This document shows positions 1-64,000 of a stretch of 64,000 nt of DNA, piece by piece (within the stretch, counting starts at the first letter, position 1; the number at the start of each line of letters is the position of its first letter). The notes under the pieces are model-generated. The model saw only the letters and a program-made list of their open reading frames with translations. It was not told the origin of the DNA and did no database searches. Source of the DNA: Isoperla grammatica (Eukaryota > Arthropoda > Insecta > Plecoptera > Perlodidae); contig OX246749.1 in the NCBI GenBank assembly GCA_945910005.1, positions 20,728,197 to 20,792,196 on the forward strand, written 5' to 3'. The position numbers and the translations under genes were made by a program.

Positions 1-735
1 AACGTCTTTATTTGGAACTCTATGCTGTTTTCCCATCACGCATGCTTCGCAAGGCTTAGTGTCCTTACTTCCAGTAAAATTAACACCTTCAGCCATACCT
101 TCTTTCAGCAGATCCATGCTCGCTTCGTTGAGATGTCCCAGTCTCCTATGCCATAGATCCCGTGTGCTCATTGTGAGATGAGCCTGATGACCAGCTGTTG
201 ACACATGTTGTTCCCGTTCTACCTCAGAGCTCGTAATCACTGACTGACCAGACTCCTTAGGGACCACATATGACTCTACATCCAGGTGATACAGCCCTTG
301 CCTTTGTGTCGCACTGGCTAATACATCACCTTTTACCATAAAATCACTTTCACGGTACATATAAGCACCATGAGACCCAAATATCCAAATCAACCCGTTA
401 GAGGTTACACTGCTAACAGAAACCAGATTTGCTGACAGATTTGGAACATGCACAACGTTGGTTAACTTTTTGTGCACAGACACATTTACCAGTTTAACCT
501 CGACTTCACCGATATCACCACTTTTAGTGGTACCACCGTTTGCCACTGTAACTTCAGCTGGAGAACACCATGAGCGATTCTGCATCCAATCTGCGTGAGG
601 CGTCATCGTAGCTGTCGCTCCCGAACCGAGAAGCCATGCTCGTGATTCCACTTTCACAAACATTGCCGAGAACATATTCCATGCAGTGAGTCCTTTCTTC
701 TCTGAAGCTGCCTTCTGCTTCTTATCATGGGATCA
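1..735 (-). pseudogene. copia Pol fragment: protease and gag-pre-integrase
   Basis: The aspartic protease region at about 610-636 reads WLLGSGATATM, where the family has D-S-G; the catalytic aspartate is glycine here, so this protease should be inactive. Further along come VSVHKKLTNVVHVPNLSANL-like sequence and the gag-pre-integrase block with RRLGHLNE (about 119-165) and a C-x2-C pair (about 30-50). Integrase, RT and RNase H would lie left of base 1. Only this part of Pol can be judged. Confidence 0.82.
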
Positions 736-1429
736 ACCAACCTTGTTTCCATGAGCCTCGTTTGAATCCTTGTCAAGTTTCTTGGGGCATTCCGATGACT
801 TGTGACCCTCCTCGTGACATTTGAAACATCTGAACTGGAATTTCTTCTGTCCAAATTTCTTTTTGTTGTTGCCACCTTTTGATGTATACTAAGCTGCTGA
901 CCCCTTTTCATCACTAACTTTTCTGGAATTCTCATGAAGCAATTTGGTTTTTACTTGATCACTAGTAAGTTTGTCAGAACTAACCTCCAAAGTCATGACT
1001 AGCGGGTCATAACTATTCGGTAAACCACTCAAGAGAATTACTGCAAGAAACTCGTCATCCATAGGATAACCTATGTCAGTCAGTTCCAAACTTAGAGACA
1101 TAACCTTGATTACGTATTATTCCATTGATTGAAACTGATCTGCTTTCATGCTGAACAAACCTCTCAGCAGTCCCAGCCATCTCATTAGACCTGTGTCTTC
1201 GAAAGCTTTTACGAGGCTCTCCCACGTGGTTTTTGCTGTCGTACAACTTCTTACGTGTACATAGCATGATGGATGTATACTCAGATTGATCTTGGTTCTT
1301 GCCCTCTCATCTGTATCCCCGTCAACAGCTTCAAACGTGCCGTCTTCTTGTTTCTTAGGCTTGACAGCAGTCCACAGCGTTTCATGCCGCAGATACATCT
1401 CCATCCATCGCAAATTTCCAAGTACCATA

Positions 1430-1575
1430 CCTGCCCAGGGACTGCCACCTTATCGTGGTGGGCAGGTTTGCGTGCTTTGTTGATCCCGAGAGCTATGCCG
1501 GCGGAAGCGTATGCTTCTGGTAGGGCCACCCAAGCCGGACTGGTCGAGGAGGAGAAGTCAGACGAAGTGCAGTCC
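1430..1575 (+). ncRNA. candidate HDV-like self-cleaving ribozyme, copy A
   Basis: Pairings that can be drawn: P1 CCTGCCC (1430-1436) with GGGCAGG (1460-1466), 7 bp; P2 GGACTGC (1439-1445) with GCAGTCC (1569-1575), 7 bp; P3 ACC (1447-1449) with GGT (1457-1459); L3 TTATCGT. J1/2 is two bases (AG) and P3' abuts P1', both as in HDV. The stretch before P2' is CGAAGT, giving a candidate catalytic C at 1563. The P4 region is long (about 95 nt) and I could not fold it convincingly. Cleavage before P1 would generate exactly the observed 5' end. Known HDV-like ribozymes head R2, RTE and L1Tc elements; activity here is inference. Confidence 0.6.
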
Positions 1576-1805
1576 ACACCCCAATCCCCTTTCCCCCCCA
1601 CTGTCCCATTGAATATTTCTCCTCCAACTTGGCCCTGCCCTCCCTTGCTGGACTCCCGTATGACGACTCACGCGACGTACAATGGATCTGATTCGGATGT
1701 GGCTTTATTCTTCATTATCATCTTTCTCATCTTCATTATCACCCGCTCATCGTCTCGATTAGCCATCGTTGCATAAATATGAGACGTTAAGCCCCATTAA
1801 TCAAA
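1430..1805 (+). mobile_element. ribozyme-headed short retroposon, copy A
   Basis: A 376-bp unit starting CCTGCCCAGGGACTGCC and ending in short AATC-type repeats. It is flanked by the 12-bp duplication ccaagtaccata (1418-1429 and 1806-1817), so both ends are exact. Closely similar copies sit at 9522, 23210 and 42933, all starting at the same base. There is no RT, no A/B box pair and no long coding region; the open frame that crosses it is probably incidental. This is a non-autonomous retroposon that probably uses a LINE with matching ends. Copy A is inserted in the copia gag. Confidence 0.88.
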
Positions 1806-1865
1806 CCAAGTACCATAATTTGAACTCCCATTTAGTCTTTCTAGATTAAGAAATTTGTCTGCCAT

Positions 1866-2878
1866 CGTGATATATTAGTGCCTATCACTCACAGACGTAC
1901 AGCTTAATGAAAAACTTCTGACTTACCGAACACGCACTATAACCTAGGCCTAGCCTAGACAAAGGCCTACACACGATGTCACTACAAACCAAATCTGACT
2001 CGTAATAAGAAAAAAACTTTTCACACATTCTTATTACACTCGATGGTCAATAATTTTTCATTTATCTCTAAACCGAGACTGGGCCCATAACCTATTGGAT
2101 TTGAACAGTCACATCGGATTTAATGAAGAAATTATGTGGATTGCGACAACCATGTTTAATGCCAAAAACGGAAGTAGTTTTATACAAGTGTACAGTGTTG
2201 CTAAATACAAAAACAATAATAGTAGAATGGTGGTAGTCGTACCAACTTAATACTAACTATGTAACTAGATAAGAATGAGAACAATTATCTTTCCAACAAT
2301 ATGTATGCATGCACTTTATAGTTTTAGGAAGCAAATAAAAACATAATTAGGTCGGGGTCATACATATTCAGTAAATAAAATAACAAAATAGAAAGCACTT
2401 ACCAGCGATTGCATTGCCATGAGCATCCAACTTGCTAGAATGTATTTGTAGTTTCAGTAACTACCCACAGATGGCACCACACGGCTTTTAAACTCGAGTT
2501 CAAGTAACCACAATCATGGACAGAAGTACTAGGGGGTCTAAAATTAATTGCAACACTACGCAATAATGATGCAAAAACCTTGTCCATGAACATGGACGCC
2601 ATGACTGAGAGGGTTAGAATAATTTCTGTACAACATAAGGTACCGGATACTTTTAGCCTCTTGTGTGGGCTACGTCTTATCTAAATTATCTAAATGTCCA
2701 AAATAAAGTAGTAGGTCTATACGGGGACTATATGCCAAACAATTAAGAAACTCATTAGGAGTGATACAAATGGCACATCTTAACATGACTATAGGCCTAC
2801 ATGTATATATTACAACAGCACGACTAGCCACACAGGGATAACTGGAGGGACGACCTGAGGGACAGGAGCGGGCGTTTA
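1866..2878. other. no gene recognised
   Basis: AT-rich sequence upstream of the copia gag start. I looked for a copia 5' LTR with TG...CA ends and a primer-binding site and did not find a convincing one. No coding region with domain content is visible on either strand. Confidence 0.5.
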
Positions 2879-3567
2879 ATCGGCGCTGTCGGACGGCAGA
2901 GGAGGTTTGCACAGCGAGCGAGACCGCTGCTTTGGACGCCCTTGTCTCTTCCGAGCTCCTACTTTCTTAGGCACCTGCCTGGCGGGGGGTGATGACCGGC
3001 GTTTACGCGTTTCCTGGGACATGTCCTGCGGACAGGAAACCTCTGTCGGAACGGGTGGGGGAAGAGTGACAGACTAGGACTCACCGTCGGATTGAGCGTT
3101 GGACTCCCCTGTGTCCGTCACCACGGCCTCAGACGCAGCTCGACCCTCCGGGGTGTCGGGTTCCGAGGGCGCGGTGGGAGGGTCGGTCGGCGCGCTGTCG
3201 TCAAGACGTAAGCCAGACGCACCAGCAGACGCGATAGCAGAGGGGAAGTGCTTTTAGTCGGTCAATTAGCGGGCGGCGAGACCTGCATTCAGCACGGAAA
3301 TGCTCGCTGGAACTGCAAATAGAGCACGTCTTAGGCTGCCCGTCATATGTCACCAATGCACGAAGCCCGCCAACGATCACGTACGAAGGGATGTGTTTGT
3401 TTATATCCATGCGAACTGTGCGGACTCCGTTCTTGACCCGGTAGCGGTGGGGGGTGGACAACACCTCGTCGATGATTTCACGTACAGGCCCGTACGCTCG
3501 CAGAGCGTCGCGCACACGGTCATTGTTGGGTTCGAGTGGCAGGTTGAATACAACAAAGGTACCCTGA
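2879..3567 (-). pseudogene. LINE ORF1 (gag-like, CCHC), C-terminal part
   Basis: Minus-strand reading with an RNA-binding (RRM-like) stretch around RVVGILCQGTFVVF, the block VTYDGQPKTCSIC with C-x2-C...H...C (about 3285-3330), then a low-complexity acidic/proline tail that ends near 2879. An in-frame stop lies near 3074. The family is the zinc-knuckle ORF1 of L1/Tx1-like LINEs; a relative lies at 9.0-10.7 kb. The right end is cut by a 5'-truncated LINE on the plus strand, and the reading resumes at 4859. Confidence 0.7.
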
Positions 3568-4858
3568 CACAGTATGCCGACGACTCGAGCCACCTTTTAA
3601 CTCTCCCTAAAGAATGTGCCCCTGCCCTCCCAGCATTAGTTAACGAACAAGCCTCCCTGATGTCCTCCTATTGCCACAATAATCTGTTAACACTTTCACT
3701 GCCCAAGACCATTTATCTTTACTTCCACACTCCCCAAAATGCTCCAAAATCCAGTCCCTTAGTCCGGCTCAATGATAAAAGCATTGCCCGCAACAACTCT
3801 GCGAAGTTGCTAGGTCTAAACGTTACTGAAACACTAGACTGGTCCACCCACATTCAACAGCTTACCTCTAAAATTAATAGTGGTTGTTTCATGCTTAGGA
3901 AATTGAAACAGACAGTTCACCCTCATGTTCTTAAATTAGTTTCTTTTGCCCATATCCACTCACATCTGTCATATGGCATACTCTTTTGGGGTGCGTCCCC
4001 GCAAGCAGTGAGACTGTTCACCCTCCAGAAAAGGGCTGTCCGCATTATTGCTGGAGTATCTAGAAGGCATTCTTGCCGAGAACTCTTCAAAGATCTGGGA
4101 ATACCAACGCTCGCGAGTACCCTGATCCAAGCTGCATCAATTTTTGTCCGGTTAAATCCTAGTCTCTTCCCTTCAAACTCATCATTCCACCCCCATTTTA
4201 CAAGATCAAATCTCCAAGTTCGTATCCCCACCCATAATCTTTCTTTATTCTCAAAAAGCCCCAAGTACTTGGCCCTAACCATCTTCAACAAGCTTCCCAG
4301 CAACATTAAAACATCCCCCACCACAGCTTCCTTTAAAGCTAATTTGAAATCATTTGTCTCATCCAAGAGCTTTTACTCCCTCCAGGAATACTTCTCTCCC
4401 TAAACTATAAATCCTTTTATTTTATTTTTTTATAAAGTTTTATTAGACCTATATTGCATGGTCTGGTGTTTTCATCGCATCGATTTGTCGTACGTTCACC
4501 ATTCCATTACAGGTTAAAGTTTTCCATAATTTTTTCATTGTTATATTTTAATGGATGACTGTTTTATGTGTGTGGTAAATGTGTTAGGTACCTTTTTACA
4601 ATTAGTAGTGTACATCTATTAAGTTTATATCTTAATGCATGAATGAGCGTCTGGTGGTCTTTTGATAATATTTTAATGTAAATGTAAATACTTTATTGTT
4701 TAATGTGAATTGCTCGATGTTAATGTAGTGTACATCTGTTAAATGTTAAATGTAGCCTAGTTTAGTTATATGGGTAAGCACCCACTTTTGACGACATCCA
4801 TATTTGTACCCTGTATGAATCTACCGGACTAATAAATACTTACTTACTTACTTACACG
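3561..4858 (+). mobile_element. 5'-truncated LINE with ACTT tail, copy 1
   Basis: Starts inside the RT domain and ends with a 3' UTR and a run of ACTT units at about 4829-4855. It lies inside the minus-strand ORF1, whose two halves meet across it. The target duplication is short and unclear (about 4-5 bp, acac). The tail type is the same as in the LINE at 5373-6996. Confidence 0.75.
3568..4402 (+). pseudogene. LINE reverse transcriptase, C-terminal half
   Basis: Opens at the catalytic YADD box (QYADDSSHL) and then has the thumb region: KLLGLNVTETLDWSTHI, SHLSYGILFWG, TLQKRAVRIIAGVSRRHSC and LFKDLGI, ending FYSLQEYFSP. These are the C-terminal signatures of CR1/Jockey-group RTs that lack RNase H. 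The fragment is open from the YADD box to its stop, but endonuclease, fingers and palm are missing, so it cannot be active. The open frame continues upstream into the unrelated ORF1 region; that part is not LINE. Confidence 0.82.
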
Positions 4859-4990
4859 AACCTGCCGGTATCCCAGGTCAGCTAGTCCTATGGAGGCCTC
4901 GCTGACGACGCCGTCAGCGTGATGGAAAGGGACCGAGCCCCCGAGCTCCGTAAGGAGTGCGTCGCACAGGCGGCCGTCGGCCTTTCTTGG
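4859..4990 (-). pseudogene. LINE ORF1 fragment, N-terminal side of the insertion
   Basis: Minus-strand reading with ADLGYRQVRV running into the insertion point, which joins the RNA-binding region of the ORF1 at 2879-3567 in a plausible frame. It is short and has no independent domain signature. Support is the continuity across the inserted LINE. Confidence 0.5.
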
Positions 4991-5321
4991 AATGAAAGCC
5001 TCATATATGTTTTATGTAAACCTCACATTGCAATACAACCTCCTTCTGCATTCAAAAGATTGAGAAATGTTATGCCAGTTAGTCTTACCATCAATACAAT
5101 CAATTGTGCAGTAAATTACTCAATACAATGTAAAATATTTTTTTGTCATAATGTACAATCAAAAACAATAAGTACCTACTTACAGTAGGCAAACGATGAA
5201 GTCAAATGTCAATCCGCCAATATACACTTGATAGCGGCGTGTCATAAGAAGCCAGGTTGTGGGTTCGAGGAAGCTTGATGATGGATGAACAAGCTTATGC
5301 TGCGTAGTACACGTTAGTTCA
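4991..5321. other. no gene recognised
   Basis: AT-rich, no coding signature. The last 140 bases lead into a unit of the 52-bp repeat. Confidence 0.4.
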
Positions 5322-5372
5322 CAGTGGCGAATGGCGATGTCGTACACGTTATTCACATCGCGGACGGACAAG
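5322..5372 (+). repeat. detached unit of the 52-bp minisatellite
   Basis: A near-complete copy of the 52-bp repeat (gatgtcgtacacgttattc core) stands directly left of the LINE at 5373. The main array starts directly right of that LINE. The simplest reading is that the LINE landed in the left end of the array. Confidence 0.75.
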
Positions 5373-6996
5373 CTACATGAAACTAGCAAAAGTTATCCCT
5401 ATTTATAAAAAAGGAGAACACAACCAACTTAATAACTACAGACCAATCAGTATCCTCCCGGTATTTTCAAAAATTCTAGAAAAAATAGTAGCTTATCGTC
5501 TGCTTAATTTTTTTCAACATAACCAATTACTGTCAAAACACCAGCATGGTTTTCTACCCGGCAAATCAACTGATACCGCAGCAGCGGAGCTACTTGAAAA
5601 AATTAAATACTCCCTTGACCTGGGACATGACACACTAGGCATATTTTTTGACCCCAGCAAAGCGTTCGACTGTGTCGACCATTAACTGCTGATTGACAAA
5701 CTGCATCATTATGGAGTCAGAGGGATTGCGGGTGAGTGGTTTTCATCATACCTAAGCAATAGAACACAACAAGTAGTCATCAGTGGCGATCCAACTAAGA
5801 AATCAAGCCTGGGTGAAAACAAAGAAGGCGTCCCTCAAGGCTCGGTTTTGGGATCACTTCTATTTCTCATACTTATGAATGACCTACCATTATACTGCAG
5901 CAATATTCCTCTTAAAGATCTTACAAACATATTCCTTTATATGATCCTCTATGCTGACGATACCAGTATAGTAATATCAAGTCCAGCTTCTAACTTTTCA
6001 ACAACATTAAAAGAGAACATTATAAAAGTTATATGTAACTGGTTCCGAGCCAACAAACTATTTCTCATAGAAGATAAAACTCAGCTGCTGCAATTCAAGC
6101 TAAGATCTATTACATACCCTAGCCCAACTAATAACACAATCAATGACAAGACCGTAAGCACCATAGACAACTGTAAATTTTTAGATATCAACATAGACGA
6201 TAAACTCACCTGGCAAAAACACGTGGTTAGCCTGTGCATACGCTTAAATTCTAGCTTGTATGCCCTCAGAATACTTTCTACATTGTCGAGCCAGGAAACA
6301 ATTAGAGTAGCTTACTTTGCAAACTTCCATGCCACAATGTCTTATGGAATACTATCATGGGGAACAACAACTAAGCATCAACTCCAACGTGTTCTGATAT
6401 TACAAAAACGAGCAATAAGGATTATGGGAAACTTAAGAAGAAGGGACAGCTGCCGAGCAATATTCAAGGAGCTTTCTATCGTGACAGGAACTAATACCTA
6501 CCTGTATAAATCCTTATGTTTTGTAAAATCCAACCCAAAAATATTCACAAACGAAATACATCACGCACACAACACAAGAAACAAAGAATTACTACAATAC
6601 CCCACACACAGAACAAAAAATTTAGAAACACACCTATACAATATAGGAAGAAAAATCTTCAACAAAGTATCATCATTTATGAACACAGGCTTGCCCCCAA
6701 CATCATTAAAAAATTAATTTAAAAAGTACCTCCTTGCAAATCCCTTCTACAACTTGGAAGAGTTTCTGAGTTCTCTACCTACCACTCAAGTGTAAACGTT
6801 TCCCTAAAACGGGCGTCTTATCTCACCTGACGAGAGTCTGTCAACTGTTAATATATAAATTTAAAATATGTTAAGATTTTATGGTAGGGTGGAAGAACAA
6901 AAATGTATTTTTTGAACCTCGCCTTTTTTCTTGTAACCCTGTATTCATACATGATAACATGAAAATAAAGAAATACTTACTTACTTACTTACTTAC
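5373..6996 (+). mobile_element. 5'-truncated LINE with ACTT tail, copy 2, inside the minisatellite
   Basis: Begins in the RT fingers and runs through the 3' UTR to a run of ACTT units at about 6974-6996. Minisatellite sequence is found on both sides. It is closely similar in RT layout and tail to the LINE at 3561-4858 but longer. Confidence 0.8.
5377..6795 (+). pseudogene. LINE reverse transcriptase (CR1/Jockey group), broken
   Basis: Recognisable RT blocks in order: VIPIYKKGEHNQLNNYRPIS (fingers), HQHGFLPGKSTDTA, FDPSKAFDCVDH, GVPQGSVLGSLLF, the catalytic LYADDTSIV, and the thumb SYGILSWG followed by ILQKRAIRIMG and RRRDSCRAIF. A stop follows DCVDH at 5683-5685, and a further stop (6714-6716) precedes the last conserved piece YLLANPFYNLEEF. 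No endonuclease precedes it. The LINE is dead on arrival by 5' truncation plus point lesions. Confidence 0.85.
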
Positions 6997-7004
6997 TGAC
7001 TATA

Positions 7005-8720
7005 CAGTGGCGATGTCGCACACGCTATTCACATCGCGGACGGACAAGTTTATATACAGTGGCGATGTCGCACACGTTATTCACATCGCGGACGGACAAG
7101 TTTATATACAGTGGCGATGTCGCACACGTTATTCACATCGCGGACGGACAAGTTTATATACAGTGGCGATGTCGCACACGCTATTCACATCGCGGACGTA
7201 CAAGTTTATATACAGTGGTGATGTCGTACACGTTATTCACATCGCGGACGGACAAGTTTATATACAGTGGCGATGTCGCACACGTTATTCACATCGCGGA
7301 CGTACAAGTTTATATACAGTGGTGATGTCGTACACGTTATTCACATCGCGGACGGACAAGTTTATATACAGTGGCGATGTCGCACACGTTATTCACATCG
7401 CGGACGGACAAGTTTATATACAGTGGTGATGTCGTACACGTTATTCACATCGCGGACGGACAAGTTTATATACAGTGGTGATGTCGCACACGTTATTCAC
7501 ATCGCGGACGGACAAGTTTATATACAGTGGTGATGTCGTACACGTTATTCACATCGCGGACGGACAAGTTTATATACAGTGGTGATGTCGCACACGTTAT
7601 TCACATCGCGGACGGACAAGTTTATATACAGTGGTGATGTCGCACACGTTATTCACATCGCGGACGGACAAGTTTATATACAGTGGTGATGTCGTACACG
7701 TTATTCACATCGCGGACAGACAAGTGTATATACAGTGGTGATGTCGCACACGTTATTCACATCGCGGACGGACAAGTTTATATACAGTGGCGATGTCGCA
7801 CACGCTATTCACATCGCGGACGGACAAGTTTATATACAGTGGTGATGTCGTACACGTTATTCACATCGCGGACAGACAAGTTTATATACAGTGGTGATGT
7901 CGCACACGTTATTCACATCGCGGACGGACAAGTTTATATACAGTGGTGATGTCGCACACGTTATTCACATCGCGGACGGACAAGTTTATATACAGTGGTG
8001 ATGTCGTACACGTTATTCACATCGCGGACGGACAAGTTTATATACAGTGGTGATGTCGCACACGTTATTCACATCGCGGACGGACAAGTTTATATACAGT
8101 GGTGATGTCGCACACGTTATTCACATCGCGGACGGACAAGTTTATATACAGTGGCGATGTCGCACACGTTATTCACATCGCGGACGGACAAGTTTATATA
8201 CAGTGGTGATGTCGCACACGTTATTCACATCGCGGACGGACAAGTTTATATACAGTGGTGATGTCGCACACGTTATTCACATCGCGGACGGACAAGTTTA
8301 TATACAGTTGCGATGTCGCACACGTTATTCACATCGCGGACGGACAAGTTTATATACAGTGGTGATGTCGTACACGTTATTCACATCGCGGACGGACTAG
8401 TTTATATACATTGGTGATGTCGCACACGTTATTCACATCGCGGACGGACAAGTTTATATACAGTGGCGATGTCGCACACGTTATTCACATCGCGGACGGA
8501 CAAGTTTATATACAGTGGCGATGTCGCACACGTTATTCACATCGCGGACGGACAAGTTTATATACAGTGGCGATGTCGCACACGCTATTCACATCGCGGA
8601 CGGACAAGTTTATATACAGTGGCGATGTCGCACACGCTATTCACATCGCGGACGGACAAGTTTATATACAGTGGCGATGTCGCACACGCTATTCACATCG
8701 CGGACGGACAAGTTTATATA
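7005..8720 (+). repeat. minisatellite, 33 tandem units of 52 bp
   Basis: Unit boundaries (cagtgg) recur exactly every 52 bp from 7005 to 8669, giving 33 units to 8720. Units differ at a few fixed sites: ggCgatg/ggTgatg, tcgCaca/tcgTaca, acgTtatt/acgCtatt, and ggacGg/ggacAg/ggacGt. ggC units cluster at both ends and ggT units in the middle. Since 52 is not a multiple of 3 and no plus-strand frame has a stop, all three frames stay open and cycle through the same 52-codon peptide. Those frames lack any start context or domain and are not called as genes. Confidence 0.95.
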
Positions 8721-8734
8721 CCCCAGATGCGTTC

Positions 8735-8960
8735 TATAAACCACACTGATAACTATTGCCGTTCCCCTCTGATTGGGACCCATGTTGACAAAATATTCAA
8801 AGGGGAACAAAAAAACTAAGTTTTCGTCGTTTACTTCCTGCATTAATAATACATCAATTGCTTTATTACACAGGTATTCGCTCATAAGTGTTTGTGTTAC
8901 TTTATTTTTCAACCCATTGACATTTATTGAAGCTAACGTTTCTTATAAGTACCTTTTCTC
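8735..8960 (-). pseudogene. LINE ORF2 endonuclease, N-terminal fragment
   Basis: Minus-strand reading LASINVNGLKNKV then VLLMQEVND, the first two conserved blocks of apurinic-type LINE endonucleases (N-x-N-G-L and Q-E). It follows the ORF1 at 8963-10717 and is cut off at about 8735 next to the edge of the 52-bp array. Confidence 0.75.
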
Positions 8961-9521
8961 GCTTATACTTGAGCTTGGGAAAACCACTTAGGCAAACCGT
9001 GGTTCTCCGGGTGTGTACTCGACTCCTCCCCTCCTTTTTCCACGTTGTTTCTAGTTGAATTTATGTTTACAAGTTCGTTAAGATTGCTCATGGTATTCTG
9101 TGTATTCGACAGCTTCAGACGTCCCCGCGCAGGGGGGAGGAAGGGAGGCGCTGTTTGGCTGCGGGTGGACGACCGAACCGATCGCCGTTCACGTTCGGGG
9201 TCGTTGGGCTTTTCCACCTGTTCTTCTGTGTTGCACGAATCTGTTCCAGAATTTGTATCGCCTATTGAGTCGTCATATTCCTCGCTGTCAGTCGTGTATT
9301 ATCATATCTTGAGATGCCGCGTCTTCTGTCGTCCTCTTTTTCTCGTCTTTTTTCTTCCTCTTCTAATTCTCTCTTCGTTTGCTCGGCCCAGTCCATGTTT
9401 GTGTTGTCGTCGCTGTGTATCTCGGTTCTGAAGTTCCCGGCCACGTCGGTTTCGTCGAGGCTTGGCGCTGCTGTAGTACTCTCTTTAGCGCTACTGTCGG
9501 GGGGCAGACTTGGCCTTCGTG

Positions 9522-10109
9522 CCTGCCCAGGGACTGCTACCTTATCGCGGTGGGCAGGTTTGCGTGCTTTGTTGATCCCGAGAGCTATGCCGGCGGAAGC
9601 GTATGCTTCTGGTAGGGCCACCCAAGCCGGACTGGTCGAGGAGGAGAAGTGACTTCTCCTCCTCGACCAGTCCGGCTTTGCCAATTTGTTCAAATTTAAA
9701 TTTATTGTACGATTTAACACAAACTATGGTACAAAAGATAAAATATGGTACATTTTAGCACTATGGTACGGTCACTATTTACTAAGGTACAGTAGATCAC
9801 TTTATGGTACGTTTTCCATAATTATGGTACGTCTGGCAACACTGGAAGTCAGACGAAGTGCAGTCCACACCTCAATCCCCTTCCCCCCCTCCCCCCCACT
9901 GTCCCATTGAATATTTCTCCTCCCACTTGGCCCTGCCCTCCCTTGCTAGACTCCCGTATGACGACTCACGCGACGTACAACGGATCTGATTCGGATGTGG
10001 CTTTATTCTTCATTATCATCTTTCTCATCTTCATTATCACCCGCTCATCGTCTCGATTAGCCATCGTTGCATAAATATGAGACGTTAAGCCCCATTAATC
10101 AATCAATCA
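9522..10109 (+). mobile_element. ribozyme-headed short retroposon, copy B, with internal insertion
   Basis: Same 5' and 3' ends as copy A, flanked by the 12-bp duplication ttggccttcgtg (9510-9521 and 10110-10121). It is longer because about 198 bp (9652-9849) is inserted between P1/P3 and the P2 3' strand. P1, P3 and the first P2 strand are intact at 9522-9558; the P2 partner lies at 9860-9866. It interrupts the LINE ORF1. Confidence 0.86.
9652..9849. repeat. snap-back insertion with phased TATGGTAC motifs
   Basis: The insertion opens with an inverted copy of the preceding 25 or so bases of the retroposon (spanning roughly 9626-9677), forming a near-perfect palindrome. It is followed by AT-rich sequence in which TATGGTAC, or one mismatch from it, occurs at 9725, 9744, 9762, 9783, 9803 and 9823, spaced 18-21 bp. 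It closes with ggcaacactgg. Confidence 0.7.
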
Positions 10110-10717
10110 TTGGCCTTCGTGGGGTTTCCAAATTATTGGTTGGTATCGGCACTAATGTGTTTCGGCGTTTGGGGCAGTCCTGCCGCGTGTGCTCGCTTTC
10201 GTTGCAAATCATGCAAGTTCTTGGTTGCCCATTATAGGTCACTAAACATTTTGTGCCTTGTATGTTAACGAACAAGGGCGCGTGCTGTTTAAGGTTGATT
10301 GAAACAGCGCGCACACCATTTTTCACAGGGTAGGGCATATTGCGGCCCCAAACTTCGTCGCTTACATGTGTTATTCTACCGTAACCTGACATTACGTTGA
10401 CTATGTCGCGGTTTGGCTTATCCACTGGATAATGGTGGACGCGTAGTGTCACCAGCCCATCTTCATTCGTTTAGTTCACCGTTCTCGTCTTCATATTTTA
10501 AATACTCTTGCCTTAGTCTCATGCATTTCTCTACCAGTAAGTTATTTATCAATTTCACATAGACCGTACCTTTGTGGCTGTCTAGTTGTATCGAGTCGAC
10601 TTGGTCGCAGCTAAATGCCAGTGTTTCTTTGATCCATTTATGGACGTTATATGCGGAAGGTAGTGGGTATATGTCTCGAAAACTGAGACCAATTGTGTTT
10701 TTCCTTGCGTTTTCCAT

Positions 10718-11046
10718 GTTCGGTTGTCTTGTATACACTAAGTTAAAGCTACCCCGAGATACACACACACACTATATAGCGCTCGCTTCAACTCGCTTAT
10801 CGCAACAACCTACCTCGACAGTGGTCGAGCTAGTACTGATTACTAGCAACAGATCGTTTGATTTGGCTCCAGACCATTTCAATAAGATTGAGTTCACAAT
10901 GGTATGGAGGCAATCGGAGAATTGTGTGACCTTGGCTTCTGACAATCTCATCAGCAGGACACTTCTTTTACAATGGCTTATGGCTTACTATTGCCATGAG
11001 TTCTGCTTTGATGCTAACAACATCAAACAATACGTTGATACAATAC
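10718..11046. other. no gene recognised
   Basis: Sequence upstream of the LINE ORF1 start, with a short CA run at about 10763-10773 and then unassigned sequence up to the 29-bp array. Confidence 0.4.
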
Positions 11047-12583
11047 AATGATAACTGTACGGTATGGCGCGTTACAATGATAGCTGTACGGTATGGCGCG
11101 TTACAATGATAACTGTACGGTATGGCGCGTTACAATGATAACTGTACGGTATGGCGCGTTACAATGATAACTGTACGGTATGGCGCGTTACAATGATAAC
11201 TGTACGGTATGGCGCGTTACAATGATAGCTGTACGGTATGGCGCGTTACAATGATAACTGTACGGTATGGCGCGTTACAATGATAACTGTACGGTATGGC
11301 GCGTTACAATGATAACTGTACGGTATGGCGCGTTACAATGATAACTGTACGGTATGGCGCGTTACAATGATAACTGTACGGTATGGCGCGTTACAATGAT
11401 AGCTGTACGGTATGGCGCGTTACAATGATAACTGTACGGTATGGCGCGTTACAATGATAACTGTACGGTATGGCGCGTTACAATGATAACTGTACGGTAT
11501 GGCGCGTTACAATGATAACTGTACGGTTTGGCGCGTTACAATGATAACTGTACCGTATGGCGCGTTACAATGATAACTGTACGGTATGGCGCGTTACAAT
11601 GATAACTGTACGGTATGGCGCGTTACAATGATAACTGTACGGTATGGCGCGTTACAATGATAACTGTACGGTATGGCGCGTTACAATGATAACTGTACGG
11701 TATGGCGCGTTACAATGATAACTGTACGGTATGGCGCGTTACAATGATAACTGTACGGTTTGGCGCGTTACAATGATAACTGTATGGTATGGCGCGTTAC
11801 AATGATAACTGTACGGTATGGCGCGTTACAATGATAACTGTACGGTATGGCGCGTTACAATGATAACTGTACGGTATGGCGCGTTACAATGATAACTGTA
11901 CGGTATGGCGCGTTACAATGATAACTGTACGGTATGGCGCGTTACAATGATAACTGTACGGTATGGCGCGTTACAATGATAACTGTACGGTATGGCGCGT
12001 TACAATGATAACTGTACGGTATGGCGCGTTACAATGATAACTGTACGGTATGGCGCGTTACAATGATAACTGTACGGTATGGCGCGTTACAATGATAACT
12101 GTACGGTATGGCGCGTTACAATGATAACTGTACGGTATGGCGCGTTACAATGATAACTGTACGGTATGGCGCGTTACAATGATAACTGTACGGTATGGCG
12201 CGTTACAATGATAACTGTACGGTATGGCGCGTTACAATGATAACTGTACGGTATGGCGCGTTACAATGATAACTGTACGGTATGGCGCGTTACAATGATA
12301 ACTGTACGGTATGGCGCGTTACAATGATAACTGTACGGTATGGCGCGTTACAATGATAACTGTACGGTATGGCGCGTTACAATGATAACTGTACGGTATG
12401 GCGCGTTACAATGATAACTGTACGGTATGGCGCGTTACAATGATAACTGTACGGTTTGGCGCGTTACAATGATAACTGTACGGTATGGCGCGTTACAATG
12501 ATAACTGTACGGTTTGGCGCGTTACAATGATAACTGTACCGTATGGCGCGTTACAATGATAACTGTACGGTATGGCGCGTTAC
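11047..12583 (+). repeat. minisatellite, 53 tandem units of 29 bp
   Basis: The unit aatgataactgtacggta + tggcgcgttac repeats every 29 bp for 1537 bp, exactly 53 units. Variation is sparse: gatAgctg at about 11077, 11222 and 11396; ggtTtgg at about 11525, 11757, 12452 and 12510; and taCcgta at about 11551 and 12537. The ggtTtgg/taCcgta neighbour pair occurs twice, about 985 bp apart, which suggests a block duplication. There are no spacers, so it is not a CRISPR array. Confidence 0.95.
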
Positions 12584-12659
12584 AATGACAATTGTTTTCT
12601 TCATTGTATCAGCATTTTTCTTCCACTCCCACATTGCAAGCCTCGGCTTAGGAGACACC

Positions 12660-13480
12660 AAGCGAAATGTTGTACTAATGAATAAATAAATGAATAATAA
12701 ATTGCAAGTTGAATGGCCGATTCACATGAGTGCTTAGCCCTAAAACCAGAGTGGTTAATACACAACAACTTATTTCCCTCAAAATATTCTCTGACCTGCT
12801 TATCAACTACTTTCTCTATGATTTTTTCAAACAATGACAGCATATTTATAGGTCAAAATTCCGATGCTTGACTAGTGTTCGTTACCTTGGCGATAGGTGC
12901 TATAGTCGAGGTTTTCCACCTTTATGGAAACCATCCGGTTTTTAATGAAGTATTTATTATATTTAATTAATAAATGATAACCTATTGCTGGAAATGCTGA
13001 TTTTATCAAATCTGTGCTTATGCCATCTACATATAAAAATTTGCTGTTTAACTCCATCACAATTCTTTTCAGTTGAGATATGTTAATCATTTCAAACTCC
13101 CTCACTTCACACTTAACTTCAATGTCACACAGACTTCAAAACTGTTATCACTAAATCTATGTTCTTCAATTTCTTTAACAATATCATTTATACTTTCAAT
13201 AAAATATTCATTAAATGCTGTAGCATAATTTTCGGGTTTTCTTTTTCACCATTCACGAACACGATCTCCTGGTTAGAAGCACTAACTTTTGTGCTAGTAA
13301 ATGTTTTTAGTGTTGACCACATTCTTTTGCATATCAATTTGTTGAAAGTAATACTTTTTCCGTTCACTTCTTGTGGCACTGACTACTATATTTCGTGCAC
13401 ATTTGTAGTTGTTCCAGTCGTTCTGAGAATCGGATATCTTAGCTAGTTTATATGCCCTATTTCGATTTCTCCGTAGTAGA
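12660..13480 (-). pseudogene. LINE reverse transcriptase relic
   Basis: Minus-strand fragments in three frames with RT sense: FNKLICKRMWSTLK upstream (about 13188-13379), then ELNSKFLYVDGISTDLIK with the D-G-I-S box (about 12872-13105), then LFEKIIEKVVDKQVREYFE and HSGFRAKHSCESAIQLA (about 12690-12843). The left side stops being RT-like at about 12680, near the 29-bp array. It is old and frameshifted. Confidence 0.7.
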
Positions 13481-14216
13481 ATTATTTCATTAGAACCTAG
13501 CCAAGGTATTTTTAAGTTCCTTATTTCTGTTTTTTGTGCTACTATGTCCCAAGGTTATTAGATAGGTGGTTAGGTTGCCTCGATCTATTGTTAAAAGCGA
13601 AAGGGGCGGGGCGTCAGTGTTTGGAATGTCTACGTCAGAGCTAGACCTCGCGCGCGGCTTCTATTGAGGGGGCCAATATGCGAGCGGCTGTAATGAAGGT
13701 GGTAATGCTGTAACTACTCTTTGTACATAGAGATAGTAATGCTCTTGTATTACACCGCCTATGTAACTGTCTAGTACACTATAGATGGCTGGGATAAATA
13801 TTCTGAAAGTAACACAAATTATTATAGCATTGTTGTTCTAGTTTAGGTTGTGCAATTACTAGAATACACATGGTTGCTTTACCACATTACATTGTTCCAC
13901 TGTCATTTGTAGCGCGATTTCTTAACCTATACAACCACAATATTGACTTTGGAGAACACTGCTGGAAATAATATCAAATACCATAATGTTCAAGTTAGTT
14001 TAACGAAAAGTGGTAGAGATAGACCGAGATTCTACATGGGTTGTGAAAGTTGTGATTAAATTAGAAGACTGGCAGAGGACAATGAATCTAAGGTAGTAAA
14101 GGGTGAAGGATGGAGATGGTTATTATTGTACATGACATGGATAAATCAAAAATCCATTTCAAGGATGCACACAACAGTACATGCAAAATAAAATACATAC
14201 GTCTTTTTTATTGACT
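13481..14216. other. no gene recognised; GC-box cluster
   Basis: Mostly unassigned. At about 13604-13660 there is ggggcggggc (a GC-box match) close to two tacgtca/gcgtca words and a cgcgcgcgg stretch, which could be a promoter or part of a solo LTR. No transcript unit can be tied to it. Confidence 0.3.
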
Positions 14217-14335
14217 AAAATATTCACACACAATAATGTGTGCAGCGTCAACCACAGGTCATACTCATAGTCAATAAAAATTACTAATATAATATCATAT
14301 TGACTAAAACAATGCACATAATACAATAACATTAT
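14217..14335. repeat. about 120-bp dispersed repeat, copy 1
   Basis: Contains cacacaataatgtgtgcagc and continues with very similar sequence to 15994-16125. The two copies bracket the hAT element but are outside its target duplication, so they are older than it or independent of it. They may be subterminal repeats of the P-like element nearby. Confidence 0.7.
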
Positions 14336-14521
14336 ACATTTTTTGTATACATAACATAATAATGCAACGCAAAATATTTATAGTAGTTCGTCCCTTAGAC
14401 ACGAACGAAGGTGTTGATTTTGTATACAGTTCACAGCATCCACAAGATTCTTAAAATGAAGAAATAACTTATATATAATGCCAAAAATTGTGTCAATATC
14501 TTGTGAACTTTGTTCACATAC

Positions 14522-15834
14522 CAGTGTTGGGTAAGTTCCTTAAAAAATGGACCTAGTTCCAGTTCCAGTTCCACGCAAGGAAAAAGGAACTCTTTCCAGT
14601 TCCAAGTTCCTCTAAAAAAAAGGAACTGGGGCGTTCCTTAGTTCCTTTCAAAATGGAACTAAGTTCCTAAATAGTTCCTTTCTGCAAACAACCATTTTTC
14701 TTTGGATATTGCCGAGCGGGATACTAACCATCGACTCAATGGTTATTATCCGGGTTTATGCATTATACACCAAGAAAATTGACTAAAAGTAAGAGGTTAT
14801 TTTATATTGTTAATTCTTAATGCATTACAATTTACATTTATTATTAATAACTATTATAATTAATTTAATTAAAGTTTTTAAGTTAAATTCAATGCCAAGG
14901 GTTCGCAAATAACGCCTAAAATATGGTTGAGATTTGTAGGAATCAATTAATGCAATGTGCTTCTTTAGATTGGCTGGCGATGACCTCGAAGCACCGATTA
15001 CTTTATTAACTGGTAAACAAAGCAAGCATTTTGCCGAAAAATTTTCTTCGTCGCCGAAATATCACTTTCGCCCGAACAATTACGGCCTGTATGTTTCAAA
15101 GGGCAGTATGTTATTGCCACAAACACCAGACATTATAACAAAACGATCGAAAGAGACAGCGATGTTGTAACATGCACTTGTCGCAAAGAATTGAATAGAT
15201 CAGTGAATATTGAGATAGCTCCTTGCCCCTAAATAACTTCTCCCCCACCCCACTCGCCACTCGGACCACATCTTTCATCATCAAAGCCTTCCCGTTTCCA
15301 ATGAATTCGAAGTGATGGGTTGACAAGTGATATATTTCATGTTTTGTTTGATTTCGGAATGACAGTCTGAGTTGCTCTCACACTTGTGTATATAGGAGGG
15401 GTTGGACGGTTGGTCAGTTATAAGTGACATGACACGCTTATTCCGCACGAGCGATTTGGGATTAGTCACCGGTTTCGGGTCTTCGACTTGTGCCGGTGTG
15501 CGACTAATTGGAGACCCCACGCGGGGGTGGCGTAGCAGGTGGAGGGTTGGGATGGGTAGACAAGAATGAAATATTACAAACAAATTTGTTTTAGATTTCT
15601 CGTTTCTGTCATCTTGTAAGTAAACTATGTTTTGGCGCTTTGGTCCTTCATGCTTGTACAATCAAGTAAAAATAAAAGGAACTTATGAAAATAAGTTACA
15701 GTTCCTGGAAAATTGGAACTATGGCGTTCCACAGTTCCTGGTTGGAAAAAAGGAACTATACCGTTCCTTAGTTCCTTAAAAAGGAACTAGTTCCAAGGAA
15801 CGGAACTAAAAAAATCCGTTCCTACCCAACATTG
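14522..15834. mobile_element. hAT-superfamily DNA transposon, non-autonomous
   Basis: Ends are CAGTGTTGGGTA and TACCCAACATTG (one mismatch), flanked by the 8-bp duplication tcacatac (14514-14521 and 15835-15842), which fits hAT. Both subterminal regions are dense in gttcc/ggaac words, likely transposase-binding repeats. The inside has no transposase that I can recognise; short open frames look incidental. Length 1313 bp. Confidence 0.88.
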
Positions 15835-15993
15835 TCACATACAATGTTCTGAAAACGGTTTAGTTTAGTTATTCTAATCCAAGGCGTGCTATATCATTCC
15901 ATTGATATAACAACTGCACAGGAACAATCATAATAAAATAACATTATTTTTTTATTTTCTCACCTACTTTTATTAAAACCCAAAATGAAGTAC

Positions 15994-16125
15994 GTGGAAA
16001 TATTGACACACAATAATGTGTGCAGCGTCAACCACAGGTCATACGTTCATAGTCAATAGCAATTACTAATATAGTATCATATTGATTAAAACCATGCACA
16101 TATAATACAATAACATTATTTACAC
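15994..16125. repeat. about 130-bp dispersed repeat, copy 2
   Basis: Second copy of the repeat at 14217-14335, same orientation, with a few substitutions and small indels. Confidence 0.7.
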
Positions 16126-16192
16126 ATATAAATATACTGACTATTGCCATACAATTGAAAAGTATACAAATGGCAGGGGAATATTTACAAAT

Positions 16193-16690
16193 CTACAAAC
16201 AACACGTAACACATCTATGCGTTACAATCTTTTTGATTTTTTTCATATTTTTTCGCTGTGAATCAGATACGTCAGTTGCTGATTTTTTATTTACCATTTC
16301 TAAGTGCTGCGTTGCTTCCAATTTCTTGATTAATATCTTTATGCGTATGAATGTACGGATTCGCACAAATGATGTTATTATCTCCCTCTCGGCTGTCGGA
16401 AAGCCTTCATGGATTTTTTTGGATACATTTCTCATCACTCCAACCCCTCTAGCAAAGACATTGCCATAGTGTCTAAGGAATATGACATTCCATGCATACA
16501 CCAAGCTCATGAATTCAGGCCGTGGTTGGATTAATCCTCCATATGACAGTTGTTGAATCCATGACGTCTTACATGCATGGTCCATCTTTAGCTTGTAGGT
16601 ATGATCCCCTAAATGAGGGTACTTGTGTTTGTACTTTTTAGCAATCCACCCTGCTACATACTTTAAACCATCACTCTCCATTTCCGTCAT
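16193..16690 (-). pseudogene. P-element-like transposase, C-terminal fragment
   Basis: A 165-residue minus-strand reading with GLKYVAGWIAKKYK, a YPHLG word, a stretch with W-x-Q-x-L-S-x-G-G-L, and FVRIRTFIRIKIL near its end. These match the C-terminal RNase H-associated region of P-element/THAP9-type transposases. No N-terminal THAP finger or catalytic aspartates are present here. A more central fragment of a P-like transposase is at 26861 on the other strand. Confidence 0.55.
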
Positions 16691-17611
16691 GTATTCTGGC
16701 CTTTTTGTGTGTGTTTGTGGGGGTCGGGGGGGGGGGGGAGGGGTGGAGAGTTCGAATCGGTTTATTAATTTCAGCTGTTTCCTTACAAACTGATACTTCT
16801 GAATTGAAATCCTCTAATACTTATTCCTGTAATTGAGACAGATTGTTATCCCACTGACACGAAATATGCTCGGGATCATATATTCGTCAGTGGACTGACT
16901 TTCTGTGTTGACATCTTTCTGCACAATCCCTGGTTTCTAGCCCAATATGATTATACGTATCCGATAGAGTGCATTTAACGCAGTTGAGTGATCATTAAGA
17001 CCCCCTTTTGTGTCCTTATTTGTGAAAAAAAGTTCTCAAGCGCATCTTGGTTCACTCAAACATGACATGAATGTTGACTCCTTTCCCCATCTCGGCGGCA
17101 TTTGTTGAACCACACCTTTCTTGTCTGAAATATAAAATATACTATATTATACAATATACAATATACAATGATTCAATGAGTCTACTTTTGCTTAATCAGT
17201 GTGGTGAACCTAATTTAGTAGGCCTACATATTATACATATCCCGGCCGCAGTATACATAGAATCGGTATTTTTAGGTAAACAATAATAATAAAACAATAA
17301 AATAAACAATAATATTTCCATTAAGTATTTTAGCTTCTACTTACCTCAATGTGGGGAACTTGTGGTATTTGATATGTTCGAGTCCGGTAGTACACTTTGT
17401 TTTATTTAAACTATTATTACACACAGCGACTGTGCAACGCAAGCCTGGCATCACTTCATCAAAAATTCTCACTTATGTATTAAATTAATGTTATTTATTT
17501 ATTGTTATTATAATTATTATGTATACAGATAATACTGTGGCATACACACAGCCCGAGACGTCGACGAAACAAACTCAACATTCGCTTGCATACAGGTGTC
17601 AGAATGCACTG
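16691..17611. other. no gene recognised
   Basis: AT-rich, with a G-tract at about 16721-16740 (gtcgggggggggggggag). No coding or element signature seen. Confidence 0.4.
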
Positions 17612-17699
17612 AGCGGGCAGCCGTGGTCTAGCTCTGACGTCACGGCCACCGACCAGTGCCGCGGGCGAAATCGGAGATCGAGGCTTCCTCCCCAATCCA
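17612..17699 (+). repeat. possible tRNA-derived SINE relic
   Basis: The stretch agcgggcagccgtggtctag has an A-box-like TGGTCTAGCTC (17624-17634), and gagatcgaggcttcc (17674-17688) resembles a degenerate B box about 50 bp on. Together they look like the head of a tRNA-derived SINE. It directly abuts the LINE target site; no clear 3' end was found. Confidence 0.35.
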
Positions 17700-18244
17700 C
17701 TATCCTTGACTATGTCCAACCCTTTGTTAATATTTTTTACAAAAATATCTGTTAATTTGTCTACATTGGTATTCGCATTATTTTTTTTTTTTATTCATTT
17801 ATTTATTTTCCTCTTTTTGTACATTACACATTTGGATTTTTTTCTTGTACCTGCGGAAATACCTGAACCAATAAACATAGGTTTGTGGCGGTTCAGGTTT
17901 ACATATAATTTACCCTTTTTTTAATATACAGTGAACATCGACTAAGATTAATTTTGATTGTAGTATTTAATGCCTTAAAGTAAACTAAAGCTAAACTAAA
18001 CTTAATATTACACTTGTTTGTTTTTTATCTAAAATAAACAAGCAATTTTTTATATTCTATCTATGCCCTTTGGTCTAGAAAAGGGAACAAATAAATTTTA
18101 ACATTTATCATGTAAGCAGCTATATATAAGATATGTGAATAATTGCGAAAGTTAATTTAAAAAACTCGGTATTACAGATTTCTTTACAATACATTGTTTT
18201 AATGTTACCAATATTATGTTTGAAGGCCTTAGTTGGTATGGTGG

Positions 18245-18540
18245 TCATATGAAATATTTTTCAATATTACTTTGATCCTGAGACATAACCCAGCTTTTTA
18301 TTTTATGTTTGATTGACGGTGTTAGTTTATGGGTTTGCAATTCTGGCGGTAAATCATTAAATATTTTTGGCCCTAGATAAACTACATGGCGTTGTCCAGC
18401 AGATTTATTTTTTCTTATGGATTGCAGGAGATTTTTGGTTTTGTTGCGAGTTTCATGAGTATGGTGAATGTGCTCTCCCAATTTATATTTTATTGTGTAA
18501 ATGAGCGCCGCTTTAGCGTAGAGCTGGCGTATACTTGGAA
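18245..18540 (-). pseudogene. LINE ORF2, last part after a frameshift
   Basis: Reading with LFQEFDVPSIRQLYAKAA, KYKLGEHIHHTHETRN and VVYLGPKIFNDLPPEL, the typical C-terminal tail of CR1/Jockey-type ORF2 (x-H-x-T-R-x, then P-x-x-Y/F-N-x-L-P). It is out of frame with the RT upstream; the shift lies at about 18555-18580. Confidence 0.8.
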
Positions 18541-18542
18541 CA

Positions 18543-20498
18543 TCAAATTCTTGGAATAAAATATGGTGAAGGGTAGTCCATTGGCTTGCGCAGGCAGATT
18601 TTAATAATTTTTTTTTGTATTATTTGAAGTCTATAAAGATGATTAGGGTAGCAGGCTCCCCAGCCTATAATTGCGTATTGTATGATTGATTGAATAAATG
18701 CATAGTTAATTTTCCGGAGGAAGTGCTGATTGACTATTGAGCGAAGAAGAATAAATGTATACATGATTTTTCGTACTTTTTTAACTAAACCATGTATATG
18801 ATGGTCCCATTTTAATCTTTCATCTACAATAAGACCTAAATATTTTATCTGTGTTGTAGATTTTATTACATTAAGATGTTTTCGGAGTTCATCCGGTGGT
18901 GCACCTTTATTTGACAAGTAAAAGGTAATATATTTTGTTTTTTCCAAGTTTAGAGTCAACATGTTAGCATCTAGCCACTGTTGAATCAGTTCGAAACCTA
19001 ACTTTGCCATTATGAAAACATCTTCCCATGTTTTAGCAATAAATACTAGAACGGTATCATCTGCAAAGGACATGATTTTTGCTCCCCCATATGTTTTAGA
19101 GCACAAGTCATTAATGTATATAAGGAACAGAATTGGTCCTAGGACGGTTCCTTGAGGTACACCGCATTTTATTGTTCTGGGATTACTTAATGTGTTTTCA
19201 ATTCTAGTGTATTGTTGCCTATTTGAGAGATATGATTTTAGGAGTTTTAAAATAATACCTCGAATTCCGTTACGTTCAAGTTTTTCAAATAGTATTGTGT
19301 GATTGACAGTGTCGAAAGCTTTTGCCAAATCTAAAAAAATTGCCAATACCTTTTGCTTATTATCTAGTGATTCAGAAATGTCCCTACTTAATGCAAATAC
19401 CGCATCTTCTGTGCCTATTCCTTTCCCGAACCCAAATTGGTTTGCTGAAAGTACGCGATTCTTATGGAGGAAGTCTTCTAATCGTGTTTTAATGCACATT
19501 TCTAAGATTTTGGCACAGTGGCAAATTAAAGATATGGGTCGATAGTTAGATACTTCTGCGCGATTTCCACTTTTAAACACAGGTTTAATTATTGATGTTT
19601 TATATAAATTGGGGAAGCAAGCTGTAGAAATACTGGTATTAGCTATATGTTGTAGTGGAAGAGCAATAAACGTTTTAATGTGTTTAAGAATTTTGCTTGA
19701 TATATTATCTGAGCCCGTAGAGCAATGTGCTCGTAGGTTATTTATACAATTTATAATTTCATGAGTAGTTACTGGAGCAAAAGCAATAGAATTAGTTTGT
19801 CTTATTTCTTGTTCTCTGTATTCAAAGTTGCGGGGAATTTTTTGTTGAATTTTGTCTGCTAGTGAGGATCCAACATCAGCAAAGAAGTTGTTAAATCGAT
19901 TTGCTACCTTCTCCGCGTTGCTTGCCGATGCGAGCATAGTGCCGGTTTCATCAATTATTTTAATATTTTGTGCTTTGTTGGCTTCCTTATTTGTTATTTC
20001 ATTTACAACTTTCCACATTTTGGATGCACTGTCACTAACAGAGTTTATTTTTGCTTTAAAATAATCATTCTTCGTACATTTTATAAGGTAATTAAGTTTG
20101 TTTTTATACTGCATATAATATTTTAGAAGTTTGTCATTATTAGGGTATTTAATAGTTTGTAGCCTCAGCTTATCTCTTTTTCGAATTGATGTTACTAAGC
20201 CGTTTGTTATCCATGCTTTTAGTTTACGATTTTTAGCATTATTATTGTACACTTTAATTATTGTAGAGTTTAAGATATGTTGTTTAAGCGTTGTTGTAAA
20301 AGTATCACAGGCTTTATTAGCATCAGTTTCCTGAATGACTGCCAGCCAATCTTCATTTCCAAGATAAGTTGTGAGTTTAGTGTAATCTGTTTTTTCCGTT
20401 ACGTAGTAGGAAGAATGGGGCCTGTCACTGTTCAAATAATTATTAAGTTGTTTCATATTAATAATAGTGGAAAAGTGATCAGTGATGCTCGTTGTCAA
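18543..20498 (-). CDS. LINE ORF2: reverse transcriptase domain
   Basis: About 650 residues. Endonuclease-RT linker first, then RT blocks: SIIKPVFKSGNRAEVSNYRP, NQFGFGKGIGTEDAVF, LAIFLDLAKAFDTVNH, GVPQGTVLGPILFLIYINDL, the catalytic SFADDTVLVF and the thumb KYLGLIVDERLKWDHHI, then QYAIIGWG. This copies element RNA at the nick made by the endonuclease (target-primed reverse transcription). The frame opens without an ATG because it is the downstream part of ORF2; a one-base shift at about 20500 separates it from the endonuclease. Confidence 0.9.
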   Translation of the reverse strand: MTTSITDHFSTIINMKQLNNYLNSDRPHSSYYVTEKTDYTKLTTYLGNEDWLAVIQETDANKACDTFTTTLKQHILNSTIIKVYNNNAKNRKLKAWITNGLVTSIRKRDKLRLQTIKYPNNDKLLKYYMQYKNKLNYLIKCTKNDYFKAKINSVSDSASKMWKVVNEITNKEANKAQNIKIIDETGTMLASASNAEKVANRFNNFFADVGSSLADKIQQKIPRNFEYREQEIRQTNSIAFAPVTTHEIINCINNLRAHCSTGSDNISSKILKHIKTFIALPLQHIANTSISTACFPNLYKTSIIKPVFKSGNRAEVSNYRPISLICHCAKILEMCIKTRLEDFLHKNRVLSANQFGFGKGIGTEDAVFALSRDISESLDNKQKVLAIFLDLAKAFDTVNHTILFEKLERNGIRGIILKLLKSYLSNRQQYTRIENTLSNPRTIKCGVPQGTVLGPILFLIYINDLCSKTYGGAKIMSFADDTVLVFIAKTWEDVFIMAKLGFELIQQWLDANMLTLNLEKTKYITFYLSNKGAPPDELRKHLNVIKSTTQIKYLGLIVDERLKWDHHIHGLVKKVRKIMYTFILLRSIVNQHFLRKINYAFIQSIIQYAIIGWGACYPNHLYRLQIIQKKIIKICLRKPMDYPSPYFIPRI

Positions 20499-20500
20499 TA

Positions 20501-21187
20501 TTATTGAAGTGATATTAGATTATTGAAGAATACTTGGTCGATACAAGTTTTTGATTGTCCTGTTACCCTTGTGTCCCCATTTATGCATGATATATAACCT
20601 TGTTCATGAAGCATATCTAGATATTCCTCGGCTTGGTCATTACTGGATTTGATATTTAGATTTATGTCTCCTACAATTATTGGCTTCGTTTCATTATTGC
20701 ACGTATTGATATGTCTACCAAGAGAATTAACAAAGTTGGTCGGGTCGTTATATGAAGGGGATCTATATATACCTATGATATTTATGTTTTTATTATTTTT
20801 GGGGTTTTCCATTTCCAAACAAAGACTATTGCAATCATTAATATCAGCGTCTTTTATATTGGTAATATATCGATCGCTGACGAATATTACAACTCCGTCG
20901 TTTTTTAATATATTATTTTCAGAGAAGTATGCAGTAAAATTATTTATGGAGTTAAGGTTTTGAGCTGTGCTTTTGAGATGGGCTTCACTTAGTACTATTA
21001 CATCGAAATCTGTTTCAAGACCTTGTAGGAGTACCAACAGACTATCAAAGTTACAATTTATGCTTCTAATGTTCATATGAAAAATTTTAAACCCTTCCTC
21101 ATTTAACAGTTCCTTACACCTCAAAATGTCATTTATAGTTTCAGTTTTTATATCATTTAGTTCTTGTATTTCACTAACCCAAGACAT
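20501..21187 (-). CDS. LINE ORF2: apurinic-type endonuclease domain
   Basis: 228 residues from an ATG at 21187. Conserved blocks: FKIFHMNIRSINCNFDSL (N of the metal site), VIVLSEAHLKS (catalytic E), IIGIYRSPSYND, and PIIVGDINLNIKS (D-x-N). The final S-D/D-H block falls beyond the frameshift at about 20500 (TDHFSTI in the next frame). The enzyme nicks target DNA for insertion. Confidence 0.88.
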   Translation of the reverse strand: MSWVSEIQELNDIKTETINDILRCKELLNEEGFKIFHMNIRSINCNFDSLLVLLQGLETDFDVIVLSEAHLKSTAQNLNSINNFTAYFSENNILKNDGVVIFVSDRYITNIKDADINDCNSLCLEMENPKNNKNINIIGIYRSPSYNDPTNFVNSLGRHINTCNNETKPIIVGDINLNIKSSNDQAEEYLDMLHEQGYISCINGDTRVTGQSKTCIDQVFFNNLISLQ

Positions 21188-21434
21188 ATTGTTACTTTTA
21201 AGTTAGATTGATAGTTTCCTATTAGTATATCTAATATTAAGCTGCGTATCTTGAGCGAGTCAAGATTAAACTAAAATTATAGTATAAAAATATATTATTA
21301 TTAAGAAAATATACTATAACTCTCTACACAAATAAAAAGAATAAGTGATAATAGTATCTACCACTTATGAGGAACTTGTGCCGGTAAAAGCTTTTTCTCG
21401 TCCTTCTGTTATTTTTTTCCTTTCTTCTTATTCT

Positions 21435-22244
21435 TTAGTTGCTTATGTCCCGTAGGCTCGTAGCTACTTGTTTACGACCATTGGTGTTCTTCCATACTAT
21501 TCTTCCATCTTCAGTCCAGGTATTTCGGATCCCGAATTGCTCGATCGCTTTCGTTAGGACGTCTCTTCTCATTGGAGACAGGTCTTCTCGGACGACGACT
21601 CCCGTGTTTTTCAGCCGCGACTTTGACCTGAATATGAGTGACCTGATCCTGTAGCTCACGAATTTTATTATTATCGGGCGAGGCTTGTTTCCCGAATAGC
21701 GACCTGTCCGGTGAGACCTATCTATATCTTCCAGTTCGAGTTTGATGCCCATCAGTTGTTGAACTTTGTCTAGTATCAGTGCATCTGTATTTTCTTTTTC
21801 ACTTTCTTGGATACCGAAGAATCGGAGATTTTGTCTTCGTTGGTATTGTTCCAATTCATCTGCACGCTCCATGAGTTTTCCCTGCATTTCTTCTAGTTTT
21901 ATGTTTTGATTTTGGATTTTCTCTTCAAGGAGATTGATTTTTTCCGGATTGAATGCCTCATTTTTCATGAGTTCTGCCGTGACCGATTCTGTGACATGCG
22001 AAATTATTAGATTTGCAATTTTGGCCGCGACGTCATCACTCTGCAAGACTGTTAGCAGCGCCGCCTGGACTCTAGCAGCCAAGCTATCCCCGCCCGTCTG
22101 GCCTGGGCCTGACGGTACCGGCAGCTCCTGCTGGAGGTCTTGCGTCTTGCTGGTAGATGGCGCCACTTTCTTCACTGGGGTAGGCGAAGTTCCGTGGACA
22201 TCGTTTAGGCCTACTTCTGCTACAGTTATTTTCTTTTTCCCCAT
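21435..22244 (-). CDS. LINE ORF1: coiled-coil RNA-binding protein
   Basis: 269 residues from ATG at 22244 (MGKKKITVAEVG). A coiled coil (LLEEKIQNQNIKLEEMQGKL and on) leads into YQRRQNLRFFGIQE, then DIDRSHRTGR and RPIIIKFVSYRIRS, the signature of L1-ORF1p-like RNA-binding proteins found in several LINE clades. It coats element RNA as a trimer in known relatives. The reading frame is intact here, in contrast to ORF2. Confidence 0.85.
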   Translation of the reverse strand: MGKKKITVAEVGLNDVHGTSPTPVKKVAPSTSKTQDLQQELPVPSGPGQTGGDSLAARVQAALLTVLQSDDVAAKIANLIISHVTESVTAELMKNEAFNPEKINLLEEKIQNQNIKLEEMQGKLMERADELEQYQRRQNLRFFGIQESEKENTDALILDKVQQLMGIKLELEDIDRSHRTGRYSGNKPRPIIIKFVSYRIRSLIFRSKSRLKNTGVVVREDLSPMRRDVLTKAIEQFGIRNTWTEDGRIVWKNTNGRKQVATSLRDISN

Positions 22245-22458
22245 TTTATATCAGTTAATAAGTTGTTGAGAAGGACGATTTGAAGCTATGATAGACTCAC
22301 CCGGATGACAGATGTTTTGGACAATCTCTTTTTTATGGTTTAATACGTCACACGCTATTGCATATTCACTTTTTGCTATTTTTCGCTACCGGCACTCACA
22401 GCTCGTGTCTAGTGGACTCGCGCCATCTTGACTATCCTTGACTATCCTGCCAGGCCAT

Positions 22459-23570
22459 TTAAAACAGATGCCCGTTTAACGTATCCATATCAAGTTTTGC
22501 AAAATTTCGTCTAAGTTGAGTTGCACACGGATTTATTTCCCCTAATTGGTCACCATGAGGCATAGAAAATTCCACTATTTCATGGTCTGAGAGTCTTGGC
22601 TCACCAAGCACAGTTACTGTTTGTTCATGGTTATTTGTAATAACCAGGTCAATTAACGATTTAGTACCTCTTTCATAGCGTGTAAGATTTTGGCCCACCT
22701 GTTTCATGCCTAGAAATTCAATTGTTTTTTTAAATTTATGACTGTACGTCTCTGATTTTAACATATTAATATTAAAGTCACCTGTTATGAAAATTGATTC
22801 TTCCATTTCACATTTATTTTCACACCACTGCTCAAAAAAATTTAAAAATTCACATTTACTAGATGCTGGTGACCTGTAGAAGACTGCCACATAACATATT
22901 TTCTTCAGTCTTTGTGATGACTCTCCTATCCCTTCGATAGCAAGGAAAAGGAACCAATATTTGTCTTGTACTCCTCCCCTGTCCATCTCCTTATATTTCA
23001 CACCGTTCTTAATATATATTGACACACCACCAGTATGTCTGCTGTTTGATTCACACCTGATTTCCGAGTAGTTATGTATTGTTGTTTCACATAGTTCAAT
23101 GTCACTGGTTATTCTTGTTTCTGTGAGGCAGAGAACATGCGGATTGCTTGTTGTCACAAATTGTGAAAGGTCATATATTATGTTTTTTGTTAAACTTTGG
23201 ATATTTAAGCCTGCCCAAGGACTGCTACCTTATCGTGGTGGGCAGGTTTGCGTGCTTTGTTGATCCCGAGAGCTATGCCGGCGGAAGCGTATGCTTCTGG
23301 TAGGGCCACCCTAGGCGGACTGGTCGAGGAGTAGAAGTCAGACGAAGTGCAGTCCACACCCCAATCCCCTTTCCTCCCCTTTCCTCACGCGTCCTCCTAC
23401 TTGCCCCTTTCCTCCAAAGAGCCTCCAATTTTATCTTCATCATCACCCACTCATCGTCTTGATTAGCCTAGTTGCAAAACTATAAGACGTTAAGCCCAAA
23501 TATCTATCTATCTGGATATTTAAGCACACCATTTTCAAAATCTTGGAACTGTGTTCACCCTTTAACTGCT
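22459..23570 (-). pseudogene. LINE endonuclease, split by retroposon copy C
   Basis: Blocks: VCLNIQSLTKNI (23525-23570 side), then after the retroposon VLCLTETRI (catalytic E), GGVSIYIKNGVKY, VAVFYRSPASS, SIFITGDFNINML (D-x-N) and LGEPRLSDHEIVEF (S-D-H). All six positions expected of apurinic-type LINE endonucleases are visible. The reading continues in one frame across the retroposon if that insertion and one duplication copy are ignored. No RT follows. Confidence 0.85.
23210..23512 (+). mobile_element. ribozyme-headed short retroposon, copy C
   Basis: 303 bp, starting CCTGCCCAAGGACTGC and ending in ATCT repeats. The 12-bp duplication tggatatttaag lies at 23198-23209 and 23513-23524. P1, P2 (second strand 23349-23355) and P3 are conserved, while the C between P2 and P3 is T. 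The internal part is shorter and more diverged than copies A and D, and the 3' tail is ATCT rather than AATC, so it may belong to a sister subfamily. Confidence 0.87.
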
Positions 23571-23870
23571 ATTGTTGTCTTTGTGAAACACTCTTCTATC
23601 CTTTTCAGACAAGTACACGTTTTGTCCCATACATTATGATAGGTATCCAACTGAGAATTGTATTTGTTGTTGTTGTTGTCGATGATACAATTAATACACT
23701 GCCAGTAGTCTGCTACACAATCTGTGGATGTATGCCTGCCCCCACAGTATCCACAGGTGACTCCATTTCTGCAATCGGCTACTTTGAGGCCATACGCACA
23801 ACATTGGTAGCATCGTATTGTGATGTAAAAGGATGAACTTGTCCATCTTTTACTATTTATTGGAATCCGT
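23525..23870 (-). pseudogene. LINE ORF1 C-terminal zinc knuckles
   Basis: Minus-strand reading KPRIPINSKRW followed by C-Y-Q-C, then CGYCGGRHTSTDC and a further C-x2-C pair within about 23690-23815: a cluster of retroviral-type knuckles. It is the end of the ORF1 that begins at 25777, separated from it by the insertion at about 23909-24646. It reads into the endonuclease without an obvious break. Confidence 0.7.
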
Positions 23871-23908
23871 GGTTTATGTAAGCTCTGTGTGTCATTCTAC
23901 TTGTGTGC

Positions 23909-24646
23909 AACACCTACTATTACCACAGCGTTTGTCAGCGTTTTCGTCATTATTTCAATCGTGACTGCTAAGTCAGCTGAGGCCGAAGCGAGGGGAGTCT
24001 TGCGCCACGCGACGGACGGGGGTCTCTCCGAAGGAGCCGGGCAAGATGGTTGTCCGGTAGGGGCGTGAGTCAAGGAGGCCGTGGCCGCCGTGGAGGGCTG
24101 ACCCCGCGGGGGAAGAAGTGGTGGTACGGGGGAAGCATGTCCTGGTGGCCTAGGCGAAGATTAAGGGTACGTTGGAGACGAGCGGACGAGTACAATATGG
24201 ACGTGGCAGAGGACGGAAGGATCTGAGGACGAAGACGCGGATACGGACAGGCGATTGGAGGACCAACAGGTTGACGGTTGCCAGCTGGAAAGGCGGTTAT
24301 GAGGTATGGAGCGCTGGCCCTCGTTAGATCAGGTGGAATGTGCCCATCAGGCTGATTATGACCATAGTCAGGTTCGCCACGCTTAAGCCACGTATAGGAT
24401 AAATGTAAGTAATAATAAATATGGTTCCTCAAGATTCGAACCAAGGGTCTTGTGATTCAACATAACCTAGATTCCCTGTTCTCCTCAGTCTTGCCAAAGA
24501 TCCCGCATGTACGAGTTCACGTATGTCGAGAGTGTTACGTCCCCAGTAAAACCTTGAGACAGCCGACCAGAACGTGGATTCGAGTCCCGTACCAGGGTGG
24601 TAGGGACAAGGGTGGGTCGGCGCGTGTCCTCGCTACATGACAGTAT
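23909..24646. mobile_element. unclassified 0.74-kb insertion with B-box-like motifs
   Basis: It separates two parts of the LINE ORF1. The flanks are ttgtgtgca on the left and ttatgtgca on the right, a 9-bp duplication with one mismatch. The ends are not inverted repeats. It contains ggattcgagtccc (24576-24588), a good RNA polymerase III B box, and a second B-box-like word near 24435 on the other strand. A tRNA-derived SINE component is possible. GC content is above the surroundings. Confidence 0.45.
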
Positions 24647-24649
24647 TAT

Positions 24650-25777
24650 GTGCATATATTCCACAACTCGGCAGACGTTCCATCCTATTTTTAGTCTAGA
24701 GCCTATTTTTGCTTTAGTGTCTGTATCTACCTCAAGTATCACATTTACCGTTCCTCCGTGAAAGTTATTTTTTACGTGCACAATTTTTAAAATGATTTCT
24801 GGGCCTGGACCTAAATTATTTTATTCACATATTTTTTCCTCTAATTTATTGCGATTATCTTCCACATTATCAATGTTAGCCCCTATAATCATAACTCTTT
24901 GCAACTTGTTCTTGTCCGGTTTTGTGATATTGTAATCATGTCCAAGTAATTCTGTCGTTTTGTTTTCAAGGGCAATGATACCTTTCAATGTATCACATCC
25001 TATTACCACACCCCCATTTCTTATGTCCCTGATTTTTGTCACTCCAAGTCCCATTTTTATAGGGTCAACATTCTTTTTTATAGCTTCCCTGGTATATTTG
25101 TTTTCCTGTTTATTATCTTTTGGTTTTATTATTATCACACTTTCTTTGCTTCGGTCATTATGTCGCCGCGTAATAGCCTCATTAGTTTTCTCACTTGGGC
25201 CTGCTTTAGATCTTATTACTTCACTATATGACCTTAGAGTTGGATTGCACTTTGTTTGTTTGACTGTTTCTTCTGCACCTTCTTGACACGATCTACGATT
25301 CCAGGGCCGCCTTGATTCATTTTCGATGAACGGCACTTCAATTTCGTCGCCACATTGTTCTGCGTCTTCCTTAACCTCATTGTAGTCCACTGTTACTTTA
25401 TTTACATTTCTACGGCTCACGCACATTTCTAGTTTCTCTTTCATTACATCTATTAACTCTTCTTGAGTCTTCAGTCTCTTTTCTTTCTCCTCTAGTATAG
25501 TCTGCATGAGTTCTAACTCCCTCTTCATCAGAGTACAAGTACAAGTCTTGCTTGGCGTGGGCGGCCAGTTCATGCCTAGGCCTAGGCCTACGCCGATAGT
25601 TTCAGCTATTGCATTGGTTAGTCTATCAACGAGCACTTTTTTCTTACCGGTAACACTGAGTCCTATTTTGGTTAGCTCACTTTTTAACTCCTCTACGTCC
25701 ATGTAACTTATTTTCTTGTGGACTTTTTCAATTTTTTCACTCTGTATCAAACTTTCACTGTCACTATCGTCCGCCAT
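24650..25777 (-). pseudogene. LINE ORF1 with SAP domain and RNA-binding domain
   Basis: Starts MADDSDSESL at 25777 with a good start context (caacATGG). Residues about 27-60 (MDVEELKSELTKIGLSVTGK and on) match a SAP motif, a helix-turn-helix DNA-binding fold rarely reported in LINE ORF1s. A coiled coil (about residues 85-125), a charged linker and an RNA-recognition-like region (KIRDIRNGGVVIGCDT) follow. An in-frame stop at about 24821 interrupts it; the reading then continues in the same frame (NNFHGGTVNVILEVDT, GWNVCRVVEYMHI) to the insertion at 24646. Confidence 0.78.
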
Positions 25778-25844
25778 GTTGGACGGGGGTGTGTGTATCT
25801 AATATGTATCTGTAAATGGTGGCAAGACACTTATTGTGCTATGG

Positions 25845-25938
25845 GGCTCGGCCCTTTTTCTTGTTGCAATCAATATGCTTTATGTAGTTTGTTATGACTG
25901 TATTGCATATTGAAAATAAAATAATAATAATAATAAAT
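25845..25938 (+). repeat. probable LINE 3' end with AAT tail
   Basis: A 3'-UTR-like stretch (ggctcggcccttt, then tgactgtattgcatattg) ending in about six AAT units. It has the look of the 3' end of a plus-strand LINE but no coding sequence precedes it. Confidence 0.4.
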
Positions 25939-25944
25939 ATGGTT

Positions 25945-26700
25945 CCTCAAGCACCAAAAGGGCTGTTTACCTAGCGCTCGTTAGACCTCATCTCGTCTAC
26001 GGCTGCCCAGCGTGGGACCCTACATCTATAAGCAACAAGATGAAGTTGGAGCGTGTCCAAAGTAGAGCTACACGCTTTATTGCTGCTAGGTCGCAATTTA
26101 CCACTCATAGTGCTACGGCAAGACGTGCATCATTGAAGATTCCATCTCTGGAAACATTCAGGAAAAAAGTAGAGCTGCAATTTTTGTGGGGCATGTTGAA
26201 TGGTAGGACAAACCTGGATCCATATGTAAGACTGCAAGCCTGTAATCGTAGTGCCCAATTTGGTAGGGGTCTATTGTTCAGGCCACCTTTTGCCAGAACA
26301 GCAGCCTACCAGAAAGGGTTCTATTATAGGGCTTGTCAATCGTGGAATTCCCTTCCACTCAAGATCAGGATGGCACGCTCATTAGATGTCTTCAAAGCCT
26401 CTTTAACGGAGCATTTTTTAAACATTGTTTTGTAAATTTTCATTTTTTTATTCTTTTTTACTTCATATTTAACAGTTGTATCTTATAATTATATTTTCAT
26501 TCATATTATGTTTTCATGTTTTCATGTTTTTTGTTTTGTATTTTATATTTTGTATTTTGTATTATGTTCATTATTATATTTAGATTTTAAGTAATTTTAG
26601 TATGGGTTGGCAGTCACTCTGGTGTTTGGAGCTGTGCTCTTTTCTGCCAACCCCCATTCACTTTTGTAGTAAATGGAAATGATTAATAATAATAATATTT
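25945..26700 (+). mobile_element. 5'-truncated LINE fragment, RT thumb to AAT tail
   Basis: Reading starts with KRAVYLALVRPHLVYGCPAW (RT thumb), then LERVQSRATRFI and SWNSLPLKIRMARSLDVFK, ending at 26435, followed by about 250 bp of T-rich 3' UTR and an AAT tail at about 26683-26697. These are C-terminal marks of CR1/L2-like RTs. The open part is intact but lacks the catalytic region. Confidence 0.8.
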
Positions 26701-26860
26701 GACAAAATGTCTCTACGTTCCGGTTTATATTACAATGAATAAAGCGATCACGTTATAGGTAGGTAATTAATTTATATTGTAGCTCTTCTGTTGTGTTTCA
26801 TCCATGAATGATAGCAAACTGCATAATAGTCCTGGCACCTGATTTTCTCTTGTCTGTTTA

Positions 26861-27238
26861 GGATTTGAGGACTACGTTACACAAGGCACTACAAGAGTTG
26901 TAGCTAACCATGCACTAGTTTTTATGGTTCGTGGTTTGGCAACAAAATGGAAGCAGCCCATTGCATAATACTTTACTTGTGACACAGTTCCGACAACAAT
27001 CTTTCAGAATCTTATAACTGAAGTGATACAAGAAGTACAAATGTTGGTCTGCATGTTCTTGCAACCGTCTGTGACCAAGGACCAACAAATCAAAAAGCTA
27101 TCCAAAATCTCATATCGGAAACCTTTGAGGGTAAAACGTATTCCTAGGAATCATATTTTGAAGTCAATTGGCATCCTGGTTTTGCTATTTACGATTCTTC
27201 ACATCTACTGAAATGTCTCAGAAACATATTCATGACTA
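26861..27238 (+). pseudogene. P-element-like transposase, central fragment, with exon-like start
   Basis: The fragment begins directly after a pyrimidine-rich tract ending ttctcttgtctgtttag, a good splice acceptor, as expected of intron-containing P-like transposases. It reads FEDYVTQGTTRVVANHALVF, MVRGLATKWKQPI, then after a one-base shift an A-T-V-C-D-Q-G word and SHLLKCLRNIF, which match the RNase H-fold core of P/THAP9-type transposases. Two stops (about 26970 and 27146) and the shift make it a pseudogene. It could also be a decayed domesticated gene. Confidence 0.6.
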
Positions 27239-28267
27239 ATGTCCGATTCCACCAAGTGCTAAACTTGAGTTTAAAAATTTTAAGCGTCGTTTAGGTCAAA
27301 AATGCGTTCCACCACAACTAAACTCGAGTTTATCTCGAGTTGAAAATAAACCCCACCTCTAATCCGGTTTAGATCTTTAACTACAACTCACCGCCAACAC
27401 GATGCCAGAAGTTTCAAATTTTCAAATATAACAAGCCGTGATACTAATGTTTTGATTTCGTCATTGCCTGTCAGTGTGTGTGCGACAATGTTGGTTATGT
27501 TGATGTGTCTGCCTTTTGTAATCATTCTATTTTGTATGCTAGCCCTATAATGGCAGGCTACACGTCTGATGTGTTGTTTCCATCCGACGATGATGAAGAA
27601 ATAATTAACTTTATACAACGTCCAATACGGCGTCCTCGAATCATAAAAAAACTAGGCCTACCCGTTGGCATTACACTCGCAACGTTAAACCATAGCTAAT
27701 TTTACTGTTCTACTGCAGCTCCTCCCGAGTTACTGTAGGCCTAGGCCTAGGCCTACACCCAGCTAGGGCCTAGGCTATCATATAGCCATGGCCAGCCTAG
27801 ACCTAGACCCTAGCCCTTGCGCAACCTACCCTAGGCCTAGGCCCTCTGTCCTGGCCCTTGCTCATAGGCTAAGCGTTCAGTTCACCCGCAATTCTCTCCC
27901 ATATTTCCTCCTCTTTCCACGAAACAGAAACGTTCTTTTATGTTCGATTATTCCACGGTATTGCTCAACAATTTGTAATAACATATTTTGTCACTTTCGG
28001 AGTAATTACTGCCACGCGAACGTTGTTGCTTTTTCTCCATCTTTCTTCAGGTTATGTTTGGACAAGCTCCTCATTGCTACAGTCCGCCATGAAAATAAAT
28101 CACGTGATTGGAACAACCAATCACAGACATCCTTACAAAATAAACTTGGCATAGCTAACTGAAGGAGAATAAAACGTGGTGGAATCGGTCATGGTTTAAA
28201 CTTAAGTTTAAAAATAAGCTTAGCTTCGTTAAACTCGAGTTTAAATCCATTTGGTGGAATCGGGCAT
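27239..28267. mobile_element. inverted-repeat DNA transposon with TA target
   Basis: Ends ATGTCCGATTCCACCAA and, inverted, ATGCCCGATTCCACCAA, between TA dinucleotides (27237-27238 and 28268-28269). The subterminal parts are rich in ctcgagttt/aaactcgag words. Inside, a short plus-strand reading (27559-27699) holds a D-D-D-E-E then R-P-I-R-R-P-R stretch reminiscent of Harbinger transposase N-termini, but no catalytic core is present. Superfamily unsettled (Tc1/mariner-like by target, Harbinger-like by content). Confidence 0.6.
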
Positions 28268-28557
28268 TACAATAGAGTTAAAAAAAAACTTGGCCATGTT
28301 GTGAGAGGGCGGAGGAAGGCGGTGAGAGGTAGAGTAGTTTGGGGCTGCCAGAGAGAAGGTAGTTGAGGGTTACAGACGCCAGGGTTGATCTTGTGTATTG
28401 ATTGTGAAGCGTGTGTGAGTGTGACTGTGAGTGTGAGTAATTAAATATCTTATCGTAATGTAGAACATTGTCTTGATACGTTATTGCCAACGGTCCAAGA
28501 AGAAAATTGCTTGGGGCTTGATTATTGGCGTAAAAAGCAGCATTGTGTCCAATTTTA

Positions 28558-30270
28558 AGGTGGTCAGCAGACAGACTTGATCGAGATTGCCTGCATCGAG
28601 GTTTGGATGGAAGGCAAGAAGACCACAATCTACATGACTTACAATCCGCCCAATAATATACCTGAGGCGCTCGAGACCCTGCTCATCACCCACAACACAA
28701 TCATCCTCGGAGACTTCAATGCGCCAAACAAAGTTTGGAACTACACCAGCACAACCAAAGTCGGACAACTGGTTGAGGAGTTCACGGCCGCCAACTCGCT
28801 ACTAGTGCTCGACCCTACGGATGTCCCGTGGACCAACCTGACTACCAATGGAATCAAGTCGCGTCCGGACTTGGCCTTCCTGCATCAGAATCTTGTACAC
28901 CAGTACGTACAGAAAAACCTTGACTGCCCCTCCGGACTTGGCCATAAGATTCTTAAGCTATCCCCAACCAACCAGACTCACCAGAGGCCTCTGCCTCTCT
29001 TCAAATGAAACTTTAAGAAGGCTAAATGGGACAATTTCACAAATGACCTGGAAATGCTATCAGAGCAAACCACAATGACTAGCAACACAAATAAGGATTT
29101 GAAACTGCTGGTCAATAATGTTCTAGAGGCAGCTAAGAAAAACATCCCAAGAGGCACGGTGAAAGACATCAAAGTCTTCTGGAATGATGACCTGGATTCA
29201 TTGCGACAAACAAGAAACAGATGCCGAAAAGACGCCGAAACACAACAATCAGACGAAACAAGAGAAAAGCTTAACGAGACACAAAAGCAGCTCACAACAG
29301 CAATTGAAGAGGCCAAGCATAAATAATACACAGAATACCTACAGAGCATTGACTACAGAGAGGATGCGAGCAAAGCTCACCATTTCTTCTCTCGACTCTG
29401 TGGAAAGTGGTCTCAGACGGACGACCGGAATGCTTTACTTCTGCTGAACAACAAAGAAGCAACCTCGATTAAGCAAAATACTGAGTTTTTCTGCCGACAT
29501 TTTCACTCTGTCAGCACCCGTGTTGGAAAAAAGAAGTTCCTGGTAGAGAATCCCAGATACGAAGAGTTAGATGATCCCTACAACAGACTTTTCAGCAACG
29601 AAGAGCTGCATCTAGCAATCTATATGCTGGACAAGAGTAAGGCTCCTGGAGAGGATGGAATACATGCTGAGTTTCTTCAGCACTCAGGCCCACTCTACAG
29701 GAAACAGTTCCTTTCCCTCATAAACAAATCATGGATAGGCCAAATGCCTCAGAACTGGAAGATGGGAGTCATCTTACCCATCCTGAAAAAGAACAAGGAT
29801 GCAAATCAAACGAGCAGTTATCGTCCAATCGCCCTCATGAGCGCACTTGCCAAAATAGCAGAACGTATGGTAAATTACCGACTAAAAACTTACCTGGAAG
29901 AAAACAACATTATCAGTGCAGATCAGGCTGGCTACAGGAAGAATAGATCGACAGTGGATCAGGTGGCATACATCGCGCAACATGCAAAGGAAGGCTTTAC
30001 CAGACAAGAGACCACAGTGGCCGTGTCCATCGATTTGTCTGCAGCTTTCGACGTCACTGATCGAACCCACGCCATAAAAGAGATGCAGAAAAATTAAATA
30101 CCAAACAACTTAATCAAGTGGCTGCACGACTTCATCAATCATAGAAGAATAAAAGTAGCCTACAAGTGTGTGAAAAGTGGTACAAGATTTATCTGCCGGC
30201 GTGGCACAAGGCACTGTGCACTGTGCCGCACTTAAATCTGATATTGACCAAATAACCTGAGCGGGCCAGG
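28558..30270 (+). pseudogene. LINE ORF2 relic: endonuclease and RT (I/Jockey type)
   Basis: Endonuclease end: YMTYNPPNN and TIILGDFNAPNKVW (D-x-N). Linker: KKNIPRGTVKDIKVFWNDDL. RT: SKAPGEDGIHAEFLQ, NWKMGVILPILKKNKDANQT then SSYRPIALMSALAKIAERM, SADQAGYRKNRSTVDQ, VSIDLSAAFDVTD, and later VAQGTV. Stops or shifts fall near 29006, 29324, 29450 and 30095; the catalytic Y/F-x-D-D box is absent because the copy ends at about 30270. The AGYRxxRST and KAPGEDGI words suit I/Jockey-superfamily RTs. Confidence 0.8.
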
Positions 30271-30780
30271 GAAGGAAGCACACATATATTGGATAGCTAG
30301 GAAGAAAAATGATAGAAAAAACTTTCGGCATACGAGAAAAAAAAGTAATAATCTTCGTTGTCCAAGATCTCCTCGTATGGATTGCTATTTTTCCGATGGA
30401 ACTTGGACGAGAGGACCGGTTCTGGTTCTTCTAACTGTCGCCATAGTTCCTCCTCAAGAGTCTCCTCTTCATCTTCATGAGCATCAGCCTCGTGTTCTGA
30501 CACTTCTTCTCGCTGTGTGGACTTGGGCAACTGGACTGGCACTGACCCCGTCCTCCATCCATATCCCGGGCATTGCGCAGCCATACCTTGATGACATTTT
30601 CCACATCACAAACTTTGATGACTTAAAAAAATAATTTTGCATTAGCTTACACATTAACATGATGAGTAGGAATATTAGAGAAAGAATAAGGCGCAGATGT
30701 GCTAGTGCAAAGATGCAAACTTTTTGCACATTTTTGCCTACACAAAGTGTATAATATAATATCTGTGCTTTTGCTCTGGT
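30271..30780 (-). other. unassigned, acidic open reading on the minus strand
   Basis: Minus strand 30297-30584 has an open reading rich in E and D (HEDEEETLEEELWRQLEEPE). An alternative frame reads VCDVENVIKVWLRNARDMDG. Neither is recognised. It could be an exon or a transposase piece; no splice sites could be fixed. Confidence 0.25.
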
Positions 30781-30848
30781 TTAACATTGGTTGGGGATAC
30801 TCGATTTGCATGTTTTTCAATTTATGTTGAGACGCACAAAATACATAT

Positions 30849-30883
30849 GCCTACAACCTGTGTGCCGCACACAGGTTGTAGGC
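30849..30883. repeat. perfect 16-bp inverted repeat, 3-base loop
   Basis: Arm gcctacaacctgtgtg (30849-30864), loop ccg, and its exact reverse complement (30868-30883). It has no T-run and no known element around it. Confidence 0.85.
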
Positions 30884-31420
30884 CTATTTATTTTAACCCT
30901 TTAGCCTGTAGTGTACCTCACCTACCTAGCTACATATTTTACAACAATTTACTTGAAACCGCTTTTGTTTTCCGGAGTAGGTTAGTTTTAGTGTTCAGTT
31001 TAGCATACAAAAATGCTCATTCATCATCACATTTTCTGAGTTTAATGGGGAGACTGAGTCCAGAGTTTAATGCAGATTTGGACTCGGCACTACGGATGAC
31101 AAAAAGTGTGTTAGTTTCTTAAATGTTAACAGCCCATTTACAAAAGCATGAAGGCCTACACAATAATGTTAAACCTGATATGCCTTCTCCCCACCACACC
31201 CCTAACCATAGCAATCTAATTATTGACGTCTTAAAAGTATTTTTTACACTTGAAAATGGTAAAAAAAACATTTAATAATAATAATAATAATAATAATGTC
31301 ATTTTTAATTTTGTGAAACAAAAAAAAGATGTTGATCAATTTACAACAAAGCATTAGAACTGGCATAAAAACCCTGCACATGGTAGGTTTAACAAAGGCC
31401 TACTCAATAGTCAACAAGTT
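30884..31420. other. no gene recognised
   Basis: AT-rich, with a short AAT microsatellite at about 31273-31300. It would be downstream (3') of the gene ending at 31421. Confidence 0.4.
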
Positions 31421-31648
31421 TTAAGAAATTCCATTGTTATAGTATCGGTACGTAGGTCTTGAATATTTGGTATAAATGAACTTACGTTCAATAAGAGACA
31501 GCGCCCGCGAAAAGGTACAAATGCTCTTCTTATCTTTAGTACCAATCCAATTTAATTGAATGGCAACTTCTTTTTCCAACACTTTCTTACATATTGTTCG
31601 TACCACATCGGTGTCGCTCTTCCCACCAAATACACCCAGGAAAGCAAC
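31421..31648 (-). CDS. DUF4806-like gene, last coding exon
   Basis: Acceptor aatatttcag then VAFLGVFGGKSDTDVV, phase 0, and stop at 31421-31423. 76 codons including the stop. Confidence 0.6.
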   Translation of the reverse strand, partial: VAFLGVFGGKSDTDVVRTICKKVLEKEVAIQLNWIGTKDKKSICTFSRALSLIERKFIYTKYSRPTYRYYNNGIS

Positions 31649-34600
31649 CTGAAATATTAGGAACATTTTAGGCTAAGAAATCATTGAGTTCATTGCTTCA
31701 TGATGCCCACGACAAAATTTGTTTAACCAACGGCAACTTAAAAATAAAAACATTTGATTATCAAACAAATAGAAAGTAAATGTTTTTAAAGGGAGGAGGG
31801 TTGAGGTTTTAGCATGTTGCAGTGCTGCCTGTTCGTTGAATTCCATCAGGCAGGCCGTCAGGCAGGCCTTTAGGCATTGCTTCCGGAAGACGTGAGCGTG
31901 TAGGGACACCTTAGAGGAAAGTCCAATTTGCATAAAAAAATTAAAAACACATGTGAGTAGGTAATGTGGTGTCTTAGCCCAGCAGACCGAAAAGTTGAGT
32001 TTGGCTGATGATTGAAATTGCAATTTTACAACTGTCAAACGGATTTGGAAGGCCCAATGCCTAATTATAACGATCAAAATGCTATAAATTCTATATTAAG
32101 GTTTTCATGTTGGTTCTCTGCATCGTTTGTAAAATATGAATATGTTAGGGGTGTGCAAACAGTGTTTTTCAGGTTCGAATCGAATATCGAATAGTTCATG
32201 ATTAGCCTAAAAGTTCGAATATCAAATGCAAATATCGAATATTGTTTCTTCACGAATACTATAACGCAGTGGCGTAAAGGAGACCCCGCCGCCCCCGCAA
32301 AGCGGTGGGGCCCGCTGTCTAGGGGGGCCCGGCTTGCCAGAAGTACAGATCTTGTTTTTTCGTCATCATATATTAAAAGTTGTCAATTTGTACCTATTCT
32401 TCTCCGGGGCCATACGGGGAAGGAAATTGGAGGAATGGGACAATTTTGAAGGAATATATTTATAAAGAATTATGGGTGGATGAGGTTAAGGGGTTCCTCT
32501 TTCTGTCGTCTTACAATCGGCACTGCCTGTAAGCACCTATATTGAATCCTGAATATATCGAATCTTCCACGGGTCCGGACGGGGTACAACTATTATAATA
32601 TATATTGTCCGATTCTGAAACGTGTTTACAGGCGTGTAACACGTCATCAATGAAGAAGAAATTCGCCTTCGGCGAATCGACCTCCCCCGGCTGGGACTTT
32701 CAACATCAGACTGTTAAGACAACATGCTTAGGATGTTAACCCCCTCCCCTCACTGTGAATTCCTCGATACGCCACTGGCCCTCATGATATTTCTTACTGT
32801 TCTGTTCACAGTAGCAACATACCGAAAAGTAATTTTCAGATTTTAAAATAATTTAAAAAAATATATATGTATTTGAGGAGCAGCACTATGCCTCAAGACA
32901 GTCAGTCAGTCAGTCAGCTCTCGCTCAGCATAGAGTGTGAACTGTGAGCAGATCAAGCATCAGTTGAACATGGACGCCATTATTGACAGCTTGGCTCGCC
33001 AGTTACAAGAATGCTCGTCGCCAAGACCACTTCTTGTGATATTTACAATTTTAAGATGATTGTGTGGGGTATTAGAGCTCAAGTAAAAGTTTATTTCGTT
33101 ATGTATAGATTTGGCTCTTAATTACCCCCATATAGGGGGCCCGAAACGATTCTTGCGGGGGGGCCCGGGCGATTTGCGTTACGCCACATAACGAATAGTT
33201 TTTTAAATCGAAAAGCGGAAAATAGCAGTGACGGCTAGGCTACGTACCAATACCACCCCACAACGCGATCGACTAATGATTGATTTTGACATTGGAGTTC
33301 TACTTTTTTACTAAAGTCACCGCAATTTATATTCCCAAAAATTCCCGTACGAACGATCCTTTCATATTTCATTCTTGCCGTGTATGAGAAGAACAATGTA
33401 GCAAAGCGTTCTAGTGTTAATTTTTTTTTAAATTTAATTCGAATTTTTGAATAGTATGTAGCCTATTCGAATTTCGAAATAAATATTCAAAATGCAAATA
33501 TTTGCATACCCCTAAAATATGTGTAGGTCTACTATTAAACAATGATTCAAGCAGTACAAGACCTACAATATTAGGCCTAGTTGAGATTACTTTAAAAAAA
33601 GTTCATCTCACCCTTTTCTTCATCTCCAGTTTGTCCTCTAATAACGTATCCAACCCATGGAGATCTTGCATGCTGGTGCACGGTAGGCCCTCCACATCGT
33701 CTGGCGCCGATTCTTGTCCTACTACGCTACCAACATTGTGTTTTTGTAGGGTGCCTTGTATCCTTAGCACATCTTGAAGAAGTGTCGTATTGTGTCGCTG
33801 CTGTCGGAGCAACTCTTCCAACTCTTCCAACTTCCCATTGAGACGCTCAATTGAAGCTGCAAAGTACATTAAGATAGACATTAACAATTGCAATTTTGAA
33901 TGTATCACAACAGTGGCGGACTGGCAGGTACGGAACTACGGAAACCCGTACGGGGCCCCCCCGGGTGGGGGCCCCCTTGAGGGCCACCACCCAACACCCT
34001 GAAAATATTTTACGCTATATAGATTATGAAACAATAGTAAGAAGAGCATATGTATCTCAAAGGGATATATAGGCCATCTAGAAGTGCTACAAAGATTTCC
34101 GCTTTCCTCCTCAGGCTCAGAGCTTACTTTTTTATAGGTTAGTTTGAAATAAAAATACGCCAGTGCTGAAAATTTCTTTAATTTAACTTTTAAAGTGGTG
34201 TTCACAATTCAGCATGTTGTTGCACATACTTATCATCGTTAATCGATTTTTAACGTGTTTATATGCGTTTTAAACAAATTATAGGAAACAATATAGTTTG
34301 AAATATCCAACTGCCAGTGGTGGGAAAGTTGAAGTTCTTTCAATAATTTAATTTTGTAGTGATGTTCACAGTTCAACATGTTGTTCGACACACCTATCAT
34401 CATTTATCGATGTGTACACGTGTTTATATGCGTTCTTAACAAATCAATAGGAAACAAGAACCCTAAAGATTTCTGCTCGCTAGCTCGCTACTTGCATGAG
34501 GATGACTCTTGATTGTTTGCGAGTAAACTTTGTTATATCGGAAAGTACTATTTTGCCAGGCTCAGTAAAAATGAAATAAAGGAGTTTTCAAGTTGTATGT

Positions 34601-35773
34601 CATTACAAAACCACTTTCCATAAAATAGCTGACTGACAAATCGGGCTGATCTCGTGTCTATAGCGTTCAAAATTTTAAAAAAGCGAACTTTGTGGCAAAA
34701 ATATATCTATCGGCGCCAACTGAAATCCGATCCAGCGCAGCACTAGCCATAAGATTATTTATCAAATGACAGGATCGAACTCCTATAGACCTATATATGA
34801 CGTAAGGAATTATCAGTGCAATATTGACTTTAGTTTTATTGTTTTTCATGATACGATTTCGCCTCAAAACGTGTTTTAGACCACTAAGCATCATGCAGGG
34901 CCGAAAAATTTTTCGCCTACGGCGACATTGCCTCCGGCGGCCGGGTCTTTGCCCCAGACCCCAGCTACATCCCGCTCCCTCGTTGCGAGTTACAAATAAC
35001 ACAATGCGAGTGGACCTAGTCTAGTAGTAGATATTTGTAGAGGGTTGCATGGGAAACAATATAGTTTGAAATATACAACTGCTAGTGTGAAAGTTTTTTC
35101 TTCAAGTTCGTTTTTTTAAAGTGGTGTTCACAGTTCAACACGTCGTTATTTCACATAACCATCATCATTTATCGATTTTTAAACGTGTTTTTATGCGTTC
35201 CAAGCAAAATATAGGCTGGAAATTTTTCGCCTCCGGCGGCTGGGGCTTCGCCCCAGACCCCTTCAAGCTTCGCCAAGTCCCGGGGCCCCTAAGATCCTTT
35301 TCCGTACGGGGCCCTTACCCCCCCAGTCCGCCTCTGTATCACAATAACTATCACACAGAAGAAATAACAACATTGAACACTCTCTGTTTAGTGCTTACCG
35401 GTATGTGTGATATGCTTCACTGCGTTGGTGTCCATGGTCCATGGTGCACGGCAGCAGTTTGTACTTGGACTGGACTCTTGGTGGATGATTTGGTGCGTGG
35501 TAATGTAGGACTGGCAATTGGAGTAGGCCTACTTAGTGCTGCGAGGCTTATGATTGGGCTACGAGAGACTAGCTGGCGGGTACGGTTGTGTACACTCGTT
35601 TTCTTTTTCTGTTGCAATTCACTGCTGGAATCGTCAGACTCCACCAGTTCAACTTTTCGTTTCCGCAGTCGCAACTTTGGCACACTATTCACATCAGAAG
35701 TCAAGCAGGATGCCTCGTCATCGTTTTCTAAAAGTTTTCTTTTCTCTATAGCCTTGTTCACTCTTTTGTGCAT
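31421..35773 (-). CDS. host gene with DUF4806-like C-terminus (three exons seen)
   Basis: Exons on the minus strand: 35399-35773, 33612-33856 and 31421-31648, each with GT/AG edges. The product starts MHKRVNKAIEKRKLL, has a basic, serine-rich segment (LRLRKRKVELVESDDSSSEL), a coiled coil (ERLNGKLEELEELLRQQ) and a C-terminal domain with EMKKR then LGVFGGKSD...VRTICKKVL...LNWIGTKDKK. That pattern (L-x-x-x-G-G, then W-x-G near the end) fits DUF4806, of unknown function. Exon 1 has a TGA (35417-35419) 18 bases before its donor, and total length is one base short of a whole frame, so one base seems missing in exon 1. A further 5' exon may exist. Confidence 0.55.
32146..33515. mobile_element. hAT-like element, outer, in intron of the DUF4806-like gene
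   Basis: Ends TAGGGGTGTGCAAA and TTTGCATACCCCTA; flanks gaatatgt (32138-32145) and aaatatgt (33516-33523), an 8-bp duplication with one mismatch. Subterminal regions carry many ttcgaat/attcgaa words. A second element is nested inside. Confidence 0.72.
32267..33187. mobile_element. hAT-like element, nested, CAGTGGCGTAA ends
   Basis: Left end CAGTGGCGTAA at 32267, right end TTACGCCAC at 33179-33187, flanked by ataacg on both sides (32261-32266, 33188-33193). Another right-end-like word, TACGCCACTG (32768-32777), lies inside and pairs perfectly with the left end over 10 bp, so two related elements may be superimposed. Both ends have G/C-tract blocks (ggggggcccgg). Confidence 0.6.
33612..33856 (-). 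CDS. DUF4806-like gene, middle exon (coiled coil)
   Basis: Acceptor atgtactttgcag; donor AGG|gtgaga. 245 nt, enters after one base of a codon and leaves in phase 0. It reads SIERLNGKLEELEELLRQQR...LEDKLEMKKR. Confidence 0.6.
33911..35336. mobile_element. hAT-like element in intron of the DUF4806-like gene
   Basis: Ends CAGTGGCGGACTGG and, inverted, CAGAGGCGGACTGG, flanked by an exact 8-bp duplication tatcacaa (33903-33910 and 35337-35344). It contains repeated blocks of the type cctccggcggc...gccccagacccc at about 34929-34965 and 35230-35262. No transposase recognised. Confidence 0.85.
35399..35773 (-). CDS. DUF4806-like gene, first visible exon, frame uncertain at its end
   Basis: Opens with ATG at 35773 and ends at a consensus donor (ccg|gtaagcac). 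The main frame hits TGA at 35417-35419. The frame needed by the next exon is the one containing a second ATG at about 35438. Either a base is missing or a short isoform starts there. Confidence 0.45.
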
Positions 35774-35779
35774 ATTATA

Positions 35780-35910
35780 TTCATTTGTGTTGTGCGCGCC
35801 ATTCCTGCGCGCGCCTTACGTACCGTGCTGCTCCGCGGCGAGCTATGATACTTCTGACGCATGCGCCTGAGCCTATTGTGCGCGCCTTACCTGCGCGCGC
35901 CCTTCGTTCC
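35780..35910 (-). promoter_or_regulatory. CpG-rich putative promoter of the DUF4806-like gene
   Basis: Just upstream of the first visible ATG. Two copies of a word tgtgcgcgcc-n-t-n-cctgcgcgcgcc lie at about 35796-35820 and 35878-35902, and acgcatgcgcc (about 35858-35868) is one base off the NRF-1 core. CpG density is far above the rest of the window. Confidence 0.4.
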
Positions 35911-35923
35911 CTTTAAGATAATA

Positions 35924-35940
35924 ATATTATAATATTATAT

Positions 35941-35971
<31 letters not shown>

Positions 35972-36010
35972 ATATAATATAATATATAATATATATAGAT
36001 AATATTATAA
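35924..36010. repeat. AT/ATA simple repeat
   Basis: Long alternation of at, ata and taat units, largely self-complementary. Confidence 0.9.
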
Positions 36011-36984
36011 TAATATTATCTGTATCGTACCGCTGCAATAAACGTGATACAATTTAGTTTTTCAGGGGAGGTGCAAGAAGTTTAGAATATTTCTCACAAT
36101 TTAATTTAAAGTTAAATCTTAATTTCTTTTTAATTATTGTTTAGACCCGCTACAGATTTTTATTTTGTTAAACAGTACCCTCTATTTCAATATTGTTATA
36201 AATGAATTGAGTTGTGCCAGTCTTATTTAGGTGTTACTATATTGATTGTCTTGCAAAGCTTTTGCAAGACTGTCACAGTTCACAATTAATCTGCCTATAA
36301 GACATTGTATGAAACAAAATTTGTAATGGTAACATCCATATGTAAGATTTTATACAAGCATAATTATTATAGTTTATCTATAAGATTATTATACTAAAGG
36401 GCCGAACCCATTTATGCGTCCAATTTGTGCGATCCACCGTTTTTTTTCGGTTCATGCAGTCATAGCCTGTAGGTATCTCTTGCAGTATCTAGGTCATTAA
36501 ATACGTAGTGCTAAACTTTGTTAAAAAAAAAAAAAAAATTATTATGTTAAATATTCACAGATCTTCATGAAAACTGACAGAAAACATTTTAAATTGTTTG
36601 TAGTTTACCCCTCACGTTTATTTACTTTATAAAATATCACTGCCAACGAAACGGTACAACTTTACTTGCGAAATCTCAATTATCGGCTTCATCGCACGGA
36701 TTGCATCACACGCATCAGATGGATGCACGCATAAATGGGATCAGCGCTTTATGTTTACGAATGTTGTCACTTTTTTCAGTACTCAGTAGAAATAGTATAA
36801 AACATGATGCATAAATCGATTTGTTTAACTGGGCACATCCAAACCACGGCGCATCATCATTCATGTTTAGCACTAACACACAATCCGCACTGTCACACCC
36901 ACACACACATCTCTTTCAATACAATGTTCAATGACACAGCACACTGCATATGGTTGTCATGTAGTGTAGCGTTAGTAGAGACCT
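36011..36984. other. no gene recognised
   Basis: AT-rich intergenic sequence with an A-run at about 36523-36538. No coding signature. Confidence 0.4.
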
Positions 36985-37248
36985 GGGCCCGGATTCACAA
37001 GAGGTCCTAAGTCTTATTTTGGTCTTATCTCTAAGACCGGCCTAACTTTGAACATCTTGTAAAACCATACCCAGGCCACATGAAAAGTTACTGATTATTG
37101 GTGAGAACAAAGGCACAATGTGCATTCCAATAATATGTTTTACAATCCGTTCTAAGATATTTTCCTGGTTTTATAAGAGGTTCAAAGTTAGGCCGGTCTT
37201 AAAGATAAGACCAAAAAAAGACTTAGGACCTCTTGTGAATCCGGGCCC
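36985..37248. mobile_element. MITE with about 80-bp terminal inverted repeats
   Basis: Begins gggcccggattcacaagagg and ends with its inverse; the arms continue to match through the gaccggcctaactttgaac region with a few mismatches, leaving a loop of about 90 bp. Target duplication not clear. Confidence 0.75.
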
Positions 37249-38065
37249 TGTAATCTACATTCATTTTTCATAGGTAGGAACGTTGACATAATAATTAAAG
37301 AAATGGTATCAGACTTTACTCTTAATTAAGCCAGTTATTTACTGTTTACATACCTAGTATGTATGTCACATATAGTAATAAAATAAATATAACATGCAAT
37401 AATAAAATGTTTGACTTGTAACTCGAGTTCGACTAGAAAGTAGAAAAAAAAACGTTTTTGTTATAGGCGCTCCGCCTATAACAAAAACGTATAATAATAA
37501 AAACGAAAACGTTTGTAACCTACATACAAATAATAAAATAATAATAGACTATAGTAACTCGACAAGTAACTATTAACATTAACTAAGGTAACTATATTTT
37601 GAAGATTAAACCGGGACAATCAAAATGTAAGGATATATGACCTCCTAGGCCTATATGGATACTAAAATAATGACTATAAAAAAAGAAAACTATGAAAAAG
37701 AAAATAAGACTATAGTAACTCGACTAGTAACTATTGACGTTAACTAAGGTGACTATATTTTGATGACTAACTCTTTCCGGCACGGATTTTAAAAAGATTC
37801 CGTTAACATAAAAATGTGTAACTGGGTGCCAGAGGCGAAACATTTCCCATTCAGATTTGCATGAAATGCCCAGAAAACAGCTTTCTGACATAAAATTATT
37901 AATTAAATGAGGGATTCCCTTAATGTGTACATTTTTTCATTGTTATGCATACAATTATCATGATTTGAAGTTTGAACTATGAAATGATTAATGATAATCA
38001 GACACATTCATAGTTTTATATGAAAACGTTGGCAAAAGGAATATTGCCAACATTCGGTTTACCAG
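37249..38065. other. no gene recognised; small duplications
   Basis: AT-rich. The word gactatagtaactcga and following bases recur at about 37548 and 37708. A short inverted repeat gttttigt-type hairpin (aaaaacg ttttt) lies at about 37446-37490 around ggcgctccgcct. Confidence 0.35.
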
Positions 38066-38233
38066 CCTGTATTACACGGTCAAACTTTTTCATCCAACTC
38101 CTTGAATTCAAGGACAAAAGCCCATGAAAAACAGTCAGAATGTAATCAAATAAATTATAGGAATTATTCATTGATGCTTTTGTGTCCTTGAATTCGAGAA
38201 GTTGAACGAAACAATTTGACCGTGTAATGCAGG
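38066..38233. mobile_element. small MITE, cctgtattacacggtc ends
   Basis: Left arm cctgtattacacggtcaaa, right arm its inverse with few mismatches, about 55 bp each, including the ccttgaattcaagg word. A further cctgtattacac word at about 38241 suggests a second, partial copy. Confidence 0.65.
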
Positions 38234-38343
38234 CATTATGCCTGTATTACACTCATGTGAACAGCTCTTTTCTACAATGTAATTTACAAAATCGTTTTCA
38301 AGAAGCACTCATCCAATGGCATGAGCACAGATTGTGTGGCATT

Positions 38344-38672
38344 AAAGCATCAGGGTATAATCATTGAGTTTGTTAGTGTAGGGTAGAGTCCCAGTAATTA
38401 ATTAATTGATTTTATTGTTGTTTTCCTGTCCCATGGAAGGACAGGATGGCCAGTGTGACTGTCCACCGATAAATCTCCCGTATATGCTAGTAGTACTGGC
38501 GTGAACTGCTAGGGGCCACACCATCAGCACGGCCTAATCAGCGGGTATGTGTGGCGGTACCTAGCAGCTTCTGCCAGTACTGCTAGCATACGGGAGATTT
38601 ATCGGTAGACAGTCGCCAATGGTCAATGAAACTCTACCCTACAAAACTCAATGATTATACCCTGATGCTTTT
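38344..38672. repeat. long foldback, perfect 28-bp outer arms
   Basis: Outer arms (38344-38371 and 38645-38672) are perfect inverse copies over 28 bp starting aaagcatcagggtat. Inner arms at about 38451-38500 and 38560-38612 also pair (cgataaatctcccgtat with its inverse). Likely a foldback transposon or MITE. Confidence 0.75.
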
Positions 38673-38783
38673 ATTTGACGATGGCGTTAGCTTCGAAAAC
38701 TTTTCGGCAGAACGTTTGAATGTTTCGTTCCTCGTGGACGCGTGCTCGATAACCAACGCGTCACACAGAACGTTTTCCTAGTA

Positions 38784-39336
38784 CAGTAATCCCCCTTTAA
38801 TTAAAATTTTAAGGGACCCTAAAAACTCCCATTTGAATTACAAAATTTTGAATTAAAAGAACTTTTATTCTAAGCATCATACCAAAGATTACTGAGTGGG
38901 GAAGATAGTTCATCTATATGGGAATTCGTCTGCGCGTGTCTGAGGGAAATTTTCCAAGTCCGACGTGTAGTTCGAATTCTCACCGCAAGAGTCGCTCTTC
39001 CAAAAGTTTAAAACTCAAGGTCCACTGAATCCCCTGGCACGTACTAGCGATCTAGTAGACCTGGTTTAACGGTAACGAAGTCAAACGCAAGGTCTACTAG
39101 ATCGCTAGTAGCCGCCAGGGGATTTAGTGGACCTTGGTCAAACGTGCAGGGCTAGCGCTCCTAGCGGTCAGAATTCGAACTAGTAGTGAGACTTAAAAAT
39201 TTTTGCTAAAACTCGCGCAGATATTGTAACACGGCAATGAAACATCTTCCCCACTCAGTAATATTTGATCATACCTAAATCTTCTGCTTATACATAATTT
39301 TGAATTAACCGAGTTTGAATTAATGAGGGATTACTG
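38784..39336. mobile_element. Tigger/pogo-like MITE with TA target
   Basis: Ends CAGTAATCCC and GGGATTACTG between TA dinucleotides (38782-38783, 39337-39338). A second, internal foldback (about 39017-39133, tccactgaatcccctgg and its inverse) sits inside. Its right end is 11 bp from the stop codon of the gene at 39348, so it lies in or next to that gene's 3' UTR. Confidence 0.72.
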
Positions 39337-39347
39337 TACGTAACTTA

Positions 39348-39695
39348 TTAATCTGATGGAATTACTGATGCATTTGAGGGAGCCACAGCAGTATACTCTT
39401 TTGCAAACTTAGAGTATAATACTGGACAGGGTTCAAATTTTGTCTGGGTATCCAGAATCTCTTTCTCTAAAAAGTGGAGAAACCCCTTATATGCGTTGGA
39501 GAACGCACATTCGAACAGGAAGTATGACGAAATCAAGAGAATGATAACAGCCGAATCTTCAATGTCATTGACTGTGAACAAAATGACACCCTCCAAAAGA
39601 AGACTGGCTGATAGCACTCGCCCTTCGTTGACGAAAGCAACGACACATGGTGACTGCGTTCCGTCGCATTCCAATGAAACAAGTTTGCCTCCTGC
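39348..39695 (-). CDS. SAMD3-like gene, exon 7 and stop
   Basis: Acceptor tctgttatacag, phase 0, 116 codons to TAA at 39348-39350. Reads AGGKLVSLECDGTQSPC and a hydrophobic helix pair (ILLISSYFLFECAF), matching the position of the conserved C-terminal helices of SAMD3-like proteins. Confidence 0.68.
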   Translation of the reverse strand, partial: AGGKLVSLECDGTQSPCVVAFVNEGRVLSASLLLEGVILFTVNDIEDSAVIILLISSYFLFECAFSNAYKGFLHFLEKEILDTQTKFEPCPVLYSKFAKEYTAVAPSNASVIPSD

Positions 39696-40783
39696 CTGTA
39701 TAACAGAGAGATAAAAGTAAGTTGTTATGCGACATCATTACGTATACTACCACGATCCACGAAACACACAGCCATCACAGATAGATATAGAGATTTTGTT
39801 GGTAACATAGTTGATGATATTTATCTTTCAACTTTCAATACGGTATTAGCCTAAGTTTTGTTCAATATTTAAAGGCAAATGTTATGATTCCTCAAAGTCA
39901 AAAGTTGTTATTAACCGGAATATAAGCTACACAGACAAGGGATAAATAGAGAGAGAGACACAGACGTAGAAACAGTATTTTAGTTAGTTTACCTGTACAA
40001 TTGTTAAGGCACGTTTCGCTCTCAAATTTTGAATTGCCTTTTTTTTAGCAAAGTCTCCACTTTCACAAAGAGACCAAGCCGCTCTTCAGGTGTGGTTATT
40101 TCCATTTCAAACTGCGTGGAAAGCTTTCCCACGCAGTTTGTGTAGCGAACCTTTAATTCCTTCAAATCCCTCTGGAAGGTGCTTAGGTAGTCTATCATGA
40201 ACTGAAAAAAAAAAACATTTTATACAGTTAGCAATTGCAGTAATAAAACGAATAATGATGTAGGGATGTGCAAGTGCACAGAAAGTCGAGTAATTAGTAC
40301 TGGACGCGATGCGAGCAAGTTTTTTTTTTAGAATTTAAATATTTTAATTGAAAAAAAGTGCTTTAAGAACAATATGTGAGCTGAATACTACTGAATTTTA
40401 TAAAGAACATTGTATCAGTGAACAAACATACATATTTTTGGTATGTCCATTTATGCATATTTTTTAATTTTACATGAAAGAACTATGTTCTTTTATATTT
40501 ATATACTTTTATTTTTATTATTTAATATAGGCCTATTGCATTTCCACTTGATTTGATTTTATTTAATTTCCAAATTATTTGTTCTTGTTCTTGATTTTTT
40601 TTACAGTACAGTAGTTTGTTTTGTTTTTGAACAAAAACACACACTCTAGTTATCTAAGTTAGTGGGTAAAAACCACATTGTTATTGTTATTTATGATTTC
40701 ATTATTATATATTGTTTGCATACCCTAGTTTTATTTAAGGTCCTAATTTGTAAATCAGTTTTTATAACTGAATTGGATAGACA

Positions 40784-40827
<44 letters not shown>

Positions 40828-43800
40828 GTAAATAAGTAAATAAAGAAAGAAACAAACAAACAAATAAACAAACAAACACATAAATAAATACATACATAAA
40901 TAAATAAATAAATATAAATAAATAAATAAATAAATAAATAGACAATATACACACCCAGCATACTGAAACACCAGGAGAAAATCCATCAGAAACATCAACA
41001 AATATTTACAAAAAGTTCAAAAATATGTACCGGGTAGGTAAAAAAAAAAAAAAAAAATAGACATACAGTAGGCGTACCGAGGTAAGTTTGAATCAAACTA
41101 AAGTAATCTGAATTAGCAAACAAAAAATGCATGCTGAAAGCCAGATTTGTGAGAGTGGGCAAGTTGAACGTGCAAGCAAGCGCAACCACGCGCGTGCAAA
41201 CGTGCGCAAGTTGTTGGGCGAGTGGGTTCAGTTGAAGGATTTTAATTTAAACTAATATAACTACTAATAATACTAAAAGCCCAATTGCAAGAAGAGGAGT
41301 AGGCCTATAGGATGTTGTTAGCATTGCTCAGAAAGGGAGAAAACACTTGCTGAATAAATAGATATCGGTACTTACTAGGTTAAAATCCCTCAAGTGCGGA
41401 TATCTGTCCACAATCCCAGTGATATTGTTGGCAACATTCACAACCCAATCTCGACGACTGGTTGTTGTTGCCATTAGTAGCTGCCTTACATATGTTGTGT
41501 CCTTGACAGCTTTTGCACTTGCTTTAGCCAACTGAGCTTCACACGCTTTTTGGTCCACAAGTCCATGACCTCCTGCACTGAGCCTGTAACATGTTACATA
41601 AAGAAGAGAATTGTGTATACTAGTAAACACCACACTTGATCTTCAATTTCAATATAAATTCAACTGCTACCCCCCCCCCCCCCCATTCCCCCCAGAAAGA
41701 TACCATTATATTGTGTATTTAATGATGCTTCCTAAATCTTGTAGTGTAACTACATGATTGAAAAGACTAATGGCCCACTTGCTTTTTTCAAATAAAAAAC
41801 ATACATATATTAATGTATAAATGTAGGTGTCTTACTTACGTGGTGCTATCTGTAGAAGTGGTGGCTAGCTCGAGGGTGTTGGTACTGCTAGCGCTACAAT
41901 TTGTGGTTACAGAACCACAGAAAAGTAACTTTTTTGAAGAACAATTTTTGCCATTGGCTGTATAAAAGCGCTTGTTTCGGATACAATTGCTCAATTGTTT
42001 CTTGAAGTAAGCCTAAAAGATTTGGTACAGTATTATAATAGCTCAGTTGCAACAGTAGGCATAGCTTCCTTCTTTCCCCAAACACAATTAAATAATATCA
42101 TCTATCATGTTTCATCAACTGTTACACCTTGCAATAGTGTTTTATTGATGATGTTCAGTAGTACCTACAAATTTCATGTTTTACAAGACACTAAAAATTT
42201 GTCAAATCAGATCCATCATGCATAAGGGGTTGTTATTAAAGTTGGCCAACCTACTCATACTTTTATAATGGCATTATAATGGCACTTTTATAATGCAACT
42301 GTAAATTGAATATATATTTATATTTTATTAGTTGGTAATATATCGTTTGGACCTACAAATAAAACACTATAACTTATATTTAATCTAATTTTTTTATGGA
42401 TTGACTTAACTTCATGAAAAATCAAAGTAGACCTTGCTACACACAGGACATTGGTAAAACATGTACGCAACATGAAGTTGGTTAACTTACGTAAGGCTTT
42501 AGTGGCGAATGGCGATCCTGGATCTCAGGATACGCCTCGGCTACAGTCTTGCAATACGCGGCGTACTGGAGGCTTGTTGGCCGAGCAACAATGGAGATAA
42601 TGTGGTTCCCACATTCTCTCACAAAAGCATTCATGTGCTTTAACATGCCTCCTGTTCGAATAGCTGTTGCCAAATTGTTGCTCAAAGTGGGCAATGGAGT
42701 TGGGTACAACAACTTTCTACATGTTGATAGGGGGTCCTATAAAAGCAAACATTGTTTGCATTTTTTAAACACTCAATTTTTTTACACACGTAGTCCAGTA
42801 CCGGTACATGTGCAGTTAGACCTAGTGGGTCAAACATTGAAATAGCACGAAAAAACTAATTTTTTCTACAAATTAAATGGTACAGGTTGCAGTTAGAGTA
42901 AACAATCAATGTATATTCTTAAAAATACAAATCCTGCCCAGGGACTGCCACCTTATCGTGGTGGGCAGGTTTGCGTGCTTTGTTGATCTCGAGAGCTATG
43001 CCGGCGGAAGCGTATGCTTCTGGTAGGGCCACCCAAGCCGGACTGGTCGAGGAGGAGAAGTCAGACGAAGTGCAGTCCACACCCCAATCCCCTTTCCCCC
43101 CCACTGTCCCATTGAATATTTCTCCTCCCACTTGGCCCTGCCCTCCCTTGCTGGACTCCCGTATGACGACTCACGCGACGTACAATGGATCTGATTCGTA
43201 TGTGGCTTTATTCTTCATTATCATCTTTCTCATCTTCATTATCACCCGCTCATCGTCTCGATTAGCCATCGTTGCATAAATATGAGACGTTAAGCCCCAT
43301 TAATCAATCATCAATCTTAAAAATACAAATTTATGTTTTGGTACATAAGATATGAGTTTGTATAGCCTAAGTAAAACAATATGGAATGTTATTTATTAAC
43401 TTACAGAAGTCTTTTGTGTTGTGGGCCCATGGCTTTCCTGGATCTCCATCACCGGAAAGAAAGGAGATTCAGCGGAATGGTTTTCGGTGTTTTCGTCCAC
43501 CTTATCCAAATTCTCTGGTACAGTTGTATGTTGAACCGGTGCCAGTACATTTACTCTGCAATCTAATACCACGATATTGATTTCACTCCTTATCAGGTAG
43601 GCCAAAGACCAGTGCACATAACTATAGAAATAATTTTGGTGGGGTAGGAACTAGGAAGTAAGGGAATAAATTTTGTTACTTCATGATTTTTAGACGCAAG
43701 ACAACTCGAGGGATTAATCTTTGTCCATGGCATTACTAATGGTTACTATAAGGCTAGTATTGTACTGAACCCGCGCAATGTTTAAGGGGGGATAGTAATA

Positions 43801-44543
43801 ATAATACCTAATAGTAGTTTATTTTGCGACAAGCGCTAGGCGTACCATAGCCTATATCATAACATTATTTGTACACATACATATTAGTTTATCACTCATT
43901 ACTACTCATTACTCAAGGTTATGCGTATGCCACCGACTGACCCAGACTCCCAAATTAACCATAATCATGGGTAGGCCATAGGCTAGAGGGCCTATGCCAA
44001 AATGTATCTAGGCCTAGGCCTACGCTGCACAGCGCAACGAAGTCATGAGACAGGTGGCATGAAAAAGAATGATAACAAACTAACATCTAGGTATACGTGT
44101 AGGCTAGGCAACCTAGGCCTACTCAAAGAGTAAGCCACAGCATAATCTAGCTGAGTGGGCCTAGGTCAAGCCTTTAACTAAACCAAGCACTTACCTTCAA
44201 ACACTGGGATGCTCTCAACATCAATCCATTCTTCAGTAGGACTAGGCCTAGGGGTATTGGCTGTAGCTGTAGCAGTAGAAACGAACACAGCTTTTAGTTT
44301 AGCTTTGTCTGGAATGTGTTCATCCATGATGTCAACATACTCTTCGAAATCAGCATCAAACGTCTGAAGTATAGCAAACGCATCGCCGGCGAATAATCCC
44401 TGCAAGTTCTCGTCTTTGTCGGCCACAGCACTCGCTTCGAAGCTCGCTAATACTAATTGCTTATGAGCTTTCTCCGTATTATTTGGATCGAACCACACTT
44501 TTTTCTTCCTGTTTCCAAATTCTATGATAACTACTCTATCCAT
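39348..44543 (-). CDS. seven-exon host gene, SAMD3-like layout, about 555 residues
   Basis: Minus-strand exons 44195-44543, 43405-43562, 42491-42712, 41840-42012, 41376-41583, 39993-40201, 39348-39695, all with GT/AG edges and matching phases. The N-terminus (MDRVVIIEFGNRKKKVWF) looks like a PB1/ubiquitin-like module. The middle has AAYCKTVAEAYPEIQD followed by AYFKKQLSNCIRNKR; exon 5 has YVRQLLMATTTSRRDWV then DRYPHLRDF; the end has LEGVILFTVNDIEDS. This order resembles vertebrate/invertebrate SAM domain-containing protein 3-like proteins, without an obvious SAM domain. Function unknown. Exon 6 is 209 nt where a multiple of three is required; one base is missing near 40050. No other lesion was seen. 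Confidence 0.65.
39993..40201 (-). CDS. SAMD3-like gene, exon 6 with a one-base lesion
   Basis: Acceptor after a T-run (ttttttcag), donor ACAG|gtaaac. The first part reads FMIDYLSTFQRDLKELKVRY; the last part, in the frame required by exon 7, reads AIQNLRAKRALTIVQ. The switch falls next to an A8 run at about 40046-40055. 209 nt. Confidence 0.6.
40786..40940. repeat. AAAT-type microsatellite
   Basis: About 150 bp of aaat units with gaat, caaa and catac variants, inside intron 5 of the gene at 39348-44543. The minus-strand leucine/tyrosine-rich frame across it is an artefact. Confidence 0.95.
41376..41583 (-). CDS. SAMD3-like gene, exon 5
   Basis: Acceptor aacatgttacag, donor CCTA|gtaagt; 208 nt. 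Alanine/lysine helix then the T-x-x-x-R-R-x-W and YPHLRDF words. Confidence 0.68.
41840..42012 (-). CDS. SAMD3-like gene, exon 4
   Basis: Acceptor aatcttttag, donor CACCAC|gtaagt; 173 nt, leaves two bases over. Reads AYFKKQLSNCIRNKRF, then a cysteine/serine/threonine-rich stretch. Confidence 0.65.
42491..42712 (-). CDS. SAMD3-like gene, exon 3
   Basis: Phase 0 to phase 0, 222 nt. The acceptor giving correct phase is the aaag at 42713-42716; the stronger tag four bases upstream would break frame. Reads MLKHMNAFVRECGNHI and YCKTVAEAYPEIQDRH. Confidence 0.62.
42933..43314 (+). mobile_element. ribozyme-headed short retroposon, copy D
   Basis: 382 bp with the same start and end as copy A; 16-bp duplication tcttaaaaatacaaat at 42917-42932 and 43315-43330. 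It lies in intron 2 of the gene at 39348-44543, antisense to it. P1 at 42933-42939, P2' at 43072-43078, J4/2 CGAAGT retained. Close to copy A in sequence, so both moved fairly recently. Confidence 0.9.
43405..43562 (-). CDS. SAMD3-like gene, exon 2 (linker)
   Basis: Acceptor gtggtattag, donor TTCT|gtaagt; 158 nt, enters after one base and leaves in phase 0. Low-complexity linker (DKVDENTENHSAES). Confidence 0.65.
43563..44194. other. intron 1 of the SAMD3-like gene
   Basis: No element recognised. Contains several aggcct/taggcc words (for example near 44009-44022), typical of this genome. Confidence 0.55.
44195..44543 (-). CDS. SAMD3-like gene, exon 1 (PB1-like module)
   Basis: ATG at 44541-44543, donor GAAG|gtaagt. 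349 nt, leaves one base over. The reading includes ILQTFDADFEEYVDIMDEH, like an acidic PB1 (OPCA-type) edge. Confidence 0.7.
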
Positions 44544-44574
44544 AACGCCTAACCACGTTGAACGAACGAACTTA

Positions 44575-45251
44575 TAGGGATAGTCGGGTGAAAAACTAAA
44601 GAACTACCATTTGTAGATGTCCACCTTTAAATATAAAAAACATGACTAAAAGATACCATACTTTAAAAGCAGGCAGTTAAAAAATTAAAGAAAACGCGAT
44701 TATTTGGTTTGGTGCTACCAAGTAGCACCGAGCAACTTTTCTCATGGTAATTCCCATATAAAAAAAATGTTGACTTGAGAAAGTAAAACCACCGCTAAAA
44801 TAGGGCACTGATCAAAAATCGATCAGGAGGTTTAATGTGCATCGTTTCTCTACCGATAACATGCTTCTTAGTACGAACGTTTACTTCTACTACATACCCT
44901 GCAATTAATTTATTTGTGACATGATGTGTAGAAAAGTTGCAATCTGTTTTGAGCGGTACTGTCCGCAGTCGCCGAGTGTTTCGCGGAGCGCGGGCTGGTC
45001 TCGTATAACACAATGAGTGCTCTGTCTATCGGGAAGGCGCCAGCGACCTCAGAACCGATACAGTTACACTACGCTTTAGAAGAAAAATGCAGCAAGAGCT
45101 GCCGAAGGGAATCTAGTAGAATAGCTAATTGTTCACTATTTTTTTTCTTGCATTGAAGCAACCTATATCAATTGTATTTTACACATAACTAAATTTCATG
45201 GACTAATGACTAATTGGTGATTTTTTAGTTCTTCATCTGACTATCCCTTTA
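44575..45251. mobile_element. inverted-repeat DNA element just upstream of the SAMD3-like gene
   Basis: Left end agggatagtcgggtgaaaaac and right end the approximate inverse (ttcatctgactatccct), with TTA-type flanks (cTTA on the left, TTAa on the right). About 0.68 kb. It starts 32 bp upstream of the start codon at 44543, so it occupies the 5' UTR/promoter position. A Harbinger-type target is possible. Confidence 0.6.
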
Positions 45252-45375
45252 AGCGTATATCAATTCGAACAAGAATGGACAAGAAAATTTAAAATCAAAC
45301 ACTTGTTTGAAATTCAAACACTTGTGCCAGAGTGATCGGAGGTACTAGCGTAGTGTCCAACACAACAGCTATACA

Positions 45376-45397
45376 TTGTTGTTGTTGTTGTTGTTGG

Positions 45398-45464
<67 letters not shown>

Positions 45465-45465
45465 A
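45376..45465. repeat. TTG microsatellite
   Basis: About 29 TTG units with one TGG interruption, near the outer end of the copia LTR. Confidence 0.97.
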
Positions 45466-45498
45466 TGTGCATCCTTAATCATTCAATATAATTATTAT

Positions 45499-45695
45499 TG
45501 TTAGAGGAATTAGGTTTTACCCATCGGATGGACGAAATAATTCGCAGTATATAGTAAGTACGTCTGTCTCCGTTTATTGTGTAGAAAGTAATACAACCGG
45601 AAATCGGTCCAACATCCGTCACATCCTGTGCATCTTCTAAGAAAGAAGAAGATCATTTACAACTATTGTCAGCCAGAGATTACAATGTTCCAACA
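45499..45695 (-). repeat. copia #2 3' LTR
   Basis: 197 bp, on the minus strand starting TGTTGGAAC directly after the purine tract and ending CTCTAACA (TGTT...AACA). It contains AATAAA (plus-strand tttatt at about 45575-45580). The bases just beyond are attat, the expected 5-bp target copy, but its partner was not found. Confidence 0.8.
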
Positions 45696-45816
45696 CTCCC
45701 CCTTAATCTTGACTGACACAAGATTAGAAAAAATAACAAAACTCTTTTAACATTTCAGTAATAATTACATATACAAAACTGAAAAAACAATACAAGGACA
45801 CTCGAACACAAAAATT

Positions 45817-47514
45817 TTATACACACAGTCTCTCGACAAGTTTGTTATGTTTAATTTTTCCAAGTCCCTTGGTTAATACGTCGGCTACCATTTCTTCCGA
45901 ACTTACATGATTTAACACAAGATACTTCTGTTCAATGTACTCTCTAATTCTATGGTACCTTACATCCATGTATTTAGTTCTGCCACCAGCACCTGTGTTC
46001 ATCGCTATCTTTTGCGAACTTTGATTATCATTATAAAGGGTTATACAATCTGATTTTCCAAATAATTCTTGAAGTAAATTTTTCAAATACACAGCCTCAT
46101 CTCCAGCATCGGAAAGAGCGACATATTCAGCCTCAGTGCTGTGTTTTGTTACAATTCTTTGTTTTTTGCTTTCCCAGGACACAGGTCCAGTACCAACCAT
46201 AAACACAAAACCAGTATATGATTTTCGATCAGATACATCATTAGCCCAGTCAGCATCTACATAACCATAGATATGATTATCAGATGCTGTAAAGCGCAAA
46301 TGATAGTCCTTTGTCCCTTGCAGATACCGCAACACTCTTTTTGCTGCCTTCCAATGAGCTTCAGAATGAGCAGTGTTGAACTGGCTCAAATAACTTGCTG
46401 CACAGGCTATATCTGGCCTTGTACACACAGCCAAATACATTAAACATCCCATTAAATGTTGATAGGGAACATTTACGCTCTCATTAGGAGTTATTACTTC
46501 TAGTTTAACACCAGGATCGAGAGGAGTTGAGACGGGATTACAATCCAACATGTTGAAACGTTCTAGGACATTACATACATACTGTTTTTGACTAACTCTA
46601 ATTTCACCAGTAATCTTGTCCCTTTGAAATTCCATTCCCAAACAGTGTTTCAACTCTCCAAGATCTCTTATTTTAAATTCTTTTGACAAACAATTTTTCA
46701 GTTCAGTTTTTGCAGTACGGTTATTAGAAAACACTATAAAATCATCAACATAAAGAGCAATGATAACAATGCCTTCTTTGTTATTTTTAATGTACACACA
46801 TGGCTCTAACTTAGATCTACTAAAGCCTAAGTCAACCAAAATTTGATGTATTTTTATATTCCATGCTCTTGAGGCTTGTTTGAGACCATAAATAGCCTTT
46901 TTTAATAAACATACCTTATTTTCCCCCTGAATGTCGAGACCTTCAAGTACTTCCATGAAGACAACTTCTTCCAACTCTCCATGTTGAAAAGCTGTACTCA
47001 CATCTAGGTGATCAACATTCAATTTTAAACTCGCTGCTAAGCCCAGTAACAGTCTAATTGTTGAGTATCTCACAACCGGAGAGAAAGTCTCTTTGTAGTC
47101 TATACCCTCTTGTTGTGAAAAACCTTTTGCTACGAGCCTAGCTCTATGCCTTTCAACAACTCCATTGGGTCCTCGTTTTATTTTAAAAGCCCATTTGTTT
47201 TTAACTACGTGTGCATCATTAGGCCTATCCACTAATTCCCATGCATTGTTGTCACACAAGGATTTTAGTTCATTTTCCATGGCTATTTTCCACTTTTCTT
47301 TGTCTTTACCCGAAAGGGCTTGTTTAACCGTTTCTGGTTCACCTAACTCTGGTTGAGATTCAACCACATGATATGCGATAAAGTCCGGAAACTGTTTAGG
47401 TGTATGAACCCTACCAGTACGTCTAACTTCTGCAGGTTCCGCATCTCTCCCGACAATTATTGATTCGTGACATTCTCCATTATCTGATTCTGCATCTGCC
47501 TCGGAGGCTTCACT
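45817..47514 (-). pseudogene. copia #2 Pol: reverse transcriptase and RNase H
   Basis: Blocks in order: NAWELVDRPNDAHVVKNKWA, ARLVAKGFSQQEGIDYKETF, DVSTAFQHGELEEVVFME, LLKKAIYGLKQASRAWN, the catalytic LYVDDFIVF, then RNase H with YVDADWAND, SWESKKQRIV and STEAEYVAL. This part (up to the stop at 45817) is an intact reading frame, about 565 residues; the element as a whole is dead because the nested insertion separates it from integrase. Confidence 0.92.
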
Positions 47515-47527
47515 TTGACCTGACCCC
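47515..47527. repeat. 13-bp target duplication, left copy
   Basis: ttgacctgacccc, repeated at 58051-58063, marking the insertion of the I-type LINE into copia #2. The copia reading is continuous when one copy and the insert are ignored. Confidence 0.92.
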
Positions 47528-47577
47528 CCGGTCGAGGTGGGTCCCTCCTCGTGGTGACCGGTGCCCGCATAGAGGGC
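47528..47577 (+). ncRNA. candidate HDV-like fold at LINE 5' end (5' half)
   Basis: CCGGTC (47528-47533) pairs with GACCGG (47556-47561) as a 6-bp P1 starting at the first base of the LINE. GGTGGG (47536-47541) can pair with CCCACC (52408-52413) as P2, and AGAGGGC (47571-47577) with GCCCTCT (52387-52393) as P4. A 7-base L3 (tcctcgt) matches the size in the short retroposon. P3 is weak (two pairs). The partners are now 4.8 kb away because of the LTR insertion. Confidence 0.35.
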
Positions 47578-47643
47578 TCTCGTGCACATCTTTAATCATC
47601 ACTTGCTTCATTTCCCCTTCATCGTCCTTTCTCTTCTTACTTT

Positions 47644-48764
47644 TGAGACGGTACAGGCTTGTCCCACACGGCTTGGGTGTTCTTAGAGCCATATGCGCGT
47701 CAAGTCAAGGGAAACCTCTCAGAAGGGTATCAGTTTTCTAAATTATTTGACATTTTTAACGACGGTCTGGTATTTGTCTTGGAGGGGAGGTCAGAGGTTG
47801 TTACCACGCCGAGGGTGAGAACTTCCACTTCAAGGCAAAGTTCCAGGCTAGTCCATTTTTAGGCCACTACACCCCCCTAGTTAGGGTAAACCAAATTCAA
47901 AATCTTCTATGACGTAACAATAAATGAGCCTTCTGATTGGTCGCCCTAAGAACACAGGGGCAAGTTGGTAGCCGGAGTCCTGAGGGACGAAGGACAGAAC
48001 GAAGACGGCCTTTGGTCGAATAGGTCGGTTTGAGAGAACGTAAGGCGGCCGCTGGCCGGGGAATAATACCGAGACAATGGCCGGTGAGCCGAGTGCGTGT
48101 GAGTGTGCGGACGTGTTGTTTAAGTTAAAATAAAAATTAGTCTAATAATAAGAAACAGCAAATTAATTAATACGTTAACATAAATGAAGAATAACAACAA
48201 ATAATACCCAATAATACAACAATCACGCAATTATAGAACTATCGGCAATTATAGACAATAGACGACAACACCAAAGACAATTAACCAACCACGCTCTCCG
48301 ACTGCATCTACCTAATCGTCATCGATCATCATCATCACCATCACAATCGCTGTCAACCAAGCCATCTCCAGCCAACAACAGCACAGGTATCGTTACTACT
48401 TTTTTTACCATACTATGGCCATAGGGAGGTAGATTAGTACTAACGATATTTCTTCCAGATGTTTTTCTTTTTTCATTCATGTTTGTTTATGTATTTCATT
48501 TTCATTTTATGTGTAACTTTTAGTGTAATTTGTGTCAATTAATTAAACAGTAACATTTATATTTTATACAATTCTATTTTTTTAATTTCCATATCCTACA
48601 ACCATAATCTCATATTTTATTTAAGCAACAACAACTTTTCATATATTTTTTGTGCTCTACCAACAACCCAAAGTTGAGCTAGCTGAGGGTTTGTTTTTCT
48701 AATTGTTTTCATTGTTTTCTTTTCATTTCATTTTATCATGTTTTCATTTATCCGTACTGTCTCA
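47644..48764 (+). repeat. left LTR (1121 bp)
   Basis: Same length as the right LTR; differences are single bases, for example gtgaGaac/gtgaAaac and ccgGgg/ccgAgg. Confidence 0.92.
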
Positions 48765-48766
48765 AA

Positions 48767-48784
48767 TGGCGCCTTGCAACGTGT
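48767..48784 (+). promoter_or_regulatory. putative primer-binding site
   Basis: tggcgccttgcaacgtgt starts two bases after the left LTR. TGGCGCC is the usual first half of Gypsy/retroviral primer sites; the specific tRNA is not determined. Confidence 0.55.
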
Positions 48785-49058
48785 GGCGTGAATCGTAAAA
48801 ACGTATGGGGTCCGATTCACCGCCCAAGATTTATGTTATCTTGTTAATTTTGTATTTTGTTGTTGCAGTATATTTTTATAAAAAGGTTGTAGTGATATAT
48901 TAAACATAAATATTGTAACGAATTGTGATTGTGTTAAGATTAATCATTGTATTTAACGAGCCTTGTAATGTCTTTGTCATATAAGTTGGTAACGAGTGAA
49001 TAAGTAATTGTAGTTTAATAATTGATTTTTTTATAAGAAGTAAAGTTAATTTGAAACA

Positions 49059-49709
49059 ATGGCAGTGAAAAATGGGGAGCTGTTTATGCTCTTAAAGGAA
49101 TTAAAGAAGGATATGAATGACAACACGGAACAGTTAAGAATCGATAATCAGCAGTTAAGAAACGATTTGACAGATAACGTGCGAAGGTTAGAGAGTAAAA
49201 TGGATAATAATGCAGAACAGTTAAGAAAAGATATGAAACAATTCATTGAGGAGTTAAGAAACGATAGGAAGAAGTTTAAGGAAGAGTTAAAAGAAGTAAT
49301 AGTAGAGTGTAAGAATGAGATGCATGAAGTAATCTATGGAAGTAAGGAAGGTAAAAATAAAAGTGTTGAGATAGTAAGTGGCGAATTAGAGTCAAAGATA
49401 AGCGAAGTAGATTCAAGTGTTAATGTGTTGGGGAAGAAAGTAAACGTAGATAAGGGAAAGAAAAGTAACTTCAGTTTAAGGAAAGTAAAGAGGTTGAGGA
49501 AAGGTAAGAAGTTGCGTAAGTTAAAGAAGTGCGGATCAAGTAAGAAAAGAAGTAGAAAGAGAGAGCTAAGGAAGAGAAGTGTTAAATTCAAGAAAGTAGA
49601 GGTAAAAAGGAATAAGGAAAGGCGGGAAAGGAGTAGTGAGAATGTGTCTATTTGTCGGAGTAAGAAGAAATTTAACCCGTTAACTTTCCAAGGTGGTACG
49701 ATAGAGTAA
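49059..49709 (+). CDS. gag-like coiled-coil basic protein of the LTR element
   Basis: 216 residues, ATG in a good context (acaATGG). Residues about 1-105 form a long coiled coil with a repeated E-Q-L-R-x-D pattern (NTEQLRIDNQQLRNDL, NNAEQLRKDMKQ). Residues about 140-205 are extremely basic (RKVKRLRKGKKLRKLKK). It ends NPLTFQGGTIE. There is no zinc knuckle and no known domain. The layout suggests an RNA-binding structural protein of a non-autonomous element. The frame is intact. Confidence 0.65.
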   Translation: MAVKNGELFMLLKELKKDMNDNTEQLRIDNQQLRNDLTDNVRRLESKMDNNAEQLRKDMKQFIEELRNDRKKFKEELKEVIVECKNEMHEVIYGSKEGKNKSVEIVSGELESKISEVDSSVNVLGKKVNVDKGKKSNFSLRKVKRLRKGKKLRKLKKCGSSKKRSRKRELRKRSVKFKKVEVKRNKERRERSSENVSICRSKKKFNPLTFQGGTIE

Positions 49710-51235
49710 ATAAAATCCCGGATGTGACAAATAATTTGCGAGGATGTGCTCCATAAGAGACGAGCGAGTTATTTTGACGAAAGTGGCGATCAAGTAGAGT
49801 TTAGGCCGATTAACAATAGATTAAATAGCGTACGTAATTGTGTTAATTTTAGTTTACGTATTTTGTGTTATGTAAGATGTTTTGTAAACAGCGGGCTGTG
49901 AGCTTGGTTTCGGGGGGTCGGTCTTAGAGGGGTCGTTCAAGGTCAGAGCCTTCAGCTCGCAAACAGATGTTTTTTTGTGTGTGTTGGTGTTACGGTTTCT
50001 GGCACGAGGGGGAGGTAGGACGTATTTGAAGAAATTAGAGACGTAGAGTTCGTTCGCGCTAAGAATTGGGTTTTAAAAGGTGTCATATGGAAGTTTTGTT
50101 AATTTGGAAGTCGTTTAAGTTGGTATTTTGAGAGGAAGTGCAAGGTTTTGTTTGTCAAGTTTCATTGTTTTAAGAGGAGGAGTTCATTTCGGATGTGCGA
50201 TAAGGTTTATGAGGGGTGGATGAGGTAGAATGAAGTTTTATTAATGGAAGTTTAATTTTCAACAGGTTTCGAGTTTTATTTTGGTTAATCGTGAGGTGAG
50301 GGGTAGTTTTCATTTCAATTCAATAAAAGTAATTTAAAAAATTAAATGAATTCGTCTTGTGCGAAATATAAATAAATTGGCGGATGAGTTAGGGTGATAG
50401 TTGTGAAGGTCATTTCAGTTTTAATTGGTAGTAGTTGAGTTTTGTTCATTTAACGTCAAGTCTGTGAGGAAGTGTGGTAATTGTTTTTGACTGTTCGTGG
50501 GTAACTATGGGTAGACTGTTGAGTGGTGGTTAGTATAGCGTGCGTTTTTTATTTTTTTTTGTGCCAACAGATTCTTTTCTTGCACTCACCGGTAGAGAGG
50601 CCGTACTGAGATTTAGTTTTTATGAACAATCTGTTGTGTCGTAATTAATTAATTGGAATAGCGTACGTTTGGTGGTGTTTTTCTTCGTGGGTACCGCTAA
50701 CAGGTGCTATCATAGTGTACTCAGAGCAGAGGTAAAAAAGTAACTGGTTGTGGAGTCATGTTGTAAACTGGAACGATTATTGCCTGAGCCATTCATTTAT
50801 TTGTTGTTCATACAAGAGGGTTTCAAACTGTTGTCACATGTGGAAATAATTTGGTCAAGTGTTGAAAAACAGATGTAAGAAAGAATGTGGGAGAGATTTG
50901 GGTGTGAGACCACAAAAAAAAGTAGGGTCTAGAGGAGGGGTAGTTGTTAGCATTTTACGACGACCCTGTCCGAACAGCCACGTGCCGTTTAAAGAGCTAG
51001 ATGTATAGTGTGATCGTGGTAAGGAGTTTACAGCTCCAACTTTTAATTGTAATCCAACTTAGCATAATGCAAATATTATAATAACTTTAAGTATCATCCT
51101 TGTACTAATTCATAATTAACTTGTAATCGATATGTATTAATTTTAACTTCAATTTTTTGTAATTTTTAAGATTTTTCACTTAAATGGAATATAATTAATT
51201 ACACGTTGTGGTATTTAATTATATTCGAGGGGTAT
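49710..51235. other. interior of the LTR element, no further gene
   Basis: No protease, RT, RNase H or integrase motif seen in any frame. GT-rich on the plus strand. A weak purine tract (gaggggtat) precedes the right LTR. Confidence 0.6.
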
Positions 51236-52356
51236 TGAGACGGTACAGGCTTGTCCCACACGGCTTGGGTGTTCTTAGAGCCATATGCGCGTCAAGTCAA
51301 GGGAAACCTCTCAGAAGGGTATCAGTTTTCTAAATTATTTGACATTTTTAACGACGGTCTGGTATTTGTCTTGGAGGGGAGGTCAGAGGTTGTTACCACG
51401 CCGAGGGTGAAAACTTCCACTTCAAGGCTAAGTTCCAGGCTAGTCCATTTTTAGGGCACTACACCCCCCTAGTTAGGGTAAACCAAATTCAAAATCTTCT
51501 ATGACGTAACAATAAATGAGCCTTCTGATTGGTCGCCCTAAGAACACAGGGGCAAGTTGGTAGCCGGAGTCCTGAGGGACGAAGGACAGAACGAAGACGG
51601 CCTTTGGTCGAATAGGTCGGTTTGAGAGAACGTAAGGCGGCCGCTGGCCGAGGAATAATACCGAGACAATGGCCGGTGAGCCGAGTGCGTGTGAGTGTGC
51701 GGACGTGTTGTTTAAGTTAAAATAAAAATTAGTCTAATAATAAGAAACAGCAAATTAATTAATACGTTAACATAAATGAAGAATAACAACAAATAATACC
51801 CAATAATATAACAATCACGCAATTATAGAACTATCGGCAATTATAGACAATAGACGACAACACCAAAGACAATTAACCAACCACGCTCTCCGACTGCATC
51901 TACCTAATCGTCATCGATCATCATCATCACCATCACAATCGCCGTCAACCAAGCCATCTCCAGCCAACAACAGCACAGGTATCGTTACTACTTTTTTTAC
52001 CATACTATGGCCATAGGGAGGTAGATTAGTACTAACGATATTTCTTCCAGATGTTTTTCTTTGTTCATTCATTTTTGTTTATGTATTTCATTTTCATTTT
52101 ATGTGTAACTTTTAGTGTAATTTGTGTCAATTAATTAAACAGTAACATTTATATTTTATACAATTCTATTTTTTTAATTTCCATATCCTACAACCATAAT
52201 CTCATATTTTATTTAAGCAACAACAACTTTTCATATATTTTTTGTGCTCTACCAACAACCCAAAGTTGAGCTAGCTGAGGGTTTGTTTTTTTAATTGTTT
52301 TCATTGTTTTCTTTTCATTTCATTTTATCATGTTTTCATTTATCCGTACTGTCTCA
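51236..52356 (+). repeat. right LTR (1121 bp)
   Basis: Matches the left LTR over its full length; followed by the 4-bp duplication cttt (52357-52360) and the rest of the LINE 5' UTR. Confidence 0.92.
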
Positions 52357-52360
52357 CTTT

Positions 52361-52842
52361 CATTACCTTCTTCTTCATCCGTGCCGGCCCTCTTTGCGAT
52401 CCAAACGCCCACCAGTCCCCCCTCCCCCAAAAATAGTTCGTTTACGGCTTGTTCCCCTGATGACGACCCTTGCAATGATTAGGTTATGATTCGACTCTCT
52501 GATTGATTTGACAGCACTTGGGCTTGGGCACAGATTGCGTCGGTTGTATGCCCAGTGCAGGAGGTCCCTCTAGGCACCGTCCCAGGGCCGGGGGCCAACT
52601 GCACTGTTAGAAGGCTGATTGCGTCTGTGTCCCATCCGGACGTGAAATTAGCACTTTCCTACATACCTCCTGATGCACGCAGAAATCGTTAACTGGCTCT
52701 ACTTCATGAATGGTGTATGTTGTCATGTCTAGCTGCCCCATGAAATAGACCCTGTTACGTTTACAAGGCCCTATGTGGTAGAACCAACACGGGTTAGTTG
52801 AGTCTGTCATTCCAGGAAACTTTTGTAGGTTGTCTCCAATCA
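52361..52842 (+). other. I-type LINE 5' UTR, second half
   Basis: Continuation of the sequence at 47528-47643. Holds the possible P4' and P2' strands (52387-52393, 52408-52413) of the candidate ribozyme and a C-rich tract (52415-52430). Confidence 0.6.
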
Positions 52843-54249
52843 ACCATGGCTTCCAGCACAAACCACGCCCCTGGGAACCCCCCTCCCCCTTCAATCTCAT
52901 ACTCCCACGCTAATAAAAGCAACAAACGTCCCCGATCTTTGTTTGACACCCCGATCACGCTAGATACCGTTCTCAAATCATTTACTTCTACTGAAACACT
53001 GCCACGATTCTTTGTTATTCAACGAGAGGACGATAAATCCTTCCTTACAGAGTCGCCCTTCGTTATTGTCAAAGCTCTTCAATGCATTGCAGGCACCGTA
53101 AAAAATGCCAGAAAACTACGTAATGGCACTATTCTAGTGGAAACGACTTCTGATAAACAATCCGAACTATTATCCAAGGCAACGTCATTTGGCAATCGTT
53201 ACAACGTATCGGTTAAGCCTCACACCAGCTTAAACACATCTAAGGGAGTCATAAGATGTCCCGATTTATTGTACGCAAGCGATGATGAGATAAAAGAAGA
53301 ACTTGCCTCCCAAGGTGTTATTGATTTGTACCGTATCAAATCACGCATCGATGGTCAACTTAAGCCAACCGCCACAATTATTGTCACCTTCAGAACTCCC
53401 AAACTCCCGAACAAAATAGTTGCTGGTTTCCACATCCTGGACGTTAAAACGTACGTACCTAATCCCATGAGATGTTTTACCTGCCAAAGATTTGGTCATA
53501 CAAATAACCATTGTAACAATGCGCCTACTTGCCGGGTTTGTGGACTTGATTTCCATGAAGACACTGCCTGCACATCCCCAACAAAATGTGTCAATTGCCA
53601 AGGCCCCCACATTGCCTCCTCCCGAGATTGCCCAAAGTGGATCGAGGAGAGGAAAATACAAGAAATAATGGCCCTAGAACGTGTCTCAATCGCTGAAGCA
53701 AAACGTAGGTACAACGTTATGAAGCCACCGACAAACCTACCTTTTTCATTTGCCCATGTTGTCGCCAGCCAACATGCAGAATCAGCGGCTCGCAATGTAA
53801 TTAAAGACGACGAAAACGCTCAACTTAAGGAGACTATCAAGACGCTGCTTGAGGTTCAAAAACAACTGCAAACACAACTTGCCGAACAAGCCGAGCAAAT
53901 AAAAGAACAGCGTGACCAAATCCAGGAACTGATATCGATCATTAAACAAAAAGAAACGCCTGATTTGACGAAAGAGACTGTTAAAGGAAACCACGAACAA
54001 AGAAAACCTGCACCAGAGTGTATTAAACCAAACCCCGAACAGAATACCAAGGGCAATTCGAAATCTAGGCGTCTGAAAAGGACCCCACAAGCTCCCATTC
54101 ACGGATCCTTTTGGCAGAAGGTAGGCGGTAGTCCGTACGCTTCATCACTGGAAGATGACTTGATCAGTGATGAGATGATGGACCAAGACCCCGCGTCACT
54201 AGCTTCATCTCAGTTTTTTAAGAAAGGAACAAACAAAAAGAAATCTTAA
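52843..54249 (+). CDS. I-type LINE ORF1 (gag-like, three CCHC knuckles)
   Basis: 468 residues from ATG at 52843 (MASSTNHAPGNPPPP); an in-frame ATG 15 codons upstream (52798) is possible but less likely given the context. After an RNA-binding region come three knuckles: CFTCQRFGHTNNHC, CRVCGLDFHEDTAC and CVNCQGPHIASSRDC. A coiled coil rich in Q and E follows (KQLQTQLAEQAEQIKEQRDQ) and a basic tail. ORF1p packages LINE RNA and acts as a nucleic-acid chaperone. The frame is intact. Confidence 0.88.
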   Translation, partial: TMASSTNHAPGNPPPPSISYSHANKSNKRPRSLFDTPITLDTVLKSFTSTETLPRFFVIQREDDKSFLTESPFVIVKALQCIAGTVKNARKLRNGTILVETTSDKQSELLSKATSFGNRYNVSVKPHTSLNTSKGVIRCPDLLYASDDEIKEELASQGVIDLYRIKSRIDGQLKPTATIIVTFRTPKLPNKIVAGFHILDVKTYVPNPMRCFTCQRFGHTNNHCNNAPTCRVCGLDFHEDTACTSPTKCVNCQGPHIASSRDCPKWIEERKIQEIMALERVSIAEAKRRYNVMKPPTNLPFSFAHVVASQHAESAARNVIKDDENAQLKETIKTLLEVQKQLQTQLAEQAEQIKEQRDQIQELISIIKQKETPDLTKETVKGNHEQRKPAPECIKPNPEQNTKGNSKSRRLKRTPQAPIHGSFWQKVGGSPYASSLEDDLISDEMMDQDPASLASSQFFKKGTNKKKS

Positions 54250-54289
54250 AAAACTTAACGAAAGATCGAAGTTTTATTAAAGCTTTAAC

Positions 54290-57200
54290 ATGGATGTTTT
54301 ACTGCAGTGGAACGTAAGAGGTTATTTTACGCGGTCTGAAGAGATCAAGCTTTTAACCTCCAAGGAAAACCCCACTATTTTATGTCTGCAGGAAACCCAT
54401 TTTAAAACAACCGACAACCCAAGGCTACGTGGCTATACATTTTACAGATTTGATGACGACTCGGGAGAACGGGCTCAGGGAGGAGTTGCTACCATCATTC
54501 ACGACAGCATCTATGCAGAACACTTACCTCTCACAACACCTTTGCAGGCGGTAGCTGTCAGAGTAGCTTTTCCCAGCCCAGTTACTCTATGCAACATTTA
54601 TCTTTCACCCACGACTGTGATATCTAAAACTCTAGTCACAAATCTTTTAAATCAACTACCACGTCCTTTTATTATTCTTGGAGATTTTAATGCACACAAT
54701 ATTTTATGGGGGAGCAGAACATGCAATCCAAGGGGTGTTTTTTAGAAGAGGTTTTAATATCTCACAACTTGATTCTCCTCAATAATGGAAAACCAACCCA
54801 TTTTAGCACTGCAAATGGGTCTTCCTCATCAATAGATCTGACCATTTGTTCACCATCCGTTGCACTTGACGTCGAATGGGACGTCTTGCTGGATCTCTGT
54901 GGAAGCGACCATTTCCCAATAATGACTTATTTATTACACCAGATTGAAGTCAGGCAGAGAGCTCCCAAGTGGGACTTGAAACGAGCCAACTGGGACATGT
55001 TTAAGAATCTGGCTGTTTTTAACGAATCCTTATTCATTAACATACAGGACCATGTGGATCATGTCACAAACACCATCATCTCCGCCGCCAGATCCACCAT
55101 TCCACAAACATCAATTCACCCTCTGCGACTTCCAGTTCCATGGTGGAACAACGAATGTAAAGAAGCAATTAAAAGTCGACGCAAAGCCTTAAAAAGGTTC
55201 AATACATGCCCAACCGAAGAGAACCTTACCGTATTTAGGAAATTACGGAGTAAAGCCAGGTTCATTATAAGACAATCCAAAAGGCAATCTTGGCACACAT
55301 ATGTGTCTTCAATCACCCACCATACACCCTCCTCAAGAGTTTGGGACAAAATTAGAAAAATATCTGGCAAGCACACCTGTTTAAGCCCTTCTGGCGTCAA
55401 GGTCAATAACCAAATCGTCACTAGTCAGATCGACATCGGTAATGCATTCGGTCAGCATTATGCACAAGTCTCCAGTTCATCGCACTACACAACAAAATTC
55501 ATCGAACATAAATCGAAGGAGGAAAGGAAGACGTTGAACTTCTCCTCCAATAACGATGAACAGTACAACCATCCCTTCTCAGATCACGAATATTTCTCGA
55601 TATTAAAAGATCTGAAAAACAACGCCCCCGGTCCTGATTTTATTCATAACGAAATGCTCAAACACCTCTCATGTTCATCTCATCAGTATATCCTTAATAT
55701 GTTTAATCGGATGTGGCTTGAGGATGTATTTCCTGAATCCTGGCAGGAAGCCATAACTGTACCCATTCTAAAGCCAGGTAAACCCAAAGAAGAACTCTCA
55801 AGTTATAGGCCGATATCATTAACAAGTTGTCTGTGCAAATTATTTGAAAGGATGATAAATAGAAGATTGATGTGGTTCCTAGAGAGCAAAAACCTCATTG
55901 CACCCGAACTTTCACCACCCGATCTGTTGCTTTGCACCCGATCTGTTGTGGTCATCTAGCCCGGCTAGAGAATTACATTCAAAACGCATTTTTATTAAAA
56001 CAACACGTGGTGGCGATCTTTTTCGATTTAGATAAAGCATACGACACCACGTGGCGACATGGTATTTTAAAAACTCTACATGACTGGGGAATAAGGGGCC
56101 ATTTGCCCAATTTTATCACAAATTTTTTATCCAACAGACAATTCAGAGTCCGAATCGGCAACTTTTTATCCGGACAATTTTATCAAGAAAACGGTGTTCC
56201 CCAGGGATCGGTTTTAAATGTGATATTATTTACAATATCAATCAACAGCATTGTTTCCTACGTTAAAAAACCAGTCAAGTGCTCACTGTTTGTCGATGAT
56301 TTCGCAATATTTTTTAAAGCCGCCTTTTTAAGTTCAATAGAGCGTCAACTTCAGATGAACATCAGAAGACTAGAAAAATGGGCTGACGAAACGGCTATAA
56401 ATTCTCGGTTTTAAAAACAACATGTATTCACTTTGGCCGTCGTCGTGGAATCTGCTCGCATCCAAATCTAAAGATGGGAGGTCAAGACCTATTGTTTTCA
56501 GAAGTTGCCCGCTTCCTGGGAATGCTTTTTGACACAAAACTTAATTGGAAACCACATCTACAACAACTTAAATTCAAATGCTCAAAGTCTATGAATATCC
56601 TACGAATACTCAGCAATACAACCTGGGGGGCAGACCGCACCGTCATGCTCCGGTTATACCGTTCTCTTATTAGGTCAAAACTCGATTTTGCTAGTTTTAT
56701 ATACGCTTCAGCAAGACGCTCATATCTCAAAACCTTGGATACAATACACCACACAGGGATCAGATTGTCAACGGGTGCTTTTAGAACCAGCCCTATCCCC
56801 AGTCTGTATTGTGAGTCCGGAGAACCGTCGCTGTCGTCCAGGAGAGACTATCTACTACTTAGCTATGTCGCCTCATTGGCGGGGTCACCTAAGAACCCTG
56901 CCTACGACATAATATTAAATCCACCATACCAAGACCGTTACGCCATTAGACAGAAGACCACTCGACCAGCAGGTATTCGATCCCTTGAACTAATGGAATG
57001 TCTAGATATTACCCCACCTCTTGTTTTTACCAATTCTTTTGCCGCTGTCCCGCCATGGACGATCAGTATGCCCAAATGCATCACTCAAATGTCAGTATAC
57101 AAGAAAAACACTACATCCTGCTTGCAATATCAAGCAATGTTTAATCAAATTCGTTCCCTATACTCCGATCACGAATGCATTTTTACAGATGGGTCGAGAA

Positions 57201-57982
57201 TCGAGGACTCGGTCGGCTGCGCTTTTATTACTGACAATGAAAAGTTTTTATTCCACCTAGACTCACTTTTTAGCATTTTTAACGCGGAACTCTTCGCAAT
57301 CATGCAAAGTCTTTTATATGCCGTTCGAAGCAAGACATCAAAGTTTTTAATATGCACCGACTCTCTGAGCTCTCTTCAGGCACTTTTAGAAGTATATGCT
57401 AGGCACCCATTGGTTGTTAAAATTCAAACAATTTTATCGAAACTTTTAGCCAAACGTAAGTCCATAGTTTTTTGTTGGGTTCCTGGTCATGCAGGCATTC
57501 TTGGTAACGAGGTGGCAGATCGATGTGCTAAGGAAGCCTGTACCACTGACAGCAACGACTGCCAATTAGTTATAACTGCGGACCTGAAAGCGTCTTTTAA
57601 ACTTAAATCAAACACGCTATGGCATAACGAGTGGCAGAGCATACGAAACAACAAACTAAGAGAAATAAAAGACTCCGTAACTCCATGGCTATCCTCCCGG
57701 CGCTCGTGTCGCCGCGAGGAAGTTGTTTTAACTCGCATCCTAATCGGCCACACCTATATTACTCAGAGCTATCTTCTAAAAAGTGAACCCCAACCAGTGT
57801 GTGATGCTTGTAATGTGACATTGACTGTCAAACACATAATTTTAGATTGTGCAAAGTATTTAGCCGAACGACAAAGATATAAGTTAAAATCCACACTAAT
57901 AGAAAACCTGTCAGATAAAACTGACGCAACCGACAACATTATAAAGATCCTTAAATCAATTAACCTTATGAACAAGATTTAA
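54290..57982 (+). pseudogene. I-type LINE ORF2: endonuclease, RT, RNase H; three breaks
   Basis: Endonuclease: LLQWNVRGYFT, CLQETHFK (E), GGVATIIHDS, IILGDFNAHN, CGSDHFPI (S-D-H). RT: APGPDFIHNEML, PKEELSSYRPISLTSCLCKL, VVAIFFDLDKAYDTTW, GVPQGSVLNVILF, the catalytic FVDDFAIFF, then RFLGMLFDTKLNW. RNase H: CIFTDGSRIED (D), FNAELFAIM (E), ICTDSLSSL (D) and HAGILGNEVAD (H...D). A C-terminal C-x2-C...H...C knuckle (CDACNVTLTVKH) follows. Breaks: a one-base shift at about 54735, a scrambled short duplication at about 55905-55955, and a one-base shift at about 56398. Confidence 0.92.
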
Positions 57983-58050
57983 ATGGGGAAAATAGGCACT
58001 GATAACCCAGATGTTTTGTGCCTTTAAACCACAAATAATAATAATAATAA

Positions 58051-58063
58051 TTGACCTGACCCC
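58051..58063. repeat. 13-bp target duplication, right copy
   Basis: ttgacctgacccc directly after the AAT tail of the LINE. Confidence 0.92.
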
Positions 58064-59130
58064 TCGTTACTGAATACTGATGCCGTAATATCATGGAAAT
58101 GTGGGTCTATCTCATTACGAACACCTACGTTTAGCTCCTCAGCCTTACTCCTATGAACACTGTCAATTCCTACATTGCTATTACAATCATTAGCTTTTTC
58201 ATTAATAACAGGAATATTTTCCAAGAATACAACATCCCGAACACGAATTACTCTTCTGGGATTTTGAGGATCAACACACAGATATCCCTTGGTGTCTGTG
58301 CTATATCCCACGAACACACATTCTTTGCTCTTTGGATCCCACTTTTTCCTGAATTTCTTAGAAATGTGAACCATAACTTTTGATCCAAAAATTCTTAGGT
58401 GACTCAAATCAGGTTTAATACCTGTCCATACCTCTTCAGGAGTCATCCCAATAACTGCCTTACTAGGGGATCTATTTTTGAGGTAAGCTGCAGTTTTAAT
58501 GGCCTCGGCCCAATACCTTACGCCTAACCCTGAATCTTGTAAAAGAGTCCTCCCAATTTCTACCAATGTTCTATTAGTTCTCTCAGCTACACCATTCTGC
58601 TGTGGGCTCTGGCACTGTGAATTGATGTTTAATCCCTGAATCCGTTAGCAAACGATTCATTTCTTGATTGAGAAATTCCGTACCTCCATCGGTTCTCAGA
58701 GCCTGAATTTTTAATTTCGTTTCATTTTCTGCCAGTGCTTTAAATTCTGCACATCTTTCCTTAGTTTCATCTTTTGATTTTAGGAAATACACAAATATTT
58801 TTCTAGTGAAATCATCGACTAACACTAGAAAGTACAAGGAACCATCCCATGCTGGCTCACTCATCGGGCCACACAGGTCAGCATGAATAAGCCCTAATTT
58901 TTCTTGAGCCCTAGTCCCACCTGACTTCTTAAATGGGGTCCTATGCTGTTTCCCTTTTATGCATGGTAAACAAGAATTCCTAGTTTCATTAGAATAGTCA
59001 ACCCCAAAAGCCATACCATTCTTTAAAAAGTTCATACTCCTACCGTTAAGATGGCCTAGCCGTGTGTGCCACAACTCCTGTAAATTACAATTGGCAAGAG
59101 TCGATGAAAAAACAGCTTGCTTAGTAGCTC
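58064..59130 (-). pseudogene. copia #2 Pol: gag-pre-integrase and integrase
   Basis: Minus strand: TRLGHLNGRSM and C-x2-C (HHCC zinc region), then the catalytic core with HADLCGPM (D), LRTDGGTEFLNQ (D), and, after a one-base shift at about 58583, the third acidic residue in the Q-N-G-V-A-E-R word. The C-terminal part has PEEVWTGIKPDLSHLRIFGS, typical of copia. Another one-base shift near 59150 separates it from gag/protease. Integrase inserts element cDNA into the genome. Confidence 0.88.
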
Positions 59131-60390
59131 TGGCTCTTGTTTATAAGTTTCATGGACACCTCCATCATTTGAAATATCCAACTTGTACAAACCATTATGA
59201 TTAGTAGCAGTGGCCACAACTTGACCATCATACTGAAAATCATCCTTTCGAAACATCTTACAATTTGTATCAGAAAACAAAACAAACATTCCTTTTTTAC
59301 ACATAGCACTAACAGATAGTAAATTAATACCTAACTCTGGAACATGTGACACCTCTTTAACTTCTGTGAGTCCCCCAGACGATTTTAGTTTAACACAGAC
59401 ATCACCTTTAATGGTATTCTTATTGGCTACAGTGACGTCATCATCCGTCTTCCTGTAATTTAACATCCAATCATCCCTGTTAGACATATGACTGTTGGCA
59501 CCAGAGTCCATAAACCAGTCATCATCACAGCCACTAGTAGACTTAGTGTGTAACGCTGTAAAAAATGTCCATTTCTTACCAGTTGATTGTTGCCCCTTCT
59601 TGTTACTTCCCTCACCTTGATCGGACTTTTGCTGTTGCTGCTTGCTTCCTCCCTCAGCTGGGCTTGAGTTTTGCTGTTTCTTAACTGTAGACTCGTGTAG
59701 CTTCTTCGTCTTGAGATGAGGACATTGAGGCCTGATGTGACCAAGCTCGTTGCAGTGATAGCTCCTCCTCTCCTTGGATGAACCGGTCACCGCACCTTTC
59801 TTGCGAACTACGAACGCTGATCCCTCGGTCTGCAATCCTCCACCATCCAGCTTCATGGCATACTGAAGTAGTTTATTCTTCAGCCAGTCACTAGACAAAC
59901 TTCTTCCACTGCCCTCGAGTCCCAATTCAAACGACTCAAATCTAGGCGGAAGCCCTGCCAACATAATCGTGGCTAGAAAGTCGTCATCCAAAGCTTTTCC
60001 AATGTCTTGGAGTCTCTGGGAAATGCTCATGATCTCAGCGATATACTCTTGCATACTTGAATAATCATCATAGTTGATCCTCATAAGTTTTCGTATGAGG
60101 CCTACTGTTCTCTGAGCACCTGAGTCTTCAAATGCATTGGCTAGACTCTTCCATGCTGCTTCTGCAGTTTCAGCCGATTGGATATGCATGTGACAATGTA
60201 CCTTGATATTTAGACAGATAGTTGCCAATGCTCGCTGATCCTTCTTCTTGTCAATTGGTACAGGCGTAACTTTGTAACATTTCGAACGATTTAGTCACAA
60301 AACTATACTCTTTCAATGCACATCGAGGCTTGTGGATGGTCCAAATTTCAACTTGACAGGACTTTTCGTTCGACCGCTATCGACAGACAT
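59131..60390 (-). pseudogene. copia #2 Gag and protease
   Basis: From about 60390 (MSVDSGRTKSPVKLKF) with small frame breaks in the first 50 codons, then open: AETAEAAWKSLANAFEDSG, IMLAGLPPRFESF, a knuckle that lacks its first cysteine (S-Y-H-C-N-E-L-G-H), a glutamine/serine-rich linker, and the protease D-S-G in DWFMDSGANSHMSN. Unlike copia #1, the protease aspartate is kept. Confidence 0.87.
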
Positions 60391-61319
60391 AAAAACAAAA
60401 AAACAAAAAAAACGAAGTGCCATAAAGGTCTAATGCAGACGCTCGCTTAATAATTAAGTCTGATTCCTAATTAATGGAAATATGCAGCAATGAGGTGCCT
60501 TTATATCCAATGGCAATGCTATTAACGGTCGAGCCCTGCCAAGTAAAAAACTAGCAAACAAATTTGTTTTATGCTCAAGAGAAGCATTAATGACGTTCTT
60601 CCATAGCCTCGTCCAAAGTAAGATAGAAGCCTAAATAAAATTTGGAGGAGTGAAACTAACATTTTGTAAAAGTATGCACGTGGAAAACGATGCAGCAGTT
60701 AACGGAATTAAAATTCACATTTTTTACACCTACATATCCCTGAATTTTCGACTAATAAGACCATCATGCATAGGGTAATACATGGACATAAAGTTGTAGG
60801 AGATGGCTAAAACTACAAATCAGTTGCCCAAGAAGACACATAATAAATTAGTAATTGGCCGTAGCAAATAAACTAGAGACTAGGATTTTTTTCACAAGAA
60901 ATGGAATTTTAACCACGCTAAAAACTGTAGAAGAGTTAGAGATGAAACGAGCCTACTCGCAGTGTCGCATAGGAAAACACACAAAGTAATGATTTTATGG
61001 CAAAACAACAGCCTTCTTGTCAACACTTGACAAAGGATATGAGCTGTAGTCAGCAGAAAGGGTTTAAACTTTATAAATGAAATGTTCAGAGATTTACAAG
61101 GAAAGGAAAAAATCCTCGAGTTGAGAAAACTTATATCCCACGATGAAAATATTATGAAGCTCGTCCTCGAAAATGTTTGCTTTTTTCATGATATGACCAT
61201 TAGCAAGATAAATGTAAGAGTCACGGCCATTAGATGCAAGTCGGAACTCTGGACCCAGTACTTTATTGTAGTGGGTACCATCTAATCCATCCCTGCTGGA
61301 ACTATCAGCAAAACATATT
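60391..61319. other. no gene recognised
   Basis: AT-rich. I searched for the partner of the copia LTR (start tgttagaggaatt on the plus strand) and did not find it. Confidence 0.5.
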
Positions 61320-61600
61320 TTAATGATATCAGCAAGTTTGATGATATCGCCAGCTTTACTGTATATTTCGGACCAGCAGAATATACCGACATCGACAAAA
61401 TTTTGGTGATATCAGTACATTTTTATAGTGATATCGGTATATATTTTAGTAATATCACTACAGTTGTGGTGATATCGGCAGGAGTTTTTTGATGATATCA
61501 CCACAGAGCTATGATGATGTCAGCATGGGTATTTTGATGATATCACCACATAGCTTTGACAATATCACCACATAGCTATGATGATATCACCACAGATCCC
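61320..61600. repeat. degenerate array of GATATC-centred units, about 22 bp apart
   Basis: GATATC or a one-base variant occurs at 61325, 61343, 61408, 61430, 61451, 61471, 61494, 61516, 61539, 61561 and 61583. From 61408 on, spacing is 20-23 bp. The fuller unit is gatatcaccacatagctatgat in the right half. Confidence 0.85.
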
Positions 61601-61639
61601 AAAAAGATGCCCTGGACGATGCACAGAGGATTCTTATAC

Positions 61640-62455
61640 TTAATGAAAAATTGATGTTTAGTAAATGCAACTGTGATTTATTCACAACAATTAGCTTATA
61701 GAGAATGAAACCAAATAGCATAAAAAGTATAATTCGTGAAGTGTAATTAAAATAATTGTAAAGTAAAAAATTAAACAGTTTAGCGTACATATTAGGGATG
61801 GGCAAATACGAGTAGACTAGGTTTAACATTTTTTAAATTTGCGTTTAAACGTTTTAGTCGCCACTTCCCCTGCCATGAGATGAAAAAATAAGCGGGAAGT
61901 TACGAAACCGAGGGTAAAATTAAAATTCGTCTATAATAGCAGAAAAATTTTGTAAAATATTGTTGTAAAATATTAGCTTGTTTCTATCATATACAAACAC
62001 GATTGTACAAACGTTTAAACGTGGCATACAAAACGTATATGTTTGAAGCCACTCCCATGTTTCAACGTCCCATCCCTTTTCCATATAGAACGCAAATTGC
62101 AAATGGAAAATGCGTAAATAGTAGAATGAATATTGTAAACATGGTGATATTGATACCATGCTTATTTTCAATTATGTCATTATTTTATAATTTTTAATTT
62201 TTTGCTGCTAAATGAAAAATTGATGTTTTGTAAATGCAATTGTGATTTGTGCACAACAATTAGCCTACAGAGAATGAAAGCAAATAGAATAAAACATATA
62301 ATAAGTCAAGTGTAATTATAATATTGAAAAGTAAAAAATTAAATAGGTAAGTGTACACAGTACACAAATTGCAAATAGAAAATGAGTAAATAGTAGAATG
62401 AAGTATGAACATGAGCGTTTTTCTAGTTAATTATTTTTTGCTGCCCTAACCAGCG
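61640..62455. repeat. tandem duplication, about 280-bp unit, left unit interrupted
   Basis: The sequence starting aatgaaaaattgatgttt occurs at about 61641 and about 62212 and stays similar through gcaaatggaaaatgcgtaaa and ttttttgctgc. The left unit is longer by about 0.29 kb because of the inserted element at about 61793-62080. Confidence 0.75.
61793..62080. mobile_element. small inverted-repeat element (AGGGATGGG ends)
   Basis: Ends tagggatggg and cccatccct, with gtttaaacgt words inside both ends. The right unit of the surrounding duplication lacks it and serves as an empty site. A catat word flanks both sides. hAT-like by end sequence. Confidence 0.6.
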
Positions 62456-62473
62456 TGATAATTTTATCACTTA

Positions 62474-63197
62474 GGCCCGGTTTCACCAGCATTGATTTTT
62501 GTCGAGTTCAGCTTGAACCTGAATGTTACCAATTTGACAAAAATAATAACTTCTACCTATTTAATTTCTCACATATCTCGCATTTTTGTTGTTTTGGATA
62601 CTTAAGTATTGTCACTGCATGTTTATTGTTTACAGAGAGATGGAAATAATTTCTCACAACGCCACTTATTGCATTTTGTAATACTATGAAGTTAAAAATA
62701 ATCAATGTAAAAATTGGTATACATGTTTGTTTACTCATAGTACAGATGTATTTTTATGTCAAAATGATTAAACAAAAACTGCAAATGCATTGTTTGATAG
62801 AACCTTCGATGCCCACCGTTCAGATTTGTGATGATAATCTCCAAAGCAGTTCTGTCACTGCCTTCTTTACGTATTATGCACAAGCAGAGTACAAGTTATC
62901 CAGTAGGCTATGGCTAAACAATTGACTGTAAATATCTTTGACATTTATTACCAAACTGATAAAATCTTCCTTCAATATCCTTCATATTTGCCATTAACAG
63001 GATACAATTGCATGCAAATAGGATTTTAATGTGTATCTTGTTTCACATCATTACTGAAACTATCTGTAAATCGACGTATAAAGCAACACATTATCAATGA
63101 AACATTTCACTCTTCATGCAGTGGATTTTGCAGTTAAAAGTTGGTGCTAGTGTCGTTCAACTGAACTTGGCCAAAGTTGATCTTGGTGAAACCGGCC
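62474..63197. mobile_element. inverted-repeat DNA element, GGCCGGTTTCACC ends
   Basis: Left end ggcccggtttcaccagcatt; right end is its approximate inverse (ttggtgaaaccggcc), with matching gttcagcttgaac subterminal words. About 0.72 kb. No transposase. Harbinger-like by end sequence; target duplication unclear. Confidence 0.62.
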
Positions 63198-63281
63198 ATC
63201 CCCGAATAGCCGCTACTCTTGTTTTCGCCATACCAGTAGACGGCGGACAGGTTTCCAGCGCCATCCGTTTGTGGAGCAGAT
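63198..63281 (-). other. possible host exon fragment next to the element
   Basis: On the minus strand, gtttgattttacag is a good splice acceptor (about 63282-63295), followed by an open reading with GAGNLSAVYWYGENKSSGYS and ending where the element at 63197 begins. No donor is visible, so if it is an exon it is cut by the element or reads into it. Not recognised. Confidence 0.3.
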
Positions 63282-63849
63282 CTGTAAAATCAAACACATT
63301 GAATTAGCCTAAAAAACAGGTAAAGCTTGAGGAACCTTAGAGAAGTTGCTCTTCAAATGCCAACTCTCATTTGCAGATTGATAAATGAAGAAAATAGAGC
63401 TTTAGGACAAAAATGGATTAGGCTACTGTATAGTTTTAAACCAGCAACATTCCTACACTTTAGCCAATTGTCTACTTTTGCCTTTAATCACGGTGCTATC
63501 ATATTAGTATGTAAGCCACTGGTAAATGCATTTGTGTCAGTCTCTAAATCTAGCATAAGTTCACAATTAATACTAAAACTATCTAGTTTGGAGCAAAACA
63601 TTTAATAGGATGGCCTACTATTCAATCATAGTTCTATCTGTTGGATGTAGGCCCCCTGAACACTAGTGGGCCACATGTCTGCTATTTTTATGAGCCACAG
63701 CATTTATAATAAGTACAAGACTGCGTACCGAGTAATAAAAGACCAAAATCAAGACCGATTAATAAGCATCTTTGTAAACAAAAATTTTTAAACTTGTTCT
63801 TTCACAATTCTAACATCACATCTCCCTACTACAACTTTCTATACAGCCC
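63282..63849. other. no gene recognised
   Basis: AT-rich. A plus-strand open reading (63327-63605) has no domain signature and is not called. Confidence 0.4.
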
Positions 63850-63985
63850 GTCTGGGCCCGGGGAAGAATAGGCCCAGAGTGACTCTGCTAGTCGTAAGAG
63901 GCGACGAAAGGAGACCCGTCTCGGCCCGGGGTAGAATTGGCCCAGAGTGACTCTGCTTGTCGTAAGAGGCGACAAAAAGAGACCC
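63850..63985 (+). repeat. two tandem 68-bp units with internal hairpins
   Basis: Units start at 63850 and 63918. Each holds ggcccagagtgactctgct and the word gtcgtaagaggcgac (hairpin tcg...cga); the first also pairs ctgggcc with ggcccag. The gtcgtaagaggcgac word recurs widely at the ends of retroposons in invertebrates, so this may be the head of an element that continues past the window. Confidence 0.6.
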
Positions 63986-64000
63986 TGTCCCTTCCCTTAC

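Follow-up and report, generated by a model that had tools for sequence, protein, structure and literature searches.

The stretch of DNA analysed here, referred to as the window, comprises 64,000 nucleotides of the 874-Mb genome (603 contigs) of Isoperla grammatica. BLAST detected four copies of a short element in it, at 1430, 9522, 23210 and 42933, all on the forward strand and all beginning with CCTGCCC. The first copy, c1 (1430-1805), consists of a head (1430-1575), a body (1576-1722), a tail designated tail A (1723-1796) and a short simple repeat, and it has both target site duplications (TSDs) and ~99% identical copies. Its 12-bp TSD, CCAAGTACCATA, is present at 1418-1429 and as an identical 12-mer at 1806-1817; as it flanks both ends of the copy, the first base of the head is also that of the element, in agreement with the initial annotation, which had placed the start of P1 at the first base past the target duplication. 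Copy c2 (42933-43314) is flanked by the 16-bp TSD TCTTAAAAATACAAAT (42917-42932 and 43315-43330), and copy c3 (9522-10109), in which P4 is split by an insert, by the 12-bp TSD TTGGCCTTCGTG (9510-9521 and 10110-10121). Copy c4 (23210-23512) has a different body with tail A and the 12-bp TSD TGGATATTTAAG (23198-23209 and 23513-23524). The boundary between element and TSD is unambiguous at 1430, 9522 and 42933, and is uncertain by one base at 23210 because the target has a C there too. The insert in c3 (9651-9844, 194 bp) contains a 29-bp inverted copy of the P4 arm of the element followed by a TATGGTAC-rich stretch, and a short duplication of ~5 bp lies at its ends.

These elements have several traits of SINEs: they are short and non-coding, have TSDs and carry a tail common to other retroposons. 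No pol III B box was found in any of the four window copies with two mismatches allowed, ARAGORN called no tRNA, and neither these scans nor Rfam recognised a tRNA-, 7SL- or 5S-derived head of the kind that marks classical SINEs. An open frame crosses c1, and a protein search with it returned no relative. Elsewhere in the window there are two satellite arrays at 7001-8721 and 11044-12595 (52-bp x 33 and 29-bp x 53), the first of which begins just past the (TTAC)n tail of a LINE. A Ty1/copia-type element on the reverse strand (45817-60294) was identified by eye; it is apparently split by a LINE with a (TAA)n tail, also placed by eye (~52.8-58.05 kb), and by a stretch that has 1,122-bp direct repeats of 99.2% identity at its borders (47643-48764 and 51235-52356).

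Read directly from the sequence, the possible pairing elements of the head at 1430-1575 follow the order of HDV, P1-P2-P3-P3'-P1'-P4-J4/2-P2', a nested pseudoknot (CCTGCCC-AG-GGACTGC-C-ACC-TTATCGT-GGT-GGGCAGG from 1430, then ~95 nt, then CGAAGT-GCAGTCC to 1575). The 5' strand of P1, CCUGCCC (1430-1436), forms seven Watson-Crick pairs with GGGCAGG (1460-1466), and cleavage is predicted just before C1430. J1/2 is AG (1437-1438), with AA, AT or AC in other copies, and is followed by the 5' strand of P2, GGACUGC (1439-1445), which forms seven Watson-Crick pairs with GCAGUCC (1569-1575). An unpaired C1446 separates the strands of P2 and P3, the latter being a 3-bp helix of ACC (1447-1449) and GGU (1457-1459) that abuts P1' without a gap. 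The 7-nt L3, UUAUCGU (1450-1456), has U1450 in first and G1455 in sixth position, which is the HDV-like U/G spacing. The P4 domain of ~95 nt (1467-1562) was folded by RNAfold as a branched stem, and J4/2 is CGAAGU (1563-1568), or CGAAAU and CGAAAG in older copies. A CNRA-type stretch is therefore present, with C1563-GAA followed by GU and then P2', and C1563 is the putative catalytic C. P1.1 is weak, consisting of one Watson-Crick pair (A1452-U1467) next to a U-U mismatch (U1451/U1468).

The U and G of L3, which form a reverse wobble, are described as conserved in HDV-like ribozymes in the accessible text of PMC3774820; both are found here (U1450 and G1455), their spacing having been compared with the consensus of Rfam family RF02682. 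The analysis confirms that 1430-1575 has an HDV-like fold and that this fold lies exactly at the 5' end of the members of a short, TSD-flanked retroposon family. All of the parts that had been described for it beforehand are present (P1 and P2 of 7 bp, P3 of 3 bp, a 7-base L3, a two-base J1/2 and CGAAGT), and the suggestion that C1563 may be the catalytic C is supported by its position at the opening of the CGAA in J4/2, although the role itself is putative.

The probability of such a fold arising by chance was assessed with a whole-fold descriptor (7+7+3 bp with G-U allowed, and CNRA), the loop-length ranges of which were chosen after the fold was known. Among dinucleotide shuffles of 1430-1625 the descriptor was satisfied at base 1 in 0 of 20,000 and in 5 of 200,000. 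Across the window the plain descriptor gave six matches on the forward strand (1429, 1430, 12476, 23209, 23210 and 42933) and three on the reverse, some of which are due to chance, and in 12 shuffled windows it gave 17 forward-strand matches altogether. When the L3 U/G was added only 1430, 23210 and 42933 were left, each of them the start of a copy, with none on the reverse strand; the same descriptor gave no match in ten of the 12 shuffles, one match in one and two in another. The copy at 9522 escapes the descriptor because the 194-bp insert lengthens its P4. An earlier, looser descriptor had scattered chance matches too.

The nearest Rfam ribozyme model is RF02682; in each of the four copies in the window its alignment begins exactly where the element does. 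The scores (16.6, 16.6, 15.8 and 19.0 bits, against a gathering score of 44) are comparable to those that unrelated Rfam families reach there, one of them with 17.6 bits, so by score alone RF02682 is no match. No family was found by Rfam at gathering score across the whole window. A covariance model built from three copies matched the four window copies only, and found nothing in 200 kb of another chromosome (C1).

Core differences among the four window copies are limited to J1/2, J2/3 and the last base of L3, and pair counts for three of them show no covariation. In a set of 46 heads, the columns of P1, P2 and P3 that vary are paired with columns that do not, and even C1563 and G1564 are altered in single copies. 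A base other than G at P1 column 33 occurs in 182 heads, and in 115 within the 33-place pattern; among the 100 listed of these 115, column 5 is C in 97, a compensating T in one and an unpairing A in two. In one of 19 single-copy loci (L083) there is a T-A pair at the altered P1 site, amid other mismatches. The copies with an altered P1' were considered as new lineages for covariation and turned out to be decayed. Compensatory changes, by which the initial annotation had proposed to check the fold, are therefore nearly absent from P1 (one in the 100 listed copies changed at column 33), but as the altered copies are decaying fossils little compensation is to be expected and the test is a weak one. 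The recurrent J4/2 differences of older copies come after CGAA (GU, AU or AG). The other outcome that had been named as counting against the fold, a family consensus in which P2 does not pair, was not observed: by our own reading of the alignment P2 is paired in each of the four copies in the window, and 13 of the 19 older, altered copies retain the complete helix. A competing structure does exist: run without constraints, RNAfold predicts a structure of -54.7 kcal/mol in which J4/2 is paired with 1472-1480. The ribozyme fold comes to approximately the same (-44.0 for its nested helices and -11.4 for P2), with the cost of the pseudoknot ignored.

A DNA search of the genome found at least 41 copies at ~99% identity, with 40 of 489 candidates scored. 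The dinucleotide TA, which precedes nearly all of the copies listed, was considered as a target rule and rejected, since the query itself carried TA and only 40 of the 489 candidates were scored; other bases were seen in less biased sets. A TSD abuts the element in 33 of 43 full copies (fetched loci plus the window, one place being counted twice and one mismatch allowed), a set that is biased by the upstream bases of the query. In some of the other ten, an abutting TSD is missing because a few extra bases separate it from the element. Extra bases of this kind, seen by eye in the 5' flanks of L016 and L041, are as expected for run-off additions by a reverse transcriptase. A set free of the upstream-base bias contains 23 copies, namely 19 loci and the four in the window. 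Eleven of these have a TSD of at least 9 bp, and all eleven begin at the first C of the element with no extra base; of the remaining 12, two have 8-bp matches with five and one extra bases, and for ten no TSD was found.

The genome was also searched with a head pattern that combines the 5' strands of P1 and P2, P3, L3, P3' and two P1' bases, with no A allowed in the two preceding bases. This pattern covers the 5' half of the head, P2' and J4/2 lying outside it, and it matched 1,979 places in the 874 Mb whereas the reversed control matched none. All nine of the allowed preceding dinucleotides occur among the 100 matches listed, showing that the shared sequence stops at the first C. Together, the number of places and the varied upstream bases indicate ~2,000 or more head starts with a sharp 5' boundary at this base. 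Pieces of the family that are truncated at the 5' end occur as well.

The tail of c1 (GTCTC...GAGACGTTAAGCCC, 1723-1796) is not confined to elements with this head. In the 200 kb of C1 no full ribozyme head was found, and there are two 5'-truncated copies of the ribozyme family, whilst the 3' tail occurs four times (two of these occurrences do not differ over the stretch displayed). Upstream of the tail these C1 elements carry GGTTCGAATCC or AGTTCGAATCC, a motif that resembles the B box of tRNA-derived SINEs; no tRNA was called on them by ARAGORN, and they are probably tRNA-headed. The tail of c1 matches that of one B-box-bearing element at 84% over 74 columns and that of another at 76% over 72. 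Tail A contains a hairpin with stem strands at 1751-1756 and 1781-1786. One of its C-G pairs is U-A in four of the 63 copies matched, and half-changed forms are absent, so that the hairpin is supported by one pair; 56 of the 63 have C-G throughout, and the remaining three show a single change, in the adjacent pair. The change to U-A was probably one inherited event.

The head itself was found in three combinations. It is joined to a C/T-rich body and tail A in c4, L080, L086 and L090 (by eye), to a C/T-rich body and a second tail, tail B, in L074, L077 and L078 (the tails of which match one another at 79-91% over 22-43 nt), and to the c1 body and tail A. A segment of the c1 body (1595-1697) is in turn shared, at 77% identity across 110 columns, with a further SINE-like family, the third in this set (L016 2312-2058), which is 255 bp long and has its own TSD, TCCGATACAAAA. 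The head of this third family is a 68-bp unit, CCCGTC...GTCGTAAGAGGCGAC, that is present twice in tandem at 63847-63985 of the window and for which Rfam gave chance-level matches only; its tail is 82.5% identical over 40 nt to tail B of L074. The bodies and tails shared among these families indicate that head, body and tail have been recombined. Tails A and B were seen on SINE-like elements only, and no LINE with either of them was found in the sequence searched, which comprised the window, the fetched loci and the 200 kb of C1. At L093 (C14:36580001-36581100), 156-bp units made of a diverged head of the ribozyme type are repeated in tandem, with five P3-L3 motifs.

HDV-like ribozymes occur at the 5' ends of LINEs. 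Fish RTE-type LINEs presumably have a 5' region with similar letters around P3/L3 and in P4; a scan of viral contigs and a literature search returned nothing in support of this likeness. If it holds, such LINEs would be the source of the head, and the family would be novel only as a new derivative. Self-cleavage at the 5' end is described as established for R2 in the available portion of PMC3774820, and for L1Tc-type elements in that of PMC4035085. The analogy with R2, L1Tc and NARTc that had been drawn for this locus is supported. Two features that had been regarded as unusual have precedents in the same sources and in PMC3414825, as far as their accessible text goes: SINE-sized elements with an HDV-like ribozyme include the R2 and R2/R1 SIDEs of Drosophila (PMC3414825) and NARTc/RIME of trypanosomatids (PMC4035085), and a long or variable P4 is already present in R2 ribozymes (PMC3774820).

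The R2 and R2/R1 SIDEs are the nearest precedent. According to the accessible sections of PMC3414825, SIDEs are short LINE derivatives described as rare, in which a ribozyme head is followed by a 3' end from the same LINE or from a different one, and which are mobilised in trans. The present elements resemble them in being short, in having a head like an HDV ribozyme and in a 3' end that is probably of LINE type, and the hybrid SIDEs likewise have their head on the tail of another element. Unlike these R1/R2-derived elements of the rDNA, as characterised there, the copies of the present family are dispersed and their TSDs vary; it has no fewer than 1,979 head starts and a tail common to B-box-bearing SINEs; by analogy it would be their dispersed counterpart. 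NARTc, RIME and SIDER of trypanosomatids (the excerpted text of PMC4035085) are also short non-autonomous retroposons begun by an HDV-like ribozyme, but their 77-nt Pr77 head is also a promoter, and the P4 of the present family alone is ~95 nt.

In our own reading, the consensus of RF02682, the HDV-like ribozyme of F. prausnitzii (HDV-F-prausnitzii), has a 7-bp P1, P3 of ACC/GGU, a 7-nt L3 UCUaCGU with U first and G sixth, and a CNAAG J4/2, all of which are similar to the head described here; it is however a bacterial model of 74 positions with a small P4, and the present scores lie far below its gathering score. Metazoan non-LTR retrozymes (PMC7761336, accessible part) are SINE-like elements with a self-cleaving ribozyme, but as described in that part they have hammerhead ribozymes and circular RNAs, whereas here there is one HDV-like ribozyme per element at the exact 5' end. 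Peripheral domains tune HDV-like ribozymes, and those studied in the available text of PMC4908430 lie in J1/2, whereas the large domain in the present family is P4. What the open-licence literature searched yielded were SIDEs, elements of trypanosomatids and retrozymes with hammerhead ribozymes, and a dispersed SINE of animals headed by an HDV-like ribozyme was not among the results; searches with the motif letters returned unrelated papers only, as judged from titles and the starts of abstracts. Scans of genome contigs for the head motifs found none. In viral contigs, 13 stretches matched head motifs without ribozyme context and were taken as chance, and other motif scans gave 0.

We consider it probable, with good confidence, that the family is a SINE-like, non-coding, non-autonomous retroposon with an HDV-like self-cleaving ribozyme as its 5' module. 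Under the proposed mechanism, a copy of the element would be transcribed inside a host transcript, and the head would fold into P1-P2-P3-P4 and cut just before C1430, so that the RNA begins at the first base of the element. A LINE that also acts on the B-box-bearing SINEs with the same tail could then supply the reverse transcriptase, which would recognise the tail hairpin and short repeat, and target-primed reverse transcription would produce a copy with a TSD of ~9-18 bp, an exact 5' end and its own cutter. Processing of the 5' end by self-cleavage, as in R2 and L1Tc-type elements, would be the simplest account by analogy. It is supported by the presence of the full core fold at the TSD junction and its rarity in shuffles, by the RF02682 alignment from the first base in four of four copies, by the start at the first C in all 11 copies with a TSD of at least 9 bp, by the sharp 5' boundary among the 1,979 places, by the confinement of core differences between the window copies to J1/2, J2/3 and the last L3 base, by the absence of a B box or tRNA in the window copies and by the retention of the head in three combinations. 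What counts against it is the absence of covariation, the RF02682 scores of 15.8-19.0 bits against 44, the weak P1.1, the fold of about equal energy and the failure to find a LINE with either tail in the window, C1 stretch and fetched loci.

A precise RNA 5' end would on its own give an equally uniform start, and an internal or downstream promoter in the head could begin the RNA at C1430, with the fold acting as a 5' hairpin for stability or reverse transcriptase binding. The hairpin of P1 plus P3 is indeed stable in RNAfold without P2, and the Pr77 head, in the accessible text of PMC4035085, is promoter and ribozyme both. We nevertheless think this unlikely, since it does not predict P2 in register with the CGAA of J4/2 or the L3 U/G spacing, and the window copies are without a pol III B box. 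A capped RNA start often leaves an extra G at 5' junctions, and there is no extra base at the 11 junctions with a TSD of at least 9 bp among the 23 unselected copies. We regard it as more improbable still that the resemblance is a matter of chance or a relic, with the head being an inherited LINE 5' UTR of other structure (a long J1.1/4-J4/2 helix) and no ribozyme activity. The alternative RNAfold structure, the lack of covariation and the low Rfam score all agree with such a relic, whereas the fold arose at base 1 in only five of the 200,000 shuffles, the start of P1 coincides with that of the element, and the head is kept in three combinations of body and tail.

A broader reading, on which we are evenly divided, is that the HDV-like head acts as an independent 5' module, able to pass between elements, and takes the place of a SINE's pol III promoter. 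Within a single genome, one LINE-type tail would then serve both B-box (probably tRNA) and ribozyme heads, several bodies and tails would have been joined to the head, and approximately two thousand or more copies would need only a transcribed landing site for release and recopying. If true, a self-cleaving RNA can stand in for the promoter in a SINE-type parasite, the transcription of such elements becomes testable, and the family would provide a large natural set of ribozyme variants.
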